Below are positions 1 to 64,000 of a stretch of 64,000 bases of DNA, one piece after another. The position numbers and the translations under genes were made by a program. The notes under the pieces are model-generated. The model was not told the DNA's origin and did no database searches. It saw only the letters and a program-made list of their open reading frames with translations. The stretch is taken from the NCBI GenBank assembly GCA_947629915.1, contig CANRFN010000012.1, forward strand, positions 1 to 64,000, in the 5' to 3' direction. The number at the start of each line of letters is the position of its first letter. Position 1 is the stretch's first letter. This DNA comes from an uncultured Oscillospiraceae bacterium (GTDB lineage Bacteria > Bacillota > Clostridia > Oscillospirales > Oscillospiraceae).

Positions 1-31
1 CCTCTTTATTACGTGGGTATAACTTAAATGC

Positions 32-463
32 ATGAAATTTCGAATTCTGGGTATGACTACAATTCATGATATCACAAACCAGCTGAATGCGCAATATGGA
101 GAGGCCCTGCAAACCAAAGACCTGACCCTTGTGGATGGCGCTTATCGAGTCGATACGCTCCAAGTTCAGGGCAAAGAGTACACTGCATCCTATTTCGGCA
201 AGACAGATTTGTCTGAAATCTTTCCAGATTACCAGTACCGGGAGTTTTGGCGCTTAGAAAGCGCGTACAACGATTTCAAAGATTGTCCAACCACGGACAA
301 CGTGCTGCCATACAACAACTATCCGATGGAGATTGAGAAAGGCCAGGTCTTTGTGATCGACTATACCAAAGCGGACGGCTCTGTGATAAGGGAATATCAC
401 AGAGCAGACGGCAACACATGGCATGGCAGCCCTGTCACAGAGGAATTTCGCATTGCGGAATAG
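32..463 (+). CDS. hypothetical protein, 143 aa
   Basis: I do not recognise this protein. It is a soluble-looking, acidic and aromatic-rich chain with no signal peptide or membrane segment and ends at a TAG stop. The reading frame is closed upstream by a TAA at 20-22, so the gene is complete at its 5' end. Two starts are possible, the ATG at 32 and the ATG at 53; neither has a clear Shine-Dalgarno. Base composition is noticeably more AT-rich than the neighbours, which hints at transfer or relaxed constraint. A strong rho-independent hairpin lies about 95 bases downstream on the same strand, which supports real transcription. Function unknown. Confidence 0.55.
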   Translation: MKFRILGMTTIHDITNQLNAQYGEALQTKDLTLVDGAYRVDTLQVQGKEYTASYFGKTDLSEIFPDYQYREFWRLESAYNDFKDCPTTDNVLPYNNYPMEIEKGQVFVIDYTKADGSVIREYHRADGNTWHGSPVTEEFRIAE

Positions 464-556
464 TGCAATCAATCAATGGGATAAAGCAAGTGCAAACGCA
501 GTATCATTTCCGTTAAGACCGCTGAAAATGGAATATCGGAATGCACCGTGACACGA

Positions 557-596
557 AAAGCAGGAAATCACAAAGTGATTTCCTGCTTTCCTTTTG
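557..596 (+). terminator. rho-independent terminator of the first gene
   Basis: A 15-bp perfect stem (arms 557-571 and 575-589) with a three-base loop, followed by CCTTTT. It sits downstream of the hypothetical gene on its strand. Confidence 0.8.
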
Positions 597-711
597 TCTG
601 GGGAGCATACAGCTCCCCTGCGCTGGCGGGCCAGCTAGCTCTTTGTGTCCCTGTCGGACAGTCTGAGAAGAATCCCATTGGCGCCGCAGTTGTCCGTCTT
701 TCGCCCGATCA

Positions 712-750
712 GAAGGAAAATGGGGGACAGCCAAGTCCAGCTGTCCCCCA
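712..750 (-). terminator. rho-independent terminator of the GerMN/kinase operon
   Basis: Inverted repeat with 11-bp arms (721-731 and 740-750) around an 8-base loop. Read on the minus strand it is followed by ATTTTCC, so it most likely ends the operon whose last gene stops at 860. Confidence 0.7.
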
Positions 751-859
751 TTCACTTTGTATAGCATTTTTCCTTTACAGTTTTTCTACAAAACCATTTT
801 CACTGCTTCCTGCTCTCTTCTGCAGCTTCGCAGGCCCCGTATTCCAGTCCTGCCGCTTC

Positions 860-1810
860 TCAGTCCGCCCCGGGCAGCAGCGGATTGCTCAGGTCTACGC
901 TGCCGTACCGGGAGATGGTCTCCCCGTCCACCAGGATCTGCACCTGGTGGATGGCGTCCAGGCTGCAGAGGCTGTCCACGATGGAGGAGATCAGCAGTTC
1001 CTGCTCCGCCGGCGTCTCGGGCATGTTCTCCAGCAGCGCCCGGGAGAGGTCCACGTAGCAGATGCCCTCTGCCATCCAGGAGGAGTGCACCTCCAGCTTC
1101 TCCGGCAGCAGGCTGGTGAGTCCGGGCTCGCTGGGACCTGCGGTGAGGGCCTCCAGCACCACCTCCGCCGGCATCATGTTCTCGGTGAGGCGGAACATCC
1201 GGAGCTCATAGCCCAGGGTGTCGCCCATGCCCAGCCGGAAGTAGAGCCGGGCCGTCACCTCCACAGGCTCCTCCTCCACGCCGGAGAAGAGGGCATCGGA
1301 GGCCCGGAGGATCCCGGTGGATGGGCCGTCCTCCACCTGAATGGACACCCCGTCCACCCCTTGCAGTTGCGTGAGGGTAACGGTGAGGCAGTAGTCCGCC
1401 AGGGTGCGGTGGACCCCGTCCAGAGTGCCGTACGGGGCAGACAGCTTCAGGTTGGCCACCCGGTTTTCCAGGGACCAGTCCAGCAGCTCCACCCCAGAGG
1501 GCACGGCAGCCAGCAGCTCCATCTCCTCCTGGCCGGGCCCCTGGAGAATGGCCTGGGTGATGGCGGGGACTGTGAGCTCGCCATCGTAGGGACAGGTGGC
1601 CATGGCGCTGGTGAGGTCCTCATCCAGGGTGGGAAACCAGAGCTGGAAGCCGCTCTCAGACTGGTTCCGCCGGCAGCCGCTGAGGAGCGCGAGGAAGCTC
1701 AGCAGCAGCACACCAGCTGCCCATGCTGCCAGGGCGGTTCTACCCTTCCCCGCCCTTTTCTCGAATGGCACCTCGTGTGTTTTGTATCTCTGCCATGGGA
1801 AGTGGATCAT
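860..1810 (-). CDS. GerMN-domain lipoprotein
   Basis: Predicted lipoprotein of 316 residues. A hydrophobic signal segment runs over residues 28-45 and ends in a lipobox (LLSGC, Cys46), so the mature protein should be anchored on the outer face of the membrane. The rest looks like two tandem GerMN-type domains, approximately residues 55-180 and 190-310; the family was first seen in the spore germination protein GerM. The ATG overlaps the stop of the upstream sensor kinase by four bases (ATGA), so the two are translationally coupled and probably work together: an extracytoplasmic GerMN lipoprotein beside a membrane kinase suggests an accessory of envelope sensing. That coupling to function is inference; the domain call is by pattern. 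Confidence 0.82.
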   Translation of the reverse strand: MIHFPWQRYKTHEVPFEKRAGKGRTALAAWAAGVLLLSFLALLSGCRRNQSESGFQLWFPTLDEDLTSAMATCPYDGELTVPAITQAILQGPGQEEMELLAAVPSGVELLDWSLENRVANLKLSAPYGTLDGVHRTLADYCLTVTLTQLQGVDGVSIQVEDGPSTGILRASDALFSGVEEEPVEVTARLYFRLGMGDTLGYELRMFRLTENMMPAEVVLEALTAGPSEPGLTSLLPEKLEVHSSWMAEGICYVDLSRALLENMPETPAEQELLISSIVDSLCSLDAIHQVQILVDGETISRYGSVDLSNPLLPGAD

Positions 1811-3273
1811 ACAGACGCATCCTCCTCTTTTGGCAGTGCGGGGAACACCGCGGTGAAGCGGGAGCCCACGCCGTTTTTGCCGTGCTCCACGGTGATGTCT
1901 CCCCCGTGGAGTCTGGCGGTGTCCCGTGCGATGGAGAGGCCCAGTCCGGTGCCGCCCCGCTCCCGGGACCGGGCCTTGTCCACCCGGTAGAAGCGGTCAA
2001 AGACGCGGCCGATGTCCTCGTCCGGGATGCCCACGCCGGTGTCCAGTACAATCAGGGCGATCTGGTCTCCCCGGGGGCACACTGTAACATCTACGCTGCC
2101 GGCGGGGACGTTGTACTTGATGGCGTTTTCGATGAGGTTGAAGGCCACCTGGTAGAGGTCGTCCGCCCCGGCCAGCACCGTACAGGCGGGCTCCAGGTAT
2201 GCCCGAAGCGTCACATCGGATGCCTCGGCCAATGGCTCCAGCATGTGGACCGCCCGCTCCGCCACCTGGTTCAGCTCCACGCACTCCTGCTTCCGGGTGC
2301 CGCCGGCGTCCAGGCGGGTGAGGGCCAACAGGTGTTCGCTGATGCGGGTGAGCCGGTCTGCCTCGCTGCCGATGTCCGCCACAAACTCCCGGCAGGTCTC
2401 GATGTCCACGTCCGGGTTCTGCAGGATGGAGTCTGTGAGCAGCCGGATGCAGGCCAGCGGCGTCTTCAGCTCGTGGGATGCGTCGGACACAAATCGTCTC
2501 CGGGCCTCCTCGGTCACCTGGAGGCGGCCGGTGAGCTGGTTGAACTCGTCTGCCAGCTGCGCGATCTCGTCCGAGCCCCGCACCTCTGCCCTATGGCTGT
2601 ATTCGCCCTCCCGCACTCGGCGGATGGCGCCCAGCAGGCGGGCGGTGGATGCCGTCAAGGCTTTCGTGAAGAGCAGCACCAGCAGCAGGGCGATGAACCC
2701 GATGACAATGCTGATGCTTCTCAAATTGGACTGGATGGTGTGGAGAATCTCCGCCTGGTCTGCGTCATACTCGTAGAGATACACCGAGCCCAGGATCTCT
2801 CCCCGATAGACCACCGGCACTGCGGCCCGGGAGCGAAACGCCCCGTTGCGGTACTCAGCCCGGGTGACATCGTACCCGTCCAGGGCCTTCACCACCTCGG
2901 CCATCAGGGCCACATCGGAGCGCCGGTCTTCGATGGTGGAGGTGTCGTAGAGGATGCGGGCGTTGCGGTCCGTCACTAAGATCCTCGTCACCTGGACCTT
3001 TTCCAGAAGGGCCATGGTCTGCTCTACGCTCTCACTGCTGAGGTTCTCCGAGACGGCCAGGGCGGCCCCCATCACCAGGGCCTGCCGCTTCAGGTTCTCC
3101 TGTTTGGCGTTGAACACCATGTTCTCCGCCATATAGAGGGGGTAGGTGTTCAGCACCAGGAGGATGGACGCCACCACCAGGATGTAGGTCAGGGCATAGC
3201 GGGTGCGCACACTCCGCCAGAAGGGCACCCGTCCCGCCCGCTCGGCGCGTTTTCGCTCTCTCTCTTCCTCCAA
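1807..3273 (-). CDS. HAMP-containing sensor histidine kinase
   Basis: Membrane sensor kinase of 488 residues. Order: TM1 at about 25-47, an extracytoplasmic sensing domain (about 48-183), TM2 at about 184-206, HAMP (about 207-258), HisKA with the phospho-acceptor His267 in DASHELKTPL, then the HATPase_c lobe with an N box (NLIENAIKYN), DTGVGI and GGTGLGLSIA. The architecture matches PhoR/ResE/WalK-type kinases. I take the TTG at 3273 as start, with a GGGAGGGAG ribosome site about ten bases upstream. Its response regulator ends 56 bases upstream and the GerMN lipoprotein gene overlaps its stop by four bases, giving a three-gene operon. The signal is not deducible. Confidence 0.92.
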   Translation of the reverse strand: MEEERERKRAERAGRVPFWRSVRTRYALTYILVVASILLVLNTYPLYMAENMVFNAKQENLKRQALVMGAALAVSENLSSESVEQTMALLEKVQVTRILVTDRNARILYDTSTIEDRRSDVALMAEVVKALDGYDVTRAEYRNGAFRSRAAVPVVYRGEILGSVYLYEYDADQAEILHTIQSNLRSISIVIGFIALLLVLLFTKALTASTARLLGAIRRVREGEYSHRAEVRGSDEIAQLADEFNQLTGRLQVTEEARRRFVSDASHELKTPLACIRLLTDSILQNPDVDIETCREFVADIGSEADRLTRISEHLLALTRLDAGGTRKQECVELNQVAERAVHMLEPLAEASDVTLRAYLEPACTVLAGADDLYQVAFNLIENAIKYNVPAGSVDVTVCPRGDQIALIVLDTGVGIPDEDIGRVFDRFYRVDKARSRERGGTGLGLSIARDTARLHGGDITVEHGKNGVGSRFTAVFPALPKEEDASV

Positions 3274-3329
3274 GGGCCGTCTCCCTCCCCTCTGTCTCTC
3301 GGTGTACCGCGGCGATGAAACTCAGTCCG

Positions 3330-4016
3330 TCAGTTCTTGCAGTAGTACCCCACGCCCCACTTTGTGAGGATGTACTGGGGCTTGGCGGGATCCGGCTCCA
3401 CCTTCTCCCGCAGTCTCCGGATGTGCACGTCCACGGTGCGAAGGTCCCCGATGTACTCGTAGCCCCACACGGTGTCCAGCAGCTTCTCCCGGCTGTACAC
3501 CCGGCCGGGGTTCTGCATTAAGAGAGACATGAGCTCGAACTCCCGGGCGGTGAGCTCGATCCGCTCCCCCTCCCGGTACACGCACTGCTCTCCCAGGTCC
3601 AGGGTGAGTGCCCCGTTGGTGATCCGGGACGCCTCTTTCTGCTGCTGGGCTGCGGTGGCCGCCCGGCGGAGCAAGGCACGGATCCGGGCCTTCAGCTCCA
3701 GAACGTTAAAGGGCTTCGTGATATAGTCATCGGCGCCGCACTCGAAGCCGATGATCTTGTCCGCGTCCTCGCTCTTGGCGGTGAGCATGATGATGGGCAC
3801 GGTGGAGAACTCCCGGATCTTCATGCAGGCCTGCAGCCCATCGATCTTGGGCATCATCAGGTCCAGGATGATGAGGTCATAGTTGCCGGCCCGGGCCTTG
3901 TCCACGGCCTCCTGTCCATCGAATCCGGTGTCCACCTGATACCCCTCTGTCTCCAGATTGAATCGGATTCCCTTCACCAGCACCCGCTCATCGTCTACTA
4001 CCAGTATTCTGGCCAT
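3330..4016 (-). CDS. OmpR-family response regulator
   Basis: Two-component response regulator of 228 residues. The N-terminal receiver carries the acidic pocket (VVDDE), the phospho-acceptor Asp52 (LDLMMPK) and the switch residues (LTAKSE, then ITKPFN). The C-terminal half is an OmpR/PhoB winged helix (LTAREFELM, VYSREKLLDTVWGYEY, VDVHIRRLREK). The start is the ATG at 4016, which has a GGAGG nine bases upstream; an in-frame upstream ATG at 4127 lacks one and extends the protein into non-conserved sequence. It leads the operon with the kinase at 1807-3273. It is divergent from the D,D-carboxypeptidase gene, so that gene is a plausible target, though no direct repeats prove it. Confidence 0.93.
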   Translation of the reverse strand: MARILVVDDERVLVKGIRFNLETEGYQVDTGFDGQEAVDKARAGNYDLIILDLMMPKIDGLQACMKIREFSTVPIIMLTAKSEDADKIIGFECGADDYITKPFNVLELKARIRALLRRAATAAQQQKEASRITNGALTLDLGEQCVYREGERIELTAREFELMSLLMQNPGRVYSREKLLDTVWGYEYIGDLRTVDVHIRRLREKVEPDPAKPQYILTKWGVGYYCKN

Positions 4017-4126
4017 ATCTGCGCTCCTCCAAACGTTGTGATCCCGCGGCGGGACCTGTCTCTCTACCATGATACATGCGCTCTGTCCCGCTGTCTGCAA
4101 AAATTCTGTAAACACTCGTTTTCCCA

Positions 4127-4155
4127 TTGCATTTTTCGACCGGATCTGCTACAAT
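4127..4155 (+). promoter_or_regulatory. sigma-A-type promoter of the carboxypeptidase gene
   Basis: TTGCAT (4127-4132) and TACAAT (4150-4155) separated by 17 bases, 52 bases upstream of the ATG at 4208. A short inverted repeat (ATCAC/GTGAT) lies just downstream at about 4168-4182 and could be an operator. Confidence 0.6.
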
Positions 4156-4207
4156 GGGTTCTGCAATCACATCGGTGATTATACCATATCGTCCGGGAGA
4201 ATTCACC

Positions 4208-5638
4208 ATGAAAAAATACAATTTCTTCTCTGTGCTTCTCGCACTGGTTCTTCTATTTTCCCTCTCCGCGCCGGCCCTGGCCATGGCGCCGGAATCCCAC
4301 GACCACCCGGGATTTCCGCTGGTGGTCAAAGAGGGCGATGAGGACGCCCCGAAGGCCACTGCGGCCATTGTGGTGGACGGGGACACCGGCGAGGTGCTCT
4401 TTGAATACAACGCCCACGAGCGCCGCTATCCCGCCTCGGTGACCAAGATCATGACCTCCCTGGTGATTCTGGACGCCATCGATGCCGGGAAGCTGTCCCT
4501 GGATACGCAGGTCACCGTCTCCCAGGAGGCCCGGGACCTGGCCTACGATGCCTCCAAGGCAGACCTGCAGGTGGGCGAGATCCTCACGGTGGAGCAGCTT
4601 CTGTATTTAGACCTGGTTCCCTCCGCCTGTGATGCCTGCAACGCCCTGGCCGAGGCGGTGACGGGACTCACCGGCACGGACGCCTACGCCGCCTTTGCGG
4701 ATCTGATGAACGCCAAGGCCGAGGCGCTGGGTATGACAGGCTCCCACTTCACCAACCCCCACGGCCTCCACGAGGCGGACCACTACAGCACCGCATACGA
4801 CATCTACCTCATGGCGAGAGAGGCCATGAACAACGAGCTCTTCCGGCGGATCGTGAAGACCACCACGTACACCGTGCCCGAGACCAACATGCGCCCCGCC
4901 CAGACCTATCACACCACCAACTCCCTGCTGGACAACTGGTACACCCTGGACTATAAGTACTCCAAGGCCATCGGCATCAAGACCGGCAGCACCGAGGAGG
5001 GCGGCAGGTGCCTCGCCTCCGCAGCCATCGATGAAAAGGGCCGCACCTTCTACTGCGTGATCCTGGGCTGCGATTGGGTGACGGACCCCAACACCGGGGA
5101 GCAGGACCGGCAGAACTTCTCTGAGACGATCCGCCTTCTGGAGTGGGCCTTTGGCAACTTCCGCCACACCACCCTTCTGGATGAGAATGCAGACGACATC
5201 CTCCGGGAGATCCCCGTCACCATGTCCGAGGACACGGACCACGTCATCGCCGAGCCGGTGGGCACCATTGAGGCGGACATGCCCGTGGACTACGACCCCA
5301 AGCAGGCGGAGCTGGTGTTCCATCTCCCGGAAGAACCTCTGGAGGCCCCCGTCACAAAGGGACAGAAGGTGGGCTCGGTGGAGCTCTTCTACCAGGGGGT
5401 GAGCTACGGCACCCTGGAGATGGTGGCCGCAGACGATGTGGCCCGCTCGGAGATGCTGTCCCGCCTCACCACCCTCCAGTCCTACTGGGAGCAGTGGTGG
5501 GTGAAGGCGGCCCTCTTCGGCGGCATCGGCCTGATCCTCCTTCTGATCATCGTCATCTGCGTGGCCCGCAGCAAGAGAAAGCGCCGGTACAGCTATTCCA
5601 GCCGCGGCCGCTCCTCGTACCGCGGCGGGCGCCGGTAA
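4208..5638 (+). CDS. D-alanyl-D-alanine carboxypeptidase (PBP5/DacF type)
   Basis: Low-molecular-weight penicillin-binding protein of 476 residues that trims the terminal D-Ala from peptidoglycan stem peptides outside the cell. A signal peptide covers residues 1-25. The serine peptidase domain has the nucleophile motif SVTK (Ser77, Lys80) and KTGST (Lys258). The second motif, normally SxN, reads Ser139-Ala-Cys141, so the canonical Asn is replaced. A PBP5 C-terminal beta domain follows, then a C-terminal membrane helix (about 431-455) and a basic Arg/Ser/Tyr tail. Start: ATG at 4208 with GGGAGAA upstream; the longer open frame from 4127 includes the promoter. A strong hairpin follows the stop. 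Confidence 0.93.
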   Translation: MKKYNFFSVLLALVLLFSLSAPALAMAPESHDHPGFPLVVKEGDEDAPKATAAIVVDGDTGEVLFEYNAHERRYPASVTKIMTSLVILDAIDAGKLSLDTQVTVSQEARDLAYDASKADLQVGEILTVEQLLYLDLVPSACDACNALAEAVTGLTGTDAYAAFADLMNAKAEALGMTGSHFTNPHGLHEADHYSTAYDIYLMAREAMNNELFRRIVKTTTYTVPETNMRPAQTYHTTNSLLDNWYTLDYKYSKAIGIKTGSTEEGGRCLASAAIDEKGRTFYCVILGCDWVTDPNTGEQDRQNFSETIRLLEWAFGNFRHTTLLDENADDILREIPVTMSEDTDHVIAEPVGTIEADMPVDYDPKQAELVFHLPEEPLEAPVTKGQKVGSVELFYQGVSYGTLEMVAADDVARSEMLSRLTTLQSYWEQWWVKAALFGGIGLILLLIIVICVARSKRKRRYSYSSRGRSSYRGGRR

Positions 5639-5652
5639 CCCCGAGATACAGT

Positions 5653-5697
5653 CTGCCCGGTGCGGTTGGCCTTACCGCACCGGGCAGCTTCTTTTTT
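5653..5697 (+). terminator. rho-independent terminator
   Basis: Perfect 14-bp GC-rich stem (CTGCCCGGTGCGGT and its complement) with a seven-base loop, followed by CTTCTTTTTT. It terminates the carboxypeptidase transcript. Confidence 0.88.
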
Positions 5698-5838
5698 CAC
5701 GCAGTCTTGGCTCGCCTGCAGACGGAATCGTCTCCCGCTCCGGCAGGCCTCGTATCTTTTTTCCCTTGACAGTCCTCTCCCCATCCGATACCATCCGTAT
5801 CAGATCATATCAGAGGAGCGGCAAAGGAGAGCGGCACC

Positions 5839-7227
5839 TCAGTCCGCCATCTCCTCCCCGGCTTTCACCAGGGCCTCCCCCACGGTGTAGATGTCTCCGG
5901 CGCCCACGGTGAGGATCAGATCTCCCGGCCGGGCGATGCCCTTCAGGGTGTCGGTCACCTCAGCCAGGGTGGGACAATAGATCGCGCCGGGGATCTGCTC
6001 GGCCAGGTCCCTGGAGGAGATGCCGATGTCGTTGGTCTCCCGGGCGGCGTAGATCTCCGCCAACACCGTCACGGTGGGCCGCTTCAGCACCCGGACAAAG
6101 TCTCCGAAGAGCGCCTGGGTCCGGGAATAGGTGTGGGGCTGGAAGGCGCAGACGATCCGCTGGTAGTCCAGGGTGGCCGCCATGTCCAGGAGGGCCTGGA
6201 GCTCATCCGGGTGGTGGGCGTAGTCGTCATAGACCTTGGCGTCGCGATAGGTGCCCTTGTACTCAAACCGCCGGCCGGGCAGGTGGAAGCTGGCCATGCC
6301 CCGGACCACCGCCTCGCCGGGGACCTGCAGCACATAGGCGGCGGCCGCTGCGGCCAGTGCGTTCTTTACGTTGTGTACCCCGGGGATGCCCAGATTCAGG
6401 TGGGCATACAGCCCCTCTGGGGTTACTACGTCAAAGGATCCGCAGCCCTTGGTGTAGGTCAGGTTCTCCGCGTGGACATCGCCCTTCTCGATGCCGAAGG
6501 TCACCACATGGCGGGTCTCACCCGCCAGGGCGGTCATGGTGTTGGGGTCCTCGCAGTTTGCCACGATGGTGCCGTCCTCCGGCACCCGGTCTGCAAAGGC
6601 CCGGAAGGAGTGCTCAATGGCCTCGATGTCTTTGAAGTAGTCCAGGTGGTCCGCCTCTACGTTGAGAATCACCGCCACGGTGGGATAGAAGGACAGGAAG
6701 GAGTCGCAGTACTCGCAGGACTCCAGGATGATGGTGTCCCCGTGGCCCACCCGGTGCCCCGCCTCCAGCAGCGGAAGGGTGCCACCGATCATCACCGTGG
6801 GGTCTTTGCTGGCCGCCATGAAGATGTGGGTGCACATGGACGTGGTGGTGGTCTTGCCGTGGGTGCCGGAGATGCAGAGGGCGTTCTTGTAGTCCCGCAT
6901 GATGGCGCCCCAGGCCTGGGCCCGCTCAAATACCGGGATGTTGTGCTCCCTGGCCCCGGCGATCTCCGGATTGCCATCGTGGACGGCGGCCGTGCGCACC
7001 ACACAGTCTGCGCCCAGCGCCCCCTCCGGCTTGTGGCCGATGGTGATGGGAATGCCCAGCCCTCTCAGGTGGCGGACGGTGTCGCTCTCTCGGACATCGG
7101 AGCCGGACACCAGCACGCCGGCGCCGTGGAGCACCTCCGCCAGGGATGCCATGGAGACCCCGCCGATGCCCACGAGATGGGCCCGCTTCCCCGGCCGCAG
7201 ATATTCCCGAATGCTATATAATGCCAT
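5839..7227 (-). CDS. murC: UDP-N-acetylmuramate--L-alanine ligase
   Basis: Cytoplasmic Mur ligase of 462 residues that adds the first amino acid of the peptidoglycan stem (UDP-MurNAc + L-Ala + ATP). Visible family features: an N-terminal nucleotide-binding fold (HLVGIGGVSMASLAEVL) typical of MurC, the ATP P-loop GTHGKTTTTS in the central domain, the ESCEYCDSFL and NVEADHLDYF segments, and the C-terminal domain opening with GRRFEYKG and DDYAHHP. Start: ATG at 7227, with GGAG about ten bases upstream and a good promoter behind it; a longer in-frame extension to 7368 would run through that promoter. It is divergent from cca and monocistronic as far as can be seen. Confidence 0.96.
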   Translation of the reverse strand: MALYSIREYLRPGKRAHLVGIGGVSMASLAEVLHGAGVLVSGSDVRESDTVRHLRGLGIPITIGHKPEGALGADCVVRTAAVHDGNPEIAGAREHNIPVFERAQAWGAIMRDYKNALCISGTHGKTTTTSMCTHIFMAASKDPTVMIGGTLPLLEAGHRVGHGDTIILESCEYCDSFLSFYPTVAVILNVEADHLDYFKDIEAIEHSFRAFADRVPEDGTIVANCEDPNTMTALAGETRHVVTFGIEKGDVHAENLTYTKGCGSFDVVTPEGLYAHLNLGIPGVHNVKNALAAAAAAYVLQVPGEAVVRGMASFHLPGRRFEYKGTYRDAKVYDDYAHHPDELQALLDMAATLDYQRIVCAFQPHTYSRTQALFGDFVRVLKRPTVTVLAEIYAARETNDIGISSRDLAEQIPGAIYCPTLAEVTDTLKGIARPGDLILTVGAGDIYTVGEALVKAGEEMAD

Positions 7228-7324
7228 AATTTCATTACTCCAATGGGGACGTGCCGTCTCGGCATCCCCTAGATTCCTACTCATGATACGCTGGAACTGC
7301 AGTAAAGGTACCGTACCGGCGGTG

Positions 7325-7353
7325 ATTATACCGCATTCCACCGCCATTGGCAA
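7325..7353 (-). promoter_or_regulatory. promoter of murC
   Basis: Read on the minus strand: TTGCCA (7353-7348), a 17-base spacer, then TATAAT (7330-7325). Transcription would start near 7318, leaving a leader of about 90 bases before the ATG. Confidence 0.7.
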
Positions 7354-7419
7354 CAGGTATTTGCACAAACGCTATTGTACCCGCTTCCAGCCCCGTTGAA
7401 ACACGAAAGGACCATTCCT

Positions 7420-8448
7420 ATGGAAGTTTTTGCTCTGCCGCCCTATGCGGCCTATGTCTGCCAGACCCTCTGGAATGCCGGCTATGCGGCGTACCCGGTA
7501 GGCGGCTGCGTCCGAGACTTACTCCTGGGTCTCACCCCCCACGACTGGGATGTGGCCACCTCCGCCTTTCCCGAGGATGTGATCCCCCTCTTTCCGCGAG
7601 TGGTGCCCACCGGCATCCAGCACGGCACCGTTACCGTGGTAACCGATGGCGAGAATGTAGAAGTCACCGCCTTTCGGAAGGACGGCCCGTACTCCGATGG
7701 CCGGCACCCGGACAGCGTCACCTTCGGCACCAGCCTGGAGGACGACCTCTCCCGCCGGGACTTCACCATCAACGCCATGGCCTTAGGCCCGGACGGCACC
7801 ATTGTGGACCCCTACGGCGGCAGCGCGGACCTGAAGGCGGGTCTCATCCGGTGCGTGGGCGATCCAGAGCAGCGGTTTCACGAGGACGCCCTACGGATCC
7901 TCCGGGGCGTGCGGTTTGCCGCCAAACTGGGCTTTGCCATCGAAGAGAGCACCTGGAGGGCCATGGTGTCCTGCGCACCGTTGGCAGACCGGGTCTCCAG
8001 CGAGCGCATCTACGCGGAGGTGGAGAAGACCTTGCTCACCCGGGCACCCCATATGGTGGGCCTGATGGTCTCCCTCGGCGTGCTGGACCGGTTTGCCGTG
8101 GTACCACGGGACGCAGACTTCCAGTCCCTGGACAGCGTGCCCTGCACCCAGGAGGAGCGATGGCGGGCCTTCTGCAGGCGCACCGGCTTCCCCATCCAGT
8201 CCCTGCCGGTGTCCCGGGCCCTCCGGGCGGCGGTAAACCACCCGGAGCGGGCGCTGATCCCCCAACTGGCCCTCTCCGGCGGCGTGATCGCGGCCATGGG
8301 CTATGCGGGAGCTGCCATCAGCAGTGTGCAGAAGGCACTGGCCATCTATGTGCTGGACCACCCAGATGCCAACACCCTGGAGGCGCTCACCGCGCTTCTG
8401 AGAGCCTGGCAGGCAGACGGCACCGTCCCCCTGCCGGACAAGAAGTAG
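7420..8448 (+). CDS. cca: CCA tRNA nucleotidyltransferase
   Basis: Class II nucleotidyltransferase of 342 residues that adds or repairs the CCA end of tRNAs. The catalytic head shows GGCVRDLLLG and the metal-binding DWDV aspartates, then VTAFRKDG and the DDLSRRDFTINAMA motif. The neck domain has RFHEDALRILRGVRFAAKLGF, the RNA- and nucleotide-selecting helix. The C-terminal body is shorter than in some family members. Without a search I cannot fully separate a CCA-adding enzyme from a class II poly(A) polymerase, but CCA addition is the usual role of the single copy in Clostridia. Start: ATG at 7420 with GAAAGGA upstream. A bidirectional terminator follows. Confidence 0.9.
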   Translation: MEVFALPPYAAYVCQTLWNAGYAAYPVGGCVRDLLLGLTPHDWDVATSAFPEDVIPLFPRVVPTGIQHGTVTVVTDGENVEVTAFRKDGPYSDGRHPDSVTFGTSLEDDLSRRDFTINAMALGPDGTIVDPYGGSADLKAGLIRCVGDPEQRFHEDALRILRGVRFAAKLGFAIEESTWRAMVSCAPLADRVSSERIYAEVEKTLLTRAPHMVGLMVSLGVLDRFAVVPRDADFQSLDSVPCTQEERWRAFCRRTGFPIQSLPVSRALRAAVNHPERALIPQLALSGGVIAAMGYAGAAISSVQKALAIYVLDHPDANTLEALTALLRAWQADGTVPLPDKK

Positions 8449-8506
8449 TTGCCTATCCTCTTCCCTCACACAGCTTTCTTTCCTCTTCCTGCTCTTTTTG
8501 CAGTGG

Positions 8507-8538
8507 AAAAGGGCCTGCCGCGATGGCAGGCCCTTTTC
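8507..8538. terminator. bidirectional terminator between cca and the PadR operon
   Basis: AAAAGGGCCTGCC (8507-8519) pairs with GGCAGGCCCTTTT (8525-8537), loop of five. The A-run on one arm and T-run on the other suit termination of both convergent transcripts. Confidence 0.82.
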
Positions 8539-8597
8539 GGTAGCGGATCTGGAACCATGCATTGGCATGGCGGTTTTGCTTTGGTATGCCCTCCGCC

Positions 8598-8795
8598 CTA
8601 CAGCACCCAGTATCTGCCGTCTGCGGTCTCCCCCAGAACGCCGCTGCTTACCAGCCGTTTCGTCACGGCGGAGAAGGCGTTGGGGTTGATCACGCCGGCA
8701 TCGGCGAAGGTGCAGGCGGTCTCCGGGGAGATGGCGCCTCGGGCAATAAGCCTCTGCACGATGTGCTTTTTCCGGATCAATGGGATGGGCGGCAT
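8598..8795 (-). CDS. small conserved-looking protein, 65 aa
   Basis: Short protein with a perfect AGAGGAGG ribosome site ahead of its ATG, 38 bases after the DUF1700/DUF4097 gene on the same strand, so it is the third gene of the PadR operon. The sequence looks helical, with basic N-terminal residues (IRKKHIVQRL) and a C-terminal segment resembling a small winged-helix wing (KRLVSSGVLGETADGRYWVL). A DNA- or partner-binding helix-turn-helix is possible but not shown; I know no named family. The position next to the bidirectional terminator fixes it as the last gene of the unit. Confidence 0.7.
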   Translation of the reverse strand: MPPIPLIRKKHIVQRLIARGAISPETACTFADAGVINPNAFSAVTKRLVSSGVLGETADGRYWVL

Positions 8796-8833
8796 GGGGT
8801 TGTTCCTCCTCTGTTTCAGATTGGCGTTCCGCC

Positions 8834-9946
8834 TTACAGGGTGTTCTCAATACCGGTGTCATAGGTGAAGATCCTCACATTTCCCGCATCGGCACTGGCC
8901 TCCAGGGACTGCTGATAGTCTTGCACCGCCTGGCTCAGGTTGTCCCCCAGCTGCACATCGTCCACATAGATGCTGCCCGTCATGGCCCAGACCTCATAGT
9001 TCACCCGATTCAGCCCGCCGATCATCTCCAGGTAGATATCTCCAACATCCGTGGAGAGGTCCATCACCTCCGGGGTCTCCCCGGTGACAATGATGTCTCC
9101 GGTGTCTGCAGACGCATCCATCAAAATGGCGGAGCAGTTGGCGGCATGGATGTCCCCGGTGGTGGTGTACAGGTTCAAGGTGTTCTCAACCTGGATCCCC
9201 TGGACGCGGATGTCCCCCGTCACGGCGTTCACGTCCAGGTTATAGGCCGCAAAATCCATCACGGTGATATTGCCCTGATAGGTGATGGCAAAGACGTCCG
9301 GTGTAGTCCAGCTGGACGGGATGGTGACGTGGATCACCAGCTGTCCGGAGGCGGGCTCCCCGTTGATGCCGCCATAGCCGTCCACGTTGAGGTACTGGCC
9401 GTCTATGGTGTAGCCGATGTCCGCAGGTTGGCCGTTCAGGGTGGCGGACACGTTGAGGGTCTCTCCCCTGTCCAGGACGATGTCTCCAAAGGGGATGTTC
9501 ACCTCTACCCGGCCCTCTGTATACTGATGGGCCTCCGCCGTCCCGGGGTCCACCTCCGCTCGTTCCGGGGCCACTTCTACGACATCGATATAGTTGCCGG
9601 CGCTGGAGTAGTCCGGATACATGGTCTGGTGGAAGATGGCGTAGATGGGCAGGGACAGCAGCACCACCAGGAGGGCCGCGATGCACACCTGCTTCCGGGT
9701 GGGACCGGCGGGTCTCGTGGGATAGCCCCGCTCCTCCGCCAGCTGTCTCGCCAGGTCCTCCGGGTCTCCCAGCTGCCGCAGAATCTCCTGCTCCCGCCCC
9801 GGGCCCGCGTCCTCAAAATACTCTGTGTACCAGTTGATGATGTCCCTCCGCTCCCTGCTGGACACCCAGCGGGCCAACTGCTGGTCCAATCGGGTCAGAT
9901 AGAACTGCCACTGGGTATTCTGCCCGCTTGCGGCCTGTCCGTTCAT
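8834..9946 (-). CDS. DUF1700/DUF4097-type membrane protein
   Basis: Protein of 370 residues with two recognisable halves. Residues about 15-75 are a HAAS/DUF1700-like helical signalling domain (LARWVSSRERRDIINWYTEYF, then ILRQLGDPEDLARQLAEE). One membrane helix follows (about 86-103), then an outside beta-helix-like DUF4097 domain with repeated short strands (VTGDIRV, TTGDIHA, DTGDIIV, DVGDIYL). The gene overlaps the upstream PadR gene by four bases (ATGA). A PadR repressor, a DUF1700 protein and a DUF4097 beta-solenoid form a known association in Firmicutes, thought to sense envelope stress; that function is inference. Confidence 0.88.
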   Translation of the reverse strand: MNGQAASGQNTQWQFYLTRLDQQLARWVSSRERRDIINWYTEYFEDAGPGREQEILRQLGDPEDLARQLAEERGYPTRPAGPTRKQVCIAALLVVLLSLPIYAIFHQTMYPDYSSAGNYIDVVEVAPERAEVDPGTAEAHQYTEGRVEVNIPFGDIVLDRGETLNVSATLNGQPADIGYTIDGQYLNVDGYGGINGEPASGQLVIHVTIPSSWTTPDVFAITYQGNITVMDFAAYNLDVNAVTGDIRVQGIQVENTLNLYTTTGDIHAANCSAILMDASADTGDIIVTGETPEVMDLSTDVGDIYLEMIGGLNRVNYEVWAMTGSIYVDDVQLGDNLSQAVQDYQQSLEASADAGNVRIFTYDTGIENTL

Positions 9947-10260
9947 ACAACCTCCCCCTTTCGCAGAATGTGTTCAATGCCGTCCCGGAAGGACCGCCAC
10001 TCCTCTCTCCGATTCCTGCAGCAGGTGCGGCCCACGTCCGTGATGGCGTAGTACCGGCGGTTACGCCCCTGGTACGGCTGGTCGTAGACGTAGAGGTAGC
10101 CGTCCCGCTCCAGCCGGCGCAGCACCGGATACAGGGTGGACTCCGAGATGTCCAGGCTGCCCTTTACCTCCTGGGTGAGGGCATACCCGTAGGTGTCCCC
10201 CCGCTCCAGCACCGCCAGCACGCAGACTTCCAGCAGAGGACTGCCCAGTGCAAATGCCAT
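9943..10260 (-). CDS. PadR-family transcriptional regulator
   Basis: Winged-helix repressor of 105 residues. The PadR core is clear: LEVCVLAVLERGDTYGYAL, then SESTLYPVLRRLERDGYLY and NRRYYAITDVGR. Start: ATG at 10260 with AAAGGAGG nine bases upstream; an in-frame extension to 10320 would include the promoter. It is first in a three-gene operon with the DUF1700/DUF4097 protein and a small protein. Its promoter is overlaid by a 21-bp palindrome (10289-10309), so autoregulation is likely. The ligand or stress signal is unknown. Confidence 0.93.
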   Translation of the reverse strand: MAFALGSPLLEVCVLAVLERGDTYGYALTQEVKGSLDISESTLYPVLRRLERDGYLYVYDQPYQGRNRRYYAITDVGRTCCRNRREEWRSFRDGIEHILRKGEVV

Positions 10261-10288
10261 GGCCGCCGCCTCCTTTCCTTTTCGTGTA

Positions 10289-10320
10289 ATATTATACGGC
10301 GTATAGTATAAGGCTGTCAA
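10289..10320 (-). promoter_or_regulatory. PadR operon promoter with overlapping palindromic operator
   Basis: On the minus strand: TTGACA (10320-10315), an 18-base spacer, then TATAAT (10296-10291). A palindrome with ten-base arms and one mismatch (ATACTATACG/CGTATAATAT, 10289-10309) covers the -10 box and half the spacer. A bound PadR dimer there would block RNA polymerase. Confidence 0.75.
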
Positions 10321-10684
10321 GGGGAATTTGCAGGATTTTGCAGCACAAATTGGGCGGGTTCTGCGCCCTTCCCCGTCTCTTCTTTCCCAGTGTATCCGGC
10401 GCTCTCACGTAACCGACACGCCGGCGGTACTGCAGTAGCAACAGGCCCTGAGAAGGCCGGTCTCCTCAGCACGAGGTCCAGCAGCCGGGCCGGGATGCGC
10501 AGGCTCGCTCACCACTCTGCCCGCTCTGCCGATCCACCCCGGCAAGTACCCCCTGCCGCTGTGCCATCCCGCTTTGCAATATCTGCCAACCCAAATTGCA
10601 GCTGAGGTGGCCATTTCGTTTTCATAATGCACTTTTGATGCATTGTTTGCAGCAGATGCGCCCATTTCTATGCCTTTTCCCCTC
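10321..10684. other. intergenic region upstream of the hydratase gene
   Basis: About 360 bases between divergent promoters. I see no gene, tRNA or recognisable riboswitch. Open frames crossing it on either strand lack ribosome sites and have the composition of chance frames. Confidence 0.5.
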
Positions 10685-10713
10685 TTGACGAATCCCGCCC
10701 CATTGTTTAGAAT
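10685..10713 (+). promoter_or_regulatory. promoter of the hydratase gene
   Basis: TTGACG (10685-10690), a 17-base spacer and TAGAAT (10708-10713), 75 bases before the chosen ATG. Confidence 0.7.
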
Positions 10714-10787
10714 AGCGGAAAAATGCAGTGGTGATCTGCCGCTGCCTCCTCCATTCTCCAATCTTCGACACGAAAGGAACAATGCAT

Positions 10788-13061
10788 ATGCTGAAACTCT
10801 ATGACGGCGGCGTCTATCTGGTAAACGGCACCGAGATCGTCCCCGAGAGCGAGTCCGCCCGGATTCCCGCCCTCTGCGGCAAGGCCGCAGACAGGGCGGA
10901 GGCCGAGAAGGGCACCATGGCCTATGGGATCCTCCAGGCCCACAACAAGAGCGGCGACCCGGACAACCTCCGCATGACCTTCGACAGCCTCACCAGCCAC
11001 GATATCACCTATGTGGGCATCATCCAGACCGCCCGGGCCTCCGGTATGACGGCCTTCCCCATGCCCTACGTGCTCACCAACTGCCACAACTCCCTCTGCG
11101 CCGTGGGCGGCACCATCAACGAGGACGACCACATGTTCGCCCTGTCCGCCGCCCACAAGTACGGCGGCATCTATGTGCCCACCAACATGGCGGTGATCCA
11201 CAGCTACAACCGGGAGATGATGTCCGGCTGCGGGCGGATGATCCTGGGCTCAGACTCCCACACCCGGTACGGCGCCCTCGGCACTTTGGCGGTGGGCGAG
11301 GGCGGCGGCGAGCTGGCCAAGCAGCTGGTGGGCCGCACCTATGACGTGCGCCGTCCCGGCGTGGTGGCCATCTATCTGGACGGGGCTCCGGTGCCCGGGG
11401 TGGGCCCCCAGGACGTGGCCCTCACCATCATCGGCGCCGTGTACGCCAACGGCTATGTGAAAAACAAGGTCATGGAGTTTGTGGGCCCCGGCGTGAAGAA
11501 CCTGCCCATCGAGTACCGCAACGGCATCGATGTCATGACCACTGAGACCACCTGCTGGTCCTCCATCTGGGTAACGGACGAGAAGACGGAGGAGTACTTC
11601 GCCATCCACGGCCGCCCCGATGCCTACCGGGAGATGAAGCCCGCGGATGTGGCCTATTATGATGGCTGCGTCTATGTGGACCTCTCCACCGTGGAGTGCA
11701 CCATCGCCCTGCCCATGCACCCCAGCTACGCCTACACCATCCGGGAGCTGAAGGAGAATCCCCAGGACATCCTCCTGGAATGCCAGACGAAGGCCAACAA
11801 ACAGATCACCGGCGCCTCTCTCGATCTGGTGAGCAAGGTCCACGATGGCGCCATCTGGGTGGACCAGGGCATCGTGGCGGGCTGCTCCGGCGGCACCTTC
11901 GACAACCTGGTGGCCGTGGCAGACATCCTCCGGGGCCAGAGCTGCGGCAACGGCACCTTCAAGATGAGCGTCTATCCCGGCTCCATGCCCGCCTACCTGG
12001 AACTCATGAAGAACGGGTGTCTGGCGGACATCGCGGCCGCCGGCGCCATCGTCCGGGAGTGCTTCTGCGGCCCCTGCTTCGGCGCCGGAGACACCCCCGC
12101 CAACGGAGAGTTCTCCATCCGCCACGCCACCCGGAACTTCCCCAACCGGGAGGGCTCCAAGCCCGGCGAGGGACAGATGGCCGGCGTGGCCCTCATGGAC
12201 GCCCGCTCCATCGCCGCCACCGCCATCCACGGCGGCAAGCTCACCGCCGCCACCGAGCTCGATCTGGACTACACCACCCCCGTCTATCACTTCGACAGAT
12301 CCGTCTACGAGAAGCGGGTGTACAACGGGTACGGCAAGCCCGAGCCGGAGCACGCCCTGAAGATGGGCCCCAACATCAAGGACTGGCCGGAGCAGCCTGC
12401 CCTCTCCGAGGACCTGCTGCTGCAGGTGGTCTCGTACATCACAGACCCGGTCACCACCACAGACGAGCTCATCCCCTCCGGCGAGACCTCCAGCTTCCGC
12501 TCCAACCCCCTGCGCCTCGCCGAATTCACCCTCTCCCGGAAGGATCCCCAGTATGTGGGCCGGGCCAAGGCAGTTCTGGACCTGGAGAAAAAGCGGCAGT
12601 CCGGGATGATCCCGCAGGAGATCCGCGCCGTGTACAGCGCACTGGACGCCGCCGGCGTGCCCAACCAGCCCAGCTGCACGGTGATCGGCAGCACCATCTT
12701 CGCCCTGAAGCCCGGCGATGGCTCCGCCCGGGAGCAGGCAGCCTCCTGCCAGCGGGTGCTGGGCGCCGCCGCCAACCTGGCGGTGGAGTACGCCACCAAG
12801 CGGTACCGCTCCAACTGCATCAACTGGGGCATGACGCCCTTCCTGGTGGAGGACCCCAACGCCTTCGCCCTGGGAGACTACGTGTTCGTCCCCGGCCTCC
12901 GCAAGGCCATCCTGGACGGCACGCTCTCCTTCCCCGCCTATGCGGTGAAGCCGGACGGCACCGTGAAGGCATTCAACGTCTCTCTGGGCCAGCTCACCCC
13001 GGACGAGCGGCAGATCATCGTGGACGGCTGCCTCATCAACTACTACCGCAACGGCCGCTGA
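10788..13061 (+). CDS. aconitase-family hydratase (YbhJ-like)
   Basis: Aconitase-superfamily enzyme of 757 residues, expected to be a 4Fe-4S hydro-lyase. The cluster-ligand cysteines are visible in GCSGGTFDNL and in the CFCGPCFGAGDTP segment, and GSDSHTRYGALGTL is the family's substrate-pocket motif. The order of the swivelling domain and the overall length fit the bacterial YbhJ-type hydratases rather than AcnA, AcnB or LeuCD. The actual substrate is not deducible; citrate/isocitrate is possible but unproven. Two ATGs are close (10782 and 10788); the second has the better distance (nine bases) from AAAGGA. The malic enzyme gene converges on it, so the locus handles C4-C6 acids. Confidence 0.82.
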   Translation: MLKLYDGGVYLVNGTEIVPESESARIPALCGKAADRAEAEKGTMAYGILQAHNKSGDPDNLRMTFDSLTSHDITYVGIIQTARASGMTAFPMPYVLTNCHNSLCAVGGTINEDDHMFALSAAHKYGGIYVPTNMAVIHSYNREMMSGCGRMILGSDSHTRYGALGTLAVGEGGGELAKQLVGRTYDVRRPGVVAIYLDGAPVPGVGPQDVALTIIGAVYANGYVKNKVMEFVGPGVKNLPIEYRNGIDVMTTETTCWSSIWVTDEKTEEYFAIHGRPDAYREMKPADVAYYDGCVYVDLSTVECTIALPMHPSYAYTIRELKENPQDILLECQTKANKQITGASLDLVSKVHDGAIWVDQGIVAGCSGGTFDNLVAVADILRGQSCGNGTFKMSVYPGSMPAYLELMKNGCLADIAAAGAIVRECFCGPCFGAGDTPANGEFSIRHATRNFPNREGSKPGEGQMAGVALMDARSIAATAIHGGKLTAATELDLDYTTPVYHFDRSVYEKRVYNGYGKPEPEHALKMGPNIKDWPEQPALSEDLLLQVVSYITDPVTTTDELIPSGETSSFRSNPLRLAEFTLSRKDPQYVGRAKAVLDLEKKRQSGMIPQEIRAVYSALDAAGVPNQPSCTVIGSTIFALKPGDGSAREQAASCQRVLGAAANLAVEYATKRYRSNCINWGMTPFLVEDPNAFALGDYVFVPGLRKAILDGTLSFPAYAVKPDGTVKAFNVSLGQLTPDERQIIVDGCLINYYRNGR

Positions 13062-13093
13062 GCCCCGCAGTCCACCCTCCATACCAGCAATAA

Positions 13094-13129
13094 AGCCCAG
13101 CCCCAGGGGTGTTCCCCTGGGGCCGGGCT
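13094..13129. terminator. terminator between the convergent hydratase and malic enzyme genes
   Basis: Long GC-rich hairpin: AGCCCAGCCCCAGGGG (13094-13109) pairs with CCCTGGGGCCGGGCT (13115-13129), with one mismatch. The T-runs are weak, so efficiency is uncertain, but its placement suits both genes. Confidence 0.6.
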
Positions 13130-13165
13130 CGTCTCATGTCTGATGGAGTTGTGCGGCGATCCCGC

Positions 13166-14338
13166 TCAGATCCGGGCCACGCCGGTGTCCCGTGCGGCCT
13201 GGGCCACCGCTGCGGACACGGCCGGGCACACCCGGGGGTCGAAGGGGGCCGGGATGATGTAGTCTGCAGACAGCTCGCTCTCCGGCACCAGATCTGCCAG
13301 GGCGTGGGCGGCGGCGATCTTCATGGCCTCGTTGATGTCGCTGGCCCGGACATCGAAGGCGCCCCGGAAGATGCCCGGGAAGGCCAGCACGTTGTTGATC
13401 TGGTTGGGGAAGTCGCTGCGGCCGGTGCCCACCACCGCAGCACCCGCCTCTTTGGCCAGGTCCGGCATGATCTCCGGCACCGGGTTGGCCATGGGGAAGA
13501 GGATGGGCTTGTCCGCCATAGTCCGCACCATGTCCTGGGTCACCACGCCGGGAGAGGAGACGCCGATGAAGAGGTCCGCGCCCCGGATGACCTCCGCCAG
13601 GGAGCCGGACTTGTCCTCTTTGTTGGAGATGGCCAGCAGCTCCCTCTTGGCATCGTTGAGGTCTGTGCGCTTAGAGCAGATGGCGCCTTTGCGGTCGCAG
13701 ATGACGGCGTCCTTCATCCCCATGGAGCGGAGCAGCTTGAAGATGGCGGTCCCGGCGGCGCCGGCGCCAGAGAAGACGGCGGTGATGTCCTCCATTCGTT
13801 TGCCCACCACCTTCAGGGCGTTGAGCAGGGCGCCGGCCACGATGACGGCGGTGCCGTGCTGGTCATCGTGGAAGATGGGGATGTCGCAGCGCTCCTTCAG
13901 CTTGCGCTCGATCTCGAAGCAGCGGGGGGCGGCGATGTCCTCCAGGTTCACCCCGCCGAAGGAGCCGGCCAGCAGCGCCACGGTGTCTACGATGGTGTCC
14001 ACATCCTTGGAGCGGATGCAGAGGGGGACGGCGTTCACATTGCCGAAGGCCTTGAAGAGCACGCACTTGCCCTCCATCACCGGCATGCCCGCCTCAGGCC
14101 CGATGTCTCCCAGGCCTAGGACGGCGGTGCCATCGGTTACCACGGCCACGGTGTTCCAGCGGCCGGTGAGCTCATAGCTCTTGTTGATGTCCTTCTGGAT
14201 CTCCAGACAGGGCTGGGCCACGCCGGGGGTATAGGCCAGAGACAGCGCCTCTCTGTCCTTTACCTCCATCTTGGGGACGGTGTCCAGTTTGCCCCGCCAC
14301 TGGTAGTGCAGTTTTAACGATTCGGCCGCATAGTCCAT
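13166..14338 (-). CDS. NAD(P)-dependent malic enzyme
   Basis: Oxidative decarboxylase of 390 residues converting malate to pyruvate and CO2 with reduction of NAD(P)+. Family motifs: YTPGVAQPC near the N-terminus, [15 protein letters not shown], the substrate/metal site [16 protein letters not shown], and the dinucleotide fold [13 protein letters not shown]. The length matches the short bacterial malic enzymes without the C-terminal phosphotransacetylase domain. Start: ATG at 14338 with GGTGG upstream; the frame extends to 14455 without a better ribosome site. Cofactor preference cannot be read reliably. It is monocistronic and convergent with the hydratase gene. Confidence 0.93.
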
Positions 14339-14506
14339 GCAAACCACCCTTTCAGTTGATCTCCGCTGCAATATATCACAACGGGGGACAAAAAGGAATC
14401 CCCCAATTGCCGAAAATACAGCGGGAAACGATCCGGATTCTCGCTGCAGCGGCATTTGGGGGCGTTGGGACAGATGTCTTTCTCAGGTTGCTCTGCGTGT
14501 CCAAAC

Positions 14507-14902
14507 TCAGTCTGTGGTCATGGAGTATTCAGACACCACCCCGTCCGCAAAGTCGATGAGCAGCCACTCGTTGTCCATGATCATGCGCTCTCCGCCGAGG
14601 CAGTAGACGAAGCGGTTCTCCTGGTTGAAGTAGCCCATCCGGTTGTCGTTGGGGCCCAGCAGGTCCAGCACCTCCTGCTCCGTCATGCCGATGAGGTCGT
14701 ACTGCTCCAGCATATTGTCCGTGATCCTGGCCCGGCTCTCCGGGTGCTTCAGCCACTTCTCCTGGGTGAATGTGTGCCGGTTGCTGAGGCCCACTGCCCC
14801 CACAATGCAGAACACCAGGATCACCACCGCCATGGTGGCCCCCACGATCTTGCCCAGGCTGGTCTGTCCCCGCTTTCCATTCTCTTCCCGATTCTCGCTC
14901 AT
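14507..14902 (-). CDS. small membrane protein with BamE/SmpA-like motif
   Basis: Protein of 131 residues. A basic cytoplasmic N-terminus is followed by one membrane helix (about 18-40), then an outside domain. The segment IGMTEQEVLDLLGPND resembles the helical signature of the SmpA/BamE fold, which in Clostridia appears in small lipoproteins and membrane proteins of unknown role. A good AGGAGG precedes the ATG at 14902. No neighbour on the same strand is close enough to define an operon; malic enzyme starts 169 bases downstream. Function unknown. Confidence 0.75.
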   Translation of the reverse strand: MSENREENGKRGQTSLGKIVGATMAVVILVFCIVGAVGLSNRHTFTQEKWLKHPESRARITDNMLEQYDLIGMTEQEVLDLLGPNDNRMGYFNQENRFVYCLGGERMIMDNEWLLIDFADGVVSEYSMTTD

Positions 14903-15188
14903 CTCTGAAACCTCCTCTCTCTTTCACCGCACCGTGCGGGCGGAGAAGCGGCACTTCCCTGCCCAGAAATTTCTCTCTATACCATACCACAGAGCGCTTC
15001 CATTGCAGTTTAATATTTCCTTAAGTTTCCTGTCCCCGTTCATGCCCTTACCCCAAGTATTTGCCCCATTTTCCGATTCTTTTGTCTATTTCAGAAGCAG
15101 GATCGCAGACCGCGGACATGTCCCATATTTGTTGGAAATGATCACAAAGAATTGGGGCAAAAATTTGCCTTTTGATGGAAAACTTTGA
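14903..15188. other. intergenic region upstream of the pfkA promoter
   Basis: AT-richer than its surroundings. It includes GGCAAAAATTTGCC at 15155-15168, a near-palindrome just upstream of the pfkA promoter that could be a regulator site. No gene is apparent. Confidence 0.45.
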
Positions 15189-15217
15189 TTGACAACCCTC
15201 CGGCAGCGGCATATAAT
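15189..15217 (+). promoter_or_regulatory. promoter of pfkA
   Basis: Consensus TTGACA (15189-15194), 17-base spacer, consensus TATAAT (15212-15217). The transcript would carry a leader of about 168 bases before the ATG at 15392; I recognise no riboswitch in it. Confidence 0.85.
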
Positions 15218-15391
15218 TTGGGCGCAGTTTAGACCGTCCCCGTCTCCGGGAGCGCCTCAGATCGGCTCCACACGGCAGCCTCAAAGCTTCGCTGCGGCGG
15301 CCCATGGTGACTCCGGCAAACCCGCCTAGCTGCAAGTATTCCCCTTTGCGTCCGAATGGATGGAGCAAAGAGAAACCGGGAGGTAATTCAA

Positions 15392-16402
15392 ATGGACAAC
15401 CCCAACCCCAAGCCCATTAAGCGCATCGGCGTGCTCACCAGCGGTGGCGATGCCCCGGGCATGAACGCAGCCGTCCGCGCTGTGGTCCGCACCGCCCTGA
15501 AGCAGGGCATCGAGTGCGTTGGCATCCGCCGTGGCTGGAGCGGCCTCATCAACACAGACTTCATGCGCCTGGACAACAGCTCCGTGAGCCACATCATGAA
15601 CAAGGGCGGCACCATTTTGTATACCGCCCGCTGCATGGAGTTCATGACCAGAGAGGGCCGGGAAAAGGCCATCGCCACCTGCAAGATGCTGGGTCTGGAC
15701 GGCATCGTGGCCATCGGCGGAGACGGCACCTTCCGGGGCGCTCTGGCCCTCACCCGGCAGATCGCCGAGTCCGGGTACTATCTGCCCGTGGTGGGCATCC
15801 CCGCCACCATCGATAACGACATCGGCTGCTCCAACTACACCATCGGCTTCGACACCGCCGCCAACACCGCCATCGAGTGCATCGACAAGTTGCGGGACAC
15901 CATGCAGTCTCACGAGCGCTGCTCCGTGGTAGAGGTGATGGGCCGGCACGCCGGCTTCCTGGCCCTGTATGTGGGCATCTCCGTGGGCGCCACCGCCGTA
16001 CTCATCCCCGAGCGTGAGGTGGACTTCGAGCAGGACGTGGTGGAGAAGATCCGCCGGGCCCGTCTCGGCGGCACCACCCACTTCATGGTGGTGGTGGCAG
16101 AGGGCGCCGGCAGCGCCGTGGAGATCGGCAAGCAGATCCACGAGGCCATCGGTATCGACCCCAGAGTGACCGTACTGGGCCACATCCAGCGCGGCGGCGC
16201 CCCCACCGGCCGGGACCGCGAGACCGCCAGCCGCATGGGCTATGAGGCCGTCCAAGCCCTGCTCTCCGGCAAGGGCAACCGGATCATCGGCACCAAGGCC
16301 GGCGCCCTCACGGACATGGACATGGAAGAGGCCCTGGCCATGGAGAAGAAGCTGGAGATGTACCGCTACGAGGTGCTGGAGGCCCTCACCCCCGGGATCT
16401 AA
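15392..16402 (+). CDS. pfkA: ATP-dependent 6-phosphofructokinase
   Basis: Glycolytic enzyme of 336 residues phosphorylating fructose-6-phosphate. The nucleotide site starts with LTSGGDAPGMNAAVR; GGDGTFRGA (about 109-117) carries the glycine typical of ATP-using rather than pyrophosphate-using enzymes; the catalytic loop TIDNDI holds Asp141 and Asp143; VVEVMGRHAGFLA and HIQRGGAPTGRDR complete the active site. The usual PGTIDND reads PATIDND here, a minor departure. Start: ATG at 15392 with GGGAGG upstream; an in-frame ATG at 15356 has no ribosome site. A near-consensus promoter and a strong terminator make it a single-gene unit. Confidence 0.95.
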   Translation: MDNPNPKPIKRIGVLTSGGDAPGMNAAVRAVVRTALKQGIECVGIRRGWSGLINTDFMRLDNSSVSHIMNKGGTILYTARCMEFMTREGREKAIATCKMLGLDGIVAIGGDGTFRGALALTRQIAESGYYLPVVGIPATIDNDIGCSNYTIGFDTAANTAIECIDKLRDTMQSHERCSVVEVMGRHAGFLALYVGISVGATAVLIPEREVDFEQDVVEKIRRARLGGTTHFMVVVAEGAGSAVEIGKQIHEAIGIDPRVTVLGHIQRGGAPTGRDRETASRMGYEAVQALLSGKGNRIIGTKAGALTDMDMEEALAMEKKLEMYRYEVLEALTPGI

Positions 16403-16433
16403 GCCGTATTCCCGTACACAGCGAAACAAATCA

Positions 16434-16472
16434 AGAGAGGATCTGGAGCCCGTCTCCGGATCCTCTCTTTTC
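16434..16472 (+). terminator. rho-independent terminator of pfkA
   Basis: 15-bp stem (AGAGAGGATCTGGAG with CTCCGGATCCTCTCT, one G-T pair) followed by TTTCC. Confidence 0.82.
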
Positions 16473-16495
16473 CTGCGGGCAGCGCCGCATAGGAA

Positions 16496-16532
16496 AACCT
16501 CCCGCCCAGACTGCCCCTCTGAGCGGGAGGTT
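16496..16532. terminator. second hairpin between pfkA and the Uma2 gene
   Basis: AACCTCCCGC (16496-16505) pairs with GCGGGAGGTT (16523-16532), loop of 17, flanked by A and T runs. It probably stops the minus-strand Uma2 transcript or backs up the pfkA terminator. Confidence 0.55.
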
Positions 16533-16599
16533 TCTCATTCAGATCCCGGAGTCGGCATCCGGCGCATCTGCCGCCTGGACGGCAAGCCCAAGGCAGCCC

Positions 16600-17157
16600 T
16601 CAGAGGTCCGCAAACACCTGTTCCAGGTCTATCACGCAGCCCGGCAAAACTGACACTGGCAGCTTGTCTTTTTCCCGATACATGTGCACAACATTGCTGA
16701 ACCCATCGCCCTCGCGAAGGCAGACATAGACACGTCTCGGCTTCTGATCTACCATCCAGTACTCTCGTACCCCTGCCCTCTCATAGAGGTCAAACTTCCG
16801 AATCTCGTCATTTTCTCGATTGGATGGGGAGAGAACCTCAATCACCAAATCCGGTGCGCCTTTGCAGCTCTTCGCATCCAACTTGCTCCGATCGCAAACC
16901 ACCATAAGATCCGGTTGGACAGGTCTCTTGTATTCTGCTGGGACGTCCTCCTTGCCATCGAAGAGGTATGCCGGCACTCCGAGAAGAAGCTTCCACGTCT
17001 TGCCATCCAGGAAGGTATCGAGCATTCTCGCCAGCTTAATGCGGATCGTTGCGTGAGCAACGGATACGCTTTTTATCTGATCGGGATCTCCGTCTTGCAG
17101 TTCATACTGCTCCTCTTCCGATTGAGAAAGGTCTTTGTTTCCCAAAGTGTTCGACAT
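16600..17157 (-). CDS. Uma2-family (DUF820) putative endonuclease
   Basis: Protein of 185 residues of the Uma2 family, a PD-(D/E)xK nuclease-fold group that is widespread but poorly characterised. The core motif is visible: VQPDLMVVCDRSKLD, then GAPDLVIEVLSPSNRENDEIRKFDLYERAGVREYW, with the conserved Asp and Glu-Val-Leu-Ser pattern. The N-terminus has a Ser/Glu-rich extension. A clean AGGAGG precedes the ATG. No signal peptide is seen. The gene is distinctly AT-richer than the metabolic genes on both sides and abuts an AT-rich stretch with an inverted repeat, consistent with horizontal acquisition. The natural substrate of Uma2 proteins is not established. Confidence 0.85.
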   Translation of the reverse strand: MSNTLGNKDLSQSEEEQYELQDGDPDQIKSVSVAHATIRIKLARMLDTFLDGKTWKLLLGVPAYLFDGKEDVPAEYKRPVQPDLMVVCDRSKLDAKSCKGAPDLVIEVLSPSNRENDEIRKFDLYERAGVREYWMVDQKPRRVYVCLREGDGFSNVVHMYREKDKLPVSVLPGCVIDLEQVFADL

Positions 17158-17591
17158 TCATATTCCTCCTATCATGATAGCCATTCTAGTAACAATCGCT
17201 AAAGCCAGCTACCAGGGCGAAACAGATCCGGTCTTCCACTGGCAACGCAGTAATAAGCCATTTGGCTTTAGCCACTCATATTATAAACGGCGTCCGTTTT
17301 ACAAGTCCCAGTTTGTCAAAATTTTATCGCGTTTAAATACTTCAAATAATTAAATGCACTAAACAGCCAATGTATCTCTCTGTTATTTAGTGCATTAAAA
17401 GCATTTTCTTGCCAACGTAAAAGTGCACCAGCAATACGATTGATATATTCTATATGCTGCATAAACAGGACAAGTCTCTGGTGTCTTATACTCTTTTCTC
17501 CACCTGCAGTTTTCCCAGCGCCGGCAGTCCCCATCCGGCGCTGGATCTGGAGCCTTGGTGTTTGTGCCCTCTCAGGTCTGTCTCTCAGTTC
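17158..17591. other. AT-rich intergenic stretch
   Basis: About 430 bases, strikingly AT-rich between 17210 and 17500 in an otherwise GC-rich window. No credible gene. It contains an inverted repeat at 17353-17396 and a 10-bp perfect GC-rich hairpin at 17515-17544 without a T-run. It may be the scar of a lost mobile element, but no transposase remnant is recognisable. Confidence 0.5.
17353..17396. repeat. inverted repeat in AT-rich stretch
   Basis: AATGCACTAAA (17353-17363) matches the reverse complement at 17386-17396; the pairing continues inward as CAG/CTG after a small bulge. Reads as a hairpin or as the paired ends of a very short element. Confidence 0.6.
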
Positions 17592-19637
17592 TCATCCCTT
17601 CACGCCCGTGCCGGCCTTCCCCTCGGTGAGGGGAAACGGGAACGGCTTCGAGACATACCGCACCGTGCCGTCCTGCTCCAATACCGCCGTGCCCCAGCCG
17701 TGGAGGGTCAGCGTGCCCTTCCCCGTCTCCAGAGAGACCGCTGTCCGGTTCCAGTTCTGCAAGAACACGTAGGGGCCGCGATAGGACAACAGCACGCCCT
17801 CCGGGACGGGGTGCCGCCAGATGGGGGCCATGCCGCTCTCCCGGCAGAGCATCTTGTATAGACTGGTATAGAAGTCCCCGGGGAAGCGGGTGGCCACAAA
17901 CCAGGCGGTGCCCTCGCCAAAGCGGTTGCAGGTGATGGCGGGGGTGCCGGCAAAGAAGGCGCTGCCGTACTGGAGTAAGGGTTCCGCCCCCTCCAATGCG
18001 GGCACATCGCAGAGGATGCTGCCCTGGGTGTTGGGGAGATCCATACTGCGGGACTGGCAGGAAACCGTCTCCCCGTCCCACAGGGACACCGTCTCGGTTA
18101 CCCGAAGGCCCAAGAGATCCGTGAGGCCATAGGGAGTGTCCCCTTGCCTGAGCTGATCATTCTCATCTGCAATGCCGGACCAGGCCGTTACCACCAGGTG
18201 TCCGCCATTCTGGACATAGCCCCGCAGGTTCTGGATGGTTTCATCGTCCATCATGTAGAGCATGGGGACGATCACGAGAGGATAGGCCGAGAGATCCCCC
18301 ATAGGCGGCAGGAAGTCCACGGAGTACCCGTTGTGGCGGAGTCCGTCATAGTGGCGGTGCATCTCCTCCCAGTACCCGATGCCGCAGTTCCGGGGCCCCT
18401 GGGCGGCGTCCAGCACCCACTTGTTCTGGTAGTCCAGGACGATGGCGGCCTGTTTCGGCTTTCTCTCCCCGGCGACAAAGGTGAGGTCCTGCAATGCCCG
18501 CCCCACGGCAGCGGTCTCCAGATAGACCCGGTTGTCCTCCCGGCCGTCCGGGCCCACCACGCCGCCGTGGAGCTTCTCCATGGCGCCCCGGGAACGGCGC
18601 CACTGGAAGTACATCACCGCGTCCGAGCCCTGGGCCAAGGCCAGCAGCGAGCTCTGGATGTGCATCCCCGGCTCTTTGGGTCGGCTCACCGCCTGCCAGT
18701 TGGTGTTGCTGGGGGTGCTCTCCATGAGGAGGAACGGCTTGTCCTGGAGGGAGTAGTAGATGTCATGGACAAAGGCGGTGCGCAATGCCGTCTGCTCCTC
18801 CGTCTCCCGGGGATTGTGCCACTCCGGGTAGCTGTCCCAGGAGATGATATCCATCTCCCGGGACATGTCCCAGTGGTCGAAGCCATCGAAGTGGTCCATG
18901 AGGTTGGTGGTGCAGCGGGCCTCCGGCAGAACCTCCCGGATGGCGTCCCGCTCGAACTTGTAGAAGTCTATGGTCTGCCAGGACACAAACCGCCGCCAGT
19001 CCAACAGCAGCCCCTGCAGGCCGCTCTCCCCCAGGGGGGACGGGCTCTCCACCTGGCTCCAGTCCGTGTAGGTGTGGCTCCAGAAGGCGGTATACCAGGC
19101 CTGGTTCAATGCCTCCAGGGTGCCGTACTTGGCCTGGAGCCACTGCCGGAAAGACGCCTGGCACAGGGGGCAGTGGCACTCCCCGTTGAACTCGTTGGAG
19201 ATGTGCCAGTACCGCACCGCCGGGTGCTTGCCAAAGCGTTTGGCCAGGATCTGGTCCATCTTGCGCACCTTGTCCCGGTACACGGGCGAGGTGAGGCAGT
19301 GGTTCTCCCGCCCGCCAAAGAGGCTCCGCTCCCGCTTGGCGTTCACCCGCAGCACCTCGGGATAGCGCTGGGCCATCCAGTTGGGCCGGGCGCCGCTGGG
19401 GGTGGCCAGGATCACCCCCACCCCGTGGGCCCACAGCCGGTCTATGATCTCCCCCAGCCAGTCCAGGTCGTAGACATTCTCCTCCGGCTCCAACTTGGCC
19501 CAGGAGAAGATGCCCACGCTCACCGAGTTCACATGGGCCCTCTGCATCAGCTGCACATCCTGTTCCAGCACCTCCGGCCGGTCCAGCCACTGCTCCGGGT
19601 TGTAGTCCCCGCCGTGGAGTAAAATACGTTCGCTCAT
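17592..19637 (-). CDS. GH42 beta-galactosidase
   Basis: Intracellular (no signal peptide) glycoside hydrolase family 42 enzyme of 681 residues that releases terminal beta-galactose. The TIM barrel opens with GGDYNPEQW. The acid/base is Glu149 in HISNEFNG and the nucleophile Glu306 in LLMESTPSNTNW. A cysteine cluster (CHCPLC) just after Glu149 matches the zinc site of many GH42 enzymes. A glutamine-amidotransferase-like trimerisation domain and a short C-terminal beta domain follow. Start: ATG at 19637, preceded by GGAGGAA; the frame extends ten codons further without a better site. A good promoter lies upstream; no transporter is adjacent, so substrate uptake must come from elsewhere. Confidence 0.95.
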   Translation of the reverse strand: MSERILLHGGDYNPEQWLDRPEVLEQDVQLMQRAHVNSVSVGIFSWAKLEPEENVYDLDWLGEIIDRLWAHGVGVILATPSGARPNWMAQRYPEVLRVNAKRERSLFGGRENHCLTSPVYRDKVRKMDQILAKRFGKHPAVRYWHISNEFNGECHCPLCQASFRQWLQAKYGTLEALNQAWYTAFWSHTYTDWSQVESPSPLGESGLQGLLLDWRRFVSWQTIDFYKFERDAIREVLPEARCTTNLMDHFDGFDHWDMSREMDIISWDSYPEWHNPRETEEQTALRTAFVHDIYYSLQDKPFLLMESTPSNTNWQAVSRPKEPGMHIQSSLLALAQGSDAVMYFQWRRSRGAMEKLHGGVVGPDGREDNRVYLETAAVGRALQDLTFVAGERKPKQAAIVLDYQNKWVLDAAQGPRNCGIGYWEEMHRHYDGLRHNGYSVDFLPPMGDLSAYPLVIVPMLYMMDDETIQNLRGYVQNGGHLVVTAWSGIADENDQLRQGDTPYGLTDLLGLRVTETVSLWDGETVSCQSRSMDLPNTQGSILCDVPALEGAEPLLQYGSAFFAGTPAITCNRFGEGTAWFVATRFPGDFYTSLYKMLCRESGMAPIWRHPVPEGVLLSYRGPYVFLQNWNRTAVSLETGKGTLTLHGWGTAVLEQDGTVRYVSKPFPFPLTEGKAGTGVKG

Positions 19638-19693
19638 AAGGGTTCCTCCGCTGTCCTCTTCCGCCATTGTGGGAAGAGGGATTTGTACCGTGG

Positions 19694-19722
19694 AGTATAC
19701 ACGAAAGGGTAATTTTCAGCAA
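19694..19722 (-). promoter_or_regulatory. promoter of the beta-galactosidase gene
   Basis: On the minus strand: TTGCTG (19722-19717), 17-base spacer, TATACT (19699-19694). Confidence 0.6.
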
Positions 19723-19764
19723 GACGGGAAAAACGCCGATTTCACAACCCCGCCCATCCAGGGC

Positions 19765-19805
19765 AAAACCGTGCCGCGGCGCTGTAGGCGCCGCGGCACG
19801 GTTTT
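19765..19805 (-). terminator. terminator of the VanRS-like operon
   Basis: Perfect 18-bp stem (19765-19782 with 19788-19805) rich in GC, flanked by AAAA and TTTT. It lies 23 bases after the stop of the sensor kinase gene. Confidence 0.88.
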
Positions 19806-19828
19806 GTTTCGGATTTGGATGTTGTCTG

Positions 19829-21805
19829 TTAGAGCTGCAGGTTCACCGGCTCCGCATCCATGGGCAGGGACACGATGGCCTTGAAGAGGTCCCCATCGAT
19901 GTCCAGGCGGAAGGTGCCGCCCTGGAGCTCAGTGAGGGACTGGGCGATGGAGAGCCCCAGGCCGCTGCCGGACTCCGTTCTGGATTCGTCTCCCCGGACA
20001 AAGCGCTCCATAAGCCGCTCTGCCGGCACATCCAGGGGATCCCGGGAGATGTTCTTCACCGTGAGCACCGCCTGACTGCCGCACTCCAGGTTCACATACA
20101 CCCGGGTGCCCGCCATGGCGTACTTGGAGCAGTTGGAGAGCAGGTTGTCCAGCACCCGCCACAGGTGCCTGCCGTCTGCGTAGACCCACACCGGGGTGTC
20201 CGGCAGGGTGCGCACCAGGGTGAGGTTGGACTGCTCCAGCCGCTCCACCCACTCCCCCAGGGCCTGGTCTGTGAGGAGCACAAAGTCCAGCCGCTCCAGG
20301 CTCACGGAGAGGTTGCCGGTGGACGCCTTGGACGCCTCCACCAGGTCCTCAGTGAGCTTTTTCAGCCTCTGGCTCTTCCGGTCCAGCACCTCCAGGTACT
20401 CCTGTACCCGGGGGTTGTCTATGGGCTCCTTTTTCATCAGGTCCACATAGTTGATGATGCTGGTGAGAGGGGTCTTCAGATCGTGAGAGACGTTGGTGAT
20501 GAGCTCCGCCTTAAACCGCTCGCTGTTGGTCTGATCCTCCACCGCCTGGGTGATCACCTGATTCAGGTTGTTCAGCACATTTGCGTGTTCCTTCAAGTCC
20601 GGGTACATGCCGGCGCTCTGGATCACATACTGCCGGTTGCCCCCGATGATCTCCTGGACCCCCCGCCGCATCTTTGCCCACTGGGCGGCCCAGCGGATCT
20701 GCCGGAAGGCTAACAGTCCCGTTACGATGATCCAGACAGGCAGCATAAGGTCATAATACCGCCAGGTGCTGATCACCAAGAGGGTGAAACCGGCATATCC
20801 GCCGTAGACCACGGCGGTCCGCCAGACCAGCGGCACCACCAGGATGTTCTGCCACAGCTCGTTCCAGGTCCTCTGGACATAGCCGATCAGCCAGCGGATG
20901 CAGCTCCAGACGAAGTGGCAGCACCGCCACACCAGGGTGTTGCGCAAGAGGGTGTGGGAGCGGCACCGGGCGGCAAAGGTGTCCAGGAAAGCCACCGGCA
21001 GGATCGCCAGCAGACCGGATGCCAGGGCCGATGCCGCCAGCAGTCTGCCGAAGGTCCAGAAGGCCCCTTGATAGCGAGAAACGATGTTCTCTACGAAGTC
21101 GATGCCCTTCCCCACGCAAAAGAGCGTTACCAGCCAGAGGGCAAGGAACAGGATGTCTCCTGGGATCCGGTGGAACCAGTTCAGCACAATGGCCCCGGTC
21201 TTGGACTGATAGCCGGCGCCGGCCATCAGGAAGATCAGGCAGGCTGTCAGGACGGCATACATGGCAACGATGCCCCCCAGGATCACATTCAGGTAGCTGT
21301 GGAGCAGGATGCCGATCTGAATCGCACGGCTGTATGCGTCCTGGACTTGCATCCAGTCATTCACCCAGATCCGGAGGTATGCGGTCTCACCGTTGGCCAG
21401 GGATGAGGGGGCATCGTATCTGAGCTGGCCGGTATAACTCTGGCCGCTCTCCCCCTCCGGCACATTGCCCTGCAGCACCTTCCCGTCTCGGTCCGTAAGC
21501 TCCCAGCGCAGATTGGTGTTGGCGGGGTCCAGATAGGTCTGAAACTCCTGGTATGCCCCCCACTCCCAGTCTGAGACAGGGCGTTCCGAGGTGATGTTGT
21601 TTTGGATCACCAGGTAGTTCAGGATCTTGCTCTGATCCTGCCGCAGCATCCGCTGGACATCGTAGAGGCTGCCCCAGTCGTCCCCGTACATCACCGCCGT
21701 GCCGTTGACGGCGATTGCCAGGGCCAATACTATGATGCCGGCCACCATGCAGCAGGCCAGGAAAAAGGCCAACCCCTTCAGCAGCGGGTTGTTTCGCACC
21801 TTCAT
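19829..21805 (-). CDS. multi-pass sensor histidine kinase (VanS-like)
   Basis: Sensor kinase of 658 residues. TM1 (about 10-34) is followed by an outside domain of about 140 residues, then a block of further membrane helices (roughly 175-385), then the kinase core: His441 in NVSHDLKTPLTSIINYVDLM, an N box (NLLSNCSKYA), and GSGLGLSIAQSLTELQGG. The large multi-pass region distinguishes it from the kinase at 1807-3273. Start: ATG at 21805, one base after the regulator's TGA, with GGAGAAG upstream; the frame continues to 21958 inside the regulator gene but that part is not kinase sequence. It forms an operon with the regulator at 21807-22505. Confidence 0.92.
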   Translation of the reverse strand: MKVRNNPLLKGLAFFLACCMVAGIIVLALAIAVNGTAVMYGDDWGSLYDVQRMLRQDQSKILNYLVIQNNITSERPVSDWEWGAYQEFQTYLDPANTNLRWELTDRDGKVLQGNVPEGESGQSYTGQLRYDAPSSLANGETAYLRIWVNDWMQVQDAYSRAIQIGILLHSYLNVILGGIVAMYAVLTACLIFLMAGAGYQSKTGAIVLNWFHRIPGDILFLALWLVTLFCVGKGIDFVENIVSRYQGAFWTFGRLLAASALASGLLAILPVAFLDTFAARCRSHTLLRNTLVWRCCHFVWSCIRWLIGYVQRTWNELWQNILVVPLVWRTAVVYGGYAGFTLLVISTWRYYDLMLPVWIIVTGLLAFRQIRWAAQWAKMRRGVQEIIGGNRQYVIQSAGMYPDLKEHANVLNNLNQVITQAVEDQTNSERFKAELITNVSHDLKTPLTSIINYVDLMKKEPIDNPRVQEYLEVLDRKSQRLKKLTEDLVEASKASTGNLSVSLERLDFVLLTDQALGEWVERLEQSNLTLVRTLPDTPVWVYADGRHLWRVLDNLLSNCSKYAMAGTRVYVNLECGSQAVLTVKNISRDPLDVPAERLMERFVRGDESRTESGSGLGLSIAQSLTELQGGTFRLDIDGDLFKAIVSLPMDAEPVNLQL

Positions 21806-21806
21806 C

Positions 21807-22505
21807 TCACATCTTCTCCATCTTGTACCCCAGCCCCCAGACCACGCGGATATACCGGGGGTTGGCGGGATCGATCTCAATCTTCTCCCGGATGTGCCGG
21901 ATGTGCACCGCCACGGTGTTCTCCGAGCCCAGGGCGGGGTCGTTCCACACCAGCTCATAGATCTGGCTGGCGGAGTACACCCGGCCGGGGTTGCGCATCA
22001 GAAGGCGGAGGATGCTGTACTCGATGGGGGTGAGGGCCACCGGCTCTCCCTCCACCGTGACGGTCTTGCGGCTGTCGTCCATCTCCAGGGCGCCGTTGCG
22101 CAGCACCTCGTCCTCCGGGGGCTGGGTCTTGCCGCCCAGCATGGTGTATCTTCTGAGCTGGCTCTTCACCCGGGCCACCACCTCCACCGGGTTGAAGGGC
22201 TTGGTGACGTAGTCGTCCGCGCCGATGTTCAGGCCCAGGACCTTGTCCGTGTCCTCGCTCTTGGCGGTGAGCAGGATGATGGGAATGTTGCCGCCGGCCT
22301 CCCGCAGCTGCGCCGTGGCCCGGATGCCGTCCAGCTTGGGCATCATGATGTCCATGAGGATGCAGTCTATGTTGCCGCCCTTCACCGCGGCAAGTGCCTC
22401 CTCCCCGTTGTATGCCTCCACCGTGCGGTATCCCTCGCTGGTGAGGTAGATCTTCAGAGCAGAAACGATGTCCTTGTCGTCATCGCAGATCAAAACTGTG
22501 TTCAT
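21807..22505 (-). CDS. OmpR/VanR-type response regulator
   Basis: Response regulator of 232 residues. Receiver with acidic pocket (ICDDDKD), phospho-acceptor Asp52 (LMDIMMPK), LTAKSED and VTKPFNPVEVVARV. The effector domain is the OmpR winged helix (LTPIEYSILRLLM, VYSASQIYELVWND, VAVHIRHIREK). Start: ATG at 22505. Its Shine-Dalgarno (AAGGGGAG) lies in the loop of an 8-bp hairpin whose stem ends right at the ATG, an unusual arrangement. The kinase gene follows after a single base. Targets are unknown; nothing nearby is an obvious resistance gene. Confidence 0.94.
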   Translation of the reverse strand: MNTVLICDDDKDIVSALKIYLTSEGYRTVEAYNGEEALAAVKGGNIDCILMDIMMPKLDGIRATAQLREAGGNIPIILLTAKSEDTDKVLGLNIGADDYVTKPFNPVEVVARVKSQLRRYTMLGGKTQPPEDEVLRNGALEMDDSRKTVTVEGEPVALTPIEYSILRLLMRNPGRVYSASQIYELVWNDPALGSENTVAVHIRHIREKIEIDPANPRYIRVVWGLGYKMEKM

Positions 22506-22533
22506 GGGACGTCTCCCCTTTCTTGACGTCCCC
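22506..22533 (-). promoter_or_regulatory. hairpin enclosing the ribosome binding site of the regulator gene
   Basis: GGGACGTC and GACGTCCC (22506-22513 and 22525-22532) form a perfect 8-bp stem around an 11-base loop that contains the AAGGGGA Shine-Dalgarno on the minus strand. The stem ends one base before the ATG. It could be a translational control hairpin or a dyad operator in DNA. Confidence 0.6.
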
Positions 22534-22534
22534 C

Positions 22535-22563
22535 AGTCTAGCATTTCAAAAGTTAAGCTGCAA
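22535..22563 (-). promoter_or_regulatory. promoter of the VanRS-like operon
   Basis: On the minus strand: TTGCAG (22563-22558), 17-base spacer, TAGACT (22540-22535). Transcription would begin close to the hairpin at 22506-22533, so the leader is very short. Confidence 0.6.
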
Positions 22564-22752
22564 GCGGGAAAACCTTTAAAAAGCGCTTAAGATAGCAAGA
22601 GACATGAAAATTGGAACATTCAGCTCAAAAAAGGAACAGAGGCCTTGCCTCCCATGTCCGAAGACAGGCAGTCTTTTCCCAGATGAAACAGACTGTGGGA
22701 GACATCTATCAGGACGTTTCCGCAAATTCCATGAAAAGGCCCGTTTTCAACC

Positions 22753-22781
22753 TTGCATTTCCGGCATTTTGGTGCTAATAT
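22753..22781 (+). promoter_or_regulatory. candidate promoter of the orphan gene at 22895
   Basis: TTGCAT (22753-22758), 17-base spacer, TAATAT (22776-22781). The rest of 22564-22894 holds nothing recognisable. Confidence 0.5.
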
Positions 22782-22894
22782 GATGGTGAGATGGTGGACC
22801 GCTCCCAGCGGGTGCAGCCACCGGATGCAGCGTCTCTTCCCCATATATCCAGGCGGCGCCGAGACGTATGATTCGATACGCAAGGAGTATTACT

Positions 22895-23674
22895 ATGGAA
22901 CGGAACCAAGCAGACAAAGCCAGCAATCAGGGCACGGCCCCTTCCATGACCTTCTCCGGTCCGGATCGGAAAGCAATCACTTCCCCCTCGGAGCAAAAAG
23001 TCCTCAGCTCCCTCTCAGACCTCCTCAAGAGCAGAGATGGGGTTTGCCTGCTGAAGCCCTCCCGTCCCCTGGAGCGCAACGGCATCCTGTACTCCGCCAT
23101 GAACTGGATGGCGGCAGACCGGGGCACCGACATCAACATCCAGGTCTTTCTGGTCTCCTCCCGGGGCTCATCCCGGGGCGCTAGAAGCCACACCATGCCC
23201 CTGGCCCAGGCCAAGGCCACGGTGCAGGCCTTCTTCCGGGGCAATCCGCCGGACATCAACGGGTGGACCCCGGTGCACTTCACCTTCCCCATGAACGACC
23301 ACCCGGCCAATGGCCTTCGGACCTATGAGTTCCAGATCATCGATGCCCACGGCGAGCGGAAGCGCCTGCCCCACTTCGGCCCGGACGATGTGCAGATCGC
23401 CGGCGAGTATCTGGAAGAGGGCAAGTACCAGATGGCAGAGTTCACCCTCCACAACGGCCACCCGGGCCTGCGGGTCTCCGCCAACCGGTGGGTGGCCGGG
23501 TTCGTCACGGTGATCGCCGCCAAGAAGGAGGGCAACGAGATCCGCTACCTCTCCCGCAGCTGCCCCGCCACCCAGGGCACCAACTGGCTGATGGCCTTCT
23601 ATCGCGGCAACTTCCAGCCCGAGGGCCCCCTCTGGGGCGATGTGACCCAGAGGATCCTCAGCGAGCGCCGCTGA
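22895..23674 (+). CDS. hypothetical protein, 259 aa
   Basis: I do not recognise a family. The protein is soluble, with no signal peptide or membrane helix. The N-terminal 40 residues are polar and probably disordered; a predicted alpha/beta domain follows with notable segments FRGNPPDINGWTPVHFTFP and GHPGLRVSANRWVAGFVTVIAA. Start: ATG at 22895 with AAGGAG seven bases upstream. It is transcribed alone, with its own promoter and a very good terminator, just ahead of the TOTE-type primase-helicase gene. GC content and codon use resemble the core genes, so it is unlikely to be a recent import. Function unknown. Confidence 0.75.
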   Translation: MERNQADKASNQGTAPSMTFSGPDRKAITSPSEQKVLSSLSDLLKSRDGVCLLKPSRPLERNGILYSAMNWMAADRGTDINIQVFLVSSRGSSRGARSHTMPLAQAKATVQAFFRGNPPDINGWTPVHFTFPMNDHPANGLRTYEFQIIDAHGERKRLPHFGPDDVQIAGEYLEEGKYQMAEFTLHNGHPGLRVSANRWVAGFVTVIAAKKEGNEIRYLSRSCPATQGTNWLMAFYRGNFQPEGPLWGDVTQRILSERR

Positions 23675-23698
23675 TCCGCGAGACAATCCATATCCCAT

Positions 23699-23734
23699 GC
23701 CCTGAAGGAGTGCGCTCCTTCAGGGCGTTCTTTT
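23699..23734 (+). terminator. rho-independent terminator
   Basis: Perfect 12-bp stem (GCCCTGAAGGAG and its complement) with a TGCG tetraloop, followed by GTTCTTTT. Confidence 0.88.
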
Positions 23735-23896
23735 CTGCAGTTCCTCTTTTCGCCTTTTCCGGAGGCAATCCTGCCACGCGAAATACACCTTTCCCGATTT
23801 TCTTGGTGCATCAGTCTTTTTCAAATTCCAAATAGAGGAAATCCGGCGCGGCTGCCCGGTTGATGCCGAACCGATGTCTCTTTTAGTAGATTTTTC

Positions 23897-23925
23897 TTGC
23901 ATTATCTTTCGCTAGGTGTTAAAAT
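23897..23925 (+). promoter_or_regulatory. promoter of the primase-helicase gene
   Basis: TTGCAT (23897-23902), 17-base spacer, TAAAAT (23920-23925), 51 bases before the ATG. The upstream DNA (about 23740-23930) is AT-rich. Confidence 0.65.
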
Positions 23926-23975
23926 ACGAAATAGAATGAAATCCCTGTGGGTATCGAGAGAAAGGGGCAAAATCT

Positions 23976-26900
23976 ATGGCGTGGAAACAGGAACGGGAAG
24001 CGCTGCTGGCCAAGATCTGCCAGCTTGAGACGGAGAACGAAGACCTTCGGAAACTTCTGGACGCGAAGGAACATGCGCCGACTGTGCAGGCGGCAACCGA
24101 GGCTGCACCCCAGCAGCCGATGGCCCTCCCCCAACAGATGGCAGCGGTGCTCTCCCAGCTCACCGGTGTGCTGGGACAGGTCTCCGCCGTTTTGGGGCAG
24201 TATGCCGCGGGCTCGCTCTCGGTTGCAGCACCTGCCGCAACCGAGGCAGTCGCTCCCCTTCCAAAACAGGACATCCCCGGATCTGAGGAATCCCAGTCTG
24301 AGAAGACGACATCTCCCTCTGAGGCGGGTTCCGCCCCAGAGGAGCCCATCGGGGAGCCGGAAGAGAGCGTCTCCGTCCCAGATCAGATGATCGAGCAACC
24401 GGATACGACAGCAAGCCAGACGGTTGAAGCCGAGACCGCAAGTGCTATACCAGCGGATGCACCGGCAGAAGAGACAGCAGAGCCCGTGGATGCCATAGCG
24501 GCAGCGGCGGAGGCTGTCTTCGAACCCCAGCCGGAAGAAGCTGCTGTTTCGCCGGTTGAGGCGGTGGCCGAACCCGAAGCGCCTGCCGCAGGACCGGAGC
24601 AGGCAGCGGAACCAACCGAAGCGCCTGCGTTGGAACCGGACCAGCCGGAGGAAGACATTGTTACGCCGGTTGAGGCGGTGGCCGAACCCGAGGCGCCTGC
24701 TGCAGAACCGGAGCAGGCAGAGAAACCCGTTGAAACGCCCGCAGCGGAGCCGGACCAGCCGGAAGAAGCCGTTGTTACGCCGGTAGAGGCGGTGGCCGAA
24801 CCCGAGGCGAATGCTGCAGAACCGGAGCAAGCAGCGGGACCCACCGAAGAACCCGCGTTGGAGCCGGACCAGCCGGAGGAAGTGATAGTTTCGCCGGTAG
24901 AGGCAGTGACCAAACCCGAGACGCCTGCCGCAGAGCCGGAGCAGGCAGTGGAGCCCGCCGAAACGCCCGCAGCAGAACCAGACCAGCCGGAGGAAGCGGT
25001 TGCTTCGCCGGTAGAGGCGGTGGCCGAACCCGAGGCGCCTGCCGCAGAATCGGAGCAGGCAGCGAAGCCCGCCGAAACGCCCGCAGCGGAGCCGGACCAG
25101 CTGGAGGAAGCCGTGGTTTCGCCAGTAGCGGCAGCAGCCGAACCCGCAGAAGCACCTGCGGTGGAGACTGACCAGCCGGAGGAAGCGGTTGCTTCGCCGG
25201 TAGAGGCGGTGGCCGAACCCGAGGCCCCTGCTACAGAACTAGAGCAGCCCATCGCCGAGCCGGTGCAAGCCGAGGAGGCGCCGGAGGAGATCCCTGTCCC
25301 ATCTGCGGAAGCGGTCTCCGATTCTGAGGATACCGTCCCCAGTTCCGAAGAAAGTACCTCTCCGTCCGAAGCTGTCTCAGCAGACACGGCAGAGGCTTTG
25401 GACGCACCGGCTGAAGCTGCAGCCGCACAAGATGCAGATCCCGCCTCCCCAGAGGAGCCGGCCGCCCCAGAGCAAGAGGCCGCCGAGATCCTCTACAAGG
25501 TACTTCCCTTCCAGCACTTCTCCCCTTACGAGGAAGTGCCGGAGGGGCTCTCCGAGACAGCGGACGGCACTTTTTCCCTCTTTCAGGACACCCAGGATGA
25601 GACCGAAGCCCCTTCGGAAGAGACCGCAGCCGATGTCCAGGACGCACCGGAACCGGAAGCAGAGGCCGCCGTCCCCGCGGAAAACGACCCCGAGAATCCC
25701 CTCACCCTGGGCACCCGCATCCCGGACCCGGATCTGCGCATGGTGACGGCAGACAGCCCCACCGCACAGAAGCTGGACCTGTTCTGGACCTTCTTCTGCC
25801 CCCGGGAGGAGGTATACGCCCTGCGCTGGGAGGACAAGAAGAACGAAAAGGCCGGATACAACTTCAAGTGCCGGAACATCTTTGACCCCATGGTCTGCCC
25901 CAAGAGCTGGGCCTATCAGGGCAAGCACAAGCCACCGGTATCCGAGAAGGGAAAGAGCAACCCCTGTATCGGCTGTCCGGGACGGGAGTATGTGCCGCTC
26001 ACAAGAGAGGCCGTGATGAACCACCTCCGGAAGAATGCCTCCCCCACCGATGTGATCGGCATGTACTCCATTCTGCCCGGGGACATGTGCCGCTTCCTGG
26101 TTCTGGACTTCGATGAGGGGGACTGGCAGGACTGCGTGCGCACCATCCGGGAGATCTGCAGCGAGTGGACCATCCCCTGTGCGGTGGAGCGCTCCCGCAG
26201 CGGCAACGGCGCCCACATCTGGATCTTCTTCTCCGAGAATGTGCTGGCGAGAGACGCCCGGAAGCTGGGCAGCTTTCTCATCACCGAGGCCGCCAAGCGC
26301 TCCAAGGCCATGAAGCTCACCTCTTACGACCGCATGTTCCCCGCCCAGGACAGCATGCCCGCCGGCGGCCTCGGCAGCCTCATCGCCCTGCCCTTCCAGG
26401 GCGGCGCCGCCAAGGGGAGCGACCCCCTGCAGTTCAACAGCGTCTTTGTAGATGAGAACTTCCAGACCATATCGGATCAGTGGGCCTATCTGGCCGGCCT
26501 CTATCGCCTCAGCAACGCGGATCTGCTGGCCCACCTGCAGCTCCACCAGCACGAGAGCGCCACCGGCGTGCTGGTCCAAAACCAGGACGGGGACGAGGGC
26601 CAGCCGTTCCCCCGGTTCCGCAAGTTTGAGGAGAAGATCACTGCCAAGGACTTCCACGGCAGGGCCACCGTGGTCCGCTCCAACATGCTGTATATCCCTC
26701 TGAACGGCATCACCCCCCGGGCAAGGGACCGGCTCATGCGGCTGGCCACCTTCTCCAACAAGGATTTCTACAAGCAGCAGGCCATGCACCGGCTGATCTG
26801 GGGCATCCCCAGACTGATCACCGCGGCGGAGGACCGGGGCAACTATCTCGCCATTCCCAGAGGCTGTGAGAAGGCCATGGTGGACCTCTTCCAGGAGCGG

Positions 26901-28601
26901 AACATCCCGTACGCCATCGAGGACCGCACCACAACCGGCACCCCCATCGATGTAAGTTTTGTGGGGAAGCTTTGGCCGGACCAGCAGCCCGCCGCGGACG
27001 CCATCCTGAAGGGCAACCTCGGCGTGCTCTCCGCCACCACCGCCTTCGGCAAGACGGTGGTGGGAGCGTGGGTCATCGCAGAGCGGAAGGTGAACACCCT
27101 GGTCCTGGTGGACCGGGAGAGCCTGATGCAGCAGTGGGCCGAGCGGCTGGAGCAGTTCCTGCTGCTGCCGGAGCCCGTGCCAGCCGTAGACCCCAACGCC
27201 AAGCCGAAGCGGGGCCGCAAGCCCAAGGCCGTCACGGACCCCTCCCCCATCGGCCAGATCGGCGGGGGCGTCAACCGACCCACAGGGGTGGTGGACGTGG
27301 CCACCTTCCAGTCTCTCTGGGACAAGAAGACCGGCCAGGTGAACCCCATCATCCGCAACTACGGCATGGTCATCGTGGACGAGTGCCACCATGTGGCCGC
27401 AGATGTCTTCCAGCAGGTGGCGAAGGAGGCGGACGCCCGCTATCTTCTGGGCCTCAGCGCCACCCCCAACCGCCAGGACGGCAAGGGACCGCTGGTCCGG
27501 TTCATCCTGGGCCCGGTGCGCTATCGGGTAGACGCCATGGAGCAGGCGGAAAAGGACGGGCTTACCCGGGTCCTCATCCCCCGCTTCACCAACTTCCGGG
27601 AGCCCTTCAACCTGGATCACCCCTGGGAGTTCAACGATGCCTGCACCGCCATGATTGATGACGAGGAGCGCAACGCCCGCATCGTCCAGGACGTGAGAGA
27701 TGCCCTGGCCCAGGGCCGCTCCCCGCTGGTGCTCACCCAGCGGGTGGAGCACGCCAAAAAGCTGGAGTCTCTCATGACGGATCTCCCCGCCCAGGTGATC
27801 ACCCTCACGGGTAAGGACAGCTCCAGAGAGCGGCAGGCAAAACAGCAGGCCCTGCTGCACCTGCAGCCGGAGGAGCCCCTGGTGCTCATCGCCACCGGCC
27901 AGTACGCCGGCGAGGGCTTTGACCTCGCCCGGCTGGACACCCTGATGATGGTGATGCCGGTGTCCTCCAAGGACCTGGTCGCGCAGTTTGTGGGGCGGCT
28001 CCACCGGGCATATCGGGCCAAATCCACCGTCTACGTCTACGACTACGTGGACCACCAGAACACCATGCTGCTGCGGATGTATCAGAAGCGGCTGCGGGCC
28101 TATGCCGAGAACGGGTACAGCGTCCGCTCCAACTCCACGGTACCGCCCGAGGGCAACCGGCTCTTCACCGAGAAGGACTACCGCAACACCTTCCAGGACG
28201 ACCTCTCCCAGGCCAAGAGCCAGGTGGTGCTCTCCGGAAGACTCCTCACCCAGACCAAGGTACAGGACTTTCTCAAGCGCCTGCGCCCCGGCGTCTCGGC
28301 GGAGATCTTCCTCCCCGCCACCCAGGATCTCAGCGCGGAGGAGGAGACCAGCCTCGCGGCATCTCTGGACCTGCTCCACATCCGGGACATCCCGGTGCAC
28401 CGGATCCCGGGGTGCTGTCAGGAATTCGCGGTACTGGACCAGAAACTGCTGTGGTACGGCGGCCTGGACCTTTTGGGCAAGCCGGACGCAGACTGCGGCT
28501 GCATGCGCCTGCAGAGTCCGGAGCTGTCTGCAGACCTGCTGCACATCGCCGATGAGTGGCGGAAGCTGGCCGCAGACGACCAGCTGCGCCTCTTCGTCTA
28601 A
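23976..28601 (+). CDS. TOTE-type primase-helicase-PLD conflict protein
   Basis: Very large protein of 1541 residues. A short coiled coil (about 1-35) is followed by roughly 550 residues of acidic Ala/Pro/Glu sequence including a 38-residue tandem repeat (about 187-425). Next is an archaeo-eukaryotic primase domain (about 590-960) with the DFD metal motif (Asp711, Asp713) and SGNGAH (His747). An SF2 helicase follows (about 985-1385): TAFGKT (Lys1026), DECH (Asp1135-His1138), GLSATPNRQDG and QFVGRLHR. The C-terminus resembles a PLD nuclease half (FAVLDQKLLWYGGLDLLG, Asp1488), but the HKD histidine is replaced (CQEFAVLD). This matches TOTE conflict-system proteins, thought to act against invading DNA. 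The acidic repeat extension is unlike the usual ones. Start: ATG at 23976 with AAAGGGG upstream. Confidence 0.85.
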   Translation: MAWKQEREALLAKICQLETENEDLRKLLDAKEHAPTVQAATEAAPQQPMALPQQMAAVLSQLTGVLGQVSAVLGQYAAGSLSVAAPAATEAVAPLPKQDIPGSEESQSEKTTSPSEAGSAPEEPIGEPEESVSVPDQMIEQPDTTASQTVEAETASAIPADAPAEETAEPVDAIAAAAEAVFEPQPEEAAVSPVEAVAEPEAPAAGPEQAAEPTEAPALEPDQPEEDIVTPVEAVAEPEAPAAEPEQAEKPVETPAAEPDQPEEAVVTPVEAVAEPEANAAEPEQAAGPTEEPALEPDQPEEVIVSPVEAVTKPETPAAEPEQAVEPAETPAAEPDQPEEAVASPVEAVAEPEAPAAESEQAAKPAETPAAEPDQLEEAVVSPVAAAAEPAEAPAVETDQPEEAVASPVEAVAEPEAPATELEQPIAEPVQAEEAPEEIPVPSAEAVSDSEDTVPSSEESTSPSEAVSADTAEALDAPAEAAAAQDADPASPEEPAAPEQEAAEILYKVLPFQHFSPYEEVPEGLSETADGTFSLFQDTQDETEAPSEETAADVQDAPEPEAEAAVPAENDPENPLTLGTRIPDPDLRMVTADSPTAQKLDLFWTFFCPREEVYALRWEDKKNEKAGYNFKCRNIFDPMVCPKSWAYQGKHKPPVSEKGKSNPCIGCPGREYVPLTREAVMNHLRKNASPTDVIGMYSILPGDMCRFLVLDFDEGDWQDCVRTIREICSEWTIPCAVERSRSGNGAHIWIFFSENVLARDARKLGSFLITEAAKRSKAMKLTSYDRMFPAQDSMPAGGLGSLIALPFQGGAAKGSDPLQFNSVFVDENFQTISDQWAYLAGLYRLSNADLLAHLQLHQHESATGVLVQNQDGDEGQPFPRFRKFEEKITAKDFHGRATVVRSNMLYIPLNGITPRARDRLMRLATFSNKDFYKQQAMHRLIWGIPRLITAAEDRGNYLAIPRGCEKAMVDLFQERNIPYAIEDRTTTGTPIDVSFVGKLWPDQQPAADAILKGNLGVLSATTAFGKTVVGAWVIAERKVNTLVLVDRESLMQQWAERLEQFLLLPEPVPAVDPNAKPKRGRKPKAVTDPSPIGQIGGGVNRPTGVVDVATFQSLWDKKTGQVNPIIRNYGMVIVDECHHVAADVFQQVAKEADARYLLGLSATPNRQDGKGPLVRFILGPVRYRVDAMEQAEKDGLTRVLIPRFTNFREPFNLDHPWEFNDACTAMIDDEERNARIVQDVRDALAQGRSPLVLTQRVEHAKKLESLMTDLPAQVITLTGKDSSRERQAKQQALLHLQPEEPLVLIATGQYAGEGFDLARLDTLMMVMPVSSKDLVAQFVGRLHRAYRAKSTVYVYDYVDHQNTMLLRMYQKRLRAYAENGYSVRSNSTVPPEGNRLFTEKDYRNTFQDDLSQAKSQVVLSGRLLTQTKVQDFLKRLRPGVSAEIFLPATQDLSAEEETSLAASLDLLHIRDIPVHRIPGCCQEFAVLDQKLLWYGGLDLLGKPDADCGCMRLQSPELSADLLHIADEWRKLAADDQLRLFV
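24534..25253 (+). repeat. 114-bp in-frame tandem repeat
   Basis: Five full 114-bp units (38 residues, starting at 24534, 24648, 24762, 24876 and 24990), one shortened unit of 75 bp (25104) and one partial (25179). Each unit encodes a variant of the pattern PVEAVAEPEAPAAEPEQ then xxPxExPAxEPDQPEE. The exact 114-bp register is kept, so copy number has probably changed by recombination or slippage. Confidence 0.92.
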
Positions 28602-28613
28602 GACATCTCCATT

Positions 28614-28642
28614 GCCCCGCCCGGGTCCCTCCCGGGCGGGGC
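28614..28642 (+). terminator. hairpin after the primase-helicase gene
   Basis: Perfect 12-bp stem GCCCCGCCCGGG with a five-base loop. The T-run is weak (CTCTCCGT), so termination may be inefficient. The rest of 28643-28826 shows nothing recognisable. Confidence 0.55.
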
Positions 28643-28826
28643 CTCTCCGTATCGGTTCCACGCAAGCTGCGCTCCATCGCGGACACGGAATTTTGTCCTA
28701 CAATTCAGCCATGAAAGCGCACATTTTGCCTCATTTCAATGCATCCAGTTGTATTTTGTACTATAAAATTCCGCGATGACAGTCATCAAGGTCAACGAGC
28801 ATTTTACGAAGATTTCTATTTTTGTG

Positions 28827-28855
28827 TTGACTCAGTGCGCAATTTCGGTTAAAAT
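28827..28855 (+). promoter_or_regulatory. promoter of the gene at 28900
   Basis: TTGACT (28827-28832), 17-base spacer, TAAAAT (28850-28855). Confidence 0.7.
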
Positions 28856-28899
28856 GGTGCCAACCAATCGTAAACCAACGCACAGAGGAGTGTAAGAGT

Positions 28900-29424
28900 G
28901 TGAATCGTGCATCCCATATCGACTTATGGATCAAAGACGTCCCAGACCCCACCATCACCCCGGCCCTTCTGGAACTGGCGGACCGCGCCGCAAAGCAGGA
29001 GATTCTTCGTCTGCTGGCACAGGCCGAGGACCCCGGCAAAGGTGTCATGGACATCCCGGACATCTACATGATCTGGGTCCTCACCGATGCCCGGGGAGAC
29101 ATGCAAAACAAGGTATTGCACCGGTATCCGGTGGTAGTGGAGATCGCCTCAGCCTCGCCGGCCGCGGCACCGGAAATTCTCATTCTGGATCCCGGTTCCA
29201 TGTCTGAGACCAATACGCACCGTCCGGCGATCGTGCACCAGGTCTTCATCGGCATCGGAGACCCCCGTGAAGAGGGGCTGAAGGAGTCCAACCCGCTGGC
29301 ATACGGACTGGATCTCGCGTTCGATCCAACCTTGCCCGAGCAGGAGCGGACTGAAAAGCTCACCGAACTTGGGATTCTCAAACCCGGGGAGAAGTGGCCC
29401 ATATCATACCCAGAAGTACCATGA
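28900..29424 (+). CDS. hypothetical protein, 174 aa
   Basis: Not recognised. A soluble acidic protein with no signal peptide or membrane helix. Start: GTG at 28900, with GAGGAG nine bases upstream and its own good promoter, so expression is likely. The chain opens with an amphipathic helical region (ITPALLELADRAAKQEILRLLAQ) followed by mixed strands; no catalytic pattern stands out. It lies 300 bases downstream of the primase-helicase gene on the same strand, but the separate promoter and hairpin argue against a single operon. About 230 featureless bases separate it from the methyltransferase gene. A role as a TOTE accessory factor is speculation. Confidence 0.7.
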   Translation: MNRASHIDLWIKDVPDPTITPALLELADRAAKQEILRLLAQAEDPGKGVMDIPDIYMIWVLTDARGDMQNKVLHRYPVVVEIASASPAAAPEILILDPGSMSETNTHRPAIVHQVFIGIGDPREEGLKESNPLAYGLDLAFDPTLPEQERTEKLTELGILKPGEKWPISYPEVP

Positions 29425-29655
29425 CCTCCAAGACAGACGCGCAGTCCCAGGACACCAAATCCTGTGGACGCCTACCGCGACTGTATTGGGATCGGTGAGA
29501 CAGACCCACTGTGGAATACCGCAATACCCATCTTCCACTCTCTCTGGTCCATCAGCCGCACGCTCCCCTTTCGTCTCCCGCAACTTTTCCTTGACCGCCT
29601 CTCCCTCCGCCGCTAAGATGCTGCTTGTAACCCAGCACAGGAGGGACATTGTACC

Positions 29656-30210
29656 ATGAGAGTGATCATCGGCGCGGGCAAAACCGCATATGAGGGCTGG
29701 GTCTCCACCCAGGAGAGCGAGCTGGACCTTCTGAACCGCGCAGACTTTGAACGCCTCTTCGCCGAGGAGAAACCCACCGCCTTTCTGGCAGAGCACGTCT
29801 GGGAGCACATGACCTATGAGCAGGGCTGCGTCGCTGCCCAGAACTGCTACGATTACCTGGCAGACGGCGGGTACCTCCGGGTGGCCGTCCCAGACGCCAA
29901 CTTCCGCAATGCCTGGTATCAGAACATGGTCCAGGTGGGCGGCAACGGGGATCCCAACCATCCGGCCTACACCCACAAGATTCTCTACGATTACCGCACC
30001 TTCTGCTCTGTCTTTGAGCAGGCCGGCTTTGTGGTAGACCTTCTGGAGTACTGCGGTGCGTCCGGCGCCTTCCACTACCGGTATTGGAACGAACAGGATG
30101 GCAGGATTGGCCGCTCCTATCGCTTTGACACCCGCAACAGTACGGACAAACTGGGCATGGTGTCCATCGTCCTGGACGCCAGGAAAGAGAAAGTCCTGGA
30201 GGTGTACTGA
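29656..30210 (+). CDS. COG4627-type predicted SAM-dependent methyltransferase
   Basis: Protein of 184 residues. The opening IIGAGKTAYEGWVSTQESELDLLNRADFE, the LAEHVWEHMTYEQG helix and DGGYLRVAVPDANF match the small predicted methyltransferases of COG4627, a Rossmann-type group with a shortened SAM motif. The substrate is unknown. GGAGGG precedes the ATG. Its stop overlaps the start of the downstream phospholipase-like gene by one base (TGATG), so the two were built as a coupled pair; the second is now frameshifted. Confidence 0.8.
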   Translation: MRVIIGAGKTAYEGWVSTQESELDLLNRADFERLFAEEKPTAFLAEHVWEHMTYEQGCVAAQNCYDYLADGGYLRVAVPDANFRNAWYQNMVQVGGNGDPNHPAYTHKILYDYRTFCSVFEQAGFVVDLLEYCGASGAFHYRYWNEQDGRIGRSYRFDTRNSTDKLGMVSIVLDARKEKVLEVY

Positions 30211-30931
30211 TGGCCACCTGGGTTACCCACCTGATGATCGCAGACGGCGTGTTGGAGCGCCTCCCCCAGTTGGATCGCCAGGGCTTCTGCGTGGGCAACA
30301 TCGCCCCGGACTGCAATGTGGAGAATGAGGACTGGACCGTCTTCACCCCGCCCAGGTCCATCACCCACTGGATGCAGGGGGACAGAAAGAAGGCCGCGGA
30401 CGCAGACGCCTTCTGCGATGCCTGCCTTCTCCGGCGCAAAGAGGAGATTCAGTCGCCGGAGGAATACGCCTTTCTCCTGGGGTACTACGCCCACCTCATC
30501 ACCGATGCGGCCTTTCAGGCCATGATCCGCAACGAGGCGCGGATCCGGGCCATCTGGGATCGGATCCACGCAGACCCGGATTGGAGCGCCGCCAGCGCCG
30601 GCATGGAGGAGACCTGGGACAGCGTGAAGCGGCTGGTCCCCAAGCCCGTCCGGATGGGAGAGATCGCCACCATGGAGGCCCTCTATCTCCAGGACACCCG
30701 GACTCCGGCTTTCTCACGGAGATCCTCCCCCTGCAGTCCTTCCCGGACTACCTGGACTACCTCCCTCACGGGGCCATCGTCCGCAAGATCAAGATCATGA
30801 GGAGCATCCCGGAGATCTCCACAGACCGCTTTCTCACCCTGTCTCAAGAGGAGTATGGGACTTTCGTGGCAGACACCATCCAGCTGGTGCTGCGGCGGTT
30901 CTCAGAGAAGGGCCTGCTGTCTGCGCTCTGA
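30210..30931 (+). pseudogene. zinc-dependent phospholipase C-like gene, frameshifted
   Basis: Starting at the ATG at 30210, the frame encodes a zinc-dependent phospholipase C-like protein: WVTHLMIADGVLERL, CVGNIAPDC, SITHWM and GYYAHLITDAAFQ carry the expected His/Asp metal ligands. Near 30695 the homologous reading passes to another frame, where HPDSGFLTEILPLQSFPDYLDYLPHG continues the same domain to a stop at 30931. Reading CAGGAC-ACCCGG, a single missing C would restore one frame of about 240 residues. So this is a one-base deletion: a recent pseudogene, phase variation in a short C-run, or a sequencing error. All metal ligands I can see lie upstream of the shift. Confidence 0.75.
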
Positions 30932-30992
30932 GGCACCTCTTCTGGGAGCGCCGCCTCATCTACTATAATTTTCCATCTCACACAAAAAAAGC

Positions 30993-31038
30993 ACCGCCCA
31001 CCCTGTGCTGTCTGGCACAGGGTGGGCGGTATTGTTTT
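30993..31038. terminator. bidirectional terminator
   Basis: Perfect 16-bp stem (ACCGCCCACCCTGTGC and complement) with a six-base loop, an A-run before it and ATTGTTTTG after it. It serves the plus-strand phospholipase unit and the minus-strand TlpA lipoprotein gene. Confidence 0.88.
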
Positions 31039-31083
31039 GTCTGATGGTAAGGGACATTCCTTGCCAGTCCGTATGACACAGGC

Positions 31084-31989
31084 TTAATCCGAGAGGATCA
31101 CAGACTGGGTGTAGCTGTCCCCGATGTAGGTGTTCACGATCTTGGCCAGCATGTCCTCAGACAGTTTGCCCATGTGGTAATAGCAGATCACACCGTAGCG
31201 GTCCACCACCATGGACACGGGGATGGATTTCAAGCCAAGCTCTGTGCTTATGCCAGTGTTGTCCATACCAACCGGGAAGCTGATGTTTAGATTCTCAGTT
31301 GTGAGGGTGTCTTTGATCCTCGCGTCATCATCATATCCGATATCGATAGACATAGCAAAGACATCCATATCGTTCTTGTGGGCCAGGTAAGTCTGGTTGA
31401 TAAAGGGGAACTCCTGTTTGCAAGGATCGCACCAGGTGGCCCAGAAGTTCACCAGCACGAAGTCCTTCTGGATCAGGGTGTTATAGAGGTTGTGGCTCAC
31501 GCCGTTGATATCCGTGAAGGTGAAGTCCGGCATGCGGCTTCCCACGGTGAGGCCCTCGGCGATGCTCATGTCCACCAGGCTCTTGGGCGGCTCCGGCGTG
31601 GGTTCAGGGGTGGGCTCCGGAGTTGGCGCGGGAGTCGGCTCAGGGGTGGGTTCTGCAGTCGGCTCAACTGTAGGCTCCACAGTGGGCTCAGGCGTGGGTT
31701 CCGGGGTAGGTTCTGGTGTAGGCTCCGGGGTCGGTTCCGGGGTAGGTTCCGGGGTAGGTTCCGGCGTAGGCTCCGGGGTGGGTTCCGGCGTGGCCTCTGG
31801 CGTGGCCTCTGGCGTGGGCTCCGGCGTGGCCTCTGGGGTGGGCTCCGGCGTGGGTGCGGGGGTCTCCGCCGGCGCCTGGGTGGCCGGGGGCGCAGTGGCC
31901 TCGGATTGGGTGTTGCCGCCGCAGCCCGCCAGGCCGGTGATACACAGCGTCAGGGCCAGCAGCAGGGCCAACACGCGTCTCTGTTTCAT
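31084..31989 (-). CDS. TlpA-like thioredoxin-fold lipoprotein
   Basis: Lipoprotein of 301 residues. Signal peptide with lipobox LAGC (Cys23), then a Pro/Thr/Glu spacer of about 88 residues (43-130) built from PTPE repeats, then a redoxin domain (about 136-295) with active-site Cys183-Asp-Pro-Cys186 in [12 protein letters not shown]. It is probably a membrane-tethered thiol oxidoreductase held away from the membrane by the spacer. Start: ATG at 31989 with GGGAGGA upstream; the frame extends to 32160 without signal character. The redoxin domain is closely similar to those of the giant protein upstream (compare [13 protein letters not shown] with DINGEAHDLYETL), so the two genes share a domain by duplication. 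Confidence 0.92.
31600..31863 (-). repeat. PTPE-coding minisatellite
   Basis: Degenerate tandem 6-, 12- and 18-base units encoding Thr-Pro-Glu-Pro, Ala-Thr-Pro-Glu and Thr-Val-Glu-Pro repeats in the TlpA-like lipoprotein. Likely prone to length change by slippage. Confidence 0.85.
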
Positions 31990-32229
31990 AGTGGCATATC
32001 CTCCCTCTGTTTCTGGTTGGAATTGCAGATCTCGCGGTTCCATTGTACACAGCCCCGGGAAAGCTGTCAAAGAGAAGAGTGTACAGATGTGGAAGGGATT
32101 CCCTGCCCCGGTCTGTACAGTTTCCACACAGGCTTTCCGTCCTCTCTCCCCTGCCCGCATGGTACCGCGGGATGGGGAAAGGCGGGGCCCGCCGAAGCAG
32201 GCCCCGCCTTGCTGTGCAGGGAGATGAGA

Positions 32230-35200
32230 TCAGGCGTTCTTCAGTTCGAAGATCATCACATAGCCTTCCTCATAGAGGTGGTCATCGGTGTCGGCTACCA
32301 GGCCGTCCGGGCAGGAGGCCACGGAGAAGTGGGCATCGTCCGCCACGGGCACGGCGAACTCGCCGTTCTCATCGGAGTAGGTGATGGTGCAGAGGTCGCC
32401 GTTGCAGGCCTGTACCCGCACGCCCTCTACCGGGTTGCCCTCTTCGTCCACGAAGCGGACCACATAGTAGCCCTCGGGGGCGGGTTCGCCGGCGGGGACT
32501 TCGGGCGCGGGAACGGCCTCCCCCGCGGTCCAGGTGAAGGTCTGTTCGCCGCCGTAGTACAGGGCGCAGAAGTCGTCCAGGGCCGCCTCATCGGGGAACA
32601 CCAGGCAGAAGGCCAGGTACTCGCCGGTGAGGTCGTCTACGATTTCGATGCCGCCGAAGCCGTAGGCCAGGTTCTGGCCCTCTACGGCTACACTGTAGCA
32701 GGAGCCATCGTCCGAGACCAGCTCGCTGAGCTTGTAGCTGTCCATGGAGTCCTCGTCCACCAGGGTGATGTGCTCGGGCTTGCTGCCCTCCGGCAGGGTG
32801 ATGTTGAAGGTCACCTTGCCGCCGTTGGCGATATAGAGGTCCAGGTCGGTGCCGGCCAGCTCTGCCAGCTCGCCGTTGGGGTCTGAGACGTCCAGCTTGG
32901 TGGCGCCCGCTGCGGTCACGGAGAAGGCGTCAGCGAAGGGGTACACGGGGCGATTGGCCTTGAACGTCTCCGCCTCAGCGCCGGTGAGCACCTTCAGGTT
33001 GCGGATGCCGGCCATGTCCCGGCCGCCGTTGGCCATGTAGTCCTTCACATAGGTGAAGGTCAGAGTGTGCTTGCCGGCGGTGAGATCGGTGTCAAAGGCG
33101 GTCCAGTCCACCTTGCCGTAGGCGGAGACCACGGCCGCGCCGTCCAGCTCCACGGTCAGGTAGTCGTACATGTACATAGAGGAGCCGTCCTCGCAGGACA
33201 CGGTGTAGTCGAAGGAGAGCACATCGCCCTCTTTGGCTGTGAACTCGGTCTTCAAAACGGCCTTGGTGTTGTGTTTGCCGGTGTTGCCGGAGGTGAGGTA
33301 GGTTGTTCCGTCCTCCGCAGTGGCGGCCACAAAGGGCCACTCGTACTTGCTGGTGTTCTGAACCACCTTCACACCGGCGCTGGCATTCAGGGCCTTCAGC
33401 TGGTCTTCGGCGGCGGGGGTCTCGATGTCGCAGACGGTGCCAGGGAGCTCAGCGATCACGCCGGACTTGTAGTCATCCTCCACCAGGTAGGCCATCAGGG
33501 CCTCCAGCATCACCTCGGGCACTGCGGTGTCCTCGCTGTCCACGGTCACGCCCTTGCGGTCGATCACCACGGTGTAGGGGACGGCCTCGGCGCCCAGGTC
33601 ATAGAGGGCCTTCACATCGCCGGGGATGATGGGATAGGTGATCTTGTTGGCCGCGGCGAACTTGTCCAGCTGCTCGGCCTTGTCCAGCGGATTGGTGCTG
33701 TATGCCACCACGGCCACCTGGTCCTGGTACTTCTCATAGGCGGTCTGCAGATCGGTGTAGGCCTCCAGGGTGGTGTCGTTCAGCGGGCCGTAGAGCACGA
33801 TCACGGCCTTCTTGTCCTTCAGCAGGGCGTTGAGCTCCACCGCATTGCCCTTGGTGTCGGTGTACTTGAAGTTCTTTGCCACAGCGCCGTCCTTGGGAGC
33901 GCTCTTGCCGTAGTCTGCGGGGGTGCGGGTGGGGGCGTACACCCAGTCCATGGGGTTCTCCGGGTCATAGGAGTTGCTGCGGCAGAAGATGTCCGCGTTG
34001 GTCTCATCGGAGAACACGGCAATCTCATAGGTGTAGTTCTCGCCCTTGTCGTTGGTGGCCTCCAGGCTGATGTAGTTGAACACGTTGCCGGTGCCGCCCA
34101 GGGAGTCCAGCGGCACCTCTACGGTGTAGTGGTCTCCGTTCACGTTGGGGGCCAGGAGCACCACATCGCCCTTGTAGAGGTTGGTCACGGCGGCGGTCTC
34201 GGGGTCGAAGCCGGGCTCCAGCGTCACGTCCAGGGTGATGGTCTCGCCGTTGGCAATGTAGTATGCCTGGGGCACCAGGGCATCATAGCCGGCGTAGCTG
34301 GCCAGGGAGTCCCAGAAGGCCTGGGCACTGCCGTCCGTGTCGTTCATGCGGATGGCCTTGGCATCGCCTACCACCTTCGCGCTGTTCTTCTTGCCGGTGG
34401 GATAGGTGGGATTGCGCCGGAGGGAGGCATATCCCGCGGCGCCGCCCAGCACCTCCAGGTTCTTGATGCACACGCAGTCGCTGCCATCGGAGGTGTAGGG
34501 ATCCTTCTCATAGGTCAGCTTGATCTCGTGCTCGCCCTCTGCCAACTGGATGGCCAGATGGTGGAAGTCCTCGCCCCAGTCGCCGCTGAGGGTCTTCACG
34601 GGCTTGCCGTCCACATAGACCACAAAGAAGTCGTAGAGGGTCTCAGACTGGAGCTGGTAGTCCATGGAGAGCACATCGCCGGACTTGGCATCCACCGTGA
34701 AGGAGACCGCGGCAGTGGTGTTGCTGGTGTCCCAGGTGGGATCGGTACCGTCCTCCGGGGTGGCGTTCAGGGACTGGATGTAGCCGTCTTTCGCAGCGAA
34801 GGGCCACTCACTGGCGTCCTCGCTGTTCTTCACGGCGATCTTGCTGCCCGCTGCGTTGGCGGCGGCGGAGAGCTTGGCGGAGTTGTCCCGGGTGCCCTCA
34901 AACTTGGGGCCGGGGATGGCCTCCAGGATCACAGACTGCTCGTAGTCATCGCCGGTGAAGCACTCAAACAGCTGGTCGAATTTGGCGGCGGAGGGCTGGG
35001 AGCCGGCCTCGATGAAGCAGATCCGGCCGTAGCGGTCCACCGCGATGCTGGTGGGATAGGCATCGATGCCCAGCACGGTGGAGATGTCCGCCCCGCCGTT
35101 CTCCTCGACATCGGAGCCCACCGGGAAGGTCATGCCGTGCCCGGTGGCGTACTCGGTGAGGGCGTACACGTCATCGTTGGGCTCGGCAGAGAGGGCGAAC

Positions 35201-36972
35201 ACCTCGATGTCGTCCTTGTGGTTCTTGTAGGACTCCTCCAGATAGGGGAACTCCATCTCGCAGGGGCCGCACCAGGTGGCCCAGATGTTGATGAGGACCA
35301 TGTCCTTCTCCGCCAGGGTCTCGTAGAGGTCGTGGGCCTCGCCGTTGATGTCCTCAAACTGGAAGTTGGGCAGCCGCTGGCCCAGTTCGCCGCCCTCGGG
35401 GATGCTCAGGTCGATCTGGCCGGGGACCTCAGAGACGTCCATCACGTCCATCTCGAAGTACTCCTCCAGCATCTCGTCCAGGGCGTCTACGGCATCCATG
35501 TCGTAGAACAGATAGAAGCACTGGATGTCGCCGGTCTGCTGATAGTACACGGTCACGGTGGTCACCGGGGTGTCGGTGAGGGTCACGTTGTCCACATAGG
35601 TCTCATAGATGAACTTGCCCGGGTCGTCCTCAGACTCCTGGACGAAGCACTCGGAGAGCAGCGTGGAGGTGCCGCTGTAGTCGCTCTCGATGAGCACGCT
35701 GTCCGGGTCCACGCCCTCGGCCAGGGTGAACTCGAAGGTGGCGGTGGTGCTGCCCACGAGGTAGGAGGCGCTGGGGCTGTAGTTGAAGACGCTGGCCAGG
35801 CCGCCCATGTCATCGCTCACCAGGATGGGCTTGGCCTTCTCGTTGGTGATGCGCATGGAGGTCACATCCCCGTGGGGATAGACGGGCATGGCCTCCAGGG
35901 CGGCCTCGGCGGCCTCACCGGAGAGCACCTTCAGGTTGTCGATGCAGGCCGCATCATCCCCATCGCCGCTCATCTGGTCCTTGATGTACACGAAGGAGAT
36001 CTCATGAGAGCCCTCCTCCAGGGCGCAGGCGTAGGTGTCCCAGCCGGTGTCGCCGCTGAAGAACTTCACGGCCTCGCCGTCCAGATAGAGCTCCATAAAG
36101 TCGTAGCCGTACTCGGAGGAGACCTTGTAGTCGAAGGAGAGGGCGTCCCCGTCCTTGGCGGTCACGGTGGCGCTCACCACAGCCTGGGTCTCATCCACGC
36201 CGGCGTTGCTGGACTGCAGGAAAGTGCGCCCATCGACGGTGGCGGTCACAAAGGGCCAGTCCTCCTCCCCGCCGTTGGACACGGTGATGTCCTTGGCGGT
36301 TCCCAGGGCGGCGGCCAGCTTGGCGGCGTCCTCAGGCTCCACGGTGGGCTTCACGCTGGGGAAGCCCTCCAGCAGCACGGGCTCGCTGTAGTCATCGCCG
36401 ATGTAGGTGTCGAAGAGGGCTCCAAACTTCAATGCGCTCTGCTGGGCGCCGCTCTCCACGAAGCAGATGATGCCGTGCCGGTCCACCACAACGGTGGTGG
36501 GGATGTACATCACCTCAAAGTGGGTGCCCAGATCCGGGGTGTCCATGCCCACGGGGAAGGTCATGCCCATGGAGGCCACATAGGAGGCCAGCACGTCATC
36601 GGTGTCGGTGGGCTCCACAGACAGGGCGAAGACCTCCACCTTGTCCTTGTACTGCTCATAGGCCTCGGTCATGGCGGGGAACTCGCTCTGGCACGGTCCG
36701 CACCAGGTGGCCCACAGGTTGAGCAGGACCATGTCCTTCTCCGCCAGGGTGTCGTACAGATTGTATTCTTTGCCATCGTACGTGGTAAATGTGAAGTCCG
36801 GGCAACGGGTGCCGGGTTCGTTGCCCTCCGCCACATCCATGTAGATGCCCTCCGTTGGCGCGGCGACATCGCCCGCATCCGTTGCCACAGCGCCTGTGGG
36901 CAGCAGAGACAGAAGCATCATGCACGCCAGAAAGAAAGCCAGGGCTTTTCTCTTTGGATTTGGATTTACCAT
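32230..36972 (-). CDS. secreted triple-redoxin protein with Cna-B-like tail
   Basis: Protein of 1580 residues with a signal peptide (1-31) and no membrane anchor or LPXTG motif. It contains three related modules of about 450-500 residues, starting near 44, 525 and 1020. Each has a TlpA/AlkA-type redoxin domain, a jelly-roll-like domain that begins after a WPF motif, and a smaller beta domain. Module 1 has Cys91-Gly-Pro-Cys94 and module 2 the same WCGPC near 568; module 3 lacks both cysteines (LYGPLND near 1057), so it is catalytically dead. The last 60 residues look like a Cna-B/SpaA repeat (VRFVDEEGNPVEGVRVQACNGD). It probably acts in thiol chemistry outside the cell. Start: ATG at 36972 with AAAGGAG upstream. 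Confidence 0.88.
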   Translation of the reverse strand: MVNPNPKRKALAFFLACMMLLSLLPTGAVATDAGDVAAPTEGIYMDVAEGNEPGTRCPDFTFTTYDGKEYNLYDTLAEKDMVLLNLWATWCGPCQSEFPAMTEAYEQYKDKVEVFALSVEPTDTDDVLASYVASMGMTFPVGMDTPDLGTHFEVMYIPTTVVVDRHGIICFVESGAQQSALKFGALFDTYIGDDYSEPVLLEGFPSVKPTVEPEDAAKLAAALGTAKDITVSNGGEEDWPFVTATVDGRTFLQSSNAGVDETQAVVSATVTAKDGDALSFDYKVSSEYGYDFMELYLDGEAVKFFSGDTGWDTYACALEEGSHEISFVYIKDQMSGDGDDAACIDNLKVLSGEAAEAALEAMPVYPHGDVTSMRITNEKAKPILVSDDMGGLASVFNYSPSASYLVGSTTATFEFTLAEGVDPDSVLIESDYSGTSTLLSECFVQESEDDPGKFIYETYVDNVTLTDTPVTTVTVYYQQTGDIQCFYLFYDMDAVDALDEMLEEYFEMDVMDVSEVPGQIDLSIPEGGELGQRLPNFQFEDINGEAHDLYETLAEKDMVLINIWATWCGPCEMEFPYLEESYKNHKDDIEVFALSAEPNDDVYALTEYATGHGMTFPVGSDVEENGGADISTVLGIDAYPTSIAVDRYGRICFIEAGSQPSAAKFDQLFECFTGDDYEQSVILEAIPGPKFEGTRDNSAKLSAAANAAGSKIAVKNSEDASEWPFAAKDGYIQSLNATPEDGTDPTWDTSNTTAAVSFTVDAKSGDVLSMDYQLQSETLYDFFVVYVDGKPVKTLSGDWGEDFHHLAIQLAEGEHEIKLTYEKDPYTSDGSDCVCIKNLEVLGGAAGYASLRRNPTYPTGKKNSAKVVGDAKAIRMNDTDGSAQAFWDSLASYAGYDALVPQAYYIANGETITLDVTLEPGFDPETAAVTNLYKGDVVLLAPNVNGDHYTVEVPLDSLGGTGNVFNYISLEATNDKGENYTYEIAVFSDETNADIFCRSNSYDPENPMDWVYAPTRTPADYGKSAPKDGAVAKNFKYTDTKGNAVELNALLKDKKAVIVLYGPLNDTTLEAYTDLQTAYEKYQDQVAVVAYSTNPLDKAEQLDKFAAANKITYPIIPGDVKALYDLGAEAVPYTVVIDRKGVTVDSEDTAVPEVMLEALMAYLVEDDYKSGVIAELPGTVCDIETPAAEDQLKALNASAGVKVVQNTSKYEWPFVAATAEDGTTYLTSGNTGKHNTKAVLKTEFTAKEGDVLSFDYTVSCEDGSSMYMYDYLTVELDGAAVVSAYGKVDWTAFDTDLTAGKHTLTFTYVKDYMANGGRDMAGIRNLKVLTGAEAETFKANRPVYPFADAFSVTAAGATKLDVSDPNGELAELAGTDLDLYIANGGKVTFNITLPEGSKPEHITLVDEDSMDSYKLSELVSDDGSCYSVAVEGQNLAYGFGGIEIVDDLTGEYLAFCLVFPDEAALDDFCALYYGGEQTFTWTAGEAVPAPEVPAGEPAPEGYYVVRFVDEEGNPVEGVRVQACNGDLCTITYSDENGEFAVPVADDAHFSVASCPDGLVADTDDHLYEEGYVMIFELKNA

Positions 36973-37088
36973 TCTGTTAACTCCTTTCAGGCAGTTGTAC
37001 GCTGCCAGACTTGTATTTTCCCCTGTTCCTCCCCAGTGCACAGCCGAACAATATCTCCTGGTTTGTACAGGCGGAAAACTCCTGAGAC

Positions 37089-37117
37089 AGTTTAGCACAC
37101 CAAAGCGGCAGGTGCAA
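37089..37117 (-). promoter_or_regulatory. promoter of the triple-redoxin gene
   Basis: On the minus strand: TTGCAC (37117-37112), 17-base spacer, TAAACT (37094-37089). The leader is about 110 bases. Confidence 0.6.
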
Positions 37118-37225
37118 GCCAATTCCGCACATTCCGTACAATAAATTCCCAATTTTCAACTTCTTTGCGCCAGTGTCTGTGGTCGTCCACGGGGCAATGG
37201 CCTCTCCGGGGAATCCGCTTCGAAA

Positions 37226-37273
37226 AAGGGGCAAGGCAGAGCCAGGGGTCTCCCCTGCTCTGCCTTGCCCTTT
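37226..37273 (-). terminator. terminator of the large membrane protein gene
   Basis: Long hairpin with about 20 paired bases (AAGGGCAAGGCAGAGC pairing with GCTCTGCCTTGCCC plus an inner CAGGGG/CCCCTG); on the minus strand a TTTTT run follows. Confidence 0.82.
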
Positions 37274-37290
37274 GGTATTCTTGGTTCCGC

Positions 37291-38973
37291 TCACCCGATG
37301 GTGAGGGCATATCCCGTGAGAATCGGGTCTCCCTCGGTCTCCGGCAGTCCGTAGGAGATGGTCACGGCATCCCCCACGTTCAGCACGATCACCTTTTCGT
37401 CCTGAGCGGCGGAGATGGCGTAGAACACGTCCTCCCCCTCCAGGCGGATATAATACCAGCTGGTGCCGCTGAGCACCGCCGTGCGGATCTCAGCCACGGT
37501 GCCCTGGGCCTCCCCCTGATCTGTGGGCAGCCCCGGCTCCTCCGTGACCCCCCGGTCCGCCAGCATCTGGACGTACACCCGCTCGCAGTCCGACACGGTG
37601 TTGCCGGTGGCCACGATCTGGTACTGGGCCACGTTCACCATGGCGTAGCTCTTCACCAGGTTGGTGGCGTCCATCAGGGGGATGAAGTAGGTGGGCTGTC
37701 CGCTGATGTTGAGCAGCAGTGGGAAGGTGGCGGTGTATCCCAGGTCCTGCACCACGCCCCGGGCAGACGCCATGGCCGCGCTCTCGGTGGCGCCGGGGGC
37801 CACGTAGTAGTGGGTCTCCTTGGTGCGCATGTTGCAGAGCAAAAAGCCCAGGTTGGACTGGTCCGCGTTGGCGGAGGTCACGCCGGTGTAGACGTACACA
37901 TCATCGTTCATGGCGATATAGTTGTACCCATCGGTGGTGATGGTCACGTCCCGCTGGCCCAGGATGGAGTTCAAAAAGCCGTTGATCAGGGTGCCGTGGT
38001 AGTCATACTGCTCCATGATCAGCGCCGGGGTGTAGAGGGTGTCCACCCAGGAGGGCACCTCCTCATAGTACTGGGAGGCGCCCGTCACGGCGTCCACCAG
38101 CACCGCGCCGTTGATGTCCCGTCCGCCGAAGAGGCCGATGGTCTTCACGATCCGGGGGGCGATCCACCAGGGGTGGCCGTCCTCATCGATCTCAAACTCC
38201 GGGGTGGAAAACATCATGGTGGGATAGTGGAAACGGAGGTGCCGATAGATGTTCCGGTTCAGGGGCTCGGAGTAGCTGTACTTGATCCCCTCGTTCAGCC
38301 GGGTCACGGTGGCCTCCTGGGTCACCATGTCCACCACCACGTAGGCGGGCAGGCCTCTGTCCCGGTTGGTGAACCACTTGATGAGGTCTGCATAGGAGAT
38401 GGGGGCCACCCGCACCGGACGGCCCTGGTAGTTGATCTGGGTGGAGTCGTTGGAGTACTCATACTGGCTCACCATGTCACTGAGGGTGCCCATCTGCCGG
38501 TCTCCCAGGTAGTTGGCGGAGTTCCGGTCCAGGGTGGGGATCTCATTGAAGGAGATCTGCGCCACATCGTGGGCAAAGTCCCCCGTCTGCACGGTGAGCA
38601 GGTCCCGGTACGCCGAGGCCCGGAAGATGGGCAGGGAGATCAGCTCCCCTACGATGGCCACCACCAGGGCGGCGGCCAGCAGGATCAGCACCGGCAGACA
38701 GTTCTTCTTCAGAAAGTGCCACCCGGTCTTCACGGTCTTCCCGTCCGGCTGGATGATCTGCTGCTTCAGACTAGACCCTGCGGTGGTGAGGAAGCACACG
38801 ATGATATACACCACGCAGAGGAAGATGAGAAAGGCGTAGAACTCCCCATCGTGGGGATTGATGGCGGGCAGATTGATATAGAAGTAGATGGCGCCCGCCA
38901 AAAGGGTGATCAAGAGGCAGAGCACCACCCGCCCGATGGGAGAGGCGGGCTTGCGAGGACCTTTGCTGGCCAT
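37291..38973 (-). CDS. large conserved membrane protein of unknown function
   Basis: Protein of 560 residues with three predicted membrane helices in the first 125 residues (about 13-33, 45-63 and 91-112), followed by a long region of about 430 residues expected outside. That region is beta-rich and carries segments such as YVVVDMVTQEATVTRL and GAVLVDAVTGASQYY that resemble PepSY-like repeats; this is suggestive only. GGAGG precedes the ATG at 38973. It has its own terminator. It lies in a run of minus-strand envelope genes (redoxins and DUF3810) but spacing argues for separate transcripts. I cannot assign a function. Confidence 0.8.
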   Translation of the reverse strand: MASKGPRKPASPIGRVVLCLLITLLAGAIYFYINLPAINPHDGEFYAFLIFLCVVYIIVCFLTTAGSSLKQQIIQPDGKTVKTGWHFLKKNCLPVLILLAAALVVAIVGELISLPIFRASAYRDLLTVQTGDFAHDVAQISFNEIPTLDRNSANYLGDRQMGTLSDMVSQYEYSNDSTQINYQGRPVRVAPISYADLIKWFTNRDRGLPAYVVVDMVTQEATVTRLNEGIKYSYSEPLNRNIYRHLRFHYPTMMFSTPEFEIDEDGHPWWIAPRIVKTIGLFGGRDINGAVLVDAVTGASQYYEEVPSWVDTLYTPALIMEQYDYHGTLINGFLNSILGQRDVTITTDGYNYIAMNDDVYVYTGVTSANADQSNLGFLLCNMRTKETHYYVAPGATESAAMASARGVVQDLGYTATFPLLLNISGQPTYFIPLMDATNLVKSYAMVNVAQYQIVATGNTVSDCERVYVQMLADRGVTEEPGLPTDQGEAQGTVAEIRTAVLSGTSWYYIRLEGEDVFYAISAAQDEKVIVLNVGDAVTISYGLPETEGDPILTGYALTIG

Positions 38974-39134
38974 GACTGTTCCTCCAGTACAAAAGTAGTG
39001 GTGCCATTATAGAGGAAACGGGCAACCGTTGCAAGCATTTCCGTCCAAATTTACACACTGCTCACAGGAATTGGTCTTAAATACAAGTATTCTGGAGGAA
39101 AGTACAAGGGATCCCCGCTCCAGCGGCTGGAAAA

Positions 39135-39170
39135 GCCGCCCGCAGCGGTCTGCGCTGCGGGCGGCATCCA
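39135..39170 (-). terminator. terminator of the DUF3810 gene
   Basis: 13-bp perfect stem (GCCGCCCGCAGCG and complement), loop of five; on the minus strand it ends in TTTTCC. Confidence 0.78.
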
Positions 39171-39187
39171 TCTCTTCTCCAGTTGTT

Positions 39188-40285
39188 CTATCGGACCACG
39201 TATTCCCCGCTCTGGATCTGGGGCAGCACAAAGGCCACCAGCAGGTCCACGCAGGCGCCGTAGGAGGCCATGCCCAGCTCCTGGCGGTTGTCCTTGAGGT
39301 AGCTGTCATAGGCGCTGGTGGCCGCCTCCTCCACCGGGGACTTCAGGGCATCCCAGTAGGCGTTGTTGTCGTTCCAGTCCGTGGACATCTCCGGGGTGAA
39401 GGTGGCGCCGGAGATCTCCCACCAGGCGTCCTGGTCCACGCCGTACAGCGCGTTGCAGAGGTGGATGAGCCCCATCAGGTACCCGGAGTACTGGAACAGC
39501 ACATCGTCTGAGGTGATGCAGGCCGCCACCCCCACAAAGTTGGCCTCCGTCTCGTTGGCGATCATCCGCTGGTGGGCCATCTCGTGGCCGATGGTGGCGG
39601 GGATGAGACAAGCCGGGGCGTCTGCGTTGATGTTGCACTCCCCGGTATAGGGGGAGTACACACCGGTGAAGCCCAGGTAGCTCTGGAGCCGGGAGCACAC
39701 CAGGGGTTTTGCCCGGCGGCCCGGCCCCTCCAGACAGGGGAAGATCTCCATGACGTTGCTGTAGACAGCGGGCCCCCGCTGCAGCATGTCGGTGAGCTGC
39801 TCGGCAAAATGCCCCTCGTCATCCCGGGCCACCTGATCCGAAAGCGCGGCACACCGCTGGGCAAAAAAGCGGGTCACGGTAATGAGGTCCTCCTTCGCCA
39901 CCGGTTTCCCCTCCAGACCAGACCGGGCGGAGAAGCCGGCGGCCCCGTAGGCGCAGTTCCAGAGCCAGCAGAGCCCCGCCCCCAGCCACAGCCACAGGGC
40001 GATGAGCACCGAGAGCCGCCTCAGGAATGTCAATCCATCTCTCTCCCGGACCGCCAGCACAATGGCGCGAAGGATCCACACCAGGTGGAAGACAATCACG
40101 AGGCCGATGCAGAGCTCAAACCCGGAGAGGGGGAACCAGGACCACAGCAGGCTGAGAAACCGGGATATGGGCTCCAGTCCCCCGAACACCCAGGCGTCCA
40201 TGGCGGCCCGGTTGGTGCGCAGCACCTCAAACAGCGCCAGCAGCACCGCCGGGGCGGCAAAGCCCAACAGGACCTTGATCGCCAT
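39188..40285 (-). CDS. DUF3810 membrane protein, putative zinc metalloprotease
   Basis: Protein of 365 residues with three membrane helices in the N-terminal third and a C-terminal domain carrying GHEMAHQRMIANETEANF. The HExxH pattern plus the downstream Glu is what a zincin-type metalloprotease needs; this is the DUF3810 family signature. Substrate unknown; two conserved segments (CNINADAP and TDWNDNNAYWDALKSPVEE) flank the motif. Start: ATG at 40285; the frame extends far upstream to 40687 but that part is low-complexity and overlaps the promoter, and a GTG at 40303 has poor ribosome-site spacing. The start is therefore the least certain part. It follows the Wadjet operon on the same strand but has its own promoter. 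Confidence 0.82.
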   Translation of the reverse strand: MAIKVLLGFAAPAVLLALFEVLRTNRAAMDAWVFGGLEPISRFLSLLWSWFPLSGFELCIGLVIVFHLVWILRAIVLAVRERDGLTFLRRLSVLIALWLWLGAGLCWLWNCAYGAAGFSARSGLEGKPVAKEDLITVTRFFAQRCAALSDQVARDDEGHFAEQLTDMLQRGPAVYSNVMEIFPCLEGPGRRAKPLVCSRLQSYLGFTGVYSPYTGECNINADAPACLIPATIGHEMAHQRMIANETEANFVGVAACITSDDVLFQYSGYLMGLIHLCNALYGVDQDAWWEISGATFTPEMSTDWNDNNAYWDALKSPVEEAATSAYDSYLKDNRQELGMASYGACVDLLVAFVLPQIQSGEYVVR

Positions 40286-40438
40286 TCCCTTTTTCTTCTC
40301 CACGACCTCTCCCCCATCTCGCGCAAGCTGGCTTCTCGCGGTGGATAAGCCCCTCGCGCCTGTCGATTGCCAGTACATGGTAAATTCGTTGTCTCGCGCA
40401 ACAGAATGCCCTGCCCCGGCGGTTTCACCAATACTGCC

Positions 40439-40467
40439 AATATAATTCCTCGCCACTCGAGATGCAA
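40439..40467 (-). promoter_or_regulatory. promoter of the DUF3810 gene
   Basis: On the minus strand: TTGCAT (40467-40462), 17-base spacer, TATATT (40444-40439). Confidence 0.6.
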
Positions 40468-40650
40468 CCTTCCGGTGAAACAACGCTGTCCCGGGTGGAA
40501 AAACACCGCCTTGCCGTGGGTTAACCGTCCATTTCCAGCTTTCTTGGCAGGATAACCCGGTGCAACCGCCCGAACCGCCGTGGATTCCCCACCGCTCCAG
40601 TGGGCGCCATTCCGGTTCCACACCGGCAACGTCCCCCCGCCGCGGACAAC

Positions 40651-40700
40651 CTTCCACAACTTCCACATAGTTTTCCACAACTTCCACATTCCCGTGGAAG
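40651..40700. repeat. TTCCACA repeat cluster
   Basis: Four direct copies of TTCCACA begin at 40652, 40661, 40673 and 40682, with an inverted partner GTGGAAG at 40694-40700. Spacings are 9, 12 and 9 bases, so pairs recur every 21 bases, two helical turns. One copy, TTTTCCACA, is one base from the DnaA box TTATCCACA. Confidence 0.75.
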
Positions 40701-40778
40701 GTTCCCAGACTTAGCTTATGCTACGCCTCCCGGGAAACCGCTTCCCGCTTCACCCGTTACGGCTGCTCTCCGCGGCGT

Positions 40779-42140
40779 TCACGGGGCGTCCGGCTCCAGC
40801 GGGCCTGTGAGATCGGCCAGCATGTCCTCCAGCAGCCGCTCCTGGTACCCCGCCAGTCTCTTGGCCCGCACCGCCTCCGCCACCGGGATGTGCTGGACAA
40901 CCCGGGCGCTGCTCAGCTGGTTGAAGCTGATCTCAGAGAGGGGAACCTCAGAGCGGCAGCGCTCATAGTCCTCGGGCGTCAGGCGCCAGAGGTGCACCAG
41001 GTCCCCATACCGCTCCACCATCTGGGCGGCGATGTCCAGGCCCTTGCCGTCAAAGTCGCCGGCGTAGTAGATGGCCGTGCCGGACTTCGCCAGCAGATCC
41101 AGCAGCCGCAGGGCGGCGGCGCTGGGCTGCCCGCTGGTGCACACCAGCGGGCTGTGGAACCGATCTGCGTGGTCCGTGAGCTGGGAGAACACCATCTGGT
41201 TCTCCACGCAGTACACCCGCCCGGAGGGGCTCCGGCAGCTGGAAATCCGGTTCAGATTGGCCGGGGTGAGGGTGGCGATCTCATACCCAAGCCGCAGCGC
41301 CTGCCAGGCCGGGTGCTCGCCGGTCTCGGTCTCCAGGATCAGCCCCACCTGGGCCACGGTGCTGGAGATGCTGTCCAGCAAGATGGCAAACTGCAGAAAC
41401 AGCTCCTCCCGCTCCGCCACATTATTCGGGGGAGACACCCCCTGAACCCAGGCCAGCATCTGGATGAGCAGCCGGCCTGTGAGGGTGTCCCCGTCCAGGG
41501 CGTGGGGATCGGTGGTAACCTCAGCGCTGAGTACTGCCAGCCGCACCCGCTGTCCGGGGTGCTCCTCCAGCCAGCGCAGGCACCCCAGGGCCTGCTGCAG
41601 CGCGATGCCGGCCTGTCTCGGGTCCTCCTTCAGCGCCCGGGTGAGCAGCAGCCTGCCGGGACAGCCGGGGGTTTTGAGCCCCTCCAGCCATTCCGCAGCC
41701 CTGGTGAGACCAGCGTCTGCGGCGGCCTCCCGGAGCATGGTCTCCCAGCGGGTGTCCTGCTCCTCCCGCTGCTCTTTTTTCGTCTGGATCACCGTGTGAA
41801 AGGTGCGCTCCAGGGTCTCCTTCCAGTCCGCGTCCGCAAACCGGGTCTCGGCGATGTAGCCCTCGAAGGCGGTGGCCTTGATCTTCACCGGGGCGGTGTA
41901 CCGGACCCCGGTGAACTCCCGGATGGCCTCCAGCTCCGCCTCGGTGGGATCGCTCAGCTGGATCTTCCCGGCGGCGTGGCCGTTGCGCTGATACTTCTCC
42001 AGAAGCGCCTCCAGGATCCGGCGCAGGGCCGGGCGGGCATGGAAGTACGCCGCCAGGTCCGCGCTGGCCTGATGCACCCGCTCCTCCTGGGAGGCGGTCT
42101 CCTCGAAACCGAGGGCATCGTCCGTATGGGTGTCCCTCAT
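40779..42140 (-). CDS. jetD: Wadjet JetD, TOPRIM nuclease subunit (DUF2399 type)
   Basis: Protein of 453 residues. The C-terminal TOPRIM-like DUF2399 domain contains VCTSGQPSAAALRLLDLL and YYAGDFDGKGLDIA, the acidic metal motif (DFD near residue 360) expected for the nuclease that cuts DNA in Wadjet complexes. The N-terminal part resembles DUF3323, the arm that binds JetABC. The ATG overlaps the jetC stop by four bases (CTATGA), with GGAGG nine bases upstream, so expression is tightly coupled. This is the last gene of jetABCD. Wadjet is known to restrict plasmids by SMC-driven loop extrusion followed by JetD cleavage; the assignment here rests on motifs and gene order. Confidence 0.9.
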   Translation of the reverse strand: MRDTHTDDALGFEETASQEERVHQASADLAAYFHARPALRRILEALLEKYQRNGHAAGKIQLSDPTEAELEAIREFTGVRYTAPVKIKATAFEGYIAETRFADADWKETLERTFHTVIQTKKEQREEQDTRWETMLREAAADAGLTRAAEWLEGLKTPGCPGRLLLTRALKEDPRQAGIALQQALGCLRWLEEHPGQRVRLAVLSAEVTTDPHALDGDTLTGRLLIQMLAWVQGVSPPNNVAEREELFLQFAILLDSISSTVAQVGLILETETGEHPAWQALRLGYEIATLTPANLNRISSCRSPSGRVYCVENQMVFSQLTDHADRFHSPLVCTSGQPSAAALRLLDLLAKSGTAIYYAGDFDGKGLDIAAQMVERYGDLVHLWRLTPEDYERCRSEVPLSEISFNQLSSARVVQHIPVAEAVRAKRLAGYQERLLEDMLADLTGPLEPDAP

Positions 42141-45100
42141 AGCGGGCTATCCTCCAGCAGCACCCGGTTCTTGCCGTCCCAGTGGTAGCGGAGCACCGTA
42201 ACAAAGGACGCGTTGGCCGGGCGCTGGAGCTCAGCGATGTCCATGTTGGTCACCGCCTCGTAGCAGCCCCACAGGGACTGGGAGTTCATGATGTAGTCCA
42301 GGTCCAGGTTGTTCACCAGCTCGAACATGGCGCCCACGTTCTTCTCGTCCACGCCGGCAAAGGCCTCATCCAGGGCCAGCACCATGGGGCACTCCCCGTT
42401 GGCCTTCTTGTACTGGGAGGACACGGAGGCGAAGAGGGGCAGGTACATGCTCATGGCCTTCTCGCCGCCGGAGAACTGGTTGAAGTTCTTGTCTGTGAGC
42501 TCCCGCCAGGTGTCCCCGGTGCGGTGGTAGGACAGAGTGAACACATACCAGGTGCGGTAGTCCAAGGTCTCCCGGATGAGATCCCCGTAGTTGGTGAGGA
42601 TGTCGTTGGAGGCGGCGTTGTCCCGGGCCTCTTTCACCCGGCTGCGGAAGTGGCGGGCCACCATCTGGATGTCCTCCGGCCGCAGCAGCGCCTTGTCCCG
42701 GTTTAAGAGCTCCACCAGGCGGGCGGTGTCCATCTCCTCCGGGCTCACCGCACGCTTGGGCTTCCACTCCAGCTTCAGCGTGAGGCCCATGGAGGTGTCC
42801 ACCGAGCCCATGAGGGCGGTCATGTCCTCGGTCCACTGCTGGCTCTCCGCGATCCGGGCCCGGAGCTTGTGGCTCACGGTCTCGGTGAGGATGTTCTCAA
42901 AGAGCTCCCGGTCCCGCTCCTCCAGCATCATCTGGGTGGCCTCGATGTCTGAGGTGAGGGCGTCCACGAAGTCGTAGAGGGACATGTCCCGGCCGGTCTT
43001 CTGCATCTGCACAATGTACCGCTGCCGGAGCAGGCCCGGGGCGTCCGGCGGGTCGAACATCAGGGTCACCTTGGGGTGATAGTTGTTCAGGTGCTCGTGG
43101 CTGGACTCGAACTTGGCCCGGAGGCTGTTGTTCATCTGCTCCGGGGTCTTCTCCCACATCTTCTCCGGGCCGCCCTCCCGCTGGGGTGCGGTCTCGGAGC
43201 CCCGAATCCGGGTCCAGGCCGCCCGGGCAAACTGCTCCAGGTTGGGGCTCCGGTCCGGGCTGGGATAGTTCAGCTCCGTCTCCTCCCGGAAATAGAGCTC
43301 CATCCGGGACTCGTCTTCCTCGGCGGCGGCCAGGGCGACCTGTGCCTCCTTCAGGGAGTCCTCCCCGTTGGCGGCGATCACCTCCTGTTTGCCGTGCTCC
43401 ACCTCCGCCTTCTTCTGGCGCTCCCCCTGCTCCTCGATCTCACGGGCCAGCTCGATGATCTGCTGGGCCCTGGAGCGGTTCTCCGGGTTGTCCAGGAACT
43501 CCCGCAGGGTGTTGGCGCGGTTCTCCTCCACCGCCAGCTGTCCCCGGATGCTCTCCAGGCTTCTCTGCCGTCCGGCGGCCTGGTCTCTCCACTGGTCCAG
43601 CTGGATGAGGTTGTCCTCCATGGCCTCCCTGGCCCGGCGGAGGTCCTTCTGCTGGTCCTCCAGGCTGCGGAAGATGTCCCCGTAGGCCTCGGCAGACTCC
43701 TCCGCGCTCTCATAGTCCTCCAGGGTGCAGGCGTACGGCATGCCGAAGCTGGCGTCCCGGCTCTCCTGGTTCAGGCGGGACACCTCCTGTTTGGCGGCGT
43801 TCTCGGCGGCCCGCAGCCGCTCCAGCACCCGGTTGGCCTCCTCCAGCACCCTGGCCGCCTGGTGCAGCACGTCCAATGCCTTGTCCAGGCCGGCGGGGCT
43901 TGGCATCTCGTCCCGCTCCTTGTGCAGCTGGATGATCCGGGCCAGAATGCCCTTCAGCTGCTCATCCAGTTGGTCCACCTGCTCCTGGACCTCTGCCAGC
44001 TGATTTCTCAGCTCCTGCAGCAGCCGCTCCTTGGCGGCCCTCCGGGCGGCGGCGCCCACGTAGCTGGCGGTCTCCCCTGGCCGGACCACGCTGCGGCCCT
44101 CCAGCACGCCGTTGCGGTACCGGCCGTCCGGCAGCAATGCGGTAGAGGCGGTGAGGTCTGTGGTGGAGATGCTCTCCAGGCACTCCATCACATAGTGGGG
44201 CGCCAACTTGTCCCCGTCCGGCACCAGGCCGGTGATGGGGTTTGGCACCTTGGGCCCGGGGCGCAGGAAGCGGTCTGGGTACCTCTGGTACAGCATCTGC
44301 ACCTGCCTCCACCAGGCCTCCGGCACCACCAGGGCGTCCAGCAGGCCGGTGTCCCGCAGCTGTGCCTCCAGGAGATCCCGGGCGGCCTGGTCCAGGTCCT
44401 CGGCGAAGTCCACCACCTCGTAGAGGGCGGCGTGGGGGATGCCTCTGGCCTGGAGGATGGCACGGGCCTCCTCGGTGCGCTCGTCCCGCTCCGGCTTGTG
44501 GTCCGGCTCGTTCTCCACCCGGCGGATCTCCTGGGTGAGGGCCTTCTCCTGCTGCTCGGCGGCCTTCTTCTCCGATTCCACCTTGAACCGGGCCGTGGTG
44601 AGATCCTGCTGCACCACGTCTCTCTGCCGGTCCAGCCGCTCCCGGATGGGGGTCCAGTCTGAGGGGGCGCTATATGCCACGATGGCCCGGTGGATCTCCT
44701 GGATGTCGTCTGAGGGCAGCTTCAGCTCCACGTTGGCGTCCGCCTGGCGGATAAAGCTCTCCAATAGGGCGTCCCGCTGGCTGTGCTCCTCGTCCTCGGC
44801 GGCCCGGTGCGCCGAGGACGCCTGCAGCTGCTTCTGATGGGCCTCATCCGCCTCGGCGCAGGCTCTGTCGTAGGCGTCCTTGGCGGTCTCCAGCTTCTGC
44901 AGCAGCTCTTTCGTCTTCCGGATGTCCTTCCGGCGCCGGTCCAGGGCGTTTTTCACCCGGCCCGTCTCGGCGTTCTCCCACTGGGCGGGCAGGTCCCGGA
45001 CGTACGCATCGTGCTCGTCCCCCAGCTGCAGCACCTCGTTCTCCTTCTTCAGCTTCTTGAGGCCGATGGTGAGCCCGTCCATGCCGTCCTGCACCCGCTG

Positions 45101-46234
45101 CCGCTGGTCCAGCAGCTTCCGCTCGCCGGTGCGGATGGTGCCCTGGATGGCATCCAGGCTGGCGGTCTCCTCCTGGATCCGCCGGTTGTGCTCCTCGCAG
45201 GCCCGCTCCGAATTCTGCAGCTGCTCCTGTTTCGCGTTGAGGTCGTCCTCGCCCAGGGCCAAACGCTTGGCCTTGGCGGTCTCCAGGCGCTGGGCGGCGT
45301 CCTTGGCCTCCTCCTCCAGCTTCAAAAGGCTGGCGTGGGTCTCCTCCAGCAGCATCTCCGTCTCCCGGAGCTTTTTCTTGCACTGCCGGGTGGCGCCCCG
45401 GCTGTCCAGATAGGCCTTGCCCTTGGTGCCCAGCATGTACCGGTTATAGCGGTCCAGCTCCGTCTTGATGCTCTCCGCGTCCTTCAGGGAGTCCCGGAAG
45501 CCCTTCATCTCCGTCTCCAGCTCGTCCATGCGCTCCATGGTGCTCACCATGGCGGACAGGTCCTCATCAGACAGGACCTGGAGGGAGTCGTTGAGCAGCT
45601 TGATGAGCTCGGTGGGCTTGAAGCTGTCCTTGTTGGAATTCAGCTTGTTGGCCCGGACCTTGATGAGCAGGTTCACCAGCTGCTCAAACTGGCGGATGTC
45701 CCGGAAGCCGAAGACCCGCTCGTTCACCAGCTGCTTGTACACTCCGGGGCTGTCTGCCCAGTCCTCGGGGCTGTTCAAGAGGTTTTTCATCTTCAGCCGG
45801 CTGAGGGGCAGCAGCTGGTCTCCCACCCGCTCGATGAGGTCCATGCCATCGTAGCCGATCCGGCGGCCGTCCCGGAGGCAGAAGCCCCAGAAGTCCATGT
45901 TCTTGCCCCGGACGGCCCGCATGCCGATCCCCACGGTGAGGTACATCTCCACGTCTGGCTTCTTGAACTCCAGGTACAGGTACGCGGTGGCATCGTCCTT
46001 GTCGTCCCCCAGGAGGTAGTACTCCATCTTCCGGTCCCGGCTGCCGAAGGGGTCCAGCCGCTCCGGGCGCCGGTCTCCGTCCAGGATGAAGGGGATAAAG
46101 CTCATGGTGGTGACGGACTTGCCCGAGCCGTTGTGTCCCCGGATCAGGAAGTGTCCCTGGTCTATGATAAATTCCTCTCTGTCGTAATACCAGAAGTTCA
46201 CAAGGCCCAGCCTATGCATTCTCCAGCGGCTCAT
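42137..46234 (-). CDS. jetC: Wadjet JetC, SMC-like ATPase (TIGR02680 type)
   Basis: MukB/SMC-like ATPase of 1365 residues, motor of the Wadjet complex. The N-terminal head has the Walker A motif GHNGSGKS (33-40) and the YLLGDDKDD segment. Long heptad-rich coiled coils (about 230-470 and 690-1060) flank a hinge-like globular part near 560-690. The C-terminal head has the ABC signature FSGGEKAMSMYLPLFA and Walker B with catalytic Glu (MVLALDEAFAGVD). Length and motifs match the TIGR02680 family. Start: ATG at 46234 with AGGAGG six bases upstream; it overlaps the end of jetB by 23 bases. Coding potential is strong and uninterrupted. Confidence 0.94.
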   Translation of the reverse strand: MSRWRMHRLGLVNFWYYDREEFIIDQGHFLIRGHNGSGKSVTTMSFIPFILDGDRRPERLDPFGSRDRKMEYYLLGDDKDDATAYLYLEFKKPDVEMYLTVGIGMRAVRGKNMDFWGFCLRDGRRIGYDGMDLIERVGDQLLPLSRLKMKNLLNSPEDWADSPGVYKQLVNERVFGFRDIRQFEQLVNLLIKVRANKLNSNKDSFKPTELIKLLNDSLQVLSDEDLSAMVSTMERMDELETEMKGFRDSLKDAESIKTELDRYNRYMLGTKGKAYLDSRGATRQCKKKLRETEMLLEETHASLLKLEEEAKDAAQRLETAKAKRLALGEDDLNAKQEQLQNSERACEEHNRRIQEETASLDAIQGTIRTGERKLLDQRQRVQDGMDGLTIGLKKLKKENEVLQLGDEHDAYVRDLPAQWENAETGRVKNALDRRRKDIRKTKELLQKLETAKDAYDRACAEADEAHQKQLQASSAHRAAEDEEHSQRDALLESFIRQADANVELKLPSDDIQEIHRAIVAYSAPSDWTPIRERLDRQRDVVQQDLTTARFKVESEKKAAEQQEKALTQEIRRVENEPDHKPERDERTEEARAILQARGIPHAALYEVVDFAEDLDQAARDLLEAQLRDTGLLDALVVPEAWWRQVQMLYQRYPDRFLRPGPKVPNPITGLVPDGDKLAPHYVMECLESISTTDLTASTALLPDGRYRNGVLEGRSVVRPGETASYVGAAARRAAKERLLQELRNQLAEVQEQVDQLDEQLKGILARIIQLHKERDEMPSPAGLDKALDVLHQAARVLEEANRVLERLRAAENAAKQEVSRLNQESRDASFGMPYACTLEDYESAEESAEAYGDIFRSLEDQQKDLRRAREAMEDNLIQLDQWRDQAAGRQRSLESIRGQLAVEENRANTLREFLDNPENRSRAQQIIELAREIEEQGERQKKAEVEHGKQEVIAANGEDSLKEAQVALAAAEEDESRMELYFREETELNYPSPDRSPNLEQFARAAWTRIRGSETAPQREGGPEKMWEKTPEQMNNSLRAKFESSHEHLNNYHPKVTLMFDPPDAPGLLRQRYIVQMQKTGRDMSLYDFVDALTSDIEATQMMLEERDRELFENILTETVSHKLRARIAESQQWTEDMTALMGSVDTSMGLTLKLEWKPKRAVSPEEMDTARLVELLNRDKALLRPEDIQMVARHFRSRVKEARDNAASNDILTNYGDLIRETLDYRTWYVFTLSYHRTGDTWRELTDKNFNQFSGGEKAMSMYLPLFASVSSQYKKANGECPMVLALDEAFAGVDEKNVGAMFELVNNLDLDYIMNSQSLWGCYEAVTNMDIAELQRPANASFVTVLRYHWDGKNRVLLEDSPL

Positions 46235-47399
46235 TTTCGTCCTCCTGTGCTTCGTTCTCTGTCTTGTTCTCCCCGTCTGTCTCCCCGCCCAAGGGGATGT
46301 CCTCCGGGTAGTGGCCGTTCCACTTGCCGGCGGCGGGGGTGATGACCACGGTCTCCCCGTGCACCTCGATAAGCATCCAGCTCTCCATAAAGTTCAGCAG
46401 CTGCTCCTGCAGATTCTTCTCGGACATCTCCCGCAGGGCCCGGCTCCAGACGCCGCTGTATAACTTGCGGATCTGGGAGAGCCGGTATCCGAACTCCCGC
46501 AGGGAGATCTCCGCCATGTCGTCCCGGGTTCTCCGGTAGTCCCCGGCGAGGACCTTCTCCCGGAGCATGGAGCACATCTCCAGGGCGATGTCTGAGATGC
46601 CCTTGTCCGAGGGGAAGTACTCCCCGTACCGCTCGTTCTGCTCCAGGGCGTAGAAGGCGCCGTTGCGGTGGACCTGGAGGGTGCCCCGCATCAGCTCGTT
46701 GAGGCGCCGCTCCAGGAAGTGGTGCTGGTGCTTCACATAGTTGTACTCCCCGGTGTCCTCCTGGTGCCAGTAGAGGGCCGGCTCCATGGCCAGCTGCCGG
46801 CAGATCCTCCGGCGGCGGTCCCGCTCCGGGTCTCCGCCGAGGGCCTCTTCAAAGTCCTCCACGGAGTGCAGGTCTCCGATGTCCCGGCCGAAGTGGACGG
46901 TGAAGTGGTGGCAGAGGCCGGTGTTGTGAAAGAGCACCTCCTGGCCCTGGTCGCTGCCGAAGCGCTCGGAGTCCCCATCGTAGACCAGCAGCAGGCCCAC
47001 CTCCCGGGCGTACCGGAGCACCCGGACGAGAGACTTCCGGTGGGTGAACTTGGCCCAGTCCACCGGGCAGATATCGGCGGTGATCATCTTGATCCGCTCA
47101 GTGAGGTTGGTGAGCAGGAACTGGCGGCCCGCGTCCTCATCTGCGAGATACAGCAGCAGGGCGCAGAGCAGGCAGTAGTCCATGGGCTCGGTAAACTCCT
47201 GAATCCCCATCCAGGGCTCGGCGTGCACCGGCACCTTCTCCAGCTTTACCACCGCATCGTTCATCACCATGTTCCAGCCCAGCAGCTCGTTTACCGTGCC
47301 GGCGTAGTCCGAGGCGTTGCGCCGCAGCCGGGTGTACGTCTCCCGGTCCTGGCTCTTCCGGACCCAGAACTGGTCCAGCAGCACTTGAAAGTCCTCCAA
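46212..47399 (-). CDS. jetB: Wadjet JetB, kleisin-partner subunit (DUF2398 type)
   Basis: Protein of about 395 residues of the TIGR02678/DUF2398 type, the winged-helix (KITE-like) subunit that binds the JetC head. Signs: a helical N-terminal LLDQFWVRKSQDRETYTRLRR, the FREF-type middle region, and the C-terminal ESWMLIEVHGETVVITPAAGKWNGHYPED pattern. Its C-terminus is acidic. Start is uncertain: the TTG at 47399 has GGGAGG eight bases upstream and comes one base after the jetA stop, so I prefer it; an ATG at 47453 inside jetA has no ribosome site. It overlaps jetC by 23 bases. It is the second gene of jetABCD. Confidence 0.86.
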   Translation of the reverse strand: MEDFQVLLDQFWVRKSQDRETYTRLRRNASDYAGTVNELLGWNMVMNDAVVKLEKVPVHAEPWMGIQEFTEPMDYCLLCALLLYLADEDAGRQFLLTNLTERIKMITADICPVDWAKFTHRKSLVRVLRYAREVGLLLVYDGDSERFGSDQGQEVLFHNTGLCHHFTVHFGRDIGDLHSVEDFEEALGGDPERDRRRRICRQLAMEPALYWHQEDTGEYNYVKHQHHFLERRLNELMRGTLQVHRNGAFYALEQNERYGEYFPSDKGISDIALEMCSMLREKVLAGDYRRTRDDMAEISLREFGYRLSQIRKLYSGVWSRALREMSEKNLQEQLLNFMESWMLIEVHGETVVITPAAGKWNGHYPEDIPLGGETDGENKTENEAQEDENEPLENA

Positions 47400-47400
47400 C

Positions 47401-48882
47401 TCACACACCTCCCTCGAATACCAGCATGCAGTCCGGCATGGTGAGCACCCCATCGGTGCACTGCATCCTGCAGGTGCCCTTGCTCTTGTACCGGATGGTA
47501 AAGGTCTGGCCGTACTGGGTCCGGGCGCTGCCGTCTGCGCTCAGGTTGGCCAGGGCCAGCCACTCCAGGAACACGGAGCGCACCTCCGGCGGCACCGGCT
47601 TGCCCAGGTTGCCGAAGTCCAGCGTCCCGTCCCGGATGAAGGACTTCACCAGCTCCTCCTGGTCTTTTGCCTTCTGCAGGATCATCTTCCGCTGCTCCAT
47701 CTTCTCCGCGGTGCGGTCCTTGAAGCCGGAGCGGTCCATCCGGGGCCGGTACACCCGGCTGCGGGGCTTCAGGAGGTACTCCATGGGTGGCTCCTCCCAG
47801 GTGGGGGAGTCCGTCTGGTCTGTGTTCCGGTCTGCGTTCACGGTGAAGTGCCGCACCGTCTGGGCGCCGAACACCATGGCGGAGAGCCGGTGGGCCTCGT
47901 TGAGGTCCGAGATGCCGGCGAAGATGCCCATGAGCTGCCGCAGCTCCGCTTTGTTGGACACGCCCATGGAGTACATCTGGACCAACAGCGCCGCCCGCTG
48001 CACCACCTGGCGGATGATCTCGTTGGTGACGTCCATCAGCTGCCGGGCGTTGCTGTCCCGCCCGCAGAACCACTCCTGCAGGGCGGTCCAGAGGCTGCGC
48101 TCCTGGGCCCGCAGGCCCTCCTCCCAGCCGGCCTCGTGCTCTGTGGTGACCTGGGGCGCGTCCAGCTGGCTCTTGTACACCAGCTCCAGGATGTGCTCCA
48201 CCTGCTCAGTTGTAAAGCCCTCCAGCTTGTCTCCGATCTGCTCGGCGGAGAACTGCATGTTCTGGATGAAGTCCTCCAGATAGCGGACCAGCCGCTGCTT
48301 GTGGGCCACGAACTCCGCGGTGTCCATCTGCCGCTGGTTCTCGGGGTCGTAAAACTGGCGGAGGTAGTCCTGGTGGTTCTCGTTCAGGTGCTTGAAGTCC
48401 CCCTCCAGGTCCTGCCACCACTCGTTGATCTCCGGCAGGGACATCTCGTCCAGTTTGGCGGCGGTGTCCAGGGCGGTGAGGATCCGGCGGAAGGCGTTGA
48501 TGGAGAGGCTGGTGGTGCGGGTTTTCAGGGCCTCCAGGTCCATAGTCATGCGCTCGATGATCAGGGACTCGGGGGTGAGGATGTACTGAAAGCGCTTGGC
48601 CTTGAAGTCTGCGATGGTGTACACATCGTGGGGGTCCTGGACGGCGGTGACGTTGTGCCACTTCTCCAGCTGCATCAGGTCCCGGCCCAACTGGTCCTCC
48701 CCGTAGTCCTCATAGCCGTCCTCCTGCCGCAGCATGGTGAGCAGCTGGTTCTTGTCCAGGGAGAAGTGCAGTCTCTCGGACTCCCGGAACATCAGCCGCA
48801 CGATGGCCCGGTAGTTGGCGTAATTCTCTTCGGAAAGATACTTTACCTGGTCCAGTCTCTCCAGGTATTTCAAACTCTGCAA
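47401..48882 (-). CDS. jetA: Wadjet JetA, kleisin-like subunit (DUF2397 type)
   Basis: Protein of 493 residues of the TIGR02677/DUF2397 type, the kleisin-like subunit of Wadjet. Recognisable: VKYLSEENYANYRAIVRLMF at the N-terminus, a long helical middle, and a C-terminal winged-helix region with RTQYGQTFTIRYK. First gene of the operon, followed by jetB, jetC and jetD with overlaps or one-base gaps, so all four are one transcript. The start codon is TTG (48882), with GAGAGGAG eleven bases upstream; no ATG near has a better context. A promoter lies 36 bases upstream. Domain type is by pattern, not search. Confidence 0.86.
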   Translation of the reverse strand: MQSLKYLERLDQVKYLSEENYANYRAIVRLMFRESERLHFSLDKNQLLTMLRQEDGYEDYGEDQLGRDLMQLEKWHNVTAVQDPHDVYTIADFKAKRFQYILTPESLIIERMTMDLEALKTRTTSLSINAFRRILTALDTAAKLDEMSLPEINEWWQDLEGDFKHLNENHQDYLRQFYDPENQRQMDTAEFVAHKQRLVRYLEDFIQNMQFSAEQIGDKLEGFTTEQVEHILELVYKSQLDAPQVTTEHEAGWEEGLRAQERSLWTALQEWFCGRDSNARQLMDVTNEIIRQVVQRAALLVQMYSMGVSNKAELRQLMGIFAGISDLNEAHRLSAMVFGAQTVRHFTVNADRNTDQTDSPTWEEPPMEYLLKPRSRVYRPRMDRSGFKDRTAEKMEQRKMILQKAKDQEELVKSFIRDGTLDFGNLGKPVPPEVRSVFLEWLALANLSADGSARTQYGQTFTIRYKSKGTCRMQCTDGVLTMPDCMLVFEGGV

Positions 48883-48917
48883 GGGCAGTTCGCTCCTCTC
48901 GGGTGCAATTCCGGTAA

Positions 48918-48947
48918 ATTATACTCCAGAGTGCGCCTCTGTCGCAA
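48918..48947 (-). promoter_or_regulatory. promoter of jetABCD
   Basis: On the minus strand: TTGCGA (48947-48942), 18-base spacer, TATAAT (48923-48918), divergent from leuS. Confidence 0.65.
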
Positions 48948-49201
48948 GCAGAGAATCTTCCAAATTTGCGGGGCCGATCTGGCTACTTTGCATACCAAGG
49001 AGGTGCTGAAATCCGCACCCGCTTTAGGGCGGGCCAAAATCCAGACAAATTGCCCGGCCAGGCCCCGCTCCCCGCCGGATTTCCCGGGAAACGGGGCTCT
49101 CCCGGCGGGCTTTTGTTCCAACAATCTTGGATTCTTCCCGCGAACCGGCAAAAAGACGGGAAATCTCCCGAAAGGAGCGCAAATCGGCGCACTTTTCCCT
49201 A
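48948..49201. other. region between the jetA and leuS promoters
   Basis: About 250 bases with no credible gene. A terminator-like hairpin (49071-49114) sits upstream of the leuS promoter, which suggests a short plus-strand transcript between about 48950 and 49114. I looked for a leucine T-box (GGTGGNACCGCG element) and do not see one. Confidence 0.45.
49071..49114 (+). terminator. terminator-like hairpin upstream of leuS promoter
   Basis: CCCGCCGG (49071-49078) pairs with CCGGCGGG (49102-49109), followed by CTTTTG. The loop of 23 bases contains a second small stem (TTCCCGGGAA). Confidence 0.6.
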
Positions 49202-49230
49202 TTGATTTTTGGGCTGCCCGGGCTTATAAT
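49202..49230 (+). promoter_or_regulatory. promoter of leuS
   Basis: TTGATT (49202-49207), 17-base spacer, consensus TATAAT (49225-49230); leader of about 95 bases. Confidence 0.7.
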
Positions 49231-49332
49231 GGCCCGCAGAATTCTTTTCCGGCCTTTTCCACGGTTTTGCCATCTCGGGCAGTGCGCCGCAGCGTACGGT
49301 CTGGCCGGATCTTCGAATAGGAAGTGTACCCT

Positions 49333-51750
49333 GTGAAATACGATTTTGCCGCCATCGAACCCAAATGGCAGAAGAAGTGGGAAGAGGCAAAGGTGTACGC
49401 CGCAGAAGACGGCAGCGACAAGCCCAAGTTCTACGGCCTCATCGAGTTCCCCTATCCCAGCGGCCAGGGCCTCCATGTGGGACATCCCCGCCCCTTCACC
49501 GCCATGGACATCGTCACCCGGAAAAAGCGGATGGACGGCTACAACGTACTGTTTCCCATCGGCTTCGATGCCTTCGGCCTGCCCACAGAGAACTACGCCA
49601 TCAAGAACCACATCCACCCCGCCATCGTCACCAAGCAGAACATCGCCAACTTCACCCGGCAGCTGAAGATGCTGGGCTACGGCTTTGACTGGGACCGCTG
49701 CGTGGACACCACCGATCCCAATTACTACAAGTGGACCCAGTGGATCTTCCTCCAGCTGTACAAAAACGGCCTGGCGTACAAGACCACCATGCCGGTGAAC
49801 TGGTGCACCTCCTGCAAGTGCGTGCTGGCCAACGAGGAAGTGGTGGAGGGCGTCTGCGAGCGCTGCGGCAGCCCGGTCATCCGGAAAGAGAAGAGCCAGT
49901 GGATGCTGAAGATCACCGCCTACGCCCAGCGCCTCATCGACGACCTGGACGATGTGGACTTCATCGAGCGGGTGAAGATTCAGCAGCGCAATTGGATCGG
50001 CCGCTCCACCGGCGCCGAGGTGACCTTCAAGGCCACCACCGGCGATGACATCGTGGTGTACACCACCCGCCCGGACACCCTCTTCGGCGCCACCTACATG
50101 GTGCTGTCCCCGGAGCACGCCCTGATCAAACAGTGGCAGCCCCAGCTGAAGAACTGGGATGACGTGACCGCATACCAGAAGATGGCCGCCTCCAAGTCCG
50201 ACCTGGAGCGCACCGACCTGAACAAGGACAAGACCGGCGTGAAGCTGGACGGCGTGGCCGCCATCAACCCGGTGAACGGCCGGGAGATCCCCATCTTCAT
50301 CTCGGACTACGTGCTCTCCTCCTACGGCACCGGCGCCATCATGGCCGTGCCCGCCCACGACGACAGAGACTGGGAATTCGCCAAGAAGTTCGGCTGCGAG
50401 ATCACCGAGGTGGTCTCCGGCGGCGAGGACGTGCAGAAGGCCGCCTTCACCGCCAAGGACGAGACCGGCATCCTGGTGAACTCCTCCTTCCTGGACGGCC
50501 TCACCGTAAAGGACGCCATCCCCGTGATCACCAAATGGCTGGAGGAAAAGGGCATCGGCCACGCCCAGGTGAACTACAAGCTGAGAGACTGGGTGTTCTC
50601 CCGCCAGAGATACTGGGGCGAGCCCATCCCCATGGTCTGGTGCGACAAGTGCGGCTGGCAGCCCCTCCCCGAGAGCGAGCTGCCCCTGCTGCTGCCGGAG
50701 GTGGAGTCCTATGAGCCCACCGATGACGGCGAGTCCCCCCTGTCCAAGATGACGGACTGGGTGCAGACCACCTGCCCCTGCTGCGGCGGCCCCGCCCGGC
50801 GTGAGACAGACACCATGCCCCAGTGGGCCGGCTCCAGCTGGTACTTCCTGCGGTATATGGACCCCCACAACAACGAGGCGCTGGCCTCCCCCGAGGCCCT
50901 CCAGTACTGGTCTCCCGTGGACTGGTACAACGGCGGCATGGAGCACACCACCCTCCACCTGCTGTACAGCCGGTTCTGGCACAAGTTCCTCTACGACATC
51001 GGCGTGGTGCCCACCAAGGAGCCCTATCAGAAGCGGACCAGCCACGGCATGATCCTGGGCGAGGGCGGCGAGAAGATGTCCAAGTCCCGGGGCAACGTGG
51101 TGAACCCGGACGACATCGTGACCGCCTACGGCGCGGACACCCTCCGGCTCTACGTGATGTTCATCGGCGACTTCGAGCAGGCCGCCATCTGGTCTGACAA
51201 CGCCGTGAAGGGCTGCAAGCGGTTCCTGGACAAGGTGTGGAACCTGGCCGAGAGCTGCTCAGACAGCCTGGCGTACACCAAGGCCAATGAGCCGGGCATC
51301 CACAAGTGCATCAAGAAGGTGGCCGATGACATCGAGGGCATGAAGTTCAACACCGCCATCGCCGCCATGATGACTCTGGTGAACGACATGACCCAGAACG
51401 GCTGCTCCAAGGGCGACATGAAGAGCCTCATCACCATGCTCTCCCCCTTCGCCCCCCACATCGCAGAGGAGCTGTGGGAGATGCTGGGCTTCTCCGGCGA
51501 GGGCTTCGTGTGTCAGCAGAGATGGCCGGAATACGATGCGTCCAAGACCGTGGCCAGCGAGATCTCCATGGCGGTGCAGGTGAACGGCAAGGTCCGCGCC
51601 ACCATCACCGTCCCCGCAGACGCAGACCAGGCGGCCATCGTGGCCGCCGCCCAGGCAGACCCCAAGGTCCAGAAGTTCTCCGCCGGCATGCAGCTGGTGA
51701 AGACCATCGTGGTCCCTGGCCGCCTGGTAAACCTGATCGTGAAACCCTAA
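49333..51750 (+). CDS. leuS: leucyl-tRNA synthetase
   Basis: Class I aminoacyl-tRNA synthetase of 805 residues that charges tRNA-Leu. Motifs: the HIGH-type HVGHPRPFT in the Rossmann fold, the zinc-type [22 protein letters not shown], the CP1 editing domain (about 220-420, with [14 protein letters not shown]), [15 protein letters not shown], and [18 protein letters not shown] (the KMSKS loop). Anticodon-binding and C-terminal domains are intact. I place the start at the GTG at 49333, eight bases after AGGAAG; the GTG at 49324 overlaps that site. No T-box is visible, unusual among Firmicutes leuS genes. It is divergent from the Wadjet operon and upstream of rpsU. Confidence 0.97.
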
Positions 51751-51793
51751 CAAGAACTTGTAGGGTTCTCGAAAAATTTACCACATGTTGTGG

Positions 51794-51822
51794 TTGACAG
51801 CCATCCTGATTTTTCATATAAT
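51794..51822 (+). promoter_or_regulatory. promoter of rpsU
   Basis: Consensus TTGACA (51794-51799), 17-base spacer, consensus TATAAT (51817-51822). Confidence 0.85.
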
Positions 51823-51900
51823 AGGGCTGTTCAAGCCATAGATGTGGCCCTTAACGTACCCTGGAATCAGCCGGGTACATCGGAGGGAGGGAAATATAGA

Positions 51901-52083
51901 GTGTCCGAAGTTCACGTACGCGAGGGTGAGTCCCTGGAGAACGCCCTGAAGCGTTTTAAGCGCAGCTGCGCCAAGTCCGGTGTGCTGGCCGAGGTCCGTA
52001 AGCGCGAGTTTTACGATAGCCCCAGTGTGAAGCGCCGCAAGAAGAGCGAGGCAGCCCGCAAGAATCGCAAGAAGTTCTATTGA
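51901..52083 (+). CDS. rpsU: 30S ribosomal protein S21
   Basis: Ribosomal protein of 60 residues ([18 protein letters not shown], then a very basic tail [16 protein letters not shown]). Start: GTG at 51901 with GGAGGG nine bases upstream. The frame is open upstream to 51790, but that part contains the promoter. It has a consensus promoter and a strong terminator, so it is its own transcript between leuS and the broken kinase gene. Confidence 0.96.
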
Positions 52084-52095
52084 TCTTCGATCTAA

Positions 52096-52130
52096 AAAAG
52101 ACGGCACAGCGCCCCTGTGCCGTCTTTTCT
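52096..52130 (+). terminator. terminator of rpsU
   Basis: AAAAGACGGCACAG pairs with CTGTGCCGTCTTTT around a five-base loop, followed by CTT; T-rich 3' side. Confidence 0.88.
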
Positions 52131-52146
52131 TATCCCAAGGAGGGGT

Positions 52147-52943
52147 ATGCTTTGTAAGTTCCGCTGCCAGATGTGATCCAAACCCGGGTGCAGGGTCTCC
52201 CCTGGACCGGGGACACCACTGGCATGTCCGGCGCCGGGGTGCGGCTCTATGAGAACATGGTGCTGAAGATCCAGCCGGACACCCGGTGGGCCCGAATCGA
52301 GCAGGCCATGCTCCACTGGCTGGAGGGCAGGCTGCCAGTCCCCAGGCTGCTGGCGGAGGCACAGGAGAACGGCATGCTGTATCTCCTGGAGTCCCGGCTC
52401 CCGGGGGAGATGGCCTGCCATGAGAGATATCTCCGGGATGAGGACCAGCTTCAGCGGCAGATCGCCGATGCCCTTAAGGCGCTGTAGGCTGTGGAGATTC
52501 GAGACTGCCCGGTGGACCAGGGACCGGATGCCCTTCTGGAGGAGGCGGCAAAGCGGGTGGCTGCCGGTGCAGTGGACCCGGACAACGTGGACCCCCGCAC
52601 CTTTGGCCCAGGGGGCTTTCGGGACCCGACAGATCTGCTGGACTGGCTCATACGCAACCGGCCACCTCTCGTGGAGCCGGTACTGGTCCACGGGGACCTC
52701 TGTCTCACCAATCTCCTCTTCCAAAACGGCAGTCTCTCCGGCTTCCTAGACCTCCCCGGCGCCGGGGTGGGAGACAAGTGGCAGGATCTGGCCATCGTCC
52801 AGCGGAGCCTCCAGGACCACATGGACGGCCACCACGGGCACCCCCACCCGGGATGTCGTCCAGACAGGCTCCTGGACCTTCTGGGCATCACGCCCGATCC
52901 CCAGCGGCATCGGTGGTATCTGCTGCTGGACGAGATCTTTTGA
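52147..52943 (+). pseudogene. APH-type aminoglycoside phosphotransferase-like gene with in-frame stop
   Basis: A kinase-fold gene of the aminoglycoside phosphotransferase (APH) type, broken at two points. From about 52173 one frame encodes GMSGAGVRLYENMVLKIQ (N-lobe, Lys) and then meets TAG at 52485-52487; the same frame resumes with VEIRDCPVDQ and continues through the catalytic loop VLVHGDLCLTNLLF and GFLDLPGAGVGDKWQDLAIVQRS to the stop at 52943. The usual acceptor-side residues look intact. The 5' end is also odd: the good AGGAGGGG site serves an ATG at 52147 whose frame ends at once (ATGTGA), and the remaining start, GTG at 52173, is about 18 bases from that site. Probably a decayed gene. 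Confidence 0.75.
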
Positions 52944-53070
52944 GCGGCCCCGTCATTTCATCCGTACCGTTTTTCGCAGCGCACCGCACCGGGTGCGCTG
53001 CCAGCTTTTCTCCGGCGGTCTCCCTGTCCAGGAGGGCACGTACCCTCCTCTTCCCTGCTCCCGGAGAGAC

Positions 53071-53103
53071 AAAGGCAGCGCCTCTCCCCGAGGCGCTGCC
53101 TTT
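53071..53103. terminator. bidirectional hairpin terminator
   Basis: AAAGGCAGCGCCT pairs with AGGCGCTGCCTTT around CTCCCCG. It separates the broken kinase gene and the small membrane protein gene (minus strand). Confidence 0.75.
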
Positions 53104-53131
53104 CCGTTGGGTGATTGTTCTGTACCGGTGA

Positions 53132-53341
53132 TCACGGGTTTTGATCCCTGGGGTCCAGGATCAGGGCAACGCTGGCCAAAAAGCCCGCGGCCACGATCAG
53201 CCCCAGCAGCACTGTTGGCACCGTCTGCTCCCAGACGATGAGCCCCTCCTCCGCGGCAAACGCCGGCACCGTGCCAAGGCACAGCAGCAACATCAGCGCA
53301 ATGGTCCCCGCGGACACCAGGCTAAGACAACGTCTTCTCAT
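53132..53341 (-). CDS. small membrane protein, 69 aa
   Basis: Very short protein with a signal-like helix (about 8-29, ending AFA) and a second hydrophobic helix (about 41-62). The signal peptide would leave a one-helix mature protein of about 40 residues. Start: ATG at 53341 with AAAGGATG upstream; the longer frame to 53488 has no ribosome site. Spacing suits a monocistronic gene. No family recognised. Confidence 0.6.
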   Translation of the reverse strand: MRRRCLSLVSAGTIALMLLLCLGTVPAFAAEEGLIVWEQTVPTVLLGLIVAAGFLASVALILDPRDQNP

Positions 53342-53652
53342 GGTATCATCCTTTCTACACCGCGCCCGCCGGTTTGCTATTTCGTACAAAGCAAGCCGGC
53401 ATCTGTTGATCAGTATATGGTGAGTATAGCAGAAAAAGAACCGTCCGTCTATAGCAGATATCCCGTTTTCTTGCCTGATTTTCCGCAACCTGCAGACTTT
53501 TTTCTCCCCTCATTCCCGCGGTTTCTCCCGTCCGCGCCAGGATTCGCCGCAATTTACAGATTGTTCGCCTGCCTGTCCCTTGCACTTTTTCCAGCGCATT
53601 GCTATAATGCAGGGCAGAGCCCCAATCCCACCGGAAAGCGAGTGGTGATCCC

Positions 53653-56592
53653 ATGAAACTGCGCCATCCCGTCTGCCTTCTGCTGGCAGTTCTATTGCTC
53701 CTGTCCCCCCTCACCCTGGTCCGCGGCTACGCCGCCAACTACGTCTTCGGCACCTACATCAGCACGCCGGCGGACGCGGGTGAGACCGCCGGGGAGATCA
53801 GCTGGACCATCAACGGCAGCATCCTCACCATCCGGGGCAGCGGCACCATGCACGCCAGCGGCCGGTACCCCTGGTCCAATCAGGCCTCCCGGATCACCAC
53901 CCTGATGGTGGAGGAGGGCATCACCGCGGTATACGGCCTGGACGGGTGCACCTCCTTGGCGGAGGTGTATCTGCCGGAGTCCTTGACGGTAATCGGGCCA
54001 TCCGCCTTCCACTCCTGTCTCTCCCTCCAGGAGATCGTATTCCCGCCGGCCTTGGAGAAGATCGGCCCCTATGCCTTCCAAGGGTGCTCCTCTCTCTCCA
54101 TCGTGGACTTCACCCGCTGCGAGAAGGAGGTCTCCTTTGGAACCGATGAGAACGGCAATTCCGGCCTCTTTGAGGGATGCACCGCCCTCACCGGACTGGT
54201 GCTCCCCACGAACCTCACCGCCCTTCCCCCGGCGGTGTTCCACAACTGCTCCGCCCTTCTGGCGGCGTGGATTCCCGAGACCTGCAAGACGGTGGCGGAC
54301 GCGTTCACCGGCTCCGGCATCTCCCGGATCTTCTACGGCGGCCCCGAGGCGGACTGGGCGGCGCCCACCCTGCCCGCCGGGGCCACCACATACTTCGAGT
54401 CCACCCCCGCAGATCTGGAGCGGTTTCTGGTGAGCGACCCCGCCGCACTCTTACCCCTCCGGATCAACGCCCTGGTGTCCACCCCCACGGGGATGGAGAT
54501 CCACTGGGTGTACGGCAGCAGCCGGAACCCCAGTGCGGCCCAGGGAGACGGCATCACCGCCTTCCGGATCCAGCGGCAGGAGGCCAACGGATCCTTCAGC
54601 ACGGTATATCAGCAGGCCCCAGAGGCGGGCTTCACCTGGCTGGACGAGGACGTCACCTCCGGCATGTCCTACATATATAAGGTAGAGGCGGTGCGGGAGG
54701 AGGAGGACACGGTCTCCTCCCAGCCCCGGGCCGTGACCTACGCCCCGGACGCCGCCACCCGGATCGTCTCCGTCCAGTTCCCCCAGCCCTATCGCTTTGA
54801 CGGCCTGCTGGACCCCACCCAGACCACCGAGCTCACCGTCCTGCTGAGCGATGCCCTCTCCCCCGCCCAGCTGAAGGGCACCCAGTTTTTGGGCACCGCC
54901 TCCCTCCTGGACGGCAACGACACCCTGGGCAGCTGGAGCAATCTCCAGTACAAGGCATCGGACAACGCCCTGTCTCTTGTGCTGAGCCCGGCAGACCTGG
55001 ACAACGGGGTGCTGCAGCCCAATCACACCTATACTCTGCTGCTCACCGGCGCCAACGGAGAGCCCTTCGGCAGCATGCTGCTCCAGACGGGATTCCAGAC
55101 CTGGTCCTTTGGGGATCCCAAACTGGCCCCCAGCGCCGCCGCCTTCGCCGCCCGGTACGGGGATCAGAAGGGGGCGCTGCTGGCGGAGAAGACCGCGTCC
55201 GACACCAAGACCCTGGGCTTCGGCATGGCATACAGCCTCTCTCTCGTGAACCGGGGGTATCTGCAGCTGAATCTCCCCCTGCTGGAGCAGGCAGACCGCA
55301 CCACGGCATTGGACGCCGGCGGCACGGTGCAGTCCCTCCTGGAGGAGCTGCAGGCCCTCTCATACAGCCCCAGCGTCCAGAACGCCTTTCTGGAGAACCA
55401 GGACGACTTCGTGGGGCTCATCGCCGCGGTGTCCGCGTACACCTCCGGCAGCGCCCCCATGCCCATCCTCCGCCTCACAGACGGCACCTCCGCCCACTAC
55501 TACACCGCGGTGGGCTGGTCTCCCGCCGGCGGCATTCTCTCCCTCTACGACCCGGACACCCCGGACAGCGCCGCCCAGCTCATCGTCTCCCGGTATCAGG
55601 ACCCCAGTTCCTGCACCTGGACCTGCGGCGCCTACACCCACGCATCCGCCGGGGACAGCATCCACATGTCCTGGATGGTCCCCAGCGGGAACCCCCTGCA
55701 GAATACCGCCGCCACCGGCACCATCCTGGTGTCCCTGGAGCTCCCCATCTCCAACTACTGGGAGGCCCTTCTGGGCGGCACCTCATTCACGAAGTCAGAC
55801 ACCGGCTTCACCAATCTCTGGTGGCTCTCCGGCAGCGGCATCCTGGACCTCAGCCGGCCCAAGGGGGAGATCAAAGTCGCGGACGACCACGCCCTCTACA
55901 CCATCTCAGACGGCAGCGCCCCCAGATTGGACGTGCTGAGCGGCACCGTGGGGGCCATCACCACCCCCAGCACCGCGCCGCTGCAGCTGGCCTGCCGGTT
56001 CACCTCCCTCTCAGGCCCGGTGCTGGCGGAGTTCAACGGCACAGGGGACGGCAGCCTGTCTCTCCGGCGGGCGGCGGACACGGTAACCATAGACGGGGCC
56101 ACTCACGGCACCTTGGGGGTCTCCTATGGGAGCGGCAACAGCTGGACCCACAACCTGGCGGGGCCCTCCCTCATGCTCCAGGCGGACGGCCAGAATCCCC
56201 CCACCTTTACAGATGACGTGCCCCCGCCGGAGTCCCTGCCGGTACCGCCAACGGAAGAGCCCGTGCCGACAGAGACTGTGGCGCCCACGGTAGAACCCAC
56301 TGTGGAACCCACCGCTGCACCCACGCAGCCGCCTGCCACGCCGGCCCCCACCCGGCCGGCGGAGAGCCCCGCGCCCACGAAACGGCCCGCCACCCAGATC
56401 GGCCCCATCACCCTGCCGGACCCCATGGTGTTCCTGCTCACCAGCGTGAGCATCCTGGTGGTGTGCCTCATTCTCCGCCAGATCTTCCGCACCGTCCGGA
56501 AGAACGCCAGGGCCCGCAAGGAGCAGCGGGAAAAGGAAGCTGCGGAAGAGGCCGTCCAAGAAGAGGCGGTAGCCCCCGCAGGCAAGAAGTGA
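53653..56592 (+). CDS. BspA-type LRR surface protein with C-terminal anchor
   Basis: Secreted protein of 979 residues. Signal peptide 1-27; BspA-type leucine-rich repeats (about 60-240; pattern YLPESLTVIGPSAFHSCLSLQEIVFP); a fibronectin-III-like domain (about 270-370); then beta-rich regions of unknown fold with aromatic repeats; a Pro/Thr linker near 870-910; a membrane helix (about 917-940) and a basic, alanine-rich tail. The middle part, with HYYTAVGWSPAGGILSLYDPD, resembles the C39-type peptidase-like fold of surface proteins, which I cannot confirm. The start ATG has only a weak ribosome site (GAGTGGTG). It is expected to sit on the outside, anchored by the C-terminal helix. Confidence 0.85.
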   Translation: MKLRHPVCLLLAVLLLLSPLTLVRGYAANYVFGTYISTPADAGETAGEISWTINGSILTIRGSGTMHASGRYPWSNQASRITTLMVEEGITAVYGLDGCTSLAEVYLPESLTVIGPSAFHSCLSLQEIVFPPALEKIGPYAFQGCSSLSIVDFTRCEKEVSFGTDENGNSGLFEGCTALTGLVLPTNLTALPPAVFHNCSALLAAWIPETCKTVADAFTGSGISRIFYGGPEADWAAPTLPAGATTYFESTPADLERFLVSDPAALLPLRINALVSTPTGMEIHWVYGSSRNPSAAQGDGITAFRIQRQEANGSFSTVYQQAPEAGFTWLDEDVTSGMSYIYKVEAVREEEDTVSSQPRAVTYAPDAATRIVSVQFPQPYRFDGLLDPTQTTELTVLLSDALSPAQLKGTQFLGTASLLDGNDTLGSWSNLQYKASDNALSLVLSPADLDNGVLQPNHTYTLLLTGANGEPFGSMLLQTGFQTWSFGDPKLAPSAAAFAARYGDQKGALLAEKTASDTKTLGFGMAYSLSLVNRGYLQLNLPLLEQADRTTALDAGGTVQSLLEELQALSYSPSVQNAFLENQDDFVGLIAAVSAYTSGSAPMPILRLTDGTSAHYYTAVGWSPAGGILSLYDPDTPDSAAQLIVSRYQDPSSCTWTCGAYTHASAGDSIHMSWMVPSGNPLQNTAATGTILVSLELPISNYWEALLGGTSFTKSDTGFTNLWWLSGSGILDLSRPKGEIKVADDHALYTISDGSAPRLDVLSGTVGAITTPSTAPLQLACRFTSLSGPVLAEFNGTGDGSLSLRRAADTVTIDGATHGTLGVSYGSGNSWTHNLAGPSLMLQADGQNPPTFTDDVPPPESLPVPPTEEPVPTETVAPTVEPTVEPTAAPTQPPATPAPTRPAESPAPTKRPATQIGPITLPDPMVFLLTSVSILVVCLILRQIFRTVRKNARARKEQREKEAAEEAVQEEAVAPAGKK

Positions 56593-56606
56593 TCCCCAAT
56601 ATTTCC

Positions 56607-56646
56607 AAAGCGCCGCTGCCGGTTGGATCCGGCAGCGGCGCTTTCT
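56607..56646. terminator. bidirectional terminator between the LRR gene and typA
   Basis: AAAGCGCCGCTGCCGG pairs with CCGGCAGCGGCGCTTT around TTGGAT, perfect 16-bp stem with flanking A and T. Confidence 0.86.
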
Positions 56647-56666
56647 TGTCTTGCTTGGGGGATTGC

Positions 56667-58496
56667 TCAGCTTCTGCTGCGCATGAGGGCCTTCATGCGG
56701 CGGTCGTGGTTGAGGATCTGCTTGCGCAGGCGGAGATTCTCCGGGGTGACCTCCAGCAGCTCATCGTCTGCCAAAAACTCCAGGCACTGCTCCAGGCTCA
56801 TCTGCTTGGGGGGCACCAGGCGCAGGGCCTCATCGGAGCCGGAGGCACGCATGTTGGTGAGCTGCTTCTTGCGGCAGACGTTCACGGTGATGTCCTCCAG
56901 CTTGGGGCACACCCCCACCACCATGCCCTCGTACACCGGCACGCCGGCGCCGATGAAGAGGGCACCGCGCTCCTGGGCGAAGTACAGGCCGTATGTGACG
57001 GACTCGCCGGTCTCATAGGCCACGAGAGAGCCGGTGTTCCGGCGCTGGATCTCCCCTTTGAAGGGGGCGTACTTCTCAAAGACGGAGGCCATGATGCCCT
57101 CGCCCTTGGTGTCTGTGAGGAACTCATTCCGATAGCCGAAGAGGCCCCTGGATGGCACCAGGAACTCCAGCTTGGTGCGGCTGCCGATGGGCGTCATGGT
57201 CTGGAACTCGCCCTTGCGGCTGCCCAGCTTCTCCATGACGGACCCCACGTTCTCCTGGGGCACGTCGATCACAACCCGCTCCACGGGCTCGCAGCGGACG
57301 CCGTCCACCATCTGGTACAGCACCCGGGGCGGGGACACCTGGAACTCATAGCCCTCCCGGCGCATGGTCTCGATGAGGATGGACAGGGACATCTCGCCCC
57401 GGCCCGCCACGTTGAAGGAGTCCGTGGAGTCCGGCACCTCGGACACCCGGAGGGACACGTCCTTCAGGGTCTCCCGGAAGAGGCGGTCCCGCAGCTGCCG
57501 GCTGGTGACGTACTTGCCCTCCCGGCCGGCGAAGGGGCTGTCGTTGACGGAGAAGGTCATCTCCATGGTGGGGGCAGAGATCTTTACAAACTCGATGGGC
57601 TCGGGGGCCGCGGGGGCGCAGATGGTGTCGCCGATAGTGATGTCCCCGATGCCGCTCATGGCGATGATCTCGCCGGCAATCGCCTGCTGCACCGGCGTCC
57701 GGTTCAAGCCGTCAAAGGTGTAGAGGGATACGGCCTTGGCCTTGCGGGGCGGCACGTCCGGGGTGTGGTAGTTGCACACGGAGATCTCCATGTTCTGCTT
57801 TACAGTTCCACGCTCGATGCGGCCGATGGCGATGCGGCCCACAAACTCGTTGTAGTCGATGGAGGAGACCAGCATCTGGAAGGGGGCCTCGGGGTCGCAC
57901 TCCGGGGCGGGAATATAGTCCAGGATCGTCTCAAAGAGGGGCACAAGGTCCTTGCCCGGTACCTCGGGGGAGTAGCTGGCGGTGCCGTTGCGGCCGGAGC
58001 AGAACAGCATGGGGGAGTCCAGCTGCTCATCTGTGGCGTCCAGGTCCAGCAGCAGCTCCAGCACCTCATCGATCACCTCGTGGACCCGCTGGTCCGGCCG
58101 GTCTATCTTATTCACCACCACGATCACCCGGTGGCCCAGTTCCAAGGCCCGGGACAGCACAAACCGGGTCTGGGGCATGGGGCCCTCGGCGGCGTCCACC
58201 AGCAGGATGACGCCGTTCACCATCTTCAGGATGCGCTCCACCTCGCCGCCGAAGTCCGCGTGTCCCGGGGTGTCTACGATGTTGATCTTGGTATCTTTAT
58301 AATGCACTGCCGTATTCTTGGCCAGGATGGTGATGCCCCGCTCCCGCTCCAGATCGTTGGAGTCCATCACCCGCTCCACGGTGGCCTGATTCTCCCGGTA
58401 GATGCCGCCTTGCTTCAGCATCTCATCCACCAGGGTGGTCTTGCCGTGGTCTACGTGGGCGATGATGGCCACGTTACGCAGTTTTTCATTCCGCAT
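56667..58496 (-). CDS. typA: ribosome-associated GTPase TypA/BipA
   Basis: Translational GTPase of 609 residues acting on ribosomes, mainly under stress or cold. G1 [10 protein letters not shown], switch I/G2 ERERGITI, G3 DTPGHADF and G4 NKIDRPD are all present, then the EF-G-like domains II, III and V and the TypA C-terminal domain ([26 protein letters not shown]). Length fits the family. Start: ATG at 58496 with GAGGG upstream; a longer frame to 58562 begins in the promoter. Own promoter and terminator. Confidence 0.97.
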
Positions 58497-58533
58497 AGGA
58501 GATATCCCTCGTCTTTCCGCAAAATCGCCCATG

Positions 58534-58562
58534 ATTATAGTATCCGCCCCGGGAGATTGCAA
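58534..58562 (-). promoter_or_regulatory. promoter of typA
   Basis: On the minus strand: TTGCAA (58562-58557), 17-base spacer, TATAAT (58539-58534). Confidence 0.75.
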
Positions 58563-58706
58563 CAGAAATGTTTCACAAATTCAGACACAACTTTCCCCGC
58601 TCTCCTTATCAGGTGTCTCAGTTTTGGCCGTTCTACGGCACTTTTTTGGACTTTTGTGGGGCAGAAAGTTTCTGTGTGCAACGGGCAATCCGGCGCGGCA
58701 TGGGAA

Positions 58707-58733
58707 CGCCCGCCGGCGCAATGCCGGCGGGCG
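58707..58733. terminator. hairpin at the end of the DUF1643/DUF6483 operon
   Basis: CGCCCGCCGGC (58707-58717) pairs perfectly with GCCGGCGGGCG (58723-58733). No clear T-run on either strand, so a weak terminator or an mRNA end structure. Confidence 0.5.
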
Positions 58734-58742
58734 GGATGGGCG

Positions 58743-59360
58743 TTATAGACTGTCCAGATAGGCGGAGACGTCAAAGGGCTCCAGGACGCTGTCTTTGCGG
58801 AGATACAGGGGGTGGTGGGGATGGCCCGCCTTGCTCCGTTTGCCGGCGGAGAACCACCGCGCCCCCTTCTGCTCCCCCAAGGCGATCATGTCCCGCACGC
58901 AGTCCGGGAGGTAAGCCCGCTTCTCGATCACGGCGCCCCAGGCAGCCCACACGGCCGGGCTGCCCTGTGCGTCCAGGGACAGCAGGTACGCGAAAGCGGC
59001 CATGTTCTCCCGGTGCAGGGTGAGGTTCAAGGTTCTGTCCATGTCGTCCGGCCGGGTGGCCCGCTGGGCGTACACGTTGAACATGAGAAAGCTGTCGAAG
59101 CCGTTGAAGTGGGCCACCCGCTCCACGGACTTCAGGGTGTTGTCCAGGTCGTCCGGGGCGGCGGTGGAGGGATTCACCCCCACGCAGATCAGGGGATGAT
59201 TCCCCCGGGTGCCGAGAATATACCGGTACTCCCCGTATGTATTGGGCACGTAGAGCCAGCGGTTCACATCGTACTCCGCAGACGGCTGCATCGCCTGTTC
59301 CAGGGCCTCCTGGAAGGGTAGCAGTTCGATGGTGCCGGTCTCCCCCTTTGGGATATGCAC
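58743..59360 (-). CDS. DUF1643 protein
   Basis: Protein of 205 residues of the DUF1643 family: GTRGNHPLICVGVNPSTAAPDDLDNTLKSVERVA and FLMFNVYAQRATRPDDM are the family's conserved blocks. The biochemical role is unknown; homologues often sit near nucleic-acid or phage-related genes. Start: GTG at 59360 with GAGAGGAG upstream. It follows the DUF6483 gene by 39 bases, same strand, so they share an operon. Confidence 0.85.
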   Translation of the reverse strand: MHIPKGETGTIELLPFQEALEQAMQPSAEYDVNRWLYVPNTYGEYRYILGTRGNHPLICVGVNPSTAAPDDLDNTLKSVERVAHFNGFDSFLMFNVYAQRATRPDDMDRTLNLTLHRENMAAFAYLLSLDAQGSPAVWAAWGAVIEKRAYLPDCVRDMIALGEQKGARWFSAGKRSKAGHPHHPLYLRKDSVLEPFDVSAYLDSL

Positions 59361-59399
59361 TGCCCTCTCTCCTCTCGTATCTGTGATGGGTTGTTCGGG

Positions 59400-59798
59400 T
59401 TATCCCCGGGTGTCGTTCCAGAACAGCTCCTTGCAGCCATATCGGTCACAGACCGCAGAGAGGCCGCTGTCGATCTCCTCCCGGGGGAAGTTGTGGGCGT
59501 TCAGGTACTCGTCTGTACACTGGTTGAGCTTGTCGTAGAAATAGAGGGCCAGCTTCAGCCACAGCACATCTTTGGGGTCGATGTTCTCGAAGAGCCAGTC
59601 CTCGGCGGTGCAGAGGTCCCCCTCTGTGAGCCAGCCGTCCAGCTCTCTCCGCAGCATCACTTCCCGGTCCACATCGGACTGGGCGTTCTCCTCCACGGGG
59701 AGCACCACCGTCTTGGGCTCCGTGTGGAAAAAGAAGTGGCCGATGGCCGCGATGACCATCTCAATCTGGCGCATCAGCCAGTCTTTTTGGTAGATCAT
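59400..59798 (-). CDS. DUF6483 protein
   Basis: Protein of 132 residues, helical throughout, matching the DUF6483 pattern (MIYQKDWLMRQIEMVI at the N-terminus). No signal peptide, although the first helix is hydrophobic. A perfect AGGAGG precedes the ATG. First gene of an operon with the DUF1643 gene. Function unknown. Confidence 0.85.
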   Translation of the reverse strand: MIYQKDWLMRQIEMVIAAIGHFFFHTEPKTVVLPVEENAQSDVDREVMLRRELDGWLTEGDLCTAEDWLFENIDPKDVLWLKLALYFYDKLNQCTDEYLNAHNFPREEIDSGLSAVCDRYGCKELFWNDTRG

Positions 59799-59838
59799 GG
59801 TGCACCTCCTGGTACCGCTCTGCGGTTATCATTTGTAT

Positions 59839-59867
59839 GCTATATTTTATCCGTGTTATTCCTGCAA
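59839..59867 (-). promoter_or_regulatory. candidate promoter of the DUF6483 operon
   Basis: On the minus strand: TTGCAG (59867-59862), 17-base spacer, TATAGC (59844-59839). Confidence 0.5.
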
Positions 59868-59924
59868 CTGTCGGTTGCACTTTCAAAATCGGCTCAAAGC
59901 AGAAATATTTTCAACTTGAGTTGA

Positions 59925-59953
59925 TAGACATCAGCATTGGCTTTGTCTATACT
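59925..59953 (+). promoter_or_regulatory. promoter of the lipoprotein/ABC operon
   Basis: TAGACA (59925-59930), 17-base spacer, TATACT (59948-59953). Confidence 0.55.
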
Positions 59954-60012
59954 CCAGGATATAGGAGAGTCATTTTCTCCCCTAAGATTACAATTCTGGA
60001 GGAAATCTCAGT

Positions 60013-61338
60013 ATGAAAAAGGCCATCCTCATCTTCCTCTGCTCTGCCCTGCTGCTCTCCGGATGCCAGAGCACCGCTGGGTCTGTCCAGTCCTCCGGCG
60101 CACCGCCCTCACAGCAGCCCAGTGCTCCACCTTCCGCAGAGCCAAATGCGCCTGCTGCAAGACAAACGGATTCTCCATCCCTGCCGGTGTCCGGCGATAC
60201 TCCATCCGGAGACGGCTTTCAGAAGGAGATGAGCGTCAACCACCCGTTCCGCCTCAGCGCCGCCTGCATGGGCAACGGCGGGTACTACCTGATGAATGAG
60301 GGCTACCTCTACTATATGGAGGCCGCCTCGGGGCGGATGGTCCTGCTCTGCGGAAAGCCGGAGTGCGATCACTCCGATCCGGTCTCCTGCAACGCCTGGG
60401 CCAACACCAAGTTTCTCACCTTCTATGACGGCAAGCTCTGGTACACCAACAGCGATGCCTTCCACGACAGCCGCCTCACCCTCTGCACCATGGCGCCGGA
60501 CGGCTCAGACCACCGGGATGTGCAGTGCCTCATGACCCAGGAGGACTTTGTGGGCTGGTCTGCCGCCGATTTCGAGCCCATGCTCTGGAACGGGGAGATC
60601 TACTTCATCCTCCAGGACAAGCGGGTCTGTAAAAACCGCATCGGCGGCGAGCCGGAAGACAACGTGACGCTGTTTACCCTGGACGCCACAGACAAGCTGA
60701 AGTGGAACTGGCGCTTCTGGGCGGACGGGGACAGCGCCTATGTGATGTGCATCTATATGGACAAGAACGGATACTACCAGGCAGCTCTCACCCTCCTGGG
60801 GGACAGTCCAACAGACACCAGAGAGATCTGGCACTCTGCCTCGTACACCCGGGTTGGGGAGGACGTGGAGTTCTACCTCAACGGCGTGGACAAGTTCCCC
60901 TTCTACATCACCGGCGGCCACCTCTACTATCTGGCCACTGGGGCATTCTGGGACGTGGACCTGACCACTGGGGCGGAGACCAAACTGGCGGAGGTGTCCG
61001 GCAATCAGGCCCTCTTTACCGATGACGCCATGTACCTGTACTCCGCCCCAGACCGGACCATCGCGGTCTATGGGCTGGACGGCACCCAGAGGGGAGCGGT
61101 GAGCCTGTCTCCGATCTACGCCGCCTACGACAATATCTCCTCCTGCGACCCCGTCTTTGCAGACGGCGGCATGTTCTACCTCCTCTGCTACCGGGGCAGC
61201 TATCTCTCCGTGACGTCCTCCCTCTATCGGATCGACACCGCCACCGGGGAAGTGCTGGAGCTCCGGGACTGGCCCGCCACCAACCAGGAGCCGCCCCAGC
61301 AGAACAGCGGAGAGATTCTCATCGGAGCAGGCCTATGA
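60013..61338 (+). CDS. lipoprotein with beta-propeller-like domain
   Basis: Lipoprotein of 441 residues. Signal peptide with lipobox (LLSGC, Cys18), a Ser/Pro-rich spacer (about 20-65), then an outside domain of repeating beta segments (GGYYLMNEGYLYYMEAASG, YDGKLWYTN, YFILQDK, GGHLYYLATG, GGMFYLLCY), which looks like a beta-propeller of the DUF5050 kind. A short cysteine-containing motif (CGKPECDHSDPVSC) may bind metal. GGAGG precedes the ATG. Its stop overlaps the ABC ATPase ATG by four bases, so it is a component of the exporter operon. Its binding partner is unknown. Confidence 0.85.
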   Translation: MKKAILIFLCSALLLSGCQSTAGSVQSSGAPPSQQPSAPPSAEPNAPAARQTDSPSLPVSGDTPSGDGFQKEMSVNHPFRLSAACMGNGGYYLMNEGYLYYMEAASGRMVLLCGKPECDHSDPVSCNAWANTKFLTFYDGKLWYTNSDAFHDSRLTLCTMAPDGSDHRDVQCLMTQEDFVGWSAADFEPMLWNGEIYFILQDKRVCKNRIGGEPEDNVTLFTLDATDKLKWNWRFWADGDSAYVMCIYMDKNGYYQAALTLLGDSPTDTREIWHSASYTRVGEDVEFYLNGVDKFPFYITGGHLYYLATGAFWDVDLTTGAETKLAEVSGNQALFTDDAMYLYSAPDRTIAVYGLDGTQRGAVSLSPIYAAYDNISSCDPVFADGGMFYLLCYRGSYLSVTSSLYRIDTATGEVLELRDWPATNQEPPQQNSGEILIGAGL

Positions 61339-62198
61339 AACTGGAACTCATCAACCTCACGAAGCGATACGGCAACTTCACCGCTCTGGACCATGTGAAC
61401 ATCACCTTTACCGAGGGCATCACCGGCATTCTGGGGGCCAACGGGGCGGGCAAGTCCACCATGATGAACCTGCTCACAGACAACATCCCCCGGACCGAGG
61501 GGCAGATTCTCTTCGATGGGACGGACATCCTGAAGCTGGGCCGGGACTTTCGGTCTGTGCTGGGCTACATGCCCCAGCAGCAGGGGTACTACGAGCACCT
61601 CACCGCCCAGACATTCCTCTCGTACATGGCAGACCTGAAGGCCATCCCCAAGAAACAGGCCCGGGAGGAGATCGAGAAACTGCTGGAGATTACCAACCTC
61701 TCGGATGTGCGCCACAAGAAGCTGGGCGGGTACTCCGGGGGCATGAGGCAGCGGGTGTTGCTGGCCCAGGCCCTTTTGGGCGATCCCAAGGTGGTGATCC
61801 TGGACGAGCCCACCGCCGGACTGGACCCCAAGGAGCGCATCCGGATCCGCAATTTCATCTCCTCCCTGTCCCGGGGCCGGATCATCCTGTTGGCCACCCA
61901 CATCGTGAGCGACATCGAGTCCATCTCGGACCAGATCCTGATGATGAAGCACGGCCATGTGGTGGGGGTGGACACCCCCTGGAACCTCACAGACTCTGTG
62001 GCGGAGAAGGTGAAGGAGCTGCCCTGTGCCCCGGAAGAGCTGAAGGCCATCCAGGCCCAGTACAAGGTGGGCAACGTGTTCCAGCGCCAGGGACAGACCT
62101 GGGTGCGGGTGGTGGGGGACGAGCTCCCCACAGGGGGACAGTATGTCCCGGACCACCTCACCCTGGAGGACGTCTACCTCTACTACCTGGGAGAATAG
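61335..62198 (+). CDS. ABC transporter ATP-binding protein
   Basis: ABC ATPase of 287 residues: Walker A GANGAGKST, Q loop (MPQQQG), signature YSGGMRQRV, Walker B VVILDEPTAGLDP, and the switch histidine in LLATHIVSD. The type resembles multidrug or peptide/lantibiotic-resistance exporters with a separate permease. It is the second gene of the operon; the permease starts five bases after its stop. Confidence 0.95.
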   Translation: MKLELINLTKRYGNFTALDHVNITFTEGITGILGANGAGKSTMMNLLTDNIPRTEGQILFDGTDILKLGRDFRSVLGYMPQQQGYYEHLTAQTFLSYMADLKAIPKKQAREEIEKLLEITNLSDVRHKKLGGYSGGMRQRVLLAQALLGDPKVVILDEPTAGLDPKERIRIRNFISSLSRGRIILLATHIVSDIESISDQILMMKHGHVVGVDTPWNLTDSVAEKVKELPCAPEELKAIQAQYKVGNVFQRQGQTWVRVVGDELPTGGQYVPDHLTLEDVYLYYLGE

Positions 62199-62202
62199 GG
62201 CC

Positions 62203-64000
62203 ATGCAGGAACTGAGACGCATTGGATCCAACCGCCGGCTCATCCTAGGCCTGGTGCTGATTCTCCTGGTGAACGGCTTTCTCTTTGTCCGGGAGCAGCG
62301 GGTGCAGGACTACGGCCTAAACATGGAGCTCCCCAACGCCAGCATGGTCCTCCTGGGCGACACCTTTACCACCGTCCAGGAGCCCGTAGACCCAGGAGCG
62401 GCATATCAACGGTATCTCAACTGGCTGGACCGGGTGCGGGGATTGTCCCTCCCAGACGCCGCATCCATGCTGGAGCGGGAGAAGACCGATCTCGCCGCCA
62501 AATTCGCCGGAGACACAGACACGGAGGAGGATCACCTGGACTACGTGGCCGTGCAAACGCTCCAGGCCCAGATCCAGTACCTCGCGGGCTACGGGGACCG
62601 GCTGGCAAACATCCAGAGGAACAAGGAGAACCTCCTCACCTTCTCCCTCTTCAACGACACAGACAGCTTTGCCGGAAGGAACATCATCAAGACGGCGGAG
62701 GAATTTGAAGCGCTGCAGGGCGTGGCGCTCACCCTCGGCGCAGGCGGTGCCGTGGACGCCCTGCTCACCTTCCCTCTCTCGGACTACTGCCTGCTGCTGG
62801 TGCTGCTGGGCACCGTCCTCTCCTTTTTGGAGGAGCGGAAAGCGGGCCTCTGGAGCGTGGTGCACGCATCACCCAGGGGAAGACTGCGGCTGGCGGTGCG
62901 GCGGACGGCGATTCTCTTCAGCGTGTCCGTATGCGGGGTCCTTTTGCTCCACGGCACAGACCTGGCGCTGGGCTTCTCCCTCTACGGCGGCGCCCAGGAT
63001 CTCCATCGGGCGGTGCAGTCTGTGGAGGCACTGGGCATGCTCCCGGTGCGCACCACGGTGACCGGTTTTCTCGGGCAGTATTTTCTCCTCCGCATCGCCG
63101 CGGCCTTCTTCGTGGGACTCTTGCTCTGGCTTCTCCTGGCAGCTGTTCACAACGTGAAGTACACCGTTCTCGTGGCGGCAGGGGTGCTGGCCATCGAGTA
63201 CAGCTTATACACCTTTCTGCCGGTGCAGAGCGCCTTCAACGTGCTGAAGTACTTCAACCTCTTTTCCTATATCAGCCTGTCTGCCCTCTACACCAACTAC
63301 CTGAACATAGACCTCTTCGGCTACCCGGTGGGGATCCGGAACATCGCCGAGACCGCCCTGGTTCCCCTGTGTCTGCTCCTGGCCTCCTTATGCCTCACCG
63401 TCCAGTGCCGGAAAAAACCCGCGGCCGGGCGAGACCTGTTGGGCCGTGCGGCATACCGGTTCAACGGCATCACAGACTGGGTACTGTGCCGGCTGCCTCT
63501 CATGGGCATGGAGCTCCACAAGACCCTGTGGATACAAAAGGGCATCGTCATCACCGCTCTGCTGGCCTACGGGGTCTCCCACCTCTCGTACACCGCCAAC
63601 ATCCCCCTCTTCTCCTCCGTGGAGGAGGCAGAACGGCAGTATACTGCAACGCTGGCCGGCCCCATCACGGAGGACACCTTTGCCGAGATGGATGCCATCC
63701 AGGACCAGCTGGACCAGGTGCTGCAGGACTATGAAGACGCGAAAACGGCCTATGCCGATGGGCAGCTCTCCGATGCGGCGTACAACCTCCAGACATACAA
63801 CGCCAGTGCTGCCCGCACCCAATCCGAGGGGCTGGCCGCGGTCCGGTCCCGCTGTGTGGATCTGCAGATGTTGGGAGCACAGCACGGCTTTACCCCCTGG
63901 CTTCTGGACGAGACGCCCTTCCTGAGCGTGTACGGCAGCCGGGCCCAGGTAAACCAGCAACAGGCCGCCCTCCTCGCCCTTCTGGCCCTCACCCTCCTCC
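62203..64000 (+). CDS. ABC transporter permease, partial at window edge
   Basis: Open to the right edge without a stop: 599 codons are seen. The protein starts MQELRRIGSNRRLILGLVL with a membrane helix (about 13-30), an outside domain of about 150 residues, then a cluster of membrane helices (about 188-205, 228-248, 285-308, 316-334 and 390-406), another helix near 448-462, a second outside loop, and a further helix at the cut end. This duplicated layout (helix, large loop, helix bundle) is typical of ABC-2 type permeases fused in tandem. GGGAGAAT lies upstream of the ATG. Partner of the ATPase at 61335-62198. Confidence 0.85.
   Translation, partial: MQELRRIGSNRRLILGLVLILLVNGFLFVREQRVQDYGLNMELPNASMVLLGDTFTTVQEPVDPGAAYQRYLNWLDRVRGLSLPDAASMLEREKTDLAAKFAGDTDTEEDHLDYVAVQTLQAQIQYLAGYGDRLANIQRNKENLLTFSLFNDTDSFAGRNIIKTAEEFEALQGVALTLGAGGAVDALLTFPLSDYCLLLVLLGTVLSFLEERKAGLWSVVHASPRGRLRLAVRRTAILFSVSVCGVLLLHGTDLALGFSLYGGAQDLHRAVQSVEALGMLPVRTTVTGFLGQYFLLRIAAAFFVGLLLWLLLAAVHNVKYTVLVAAGVLAIEYSLYTFLPVQSAFNVLKYFNLFSYISLSALYTNYLNIDLFGYPVGIRNIAETALVPLCLLLASLCLTVQCRKKPAAGRDLLGRAAYRFNGITDWVLCRLPLMGMELHKTLWIQKGIVITALLAYGVSHLSYTANIPLFSSVEEAERQYTATLAGPITEDTFAEMDAIQDQLDQVLQDYEDAKTAYADGQLSDAAYNLQTYNASAARTQSEGLAAVRSRCVDLQMLGAQHGFTPWLLDETPFLSVYGSRAQVNQQQAALLALLALTLL

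What the first reader, a model, noticed from the sequence alone, without database searches (positions are those of the whole stretch)
24534..25253. Acidic 38-residue tandem repeat grafted onto a TOTE-type protein
The N-terminal third of the primase-helicase protein is built from five full and two partial units of exactly 114 bp. The register is preserved while the sequence varies, so copy number has probably changed recently. TOTE proteins as I know them have short coiled-coil N-termini, not a repeat-built acidic arm. Possible roles: DNA mimicry, a spacer, or an evasion surface. These roles are inference.
Basis: partly seen in the sequence, partly recalled or inferred. Interest (0 to 1): 0.72.

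Follow-up and report, generated by a model that had tools for sequence, protein, structure and literature searches.

The report
Acidic repeat arm on bacterial primase-helicase
A gut bacterium's primer-making and DNA-unwinding enzyme carries a long, floppy, strongly negatively charged arm, partly built from tandem repeats, which only its one close relative shares; the arm probably shields or tethers the enzyme, but this is untested.

Summary
The repeat is real: five full 114-bp (38-aa) units at 24528-25097, then a shortened and a truncated one, inside a 1541-aa ORF (23976-28601 +). Codon shuffles of the arm never approach it. The core is an AEP-TOTE/CAPP-like Prim-Pol, an XPB/UvsW-like helicase and a PLD-like domain whose HKD residues are lost. 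The array is half of a ~490-aa disordered, acidic arm (net -124, no Arg) inserted between conserved N-terminal helices and the Prim-Pol. All complete homologues examined (over 40) have only 20-98 residues there. The one exception is a syntenic sister species with 83% core identity. Its arm is longer (621 aa, net -185) and shares homologous flanks, but a different segment (79 aa) was amplified. So the arm is ancestral to this pair and lengthened separately in each by in-frame duplication. Units differ from each other at synonymous sites as much as the two species do, so most copies are not recent. The gene is not part of a TOTE system: the genome has no TBP. My best guess at function is a disordered polyanionic tether that restrains non-specific DNA engagement; a plain spacer and a tolerated expansion remain live. 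New variant of a known kind.

The parts
23976..28601 (+). whole ORF, 1541 aa: N-terminal helices, acidic arm, Prim-Pol, SF2 helicase, degenerate PLD-like domain
   Evidence: Pfam; structure models
23979..24071 (+). N-terminal coiled-coil helix (aa 2-32), the ancestral N-terminus shared with many homologues
   Evidence: AF2 helix with pLDDT 82-90; same-type coil in homologues
24123..24206 (+). second helix (aa 50-77), conserved in the sister species (QQMAA-L-QLT--L-QVS-VLGQ)
   Evidence: AF2 helix with pLDDT 65-73; alignment with L049
24216..25685 (+). acidic arm (aa 81-570), predicted disordered; aa 86-571 carries net charge -124 with 6 Lys and 0 Arg
24528..25097 (+). five full tandem units of 114 bp (38 aa), net -9 to -11 each
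25098..25172 (+). sixth unit, internally shortened to 25 aa
25173..25250 (+). seventh unit, truncated; shares a 56-bp exact repeat with the start of unit 5
25251..25494 (+). non-repetitive acidic segment; homologous to part of the 79-aa unit that the sister species amplified
   Evidence: local alignment exceeds 1000 of 1000 shuffles
25509..25583 (+). conserved short motif FQHFSPxxE...DGxFxLF at the C-terminal end of the arm
   Evidence: shared with L049, exceeds 1000 of 1000 shuffles; slight rise in pLDDT
25767..26525 (+). Prim-Pol (AEP-TOTE, PF22548); catalytic DxD, H and D residues and Cys residues invariant among 19 homologues
   Evidence: CAPP structure match Z 22.4
26976..28010 (+). XPB/UvsW-like SF2 helicase; Walker A GKT, DECH and QxxGRxxR present
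28113..28565 (+). C-terminal PLD-like domain; the HxKx4D motif reads C-Q-E-F-A-V-L-D at 28416-28439

Best explanation
The 38-aa array is the amplified part of a long, intrinsically disordered polyanionic tether. The tether joins an N-terminal helical (probably self-associating) module to a Prim-Pol/XPB-type helicase motor. Shown by sequence and prediction: the arm is predicted disordered, very acidic, specific to one pair of related species, inserted at one place, and lengthened in each species by in-frame duplication of different segments. Inferred: selection acts on bulk length and negative charge rather than on sequence. Inferred too: the arm works as an electrostatic gate and spacer. It keeps the heads of an oligomer apart and competes weakly with nucleic acid for the DNA-binding channel, so only preferred substrates (for example ssDNA or forked foreign or replicating DNA) displace it. 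This is like the unstructured, DNA-displaceable trigger loop of the SF2 helicase DrmA in DISARM, with charge and length in place of a specific loop.
For: AF2: helices 2-32 and 50-77, then arm pLDDT about 40 with no secondary structure. Arm 486 aa, net -124 (K6, R0); sister arm 621 aa, net -185 (K4, R2). The arm is the only part of the gene that does not align at DNA level with the sister contig, where flanking genes are 86-87% identical and the core 84%. N-flank, post-array segment and FQHFSP motif of the arm are homologous between the species (0 of 1000 shuffles each); the array itself only marginally (6 of 1000). Units under purifying selection: pN/pS 0.39 versus neutral 0.81, 2 of 1000 simulations as low. 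Prim-Pol and helicase motifs intact and core dN/dS 0.23, so the gene is under selection to function. Precedent: DrmA's disordered trigger loop occludes the DNA site and acts as a selectivity filter (PMC9142583).
Against: No contact between arm and core was tested; arm and core were modelled separately. The core of the armed proteins is not more basic than that of unarmed homologues (net +2 and +11 versus -3 to +23), so there is no sign of charge co-evolution. Lys/Arg gain within the units is not significantly below neutral expectation (3 observed, 5.2 expected, 205 of 1000). Only two species carry the arm, so the parallel lengthening rests on n = 2. Self-association of the N-terminal helices is inferred.
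Confidence: 0.42

Rival explanations
1. Plain entropic spacer: the arm only separates the N-terminal helical module from the enzymatic heads; charge merely keeps it soluble and extended.
For: Position between two predicted folded parts; Pro/Glu-rich, predicted disordered; length varies by in-frame duplication while both ends are conserved.
Against: A net charge of -124 to -185 with almost no Lys/Arg is more extreme than a spacer needs; all homologues manage with 20-98 residues.
Confidence: 0.28
2. Tolerated low-complexity expansion: GC-rich Ala/Glu/Pro codons slipped and duplicated in a region where insertions do no harm; no function.
For: Arm evolves fastest in the gene; arm GC3 is 0.62 versus 0.89 in the core, and 0.52 versus 0.82 in the sister, suggesting weak constraint; the same genome carries other coding repeats (TPEP/SPEP-type and others) in probably exported proteins.
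Against: Units show purifying selection (pN/pS 0.39, 2 of 1000 neutral simulations); the arm has persisted in two species and is longer, not decaying, in the sister; both ends are conserved.
Confidence: 0.22
3. DNA mimic or evasion surface: repeats decoy DNA-binding phage inhibitors or vary an exposed surface.
For: Strong acidity; repeat unit differs between the two species.
Against: No predicted fold that could mimic DNA; no sign of diversifying selection among units; no partner known.
Confidence: 0.05
4. Assembly artefact in repeat number.
For: 222-contig assembly; copy number cannot be checked against reads here.
Against: Longest exact repeat in the array is 56 bp and full units differ by 10-25%, so ordinary reads resolve it; an independent assembly of the sister species also has a long repetitive arm.
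Confidence: 0.03

Closest known systems
Non-CRISPR CAPP_A-Helicase type Prim-Pols (PMC8211822)
   Same: Prim-Pol domain followed by a helicase; Prim-Pol fold matches Marinitoga CAPP (7nqf, Z 22.4); relatives lie among defence or mobile genes
   Different: No Cas1 in the genome; ~490-aa acidic arm; degenerate C-terminal PLD-like domain
AEP-TOTE domain proteins (Pfam PF22548) and TOTE (TPR, OB, TBP, Effector) conflict systems
   Same: AEP domain family (E 4e-72)
   Different: No TBP gene in the genome, no TPR/OB/TBP genes among the neighbours scanned, so a family domain without the system
DISARM DrmA trigger loop (PMC9142583)
   Same: Unstructured segment of an SF2-helicase defence protein; a displaceable DNA-site gate there, proposed to be so here
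   Different: DrmA's loop is residues 176-232 and, as described, not repeat-built; a different helicase family; the comparison is functional analogy only
XPB/UvsW-type SF2 helicases
   Same: Helicase fold (Z about 20-21) with intact motifs
   Different: Fused to Prim-Pol and PLD-like domains

Membership tests
PF22548 AEP-TOTE Prim-Pol | profile match over the curated cut-off with catalytic DxD...H...D | tested here: met
   242.9 bits versus cut-off 27; residues invariant in 19 homologues
TOTE conflict system | TBP-like protein | tested here: not met
   PF00352 absent from the whole genome, reported 100% complete
TOTE conflict system | TPR-OB protein next to the effector | tested here: inconclusive
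   none among the Pfam-scanned neighbours from about 8 to 46 kb; several neighbours have no Pfam hit and no genome-wide search was made
CRISPR-associated Prim-Pol (CAPP) | operonic with Cas1-Cas2 | tested here: not met
   PF01867 absent from the genome
CAPP_A-Helicase architecture (non-CRISPR) | Prim-Pol followed by helicase in one chain, Prim-Pol related to Marinitoga CAPP | tested here: met
   architecture as described in PMC8211822
PLD nuclease | HxKx4D catalytic motif | tested here: not met
   C-Q-E-F-A-V-L-D in window and L049; intact HxK in L005, L008, L010, L034, L035, L038-L040
Structured DNA-mimic proteins | folded acidic surface replacing DNA | tested here: inconclusive
   arm predicted disordered, pLDDT about 40, no secondary structure; a two-sequence prediction only

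The most novel reading that the evidence does not exclude
A Prim-Pol/helicase defence enzyme that lost its PLD nuclease residues and gained a repeat-extendable polyanionic arm. The arm acts as a tunable electrostatic gate, with repeat number setting the threshold for engaging DNA, and was lengthened independently in two sister species.
Probability: 0.2. Interest if true: 0.65.

Novelty: new variant of a known kind. Interest (0 to 1): 0.38.

Why it matters
If the arm gates DNA binding, repeat number would be a simple genetic dial on a nucleic-acid-processing (possibly defence) enzyme, changeable by slippage or unequal recombination. The pair also gives a clean natural experiment: two related species share a locus and a core enzyme and hold different solutions to a long acidic arm, with many armless homologues as controls. 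If the arm is only a tolerated linker, the finding is an ordinary case of fast-evolving disordered repeats.

Tried and rejected
Viral contigs: no relative of the core. Phages: only helicase-level similarity. Plasmids: homologues at about 40% identity over the core, N-termini not examined. A search of the whole own genome with the arm found only itself, so the unit is not a dispersed element. Search for charge compensation in the core: none. The window protein ends in QLRLF, a beta-clamp-like motif, but the sister and others do not, so I dropped it. Paper searches for AEP-TOTE and for PrimPol-helicase-PLD fusions returned nothing useful. The structure search used the whole 971-aa core, so the PLD-like assignment of the C-terminus rests on the HxKx4D motif in homologues, not on a fold match.

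Full report
OBSERVATION. The window ORF 23976-28601 (+) encodes 1541 aa. TRF finds a 114-bp period at 24527-25146, score 799. In frame there are five full 38-aa units (24528-25097), a 25-aa shortened unit and a truncated one. Shuffling the arm's own codons never gives comparable periodicity (identity at most 0.50 versus 0.86; TRF at most 65 versus 799), so it is not a by-product of Ala/Glu/Pro-rich composition. The strongest lag is 228 bp, two units. Consistent with that, units 1 and 3 end in PALEPD while 2, 4 and 5 end in PAAEPD, which suggests a dimeric step in the amplification.

ANATOMY. Pfam places AEP-TOTE at aa 598-850 and an SF2 helicase at aa 1001-1345. A 19-sequence AF2 model of the core (mean pLDDT 75) matches the Marinitoga CAPP Prim-Pol (Z 22.4, 205 residues, rmsd 2.7) and XPB/UvsW helicases (Z about 20-21, with large rmsd for whole-chain alignments). 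Prim-Pol and helicase motifs are intact. The C-terminal domain carries a PLD-type HxKx4D motif in many homologues, but here H and K are C and E; several other Oscillospiraceae lineages are degenerate too (Y/R, N/R, T/R). At the N-terminus, AF2 gives helices at 2-32 and 50-77, then about 440 residues with pLDDT near 40 and no secondary structure. The arm (aa 86-571) has 130 acidic and 6 basic residues.

HOMOLOGUES. Core homologues from the same family, class and phylum and from other phyla have 20-98 residues before the Prim-Pol, often a coiled coil of the YEELLxKYxxLLxENxxLKxE type or a small alternative N-terminus. Among 29 of 391 class genomes and 37 of 398 phylum genomes with PF22548, no other open frame exceeds 1061 aa. 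The exception is L033/L049, an Oscillospiraceae MAG of the same genus (83% identity over the aligned core). It has a 1677-aa protein with a 621-aa arm of net charge -185. In the core tree the two armed proteins form one fully supported clade on a long stem of 1.47 substitutions per site. They share gene order on both sides. Five other members of the genus have the neighbouring histidine kinase and response regulator without the Prim-Pol gene nearby, so the gene probably settled at this site in the ancestor of the pair.

HOW THE ARM EVOLVES. Flanking genes and the core align at 84-87% nucleotide identity; the arm does not align. Yet the N-flank of the arm, the post-array segment and the FQHFSP...DGxFxLF motif are homologous (0 of 1000 shuffles each), while the array and the sister's 79-aa repeats are only marginally alike (6 of 1000). 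The sister amplified a different segment (3 x 79 aa), one that includes the segment lying unrepeated just after the array in the window. The simplest history is an ancestral acidic arm lengthened separately in each lineage. Unit-to-unit dS averages 0.40 against 0.44 for the core between the species, so most duplications are about as old as the split; one 56-bp exact repeat is younger. Units are under purifying selection (pN/pS 0.39 versus 0.81 expected). That simulation assumes a star phylogeny of units, which overstates independence.

CONTEXT. Neighbours in the window are a GH42, a histidine kinase and response regulator, two hypothetical proteins, a weak methyltransferase-like match and a phospholipase-C-like protein; there is no TBP or Cas1 in the genome. 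Armless relatives lie near restriction-modification, AbiH, Schlafen-type, relaxase and integrase genes, consistent with a mobile or defence life for the family. In 464 kb of this genome the only other comparable acidic Pro-rich stretches in convincing genes are Thr/Ser-Pro-Glu linkers of what look like exported proteins; 'exported' here is judged by eye.

MECHANISM. Shown: insertion site, composition, predicted disorder, lineage specificity and separate lengthening. Inferred: selection on length and charge, self-association of the N-terminal helices, and gating of DNA binding. The gate is argued by analogy with DrmA's trigger loop (PMC9142583). It is weakened by the absence of charge co-evolution in the core and by there being only two armed species. 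A spacer or a tolerated expansion is not excluded.

VERDICT. It is a new variant of a known kind of protein.

Noticed in passing
window 28416-28439: C-terminal PLD-like domain has lost the HKD His and Lys (C and E instead); several Oscillospiraceae homologues are degenerate with other residues, while deltaproteobacterial, Sporomusa and some Oscillospiraceae relatives keep HxK.
   Followed up: partly
window 40782-46234 (-), probably continuing to about 48880: Wadjet type II genes JetD2 (E 5e-119) and JetC2 (E 0) about 12 kb downstream; two further minus-strand ORFs (46212-47453, 47401-48882) are candidates for JetB and JetA, not tested.
   Followed up: partly
window 31087-32160 (-): Redoxin/TlpA-like, probably lipoprotein, with a TPEPTPEP repeat linker; a different composition from the arm.
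   Followed up: no
window 32233-37152 (-): 1640-aa ORF with three AhpC/TSA-type thioredoxin-fold matches in one chain.
   Followed up: no
window 24216-25685 and L049 arm: GC3 of the arm is 0.62 versus 0.89 in the core (0.52 versus 0.82 in the sister): codon usage in the arm departs from the rest of the gene in both species.
   Followed up: no
window 24383-25387 (-): 334-aa antisense ORF over the array, open only because the repeat lacks stops in that frame; not taken as a gene.
   Followed up: no
window 22868-23674 (+): 268-aa protein without any Pfam match, on the same strand just upstream and 94% identical in the sister species; possible partner of the Prim-Pol gene.
   Followed up: no
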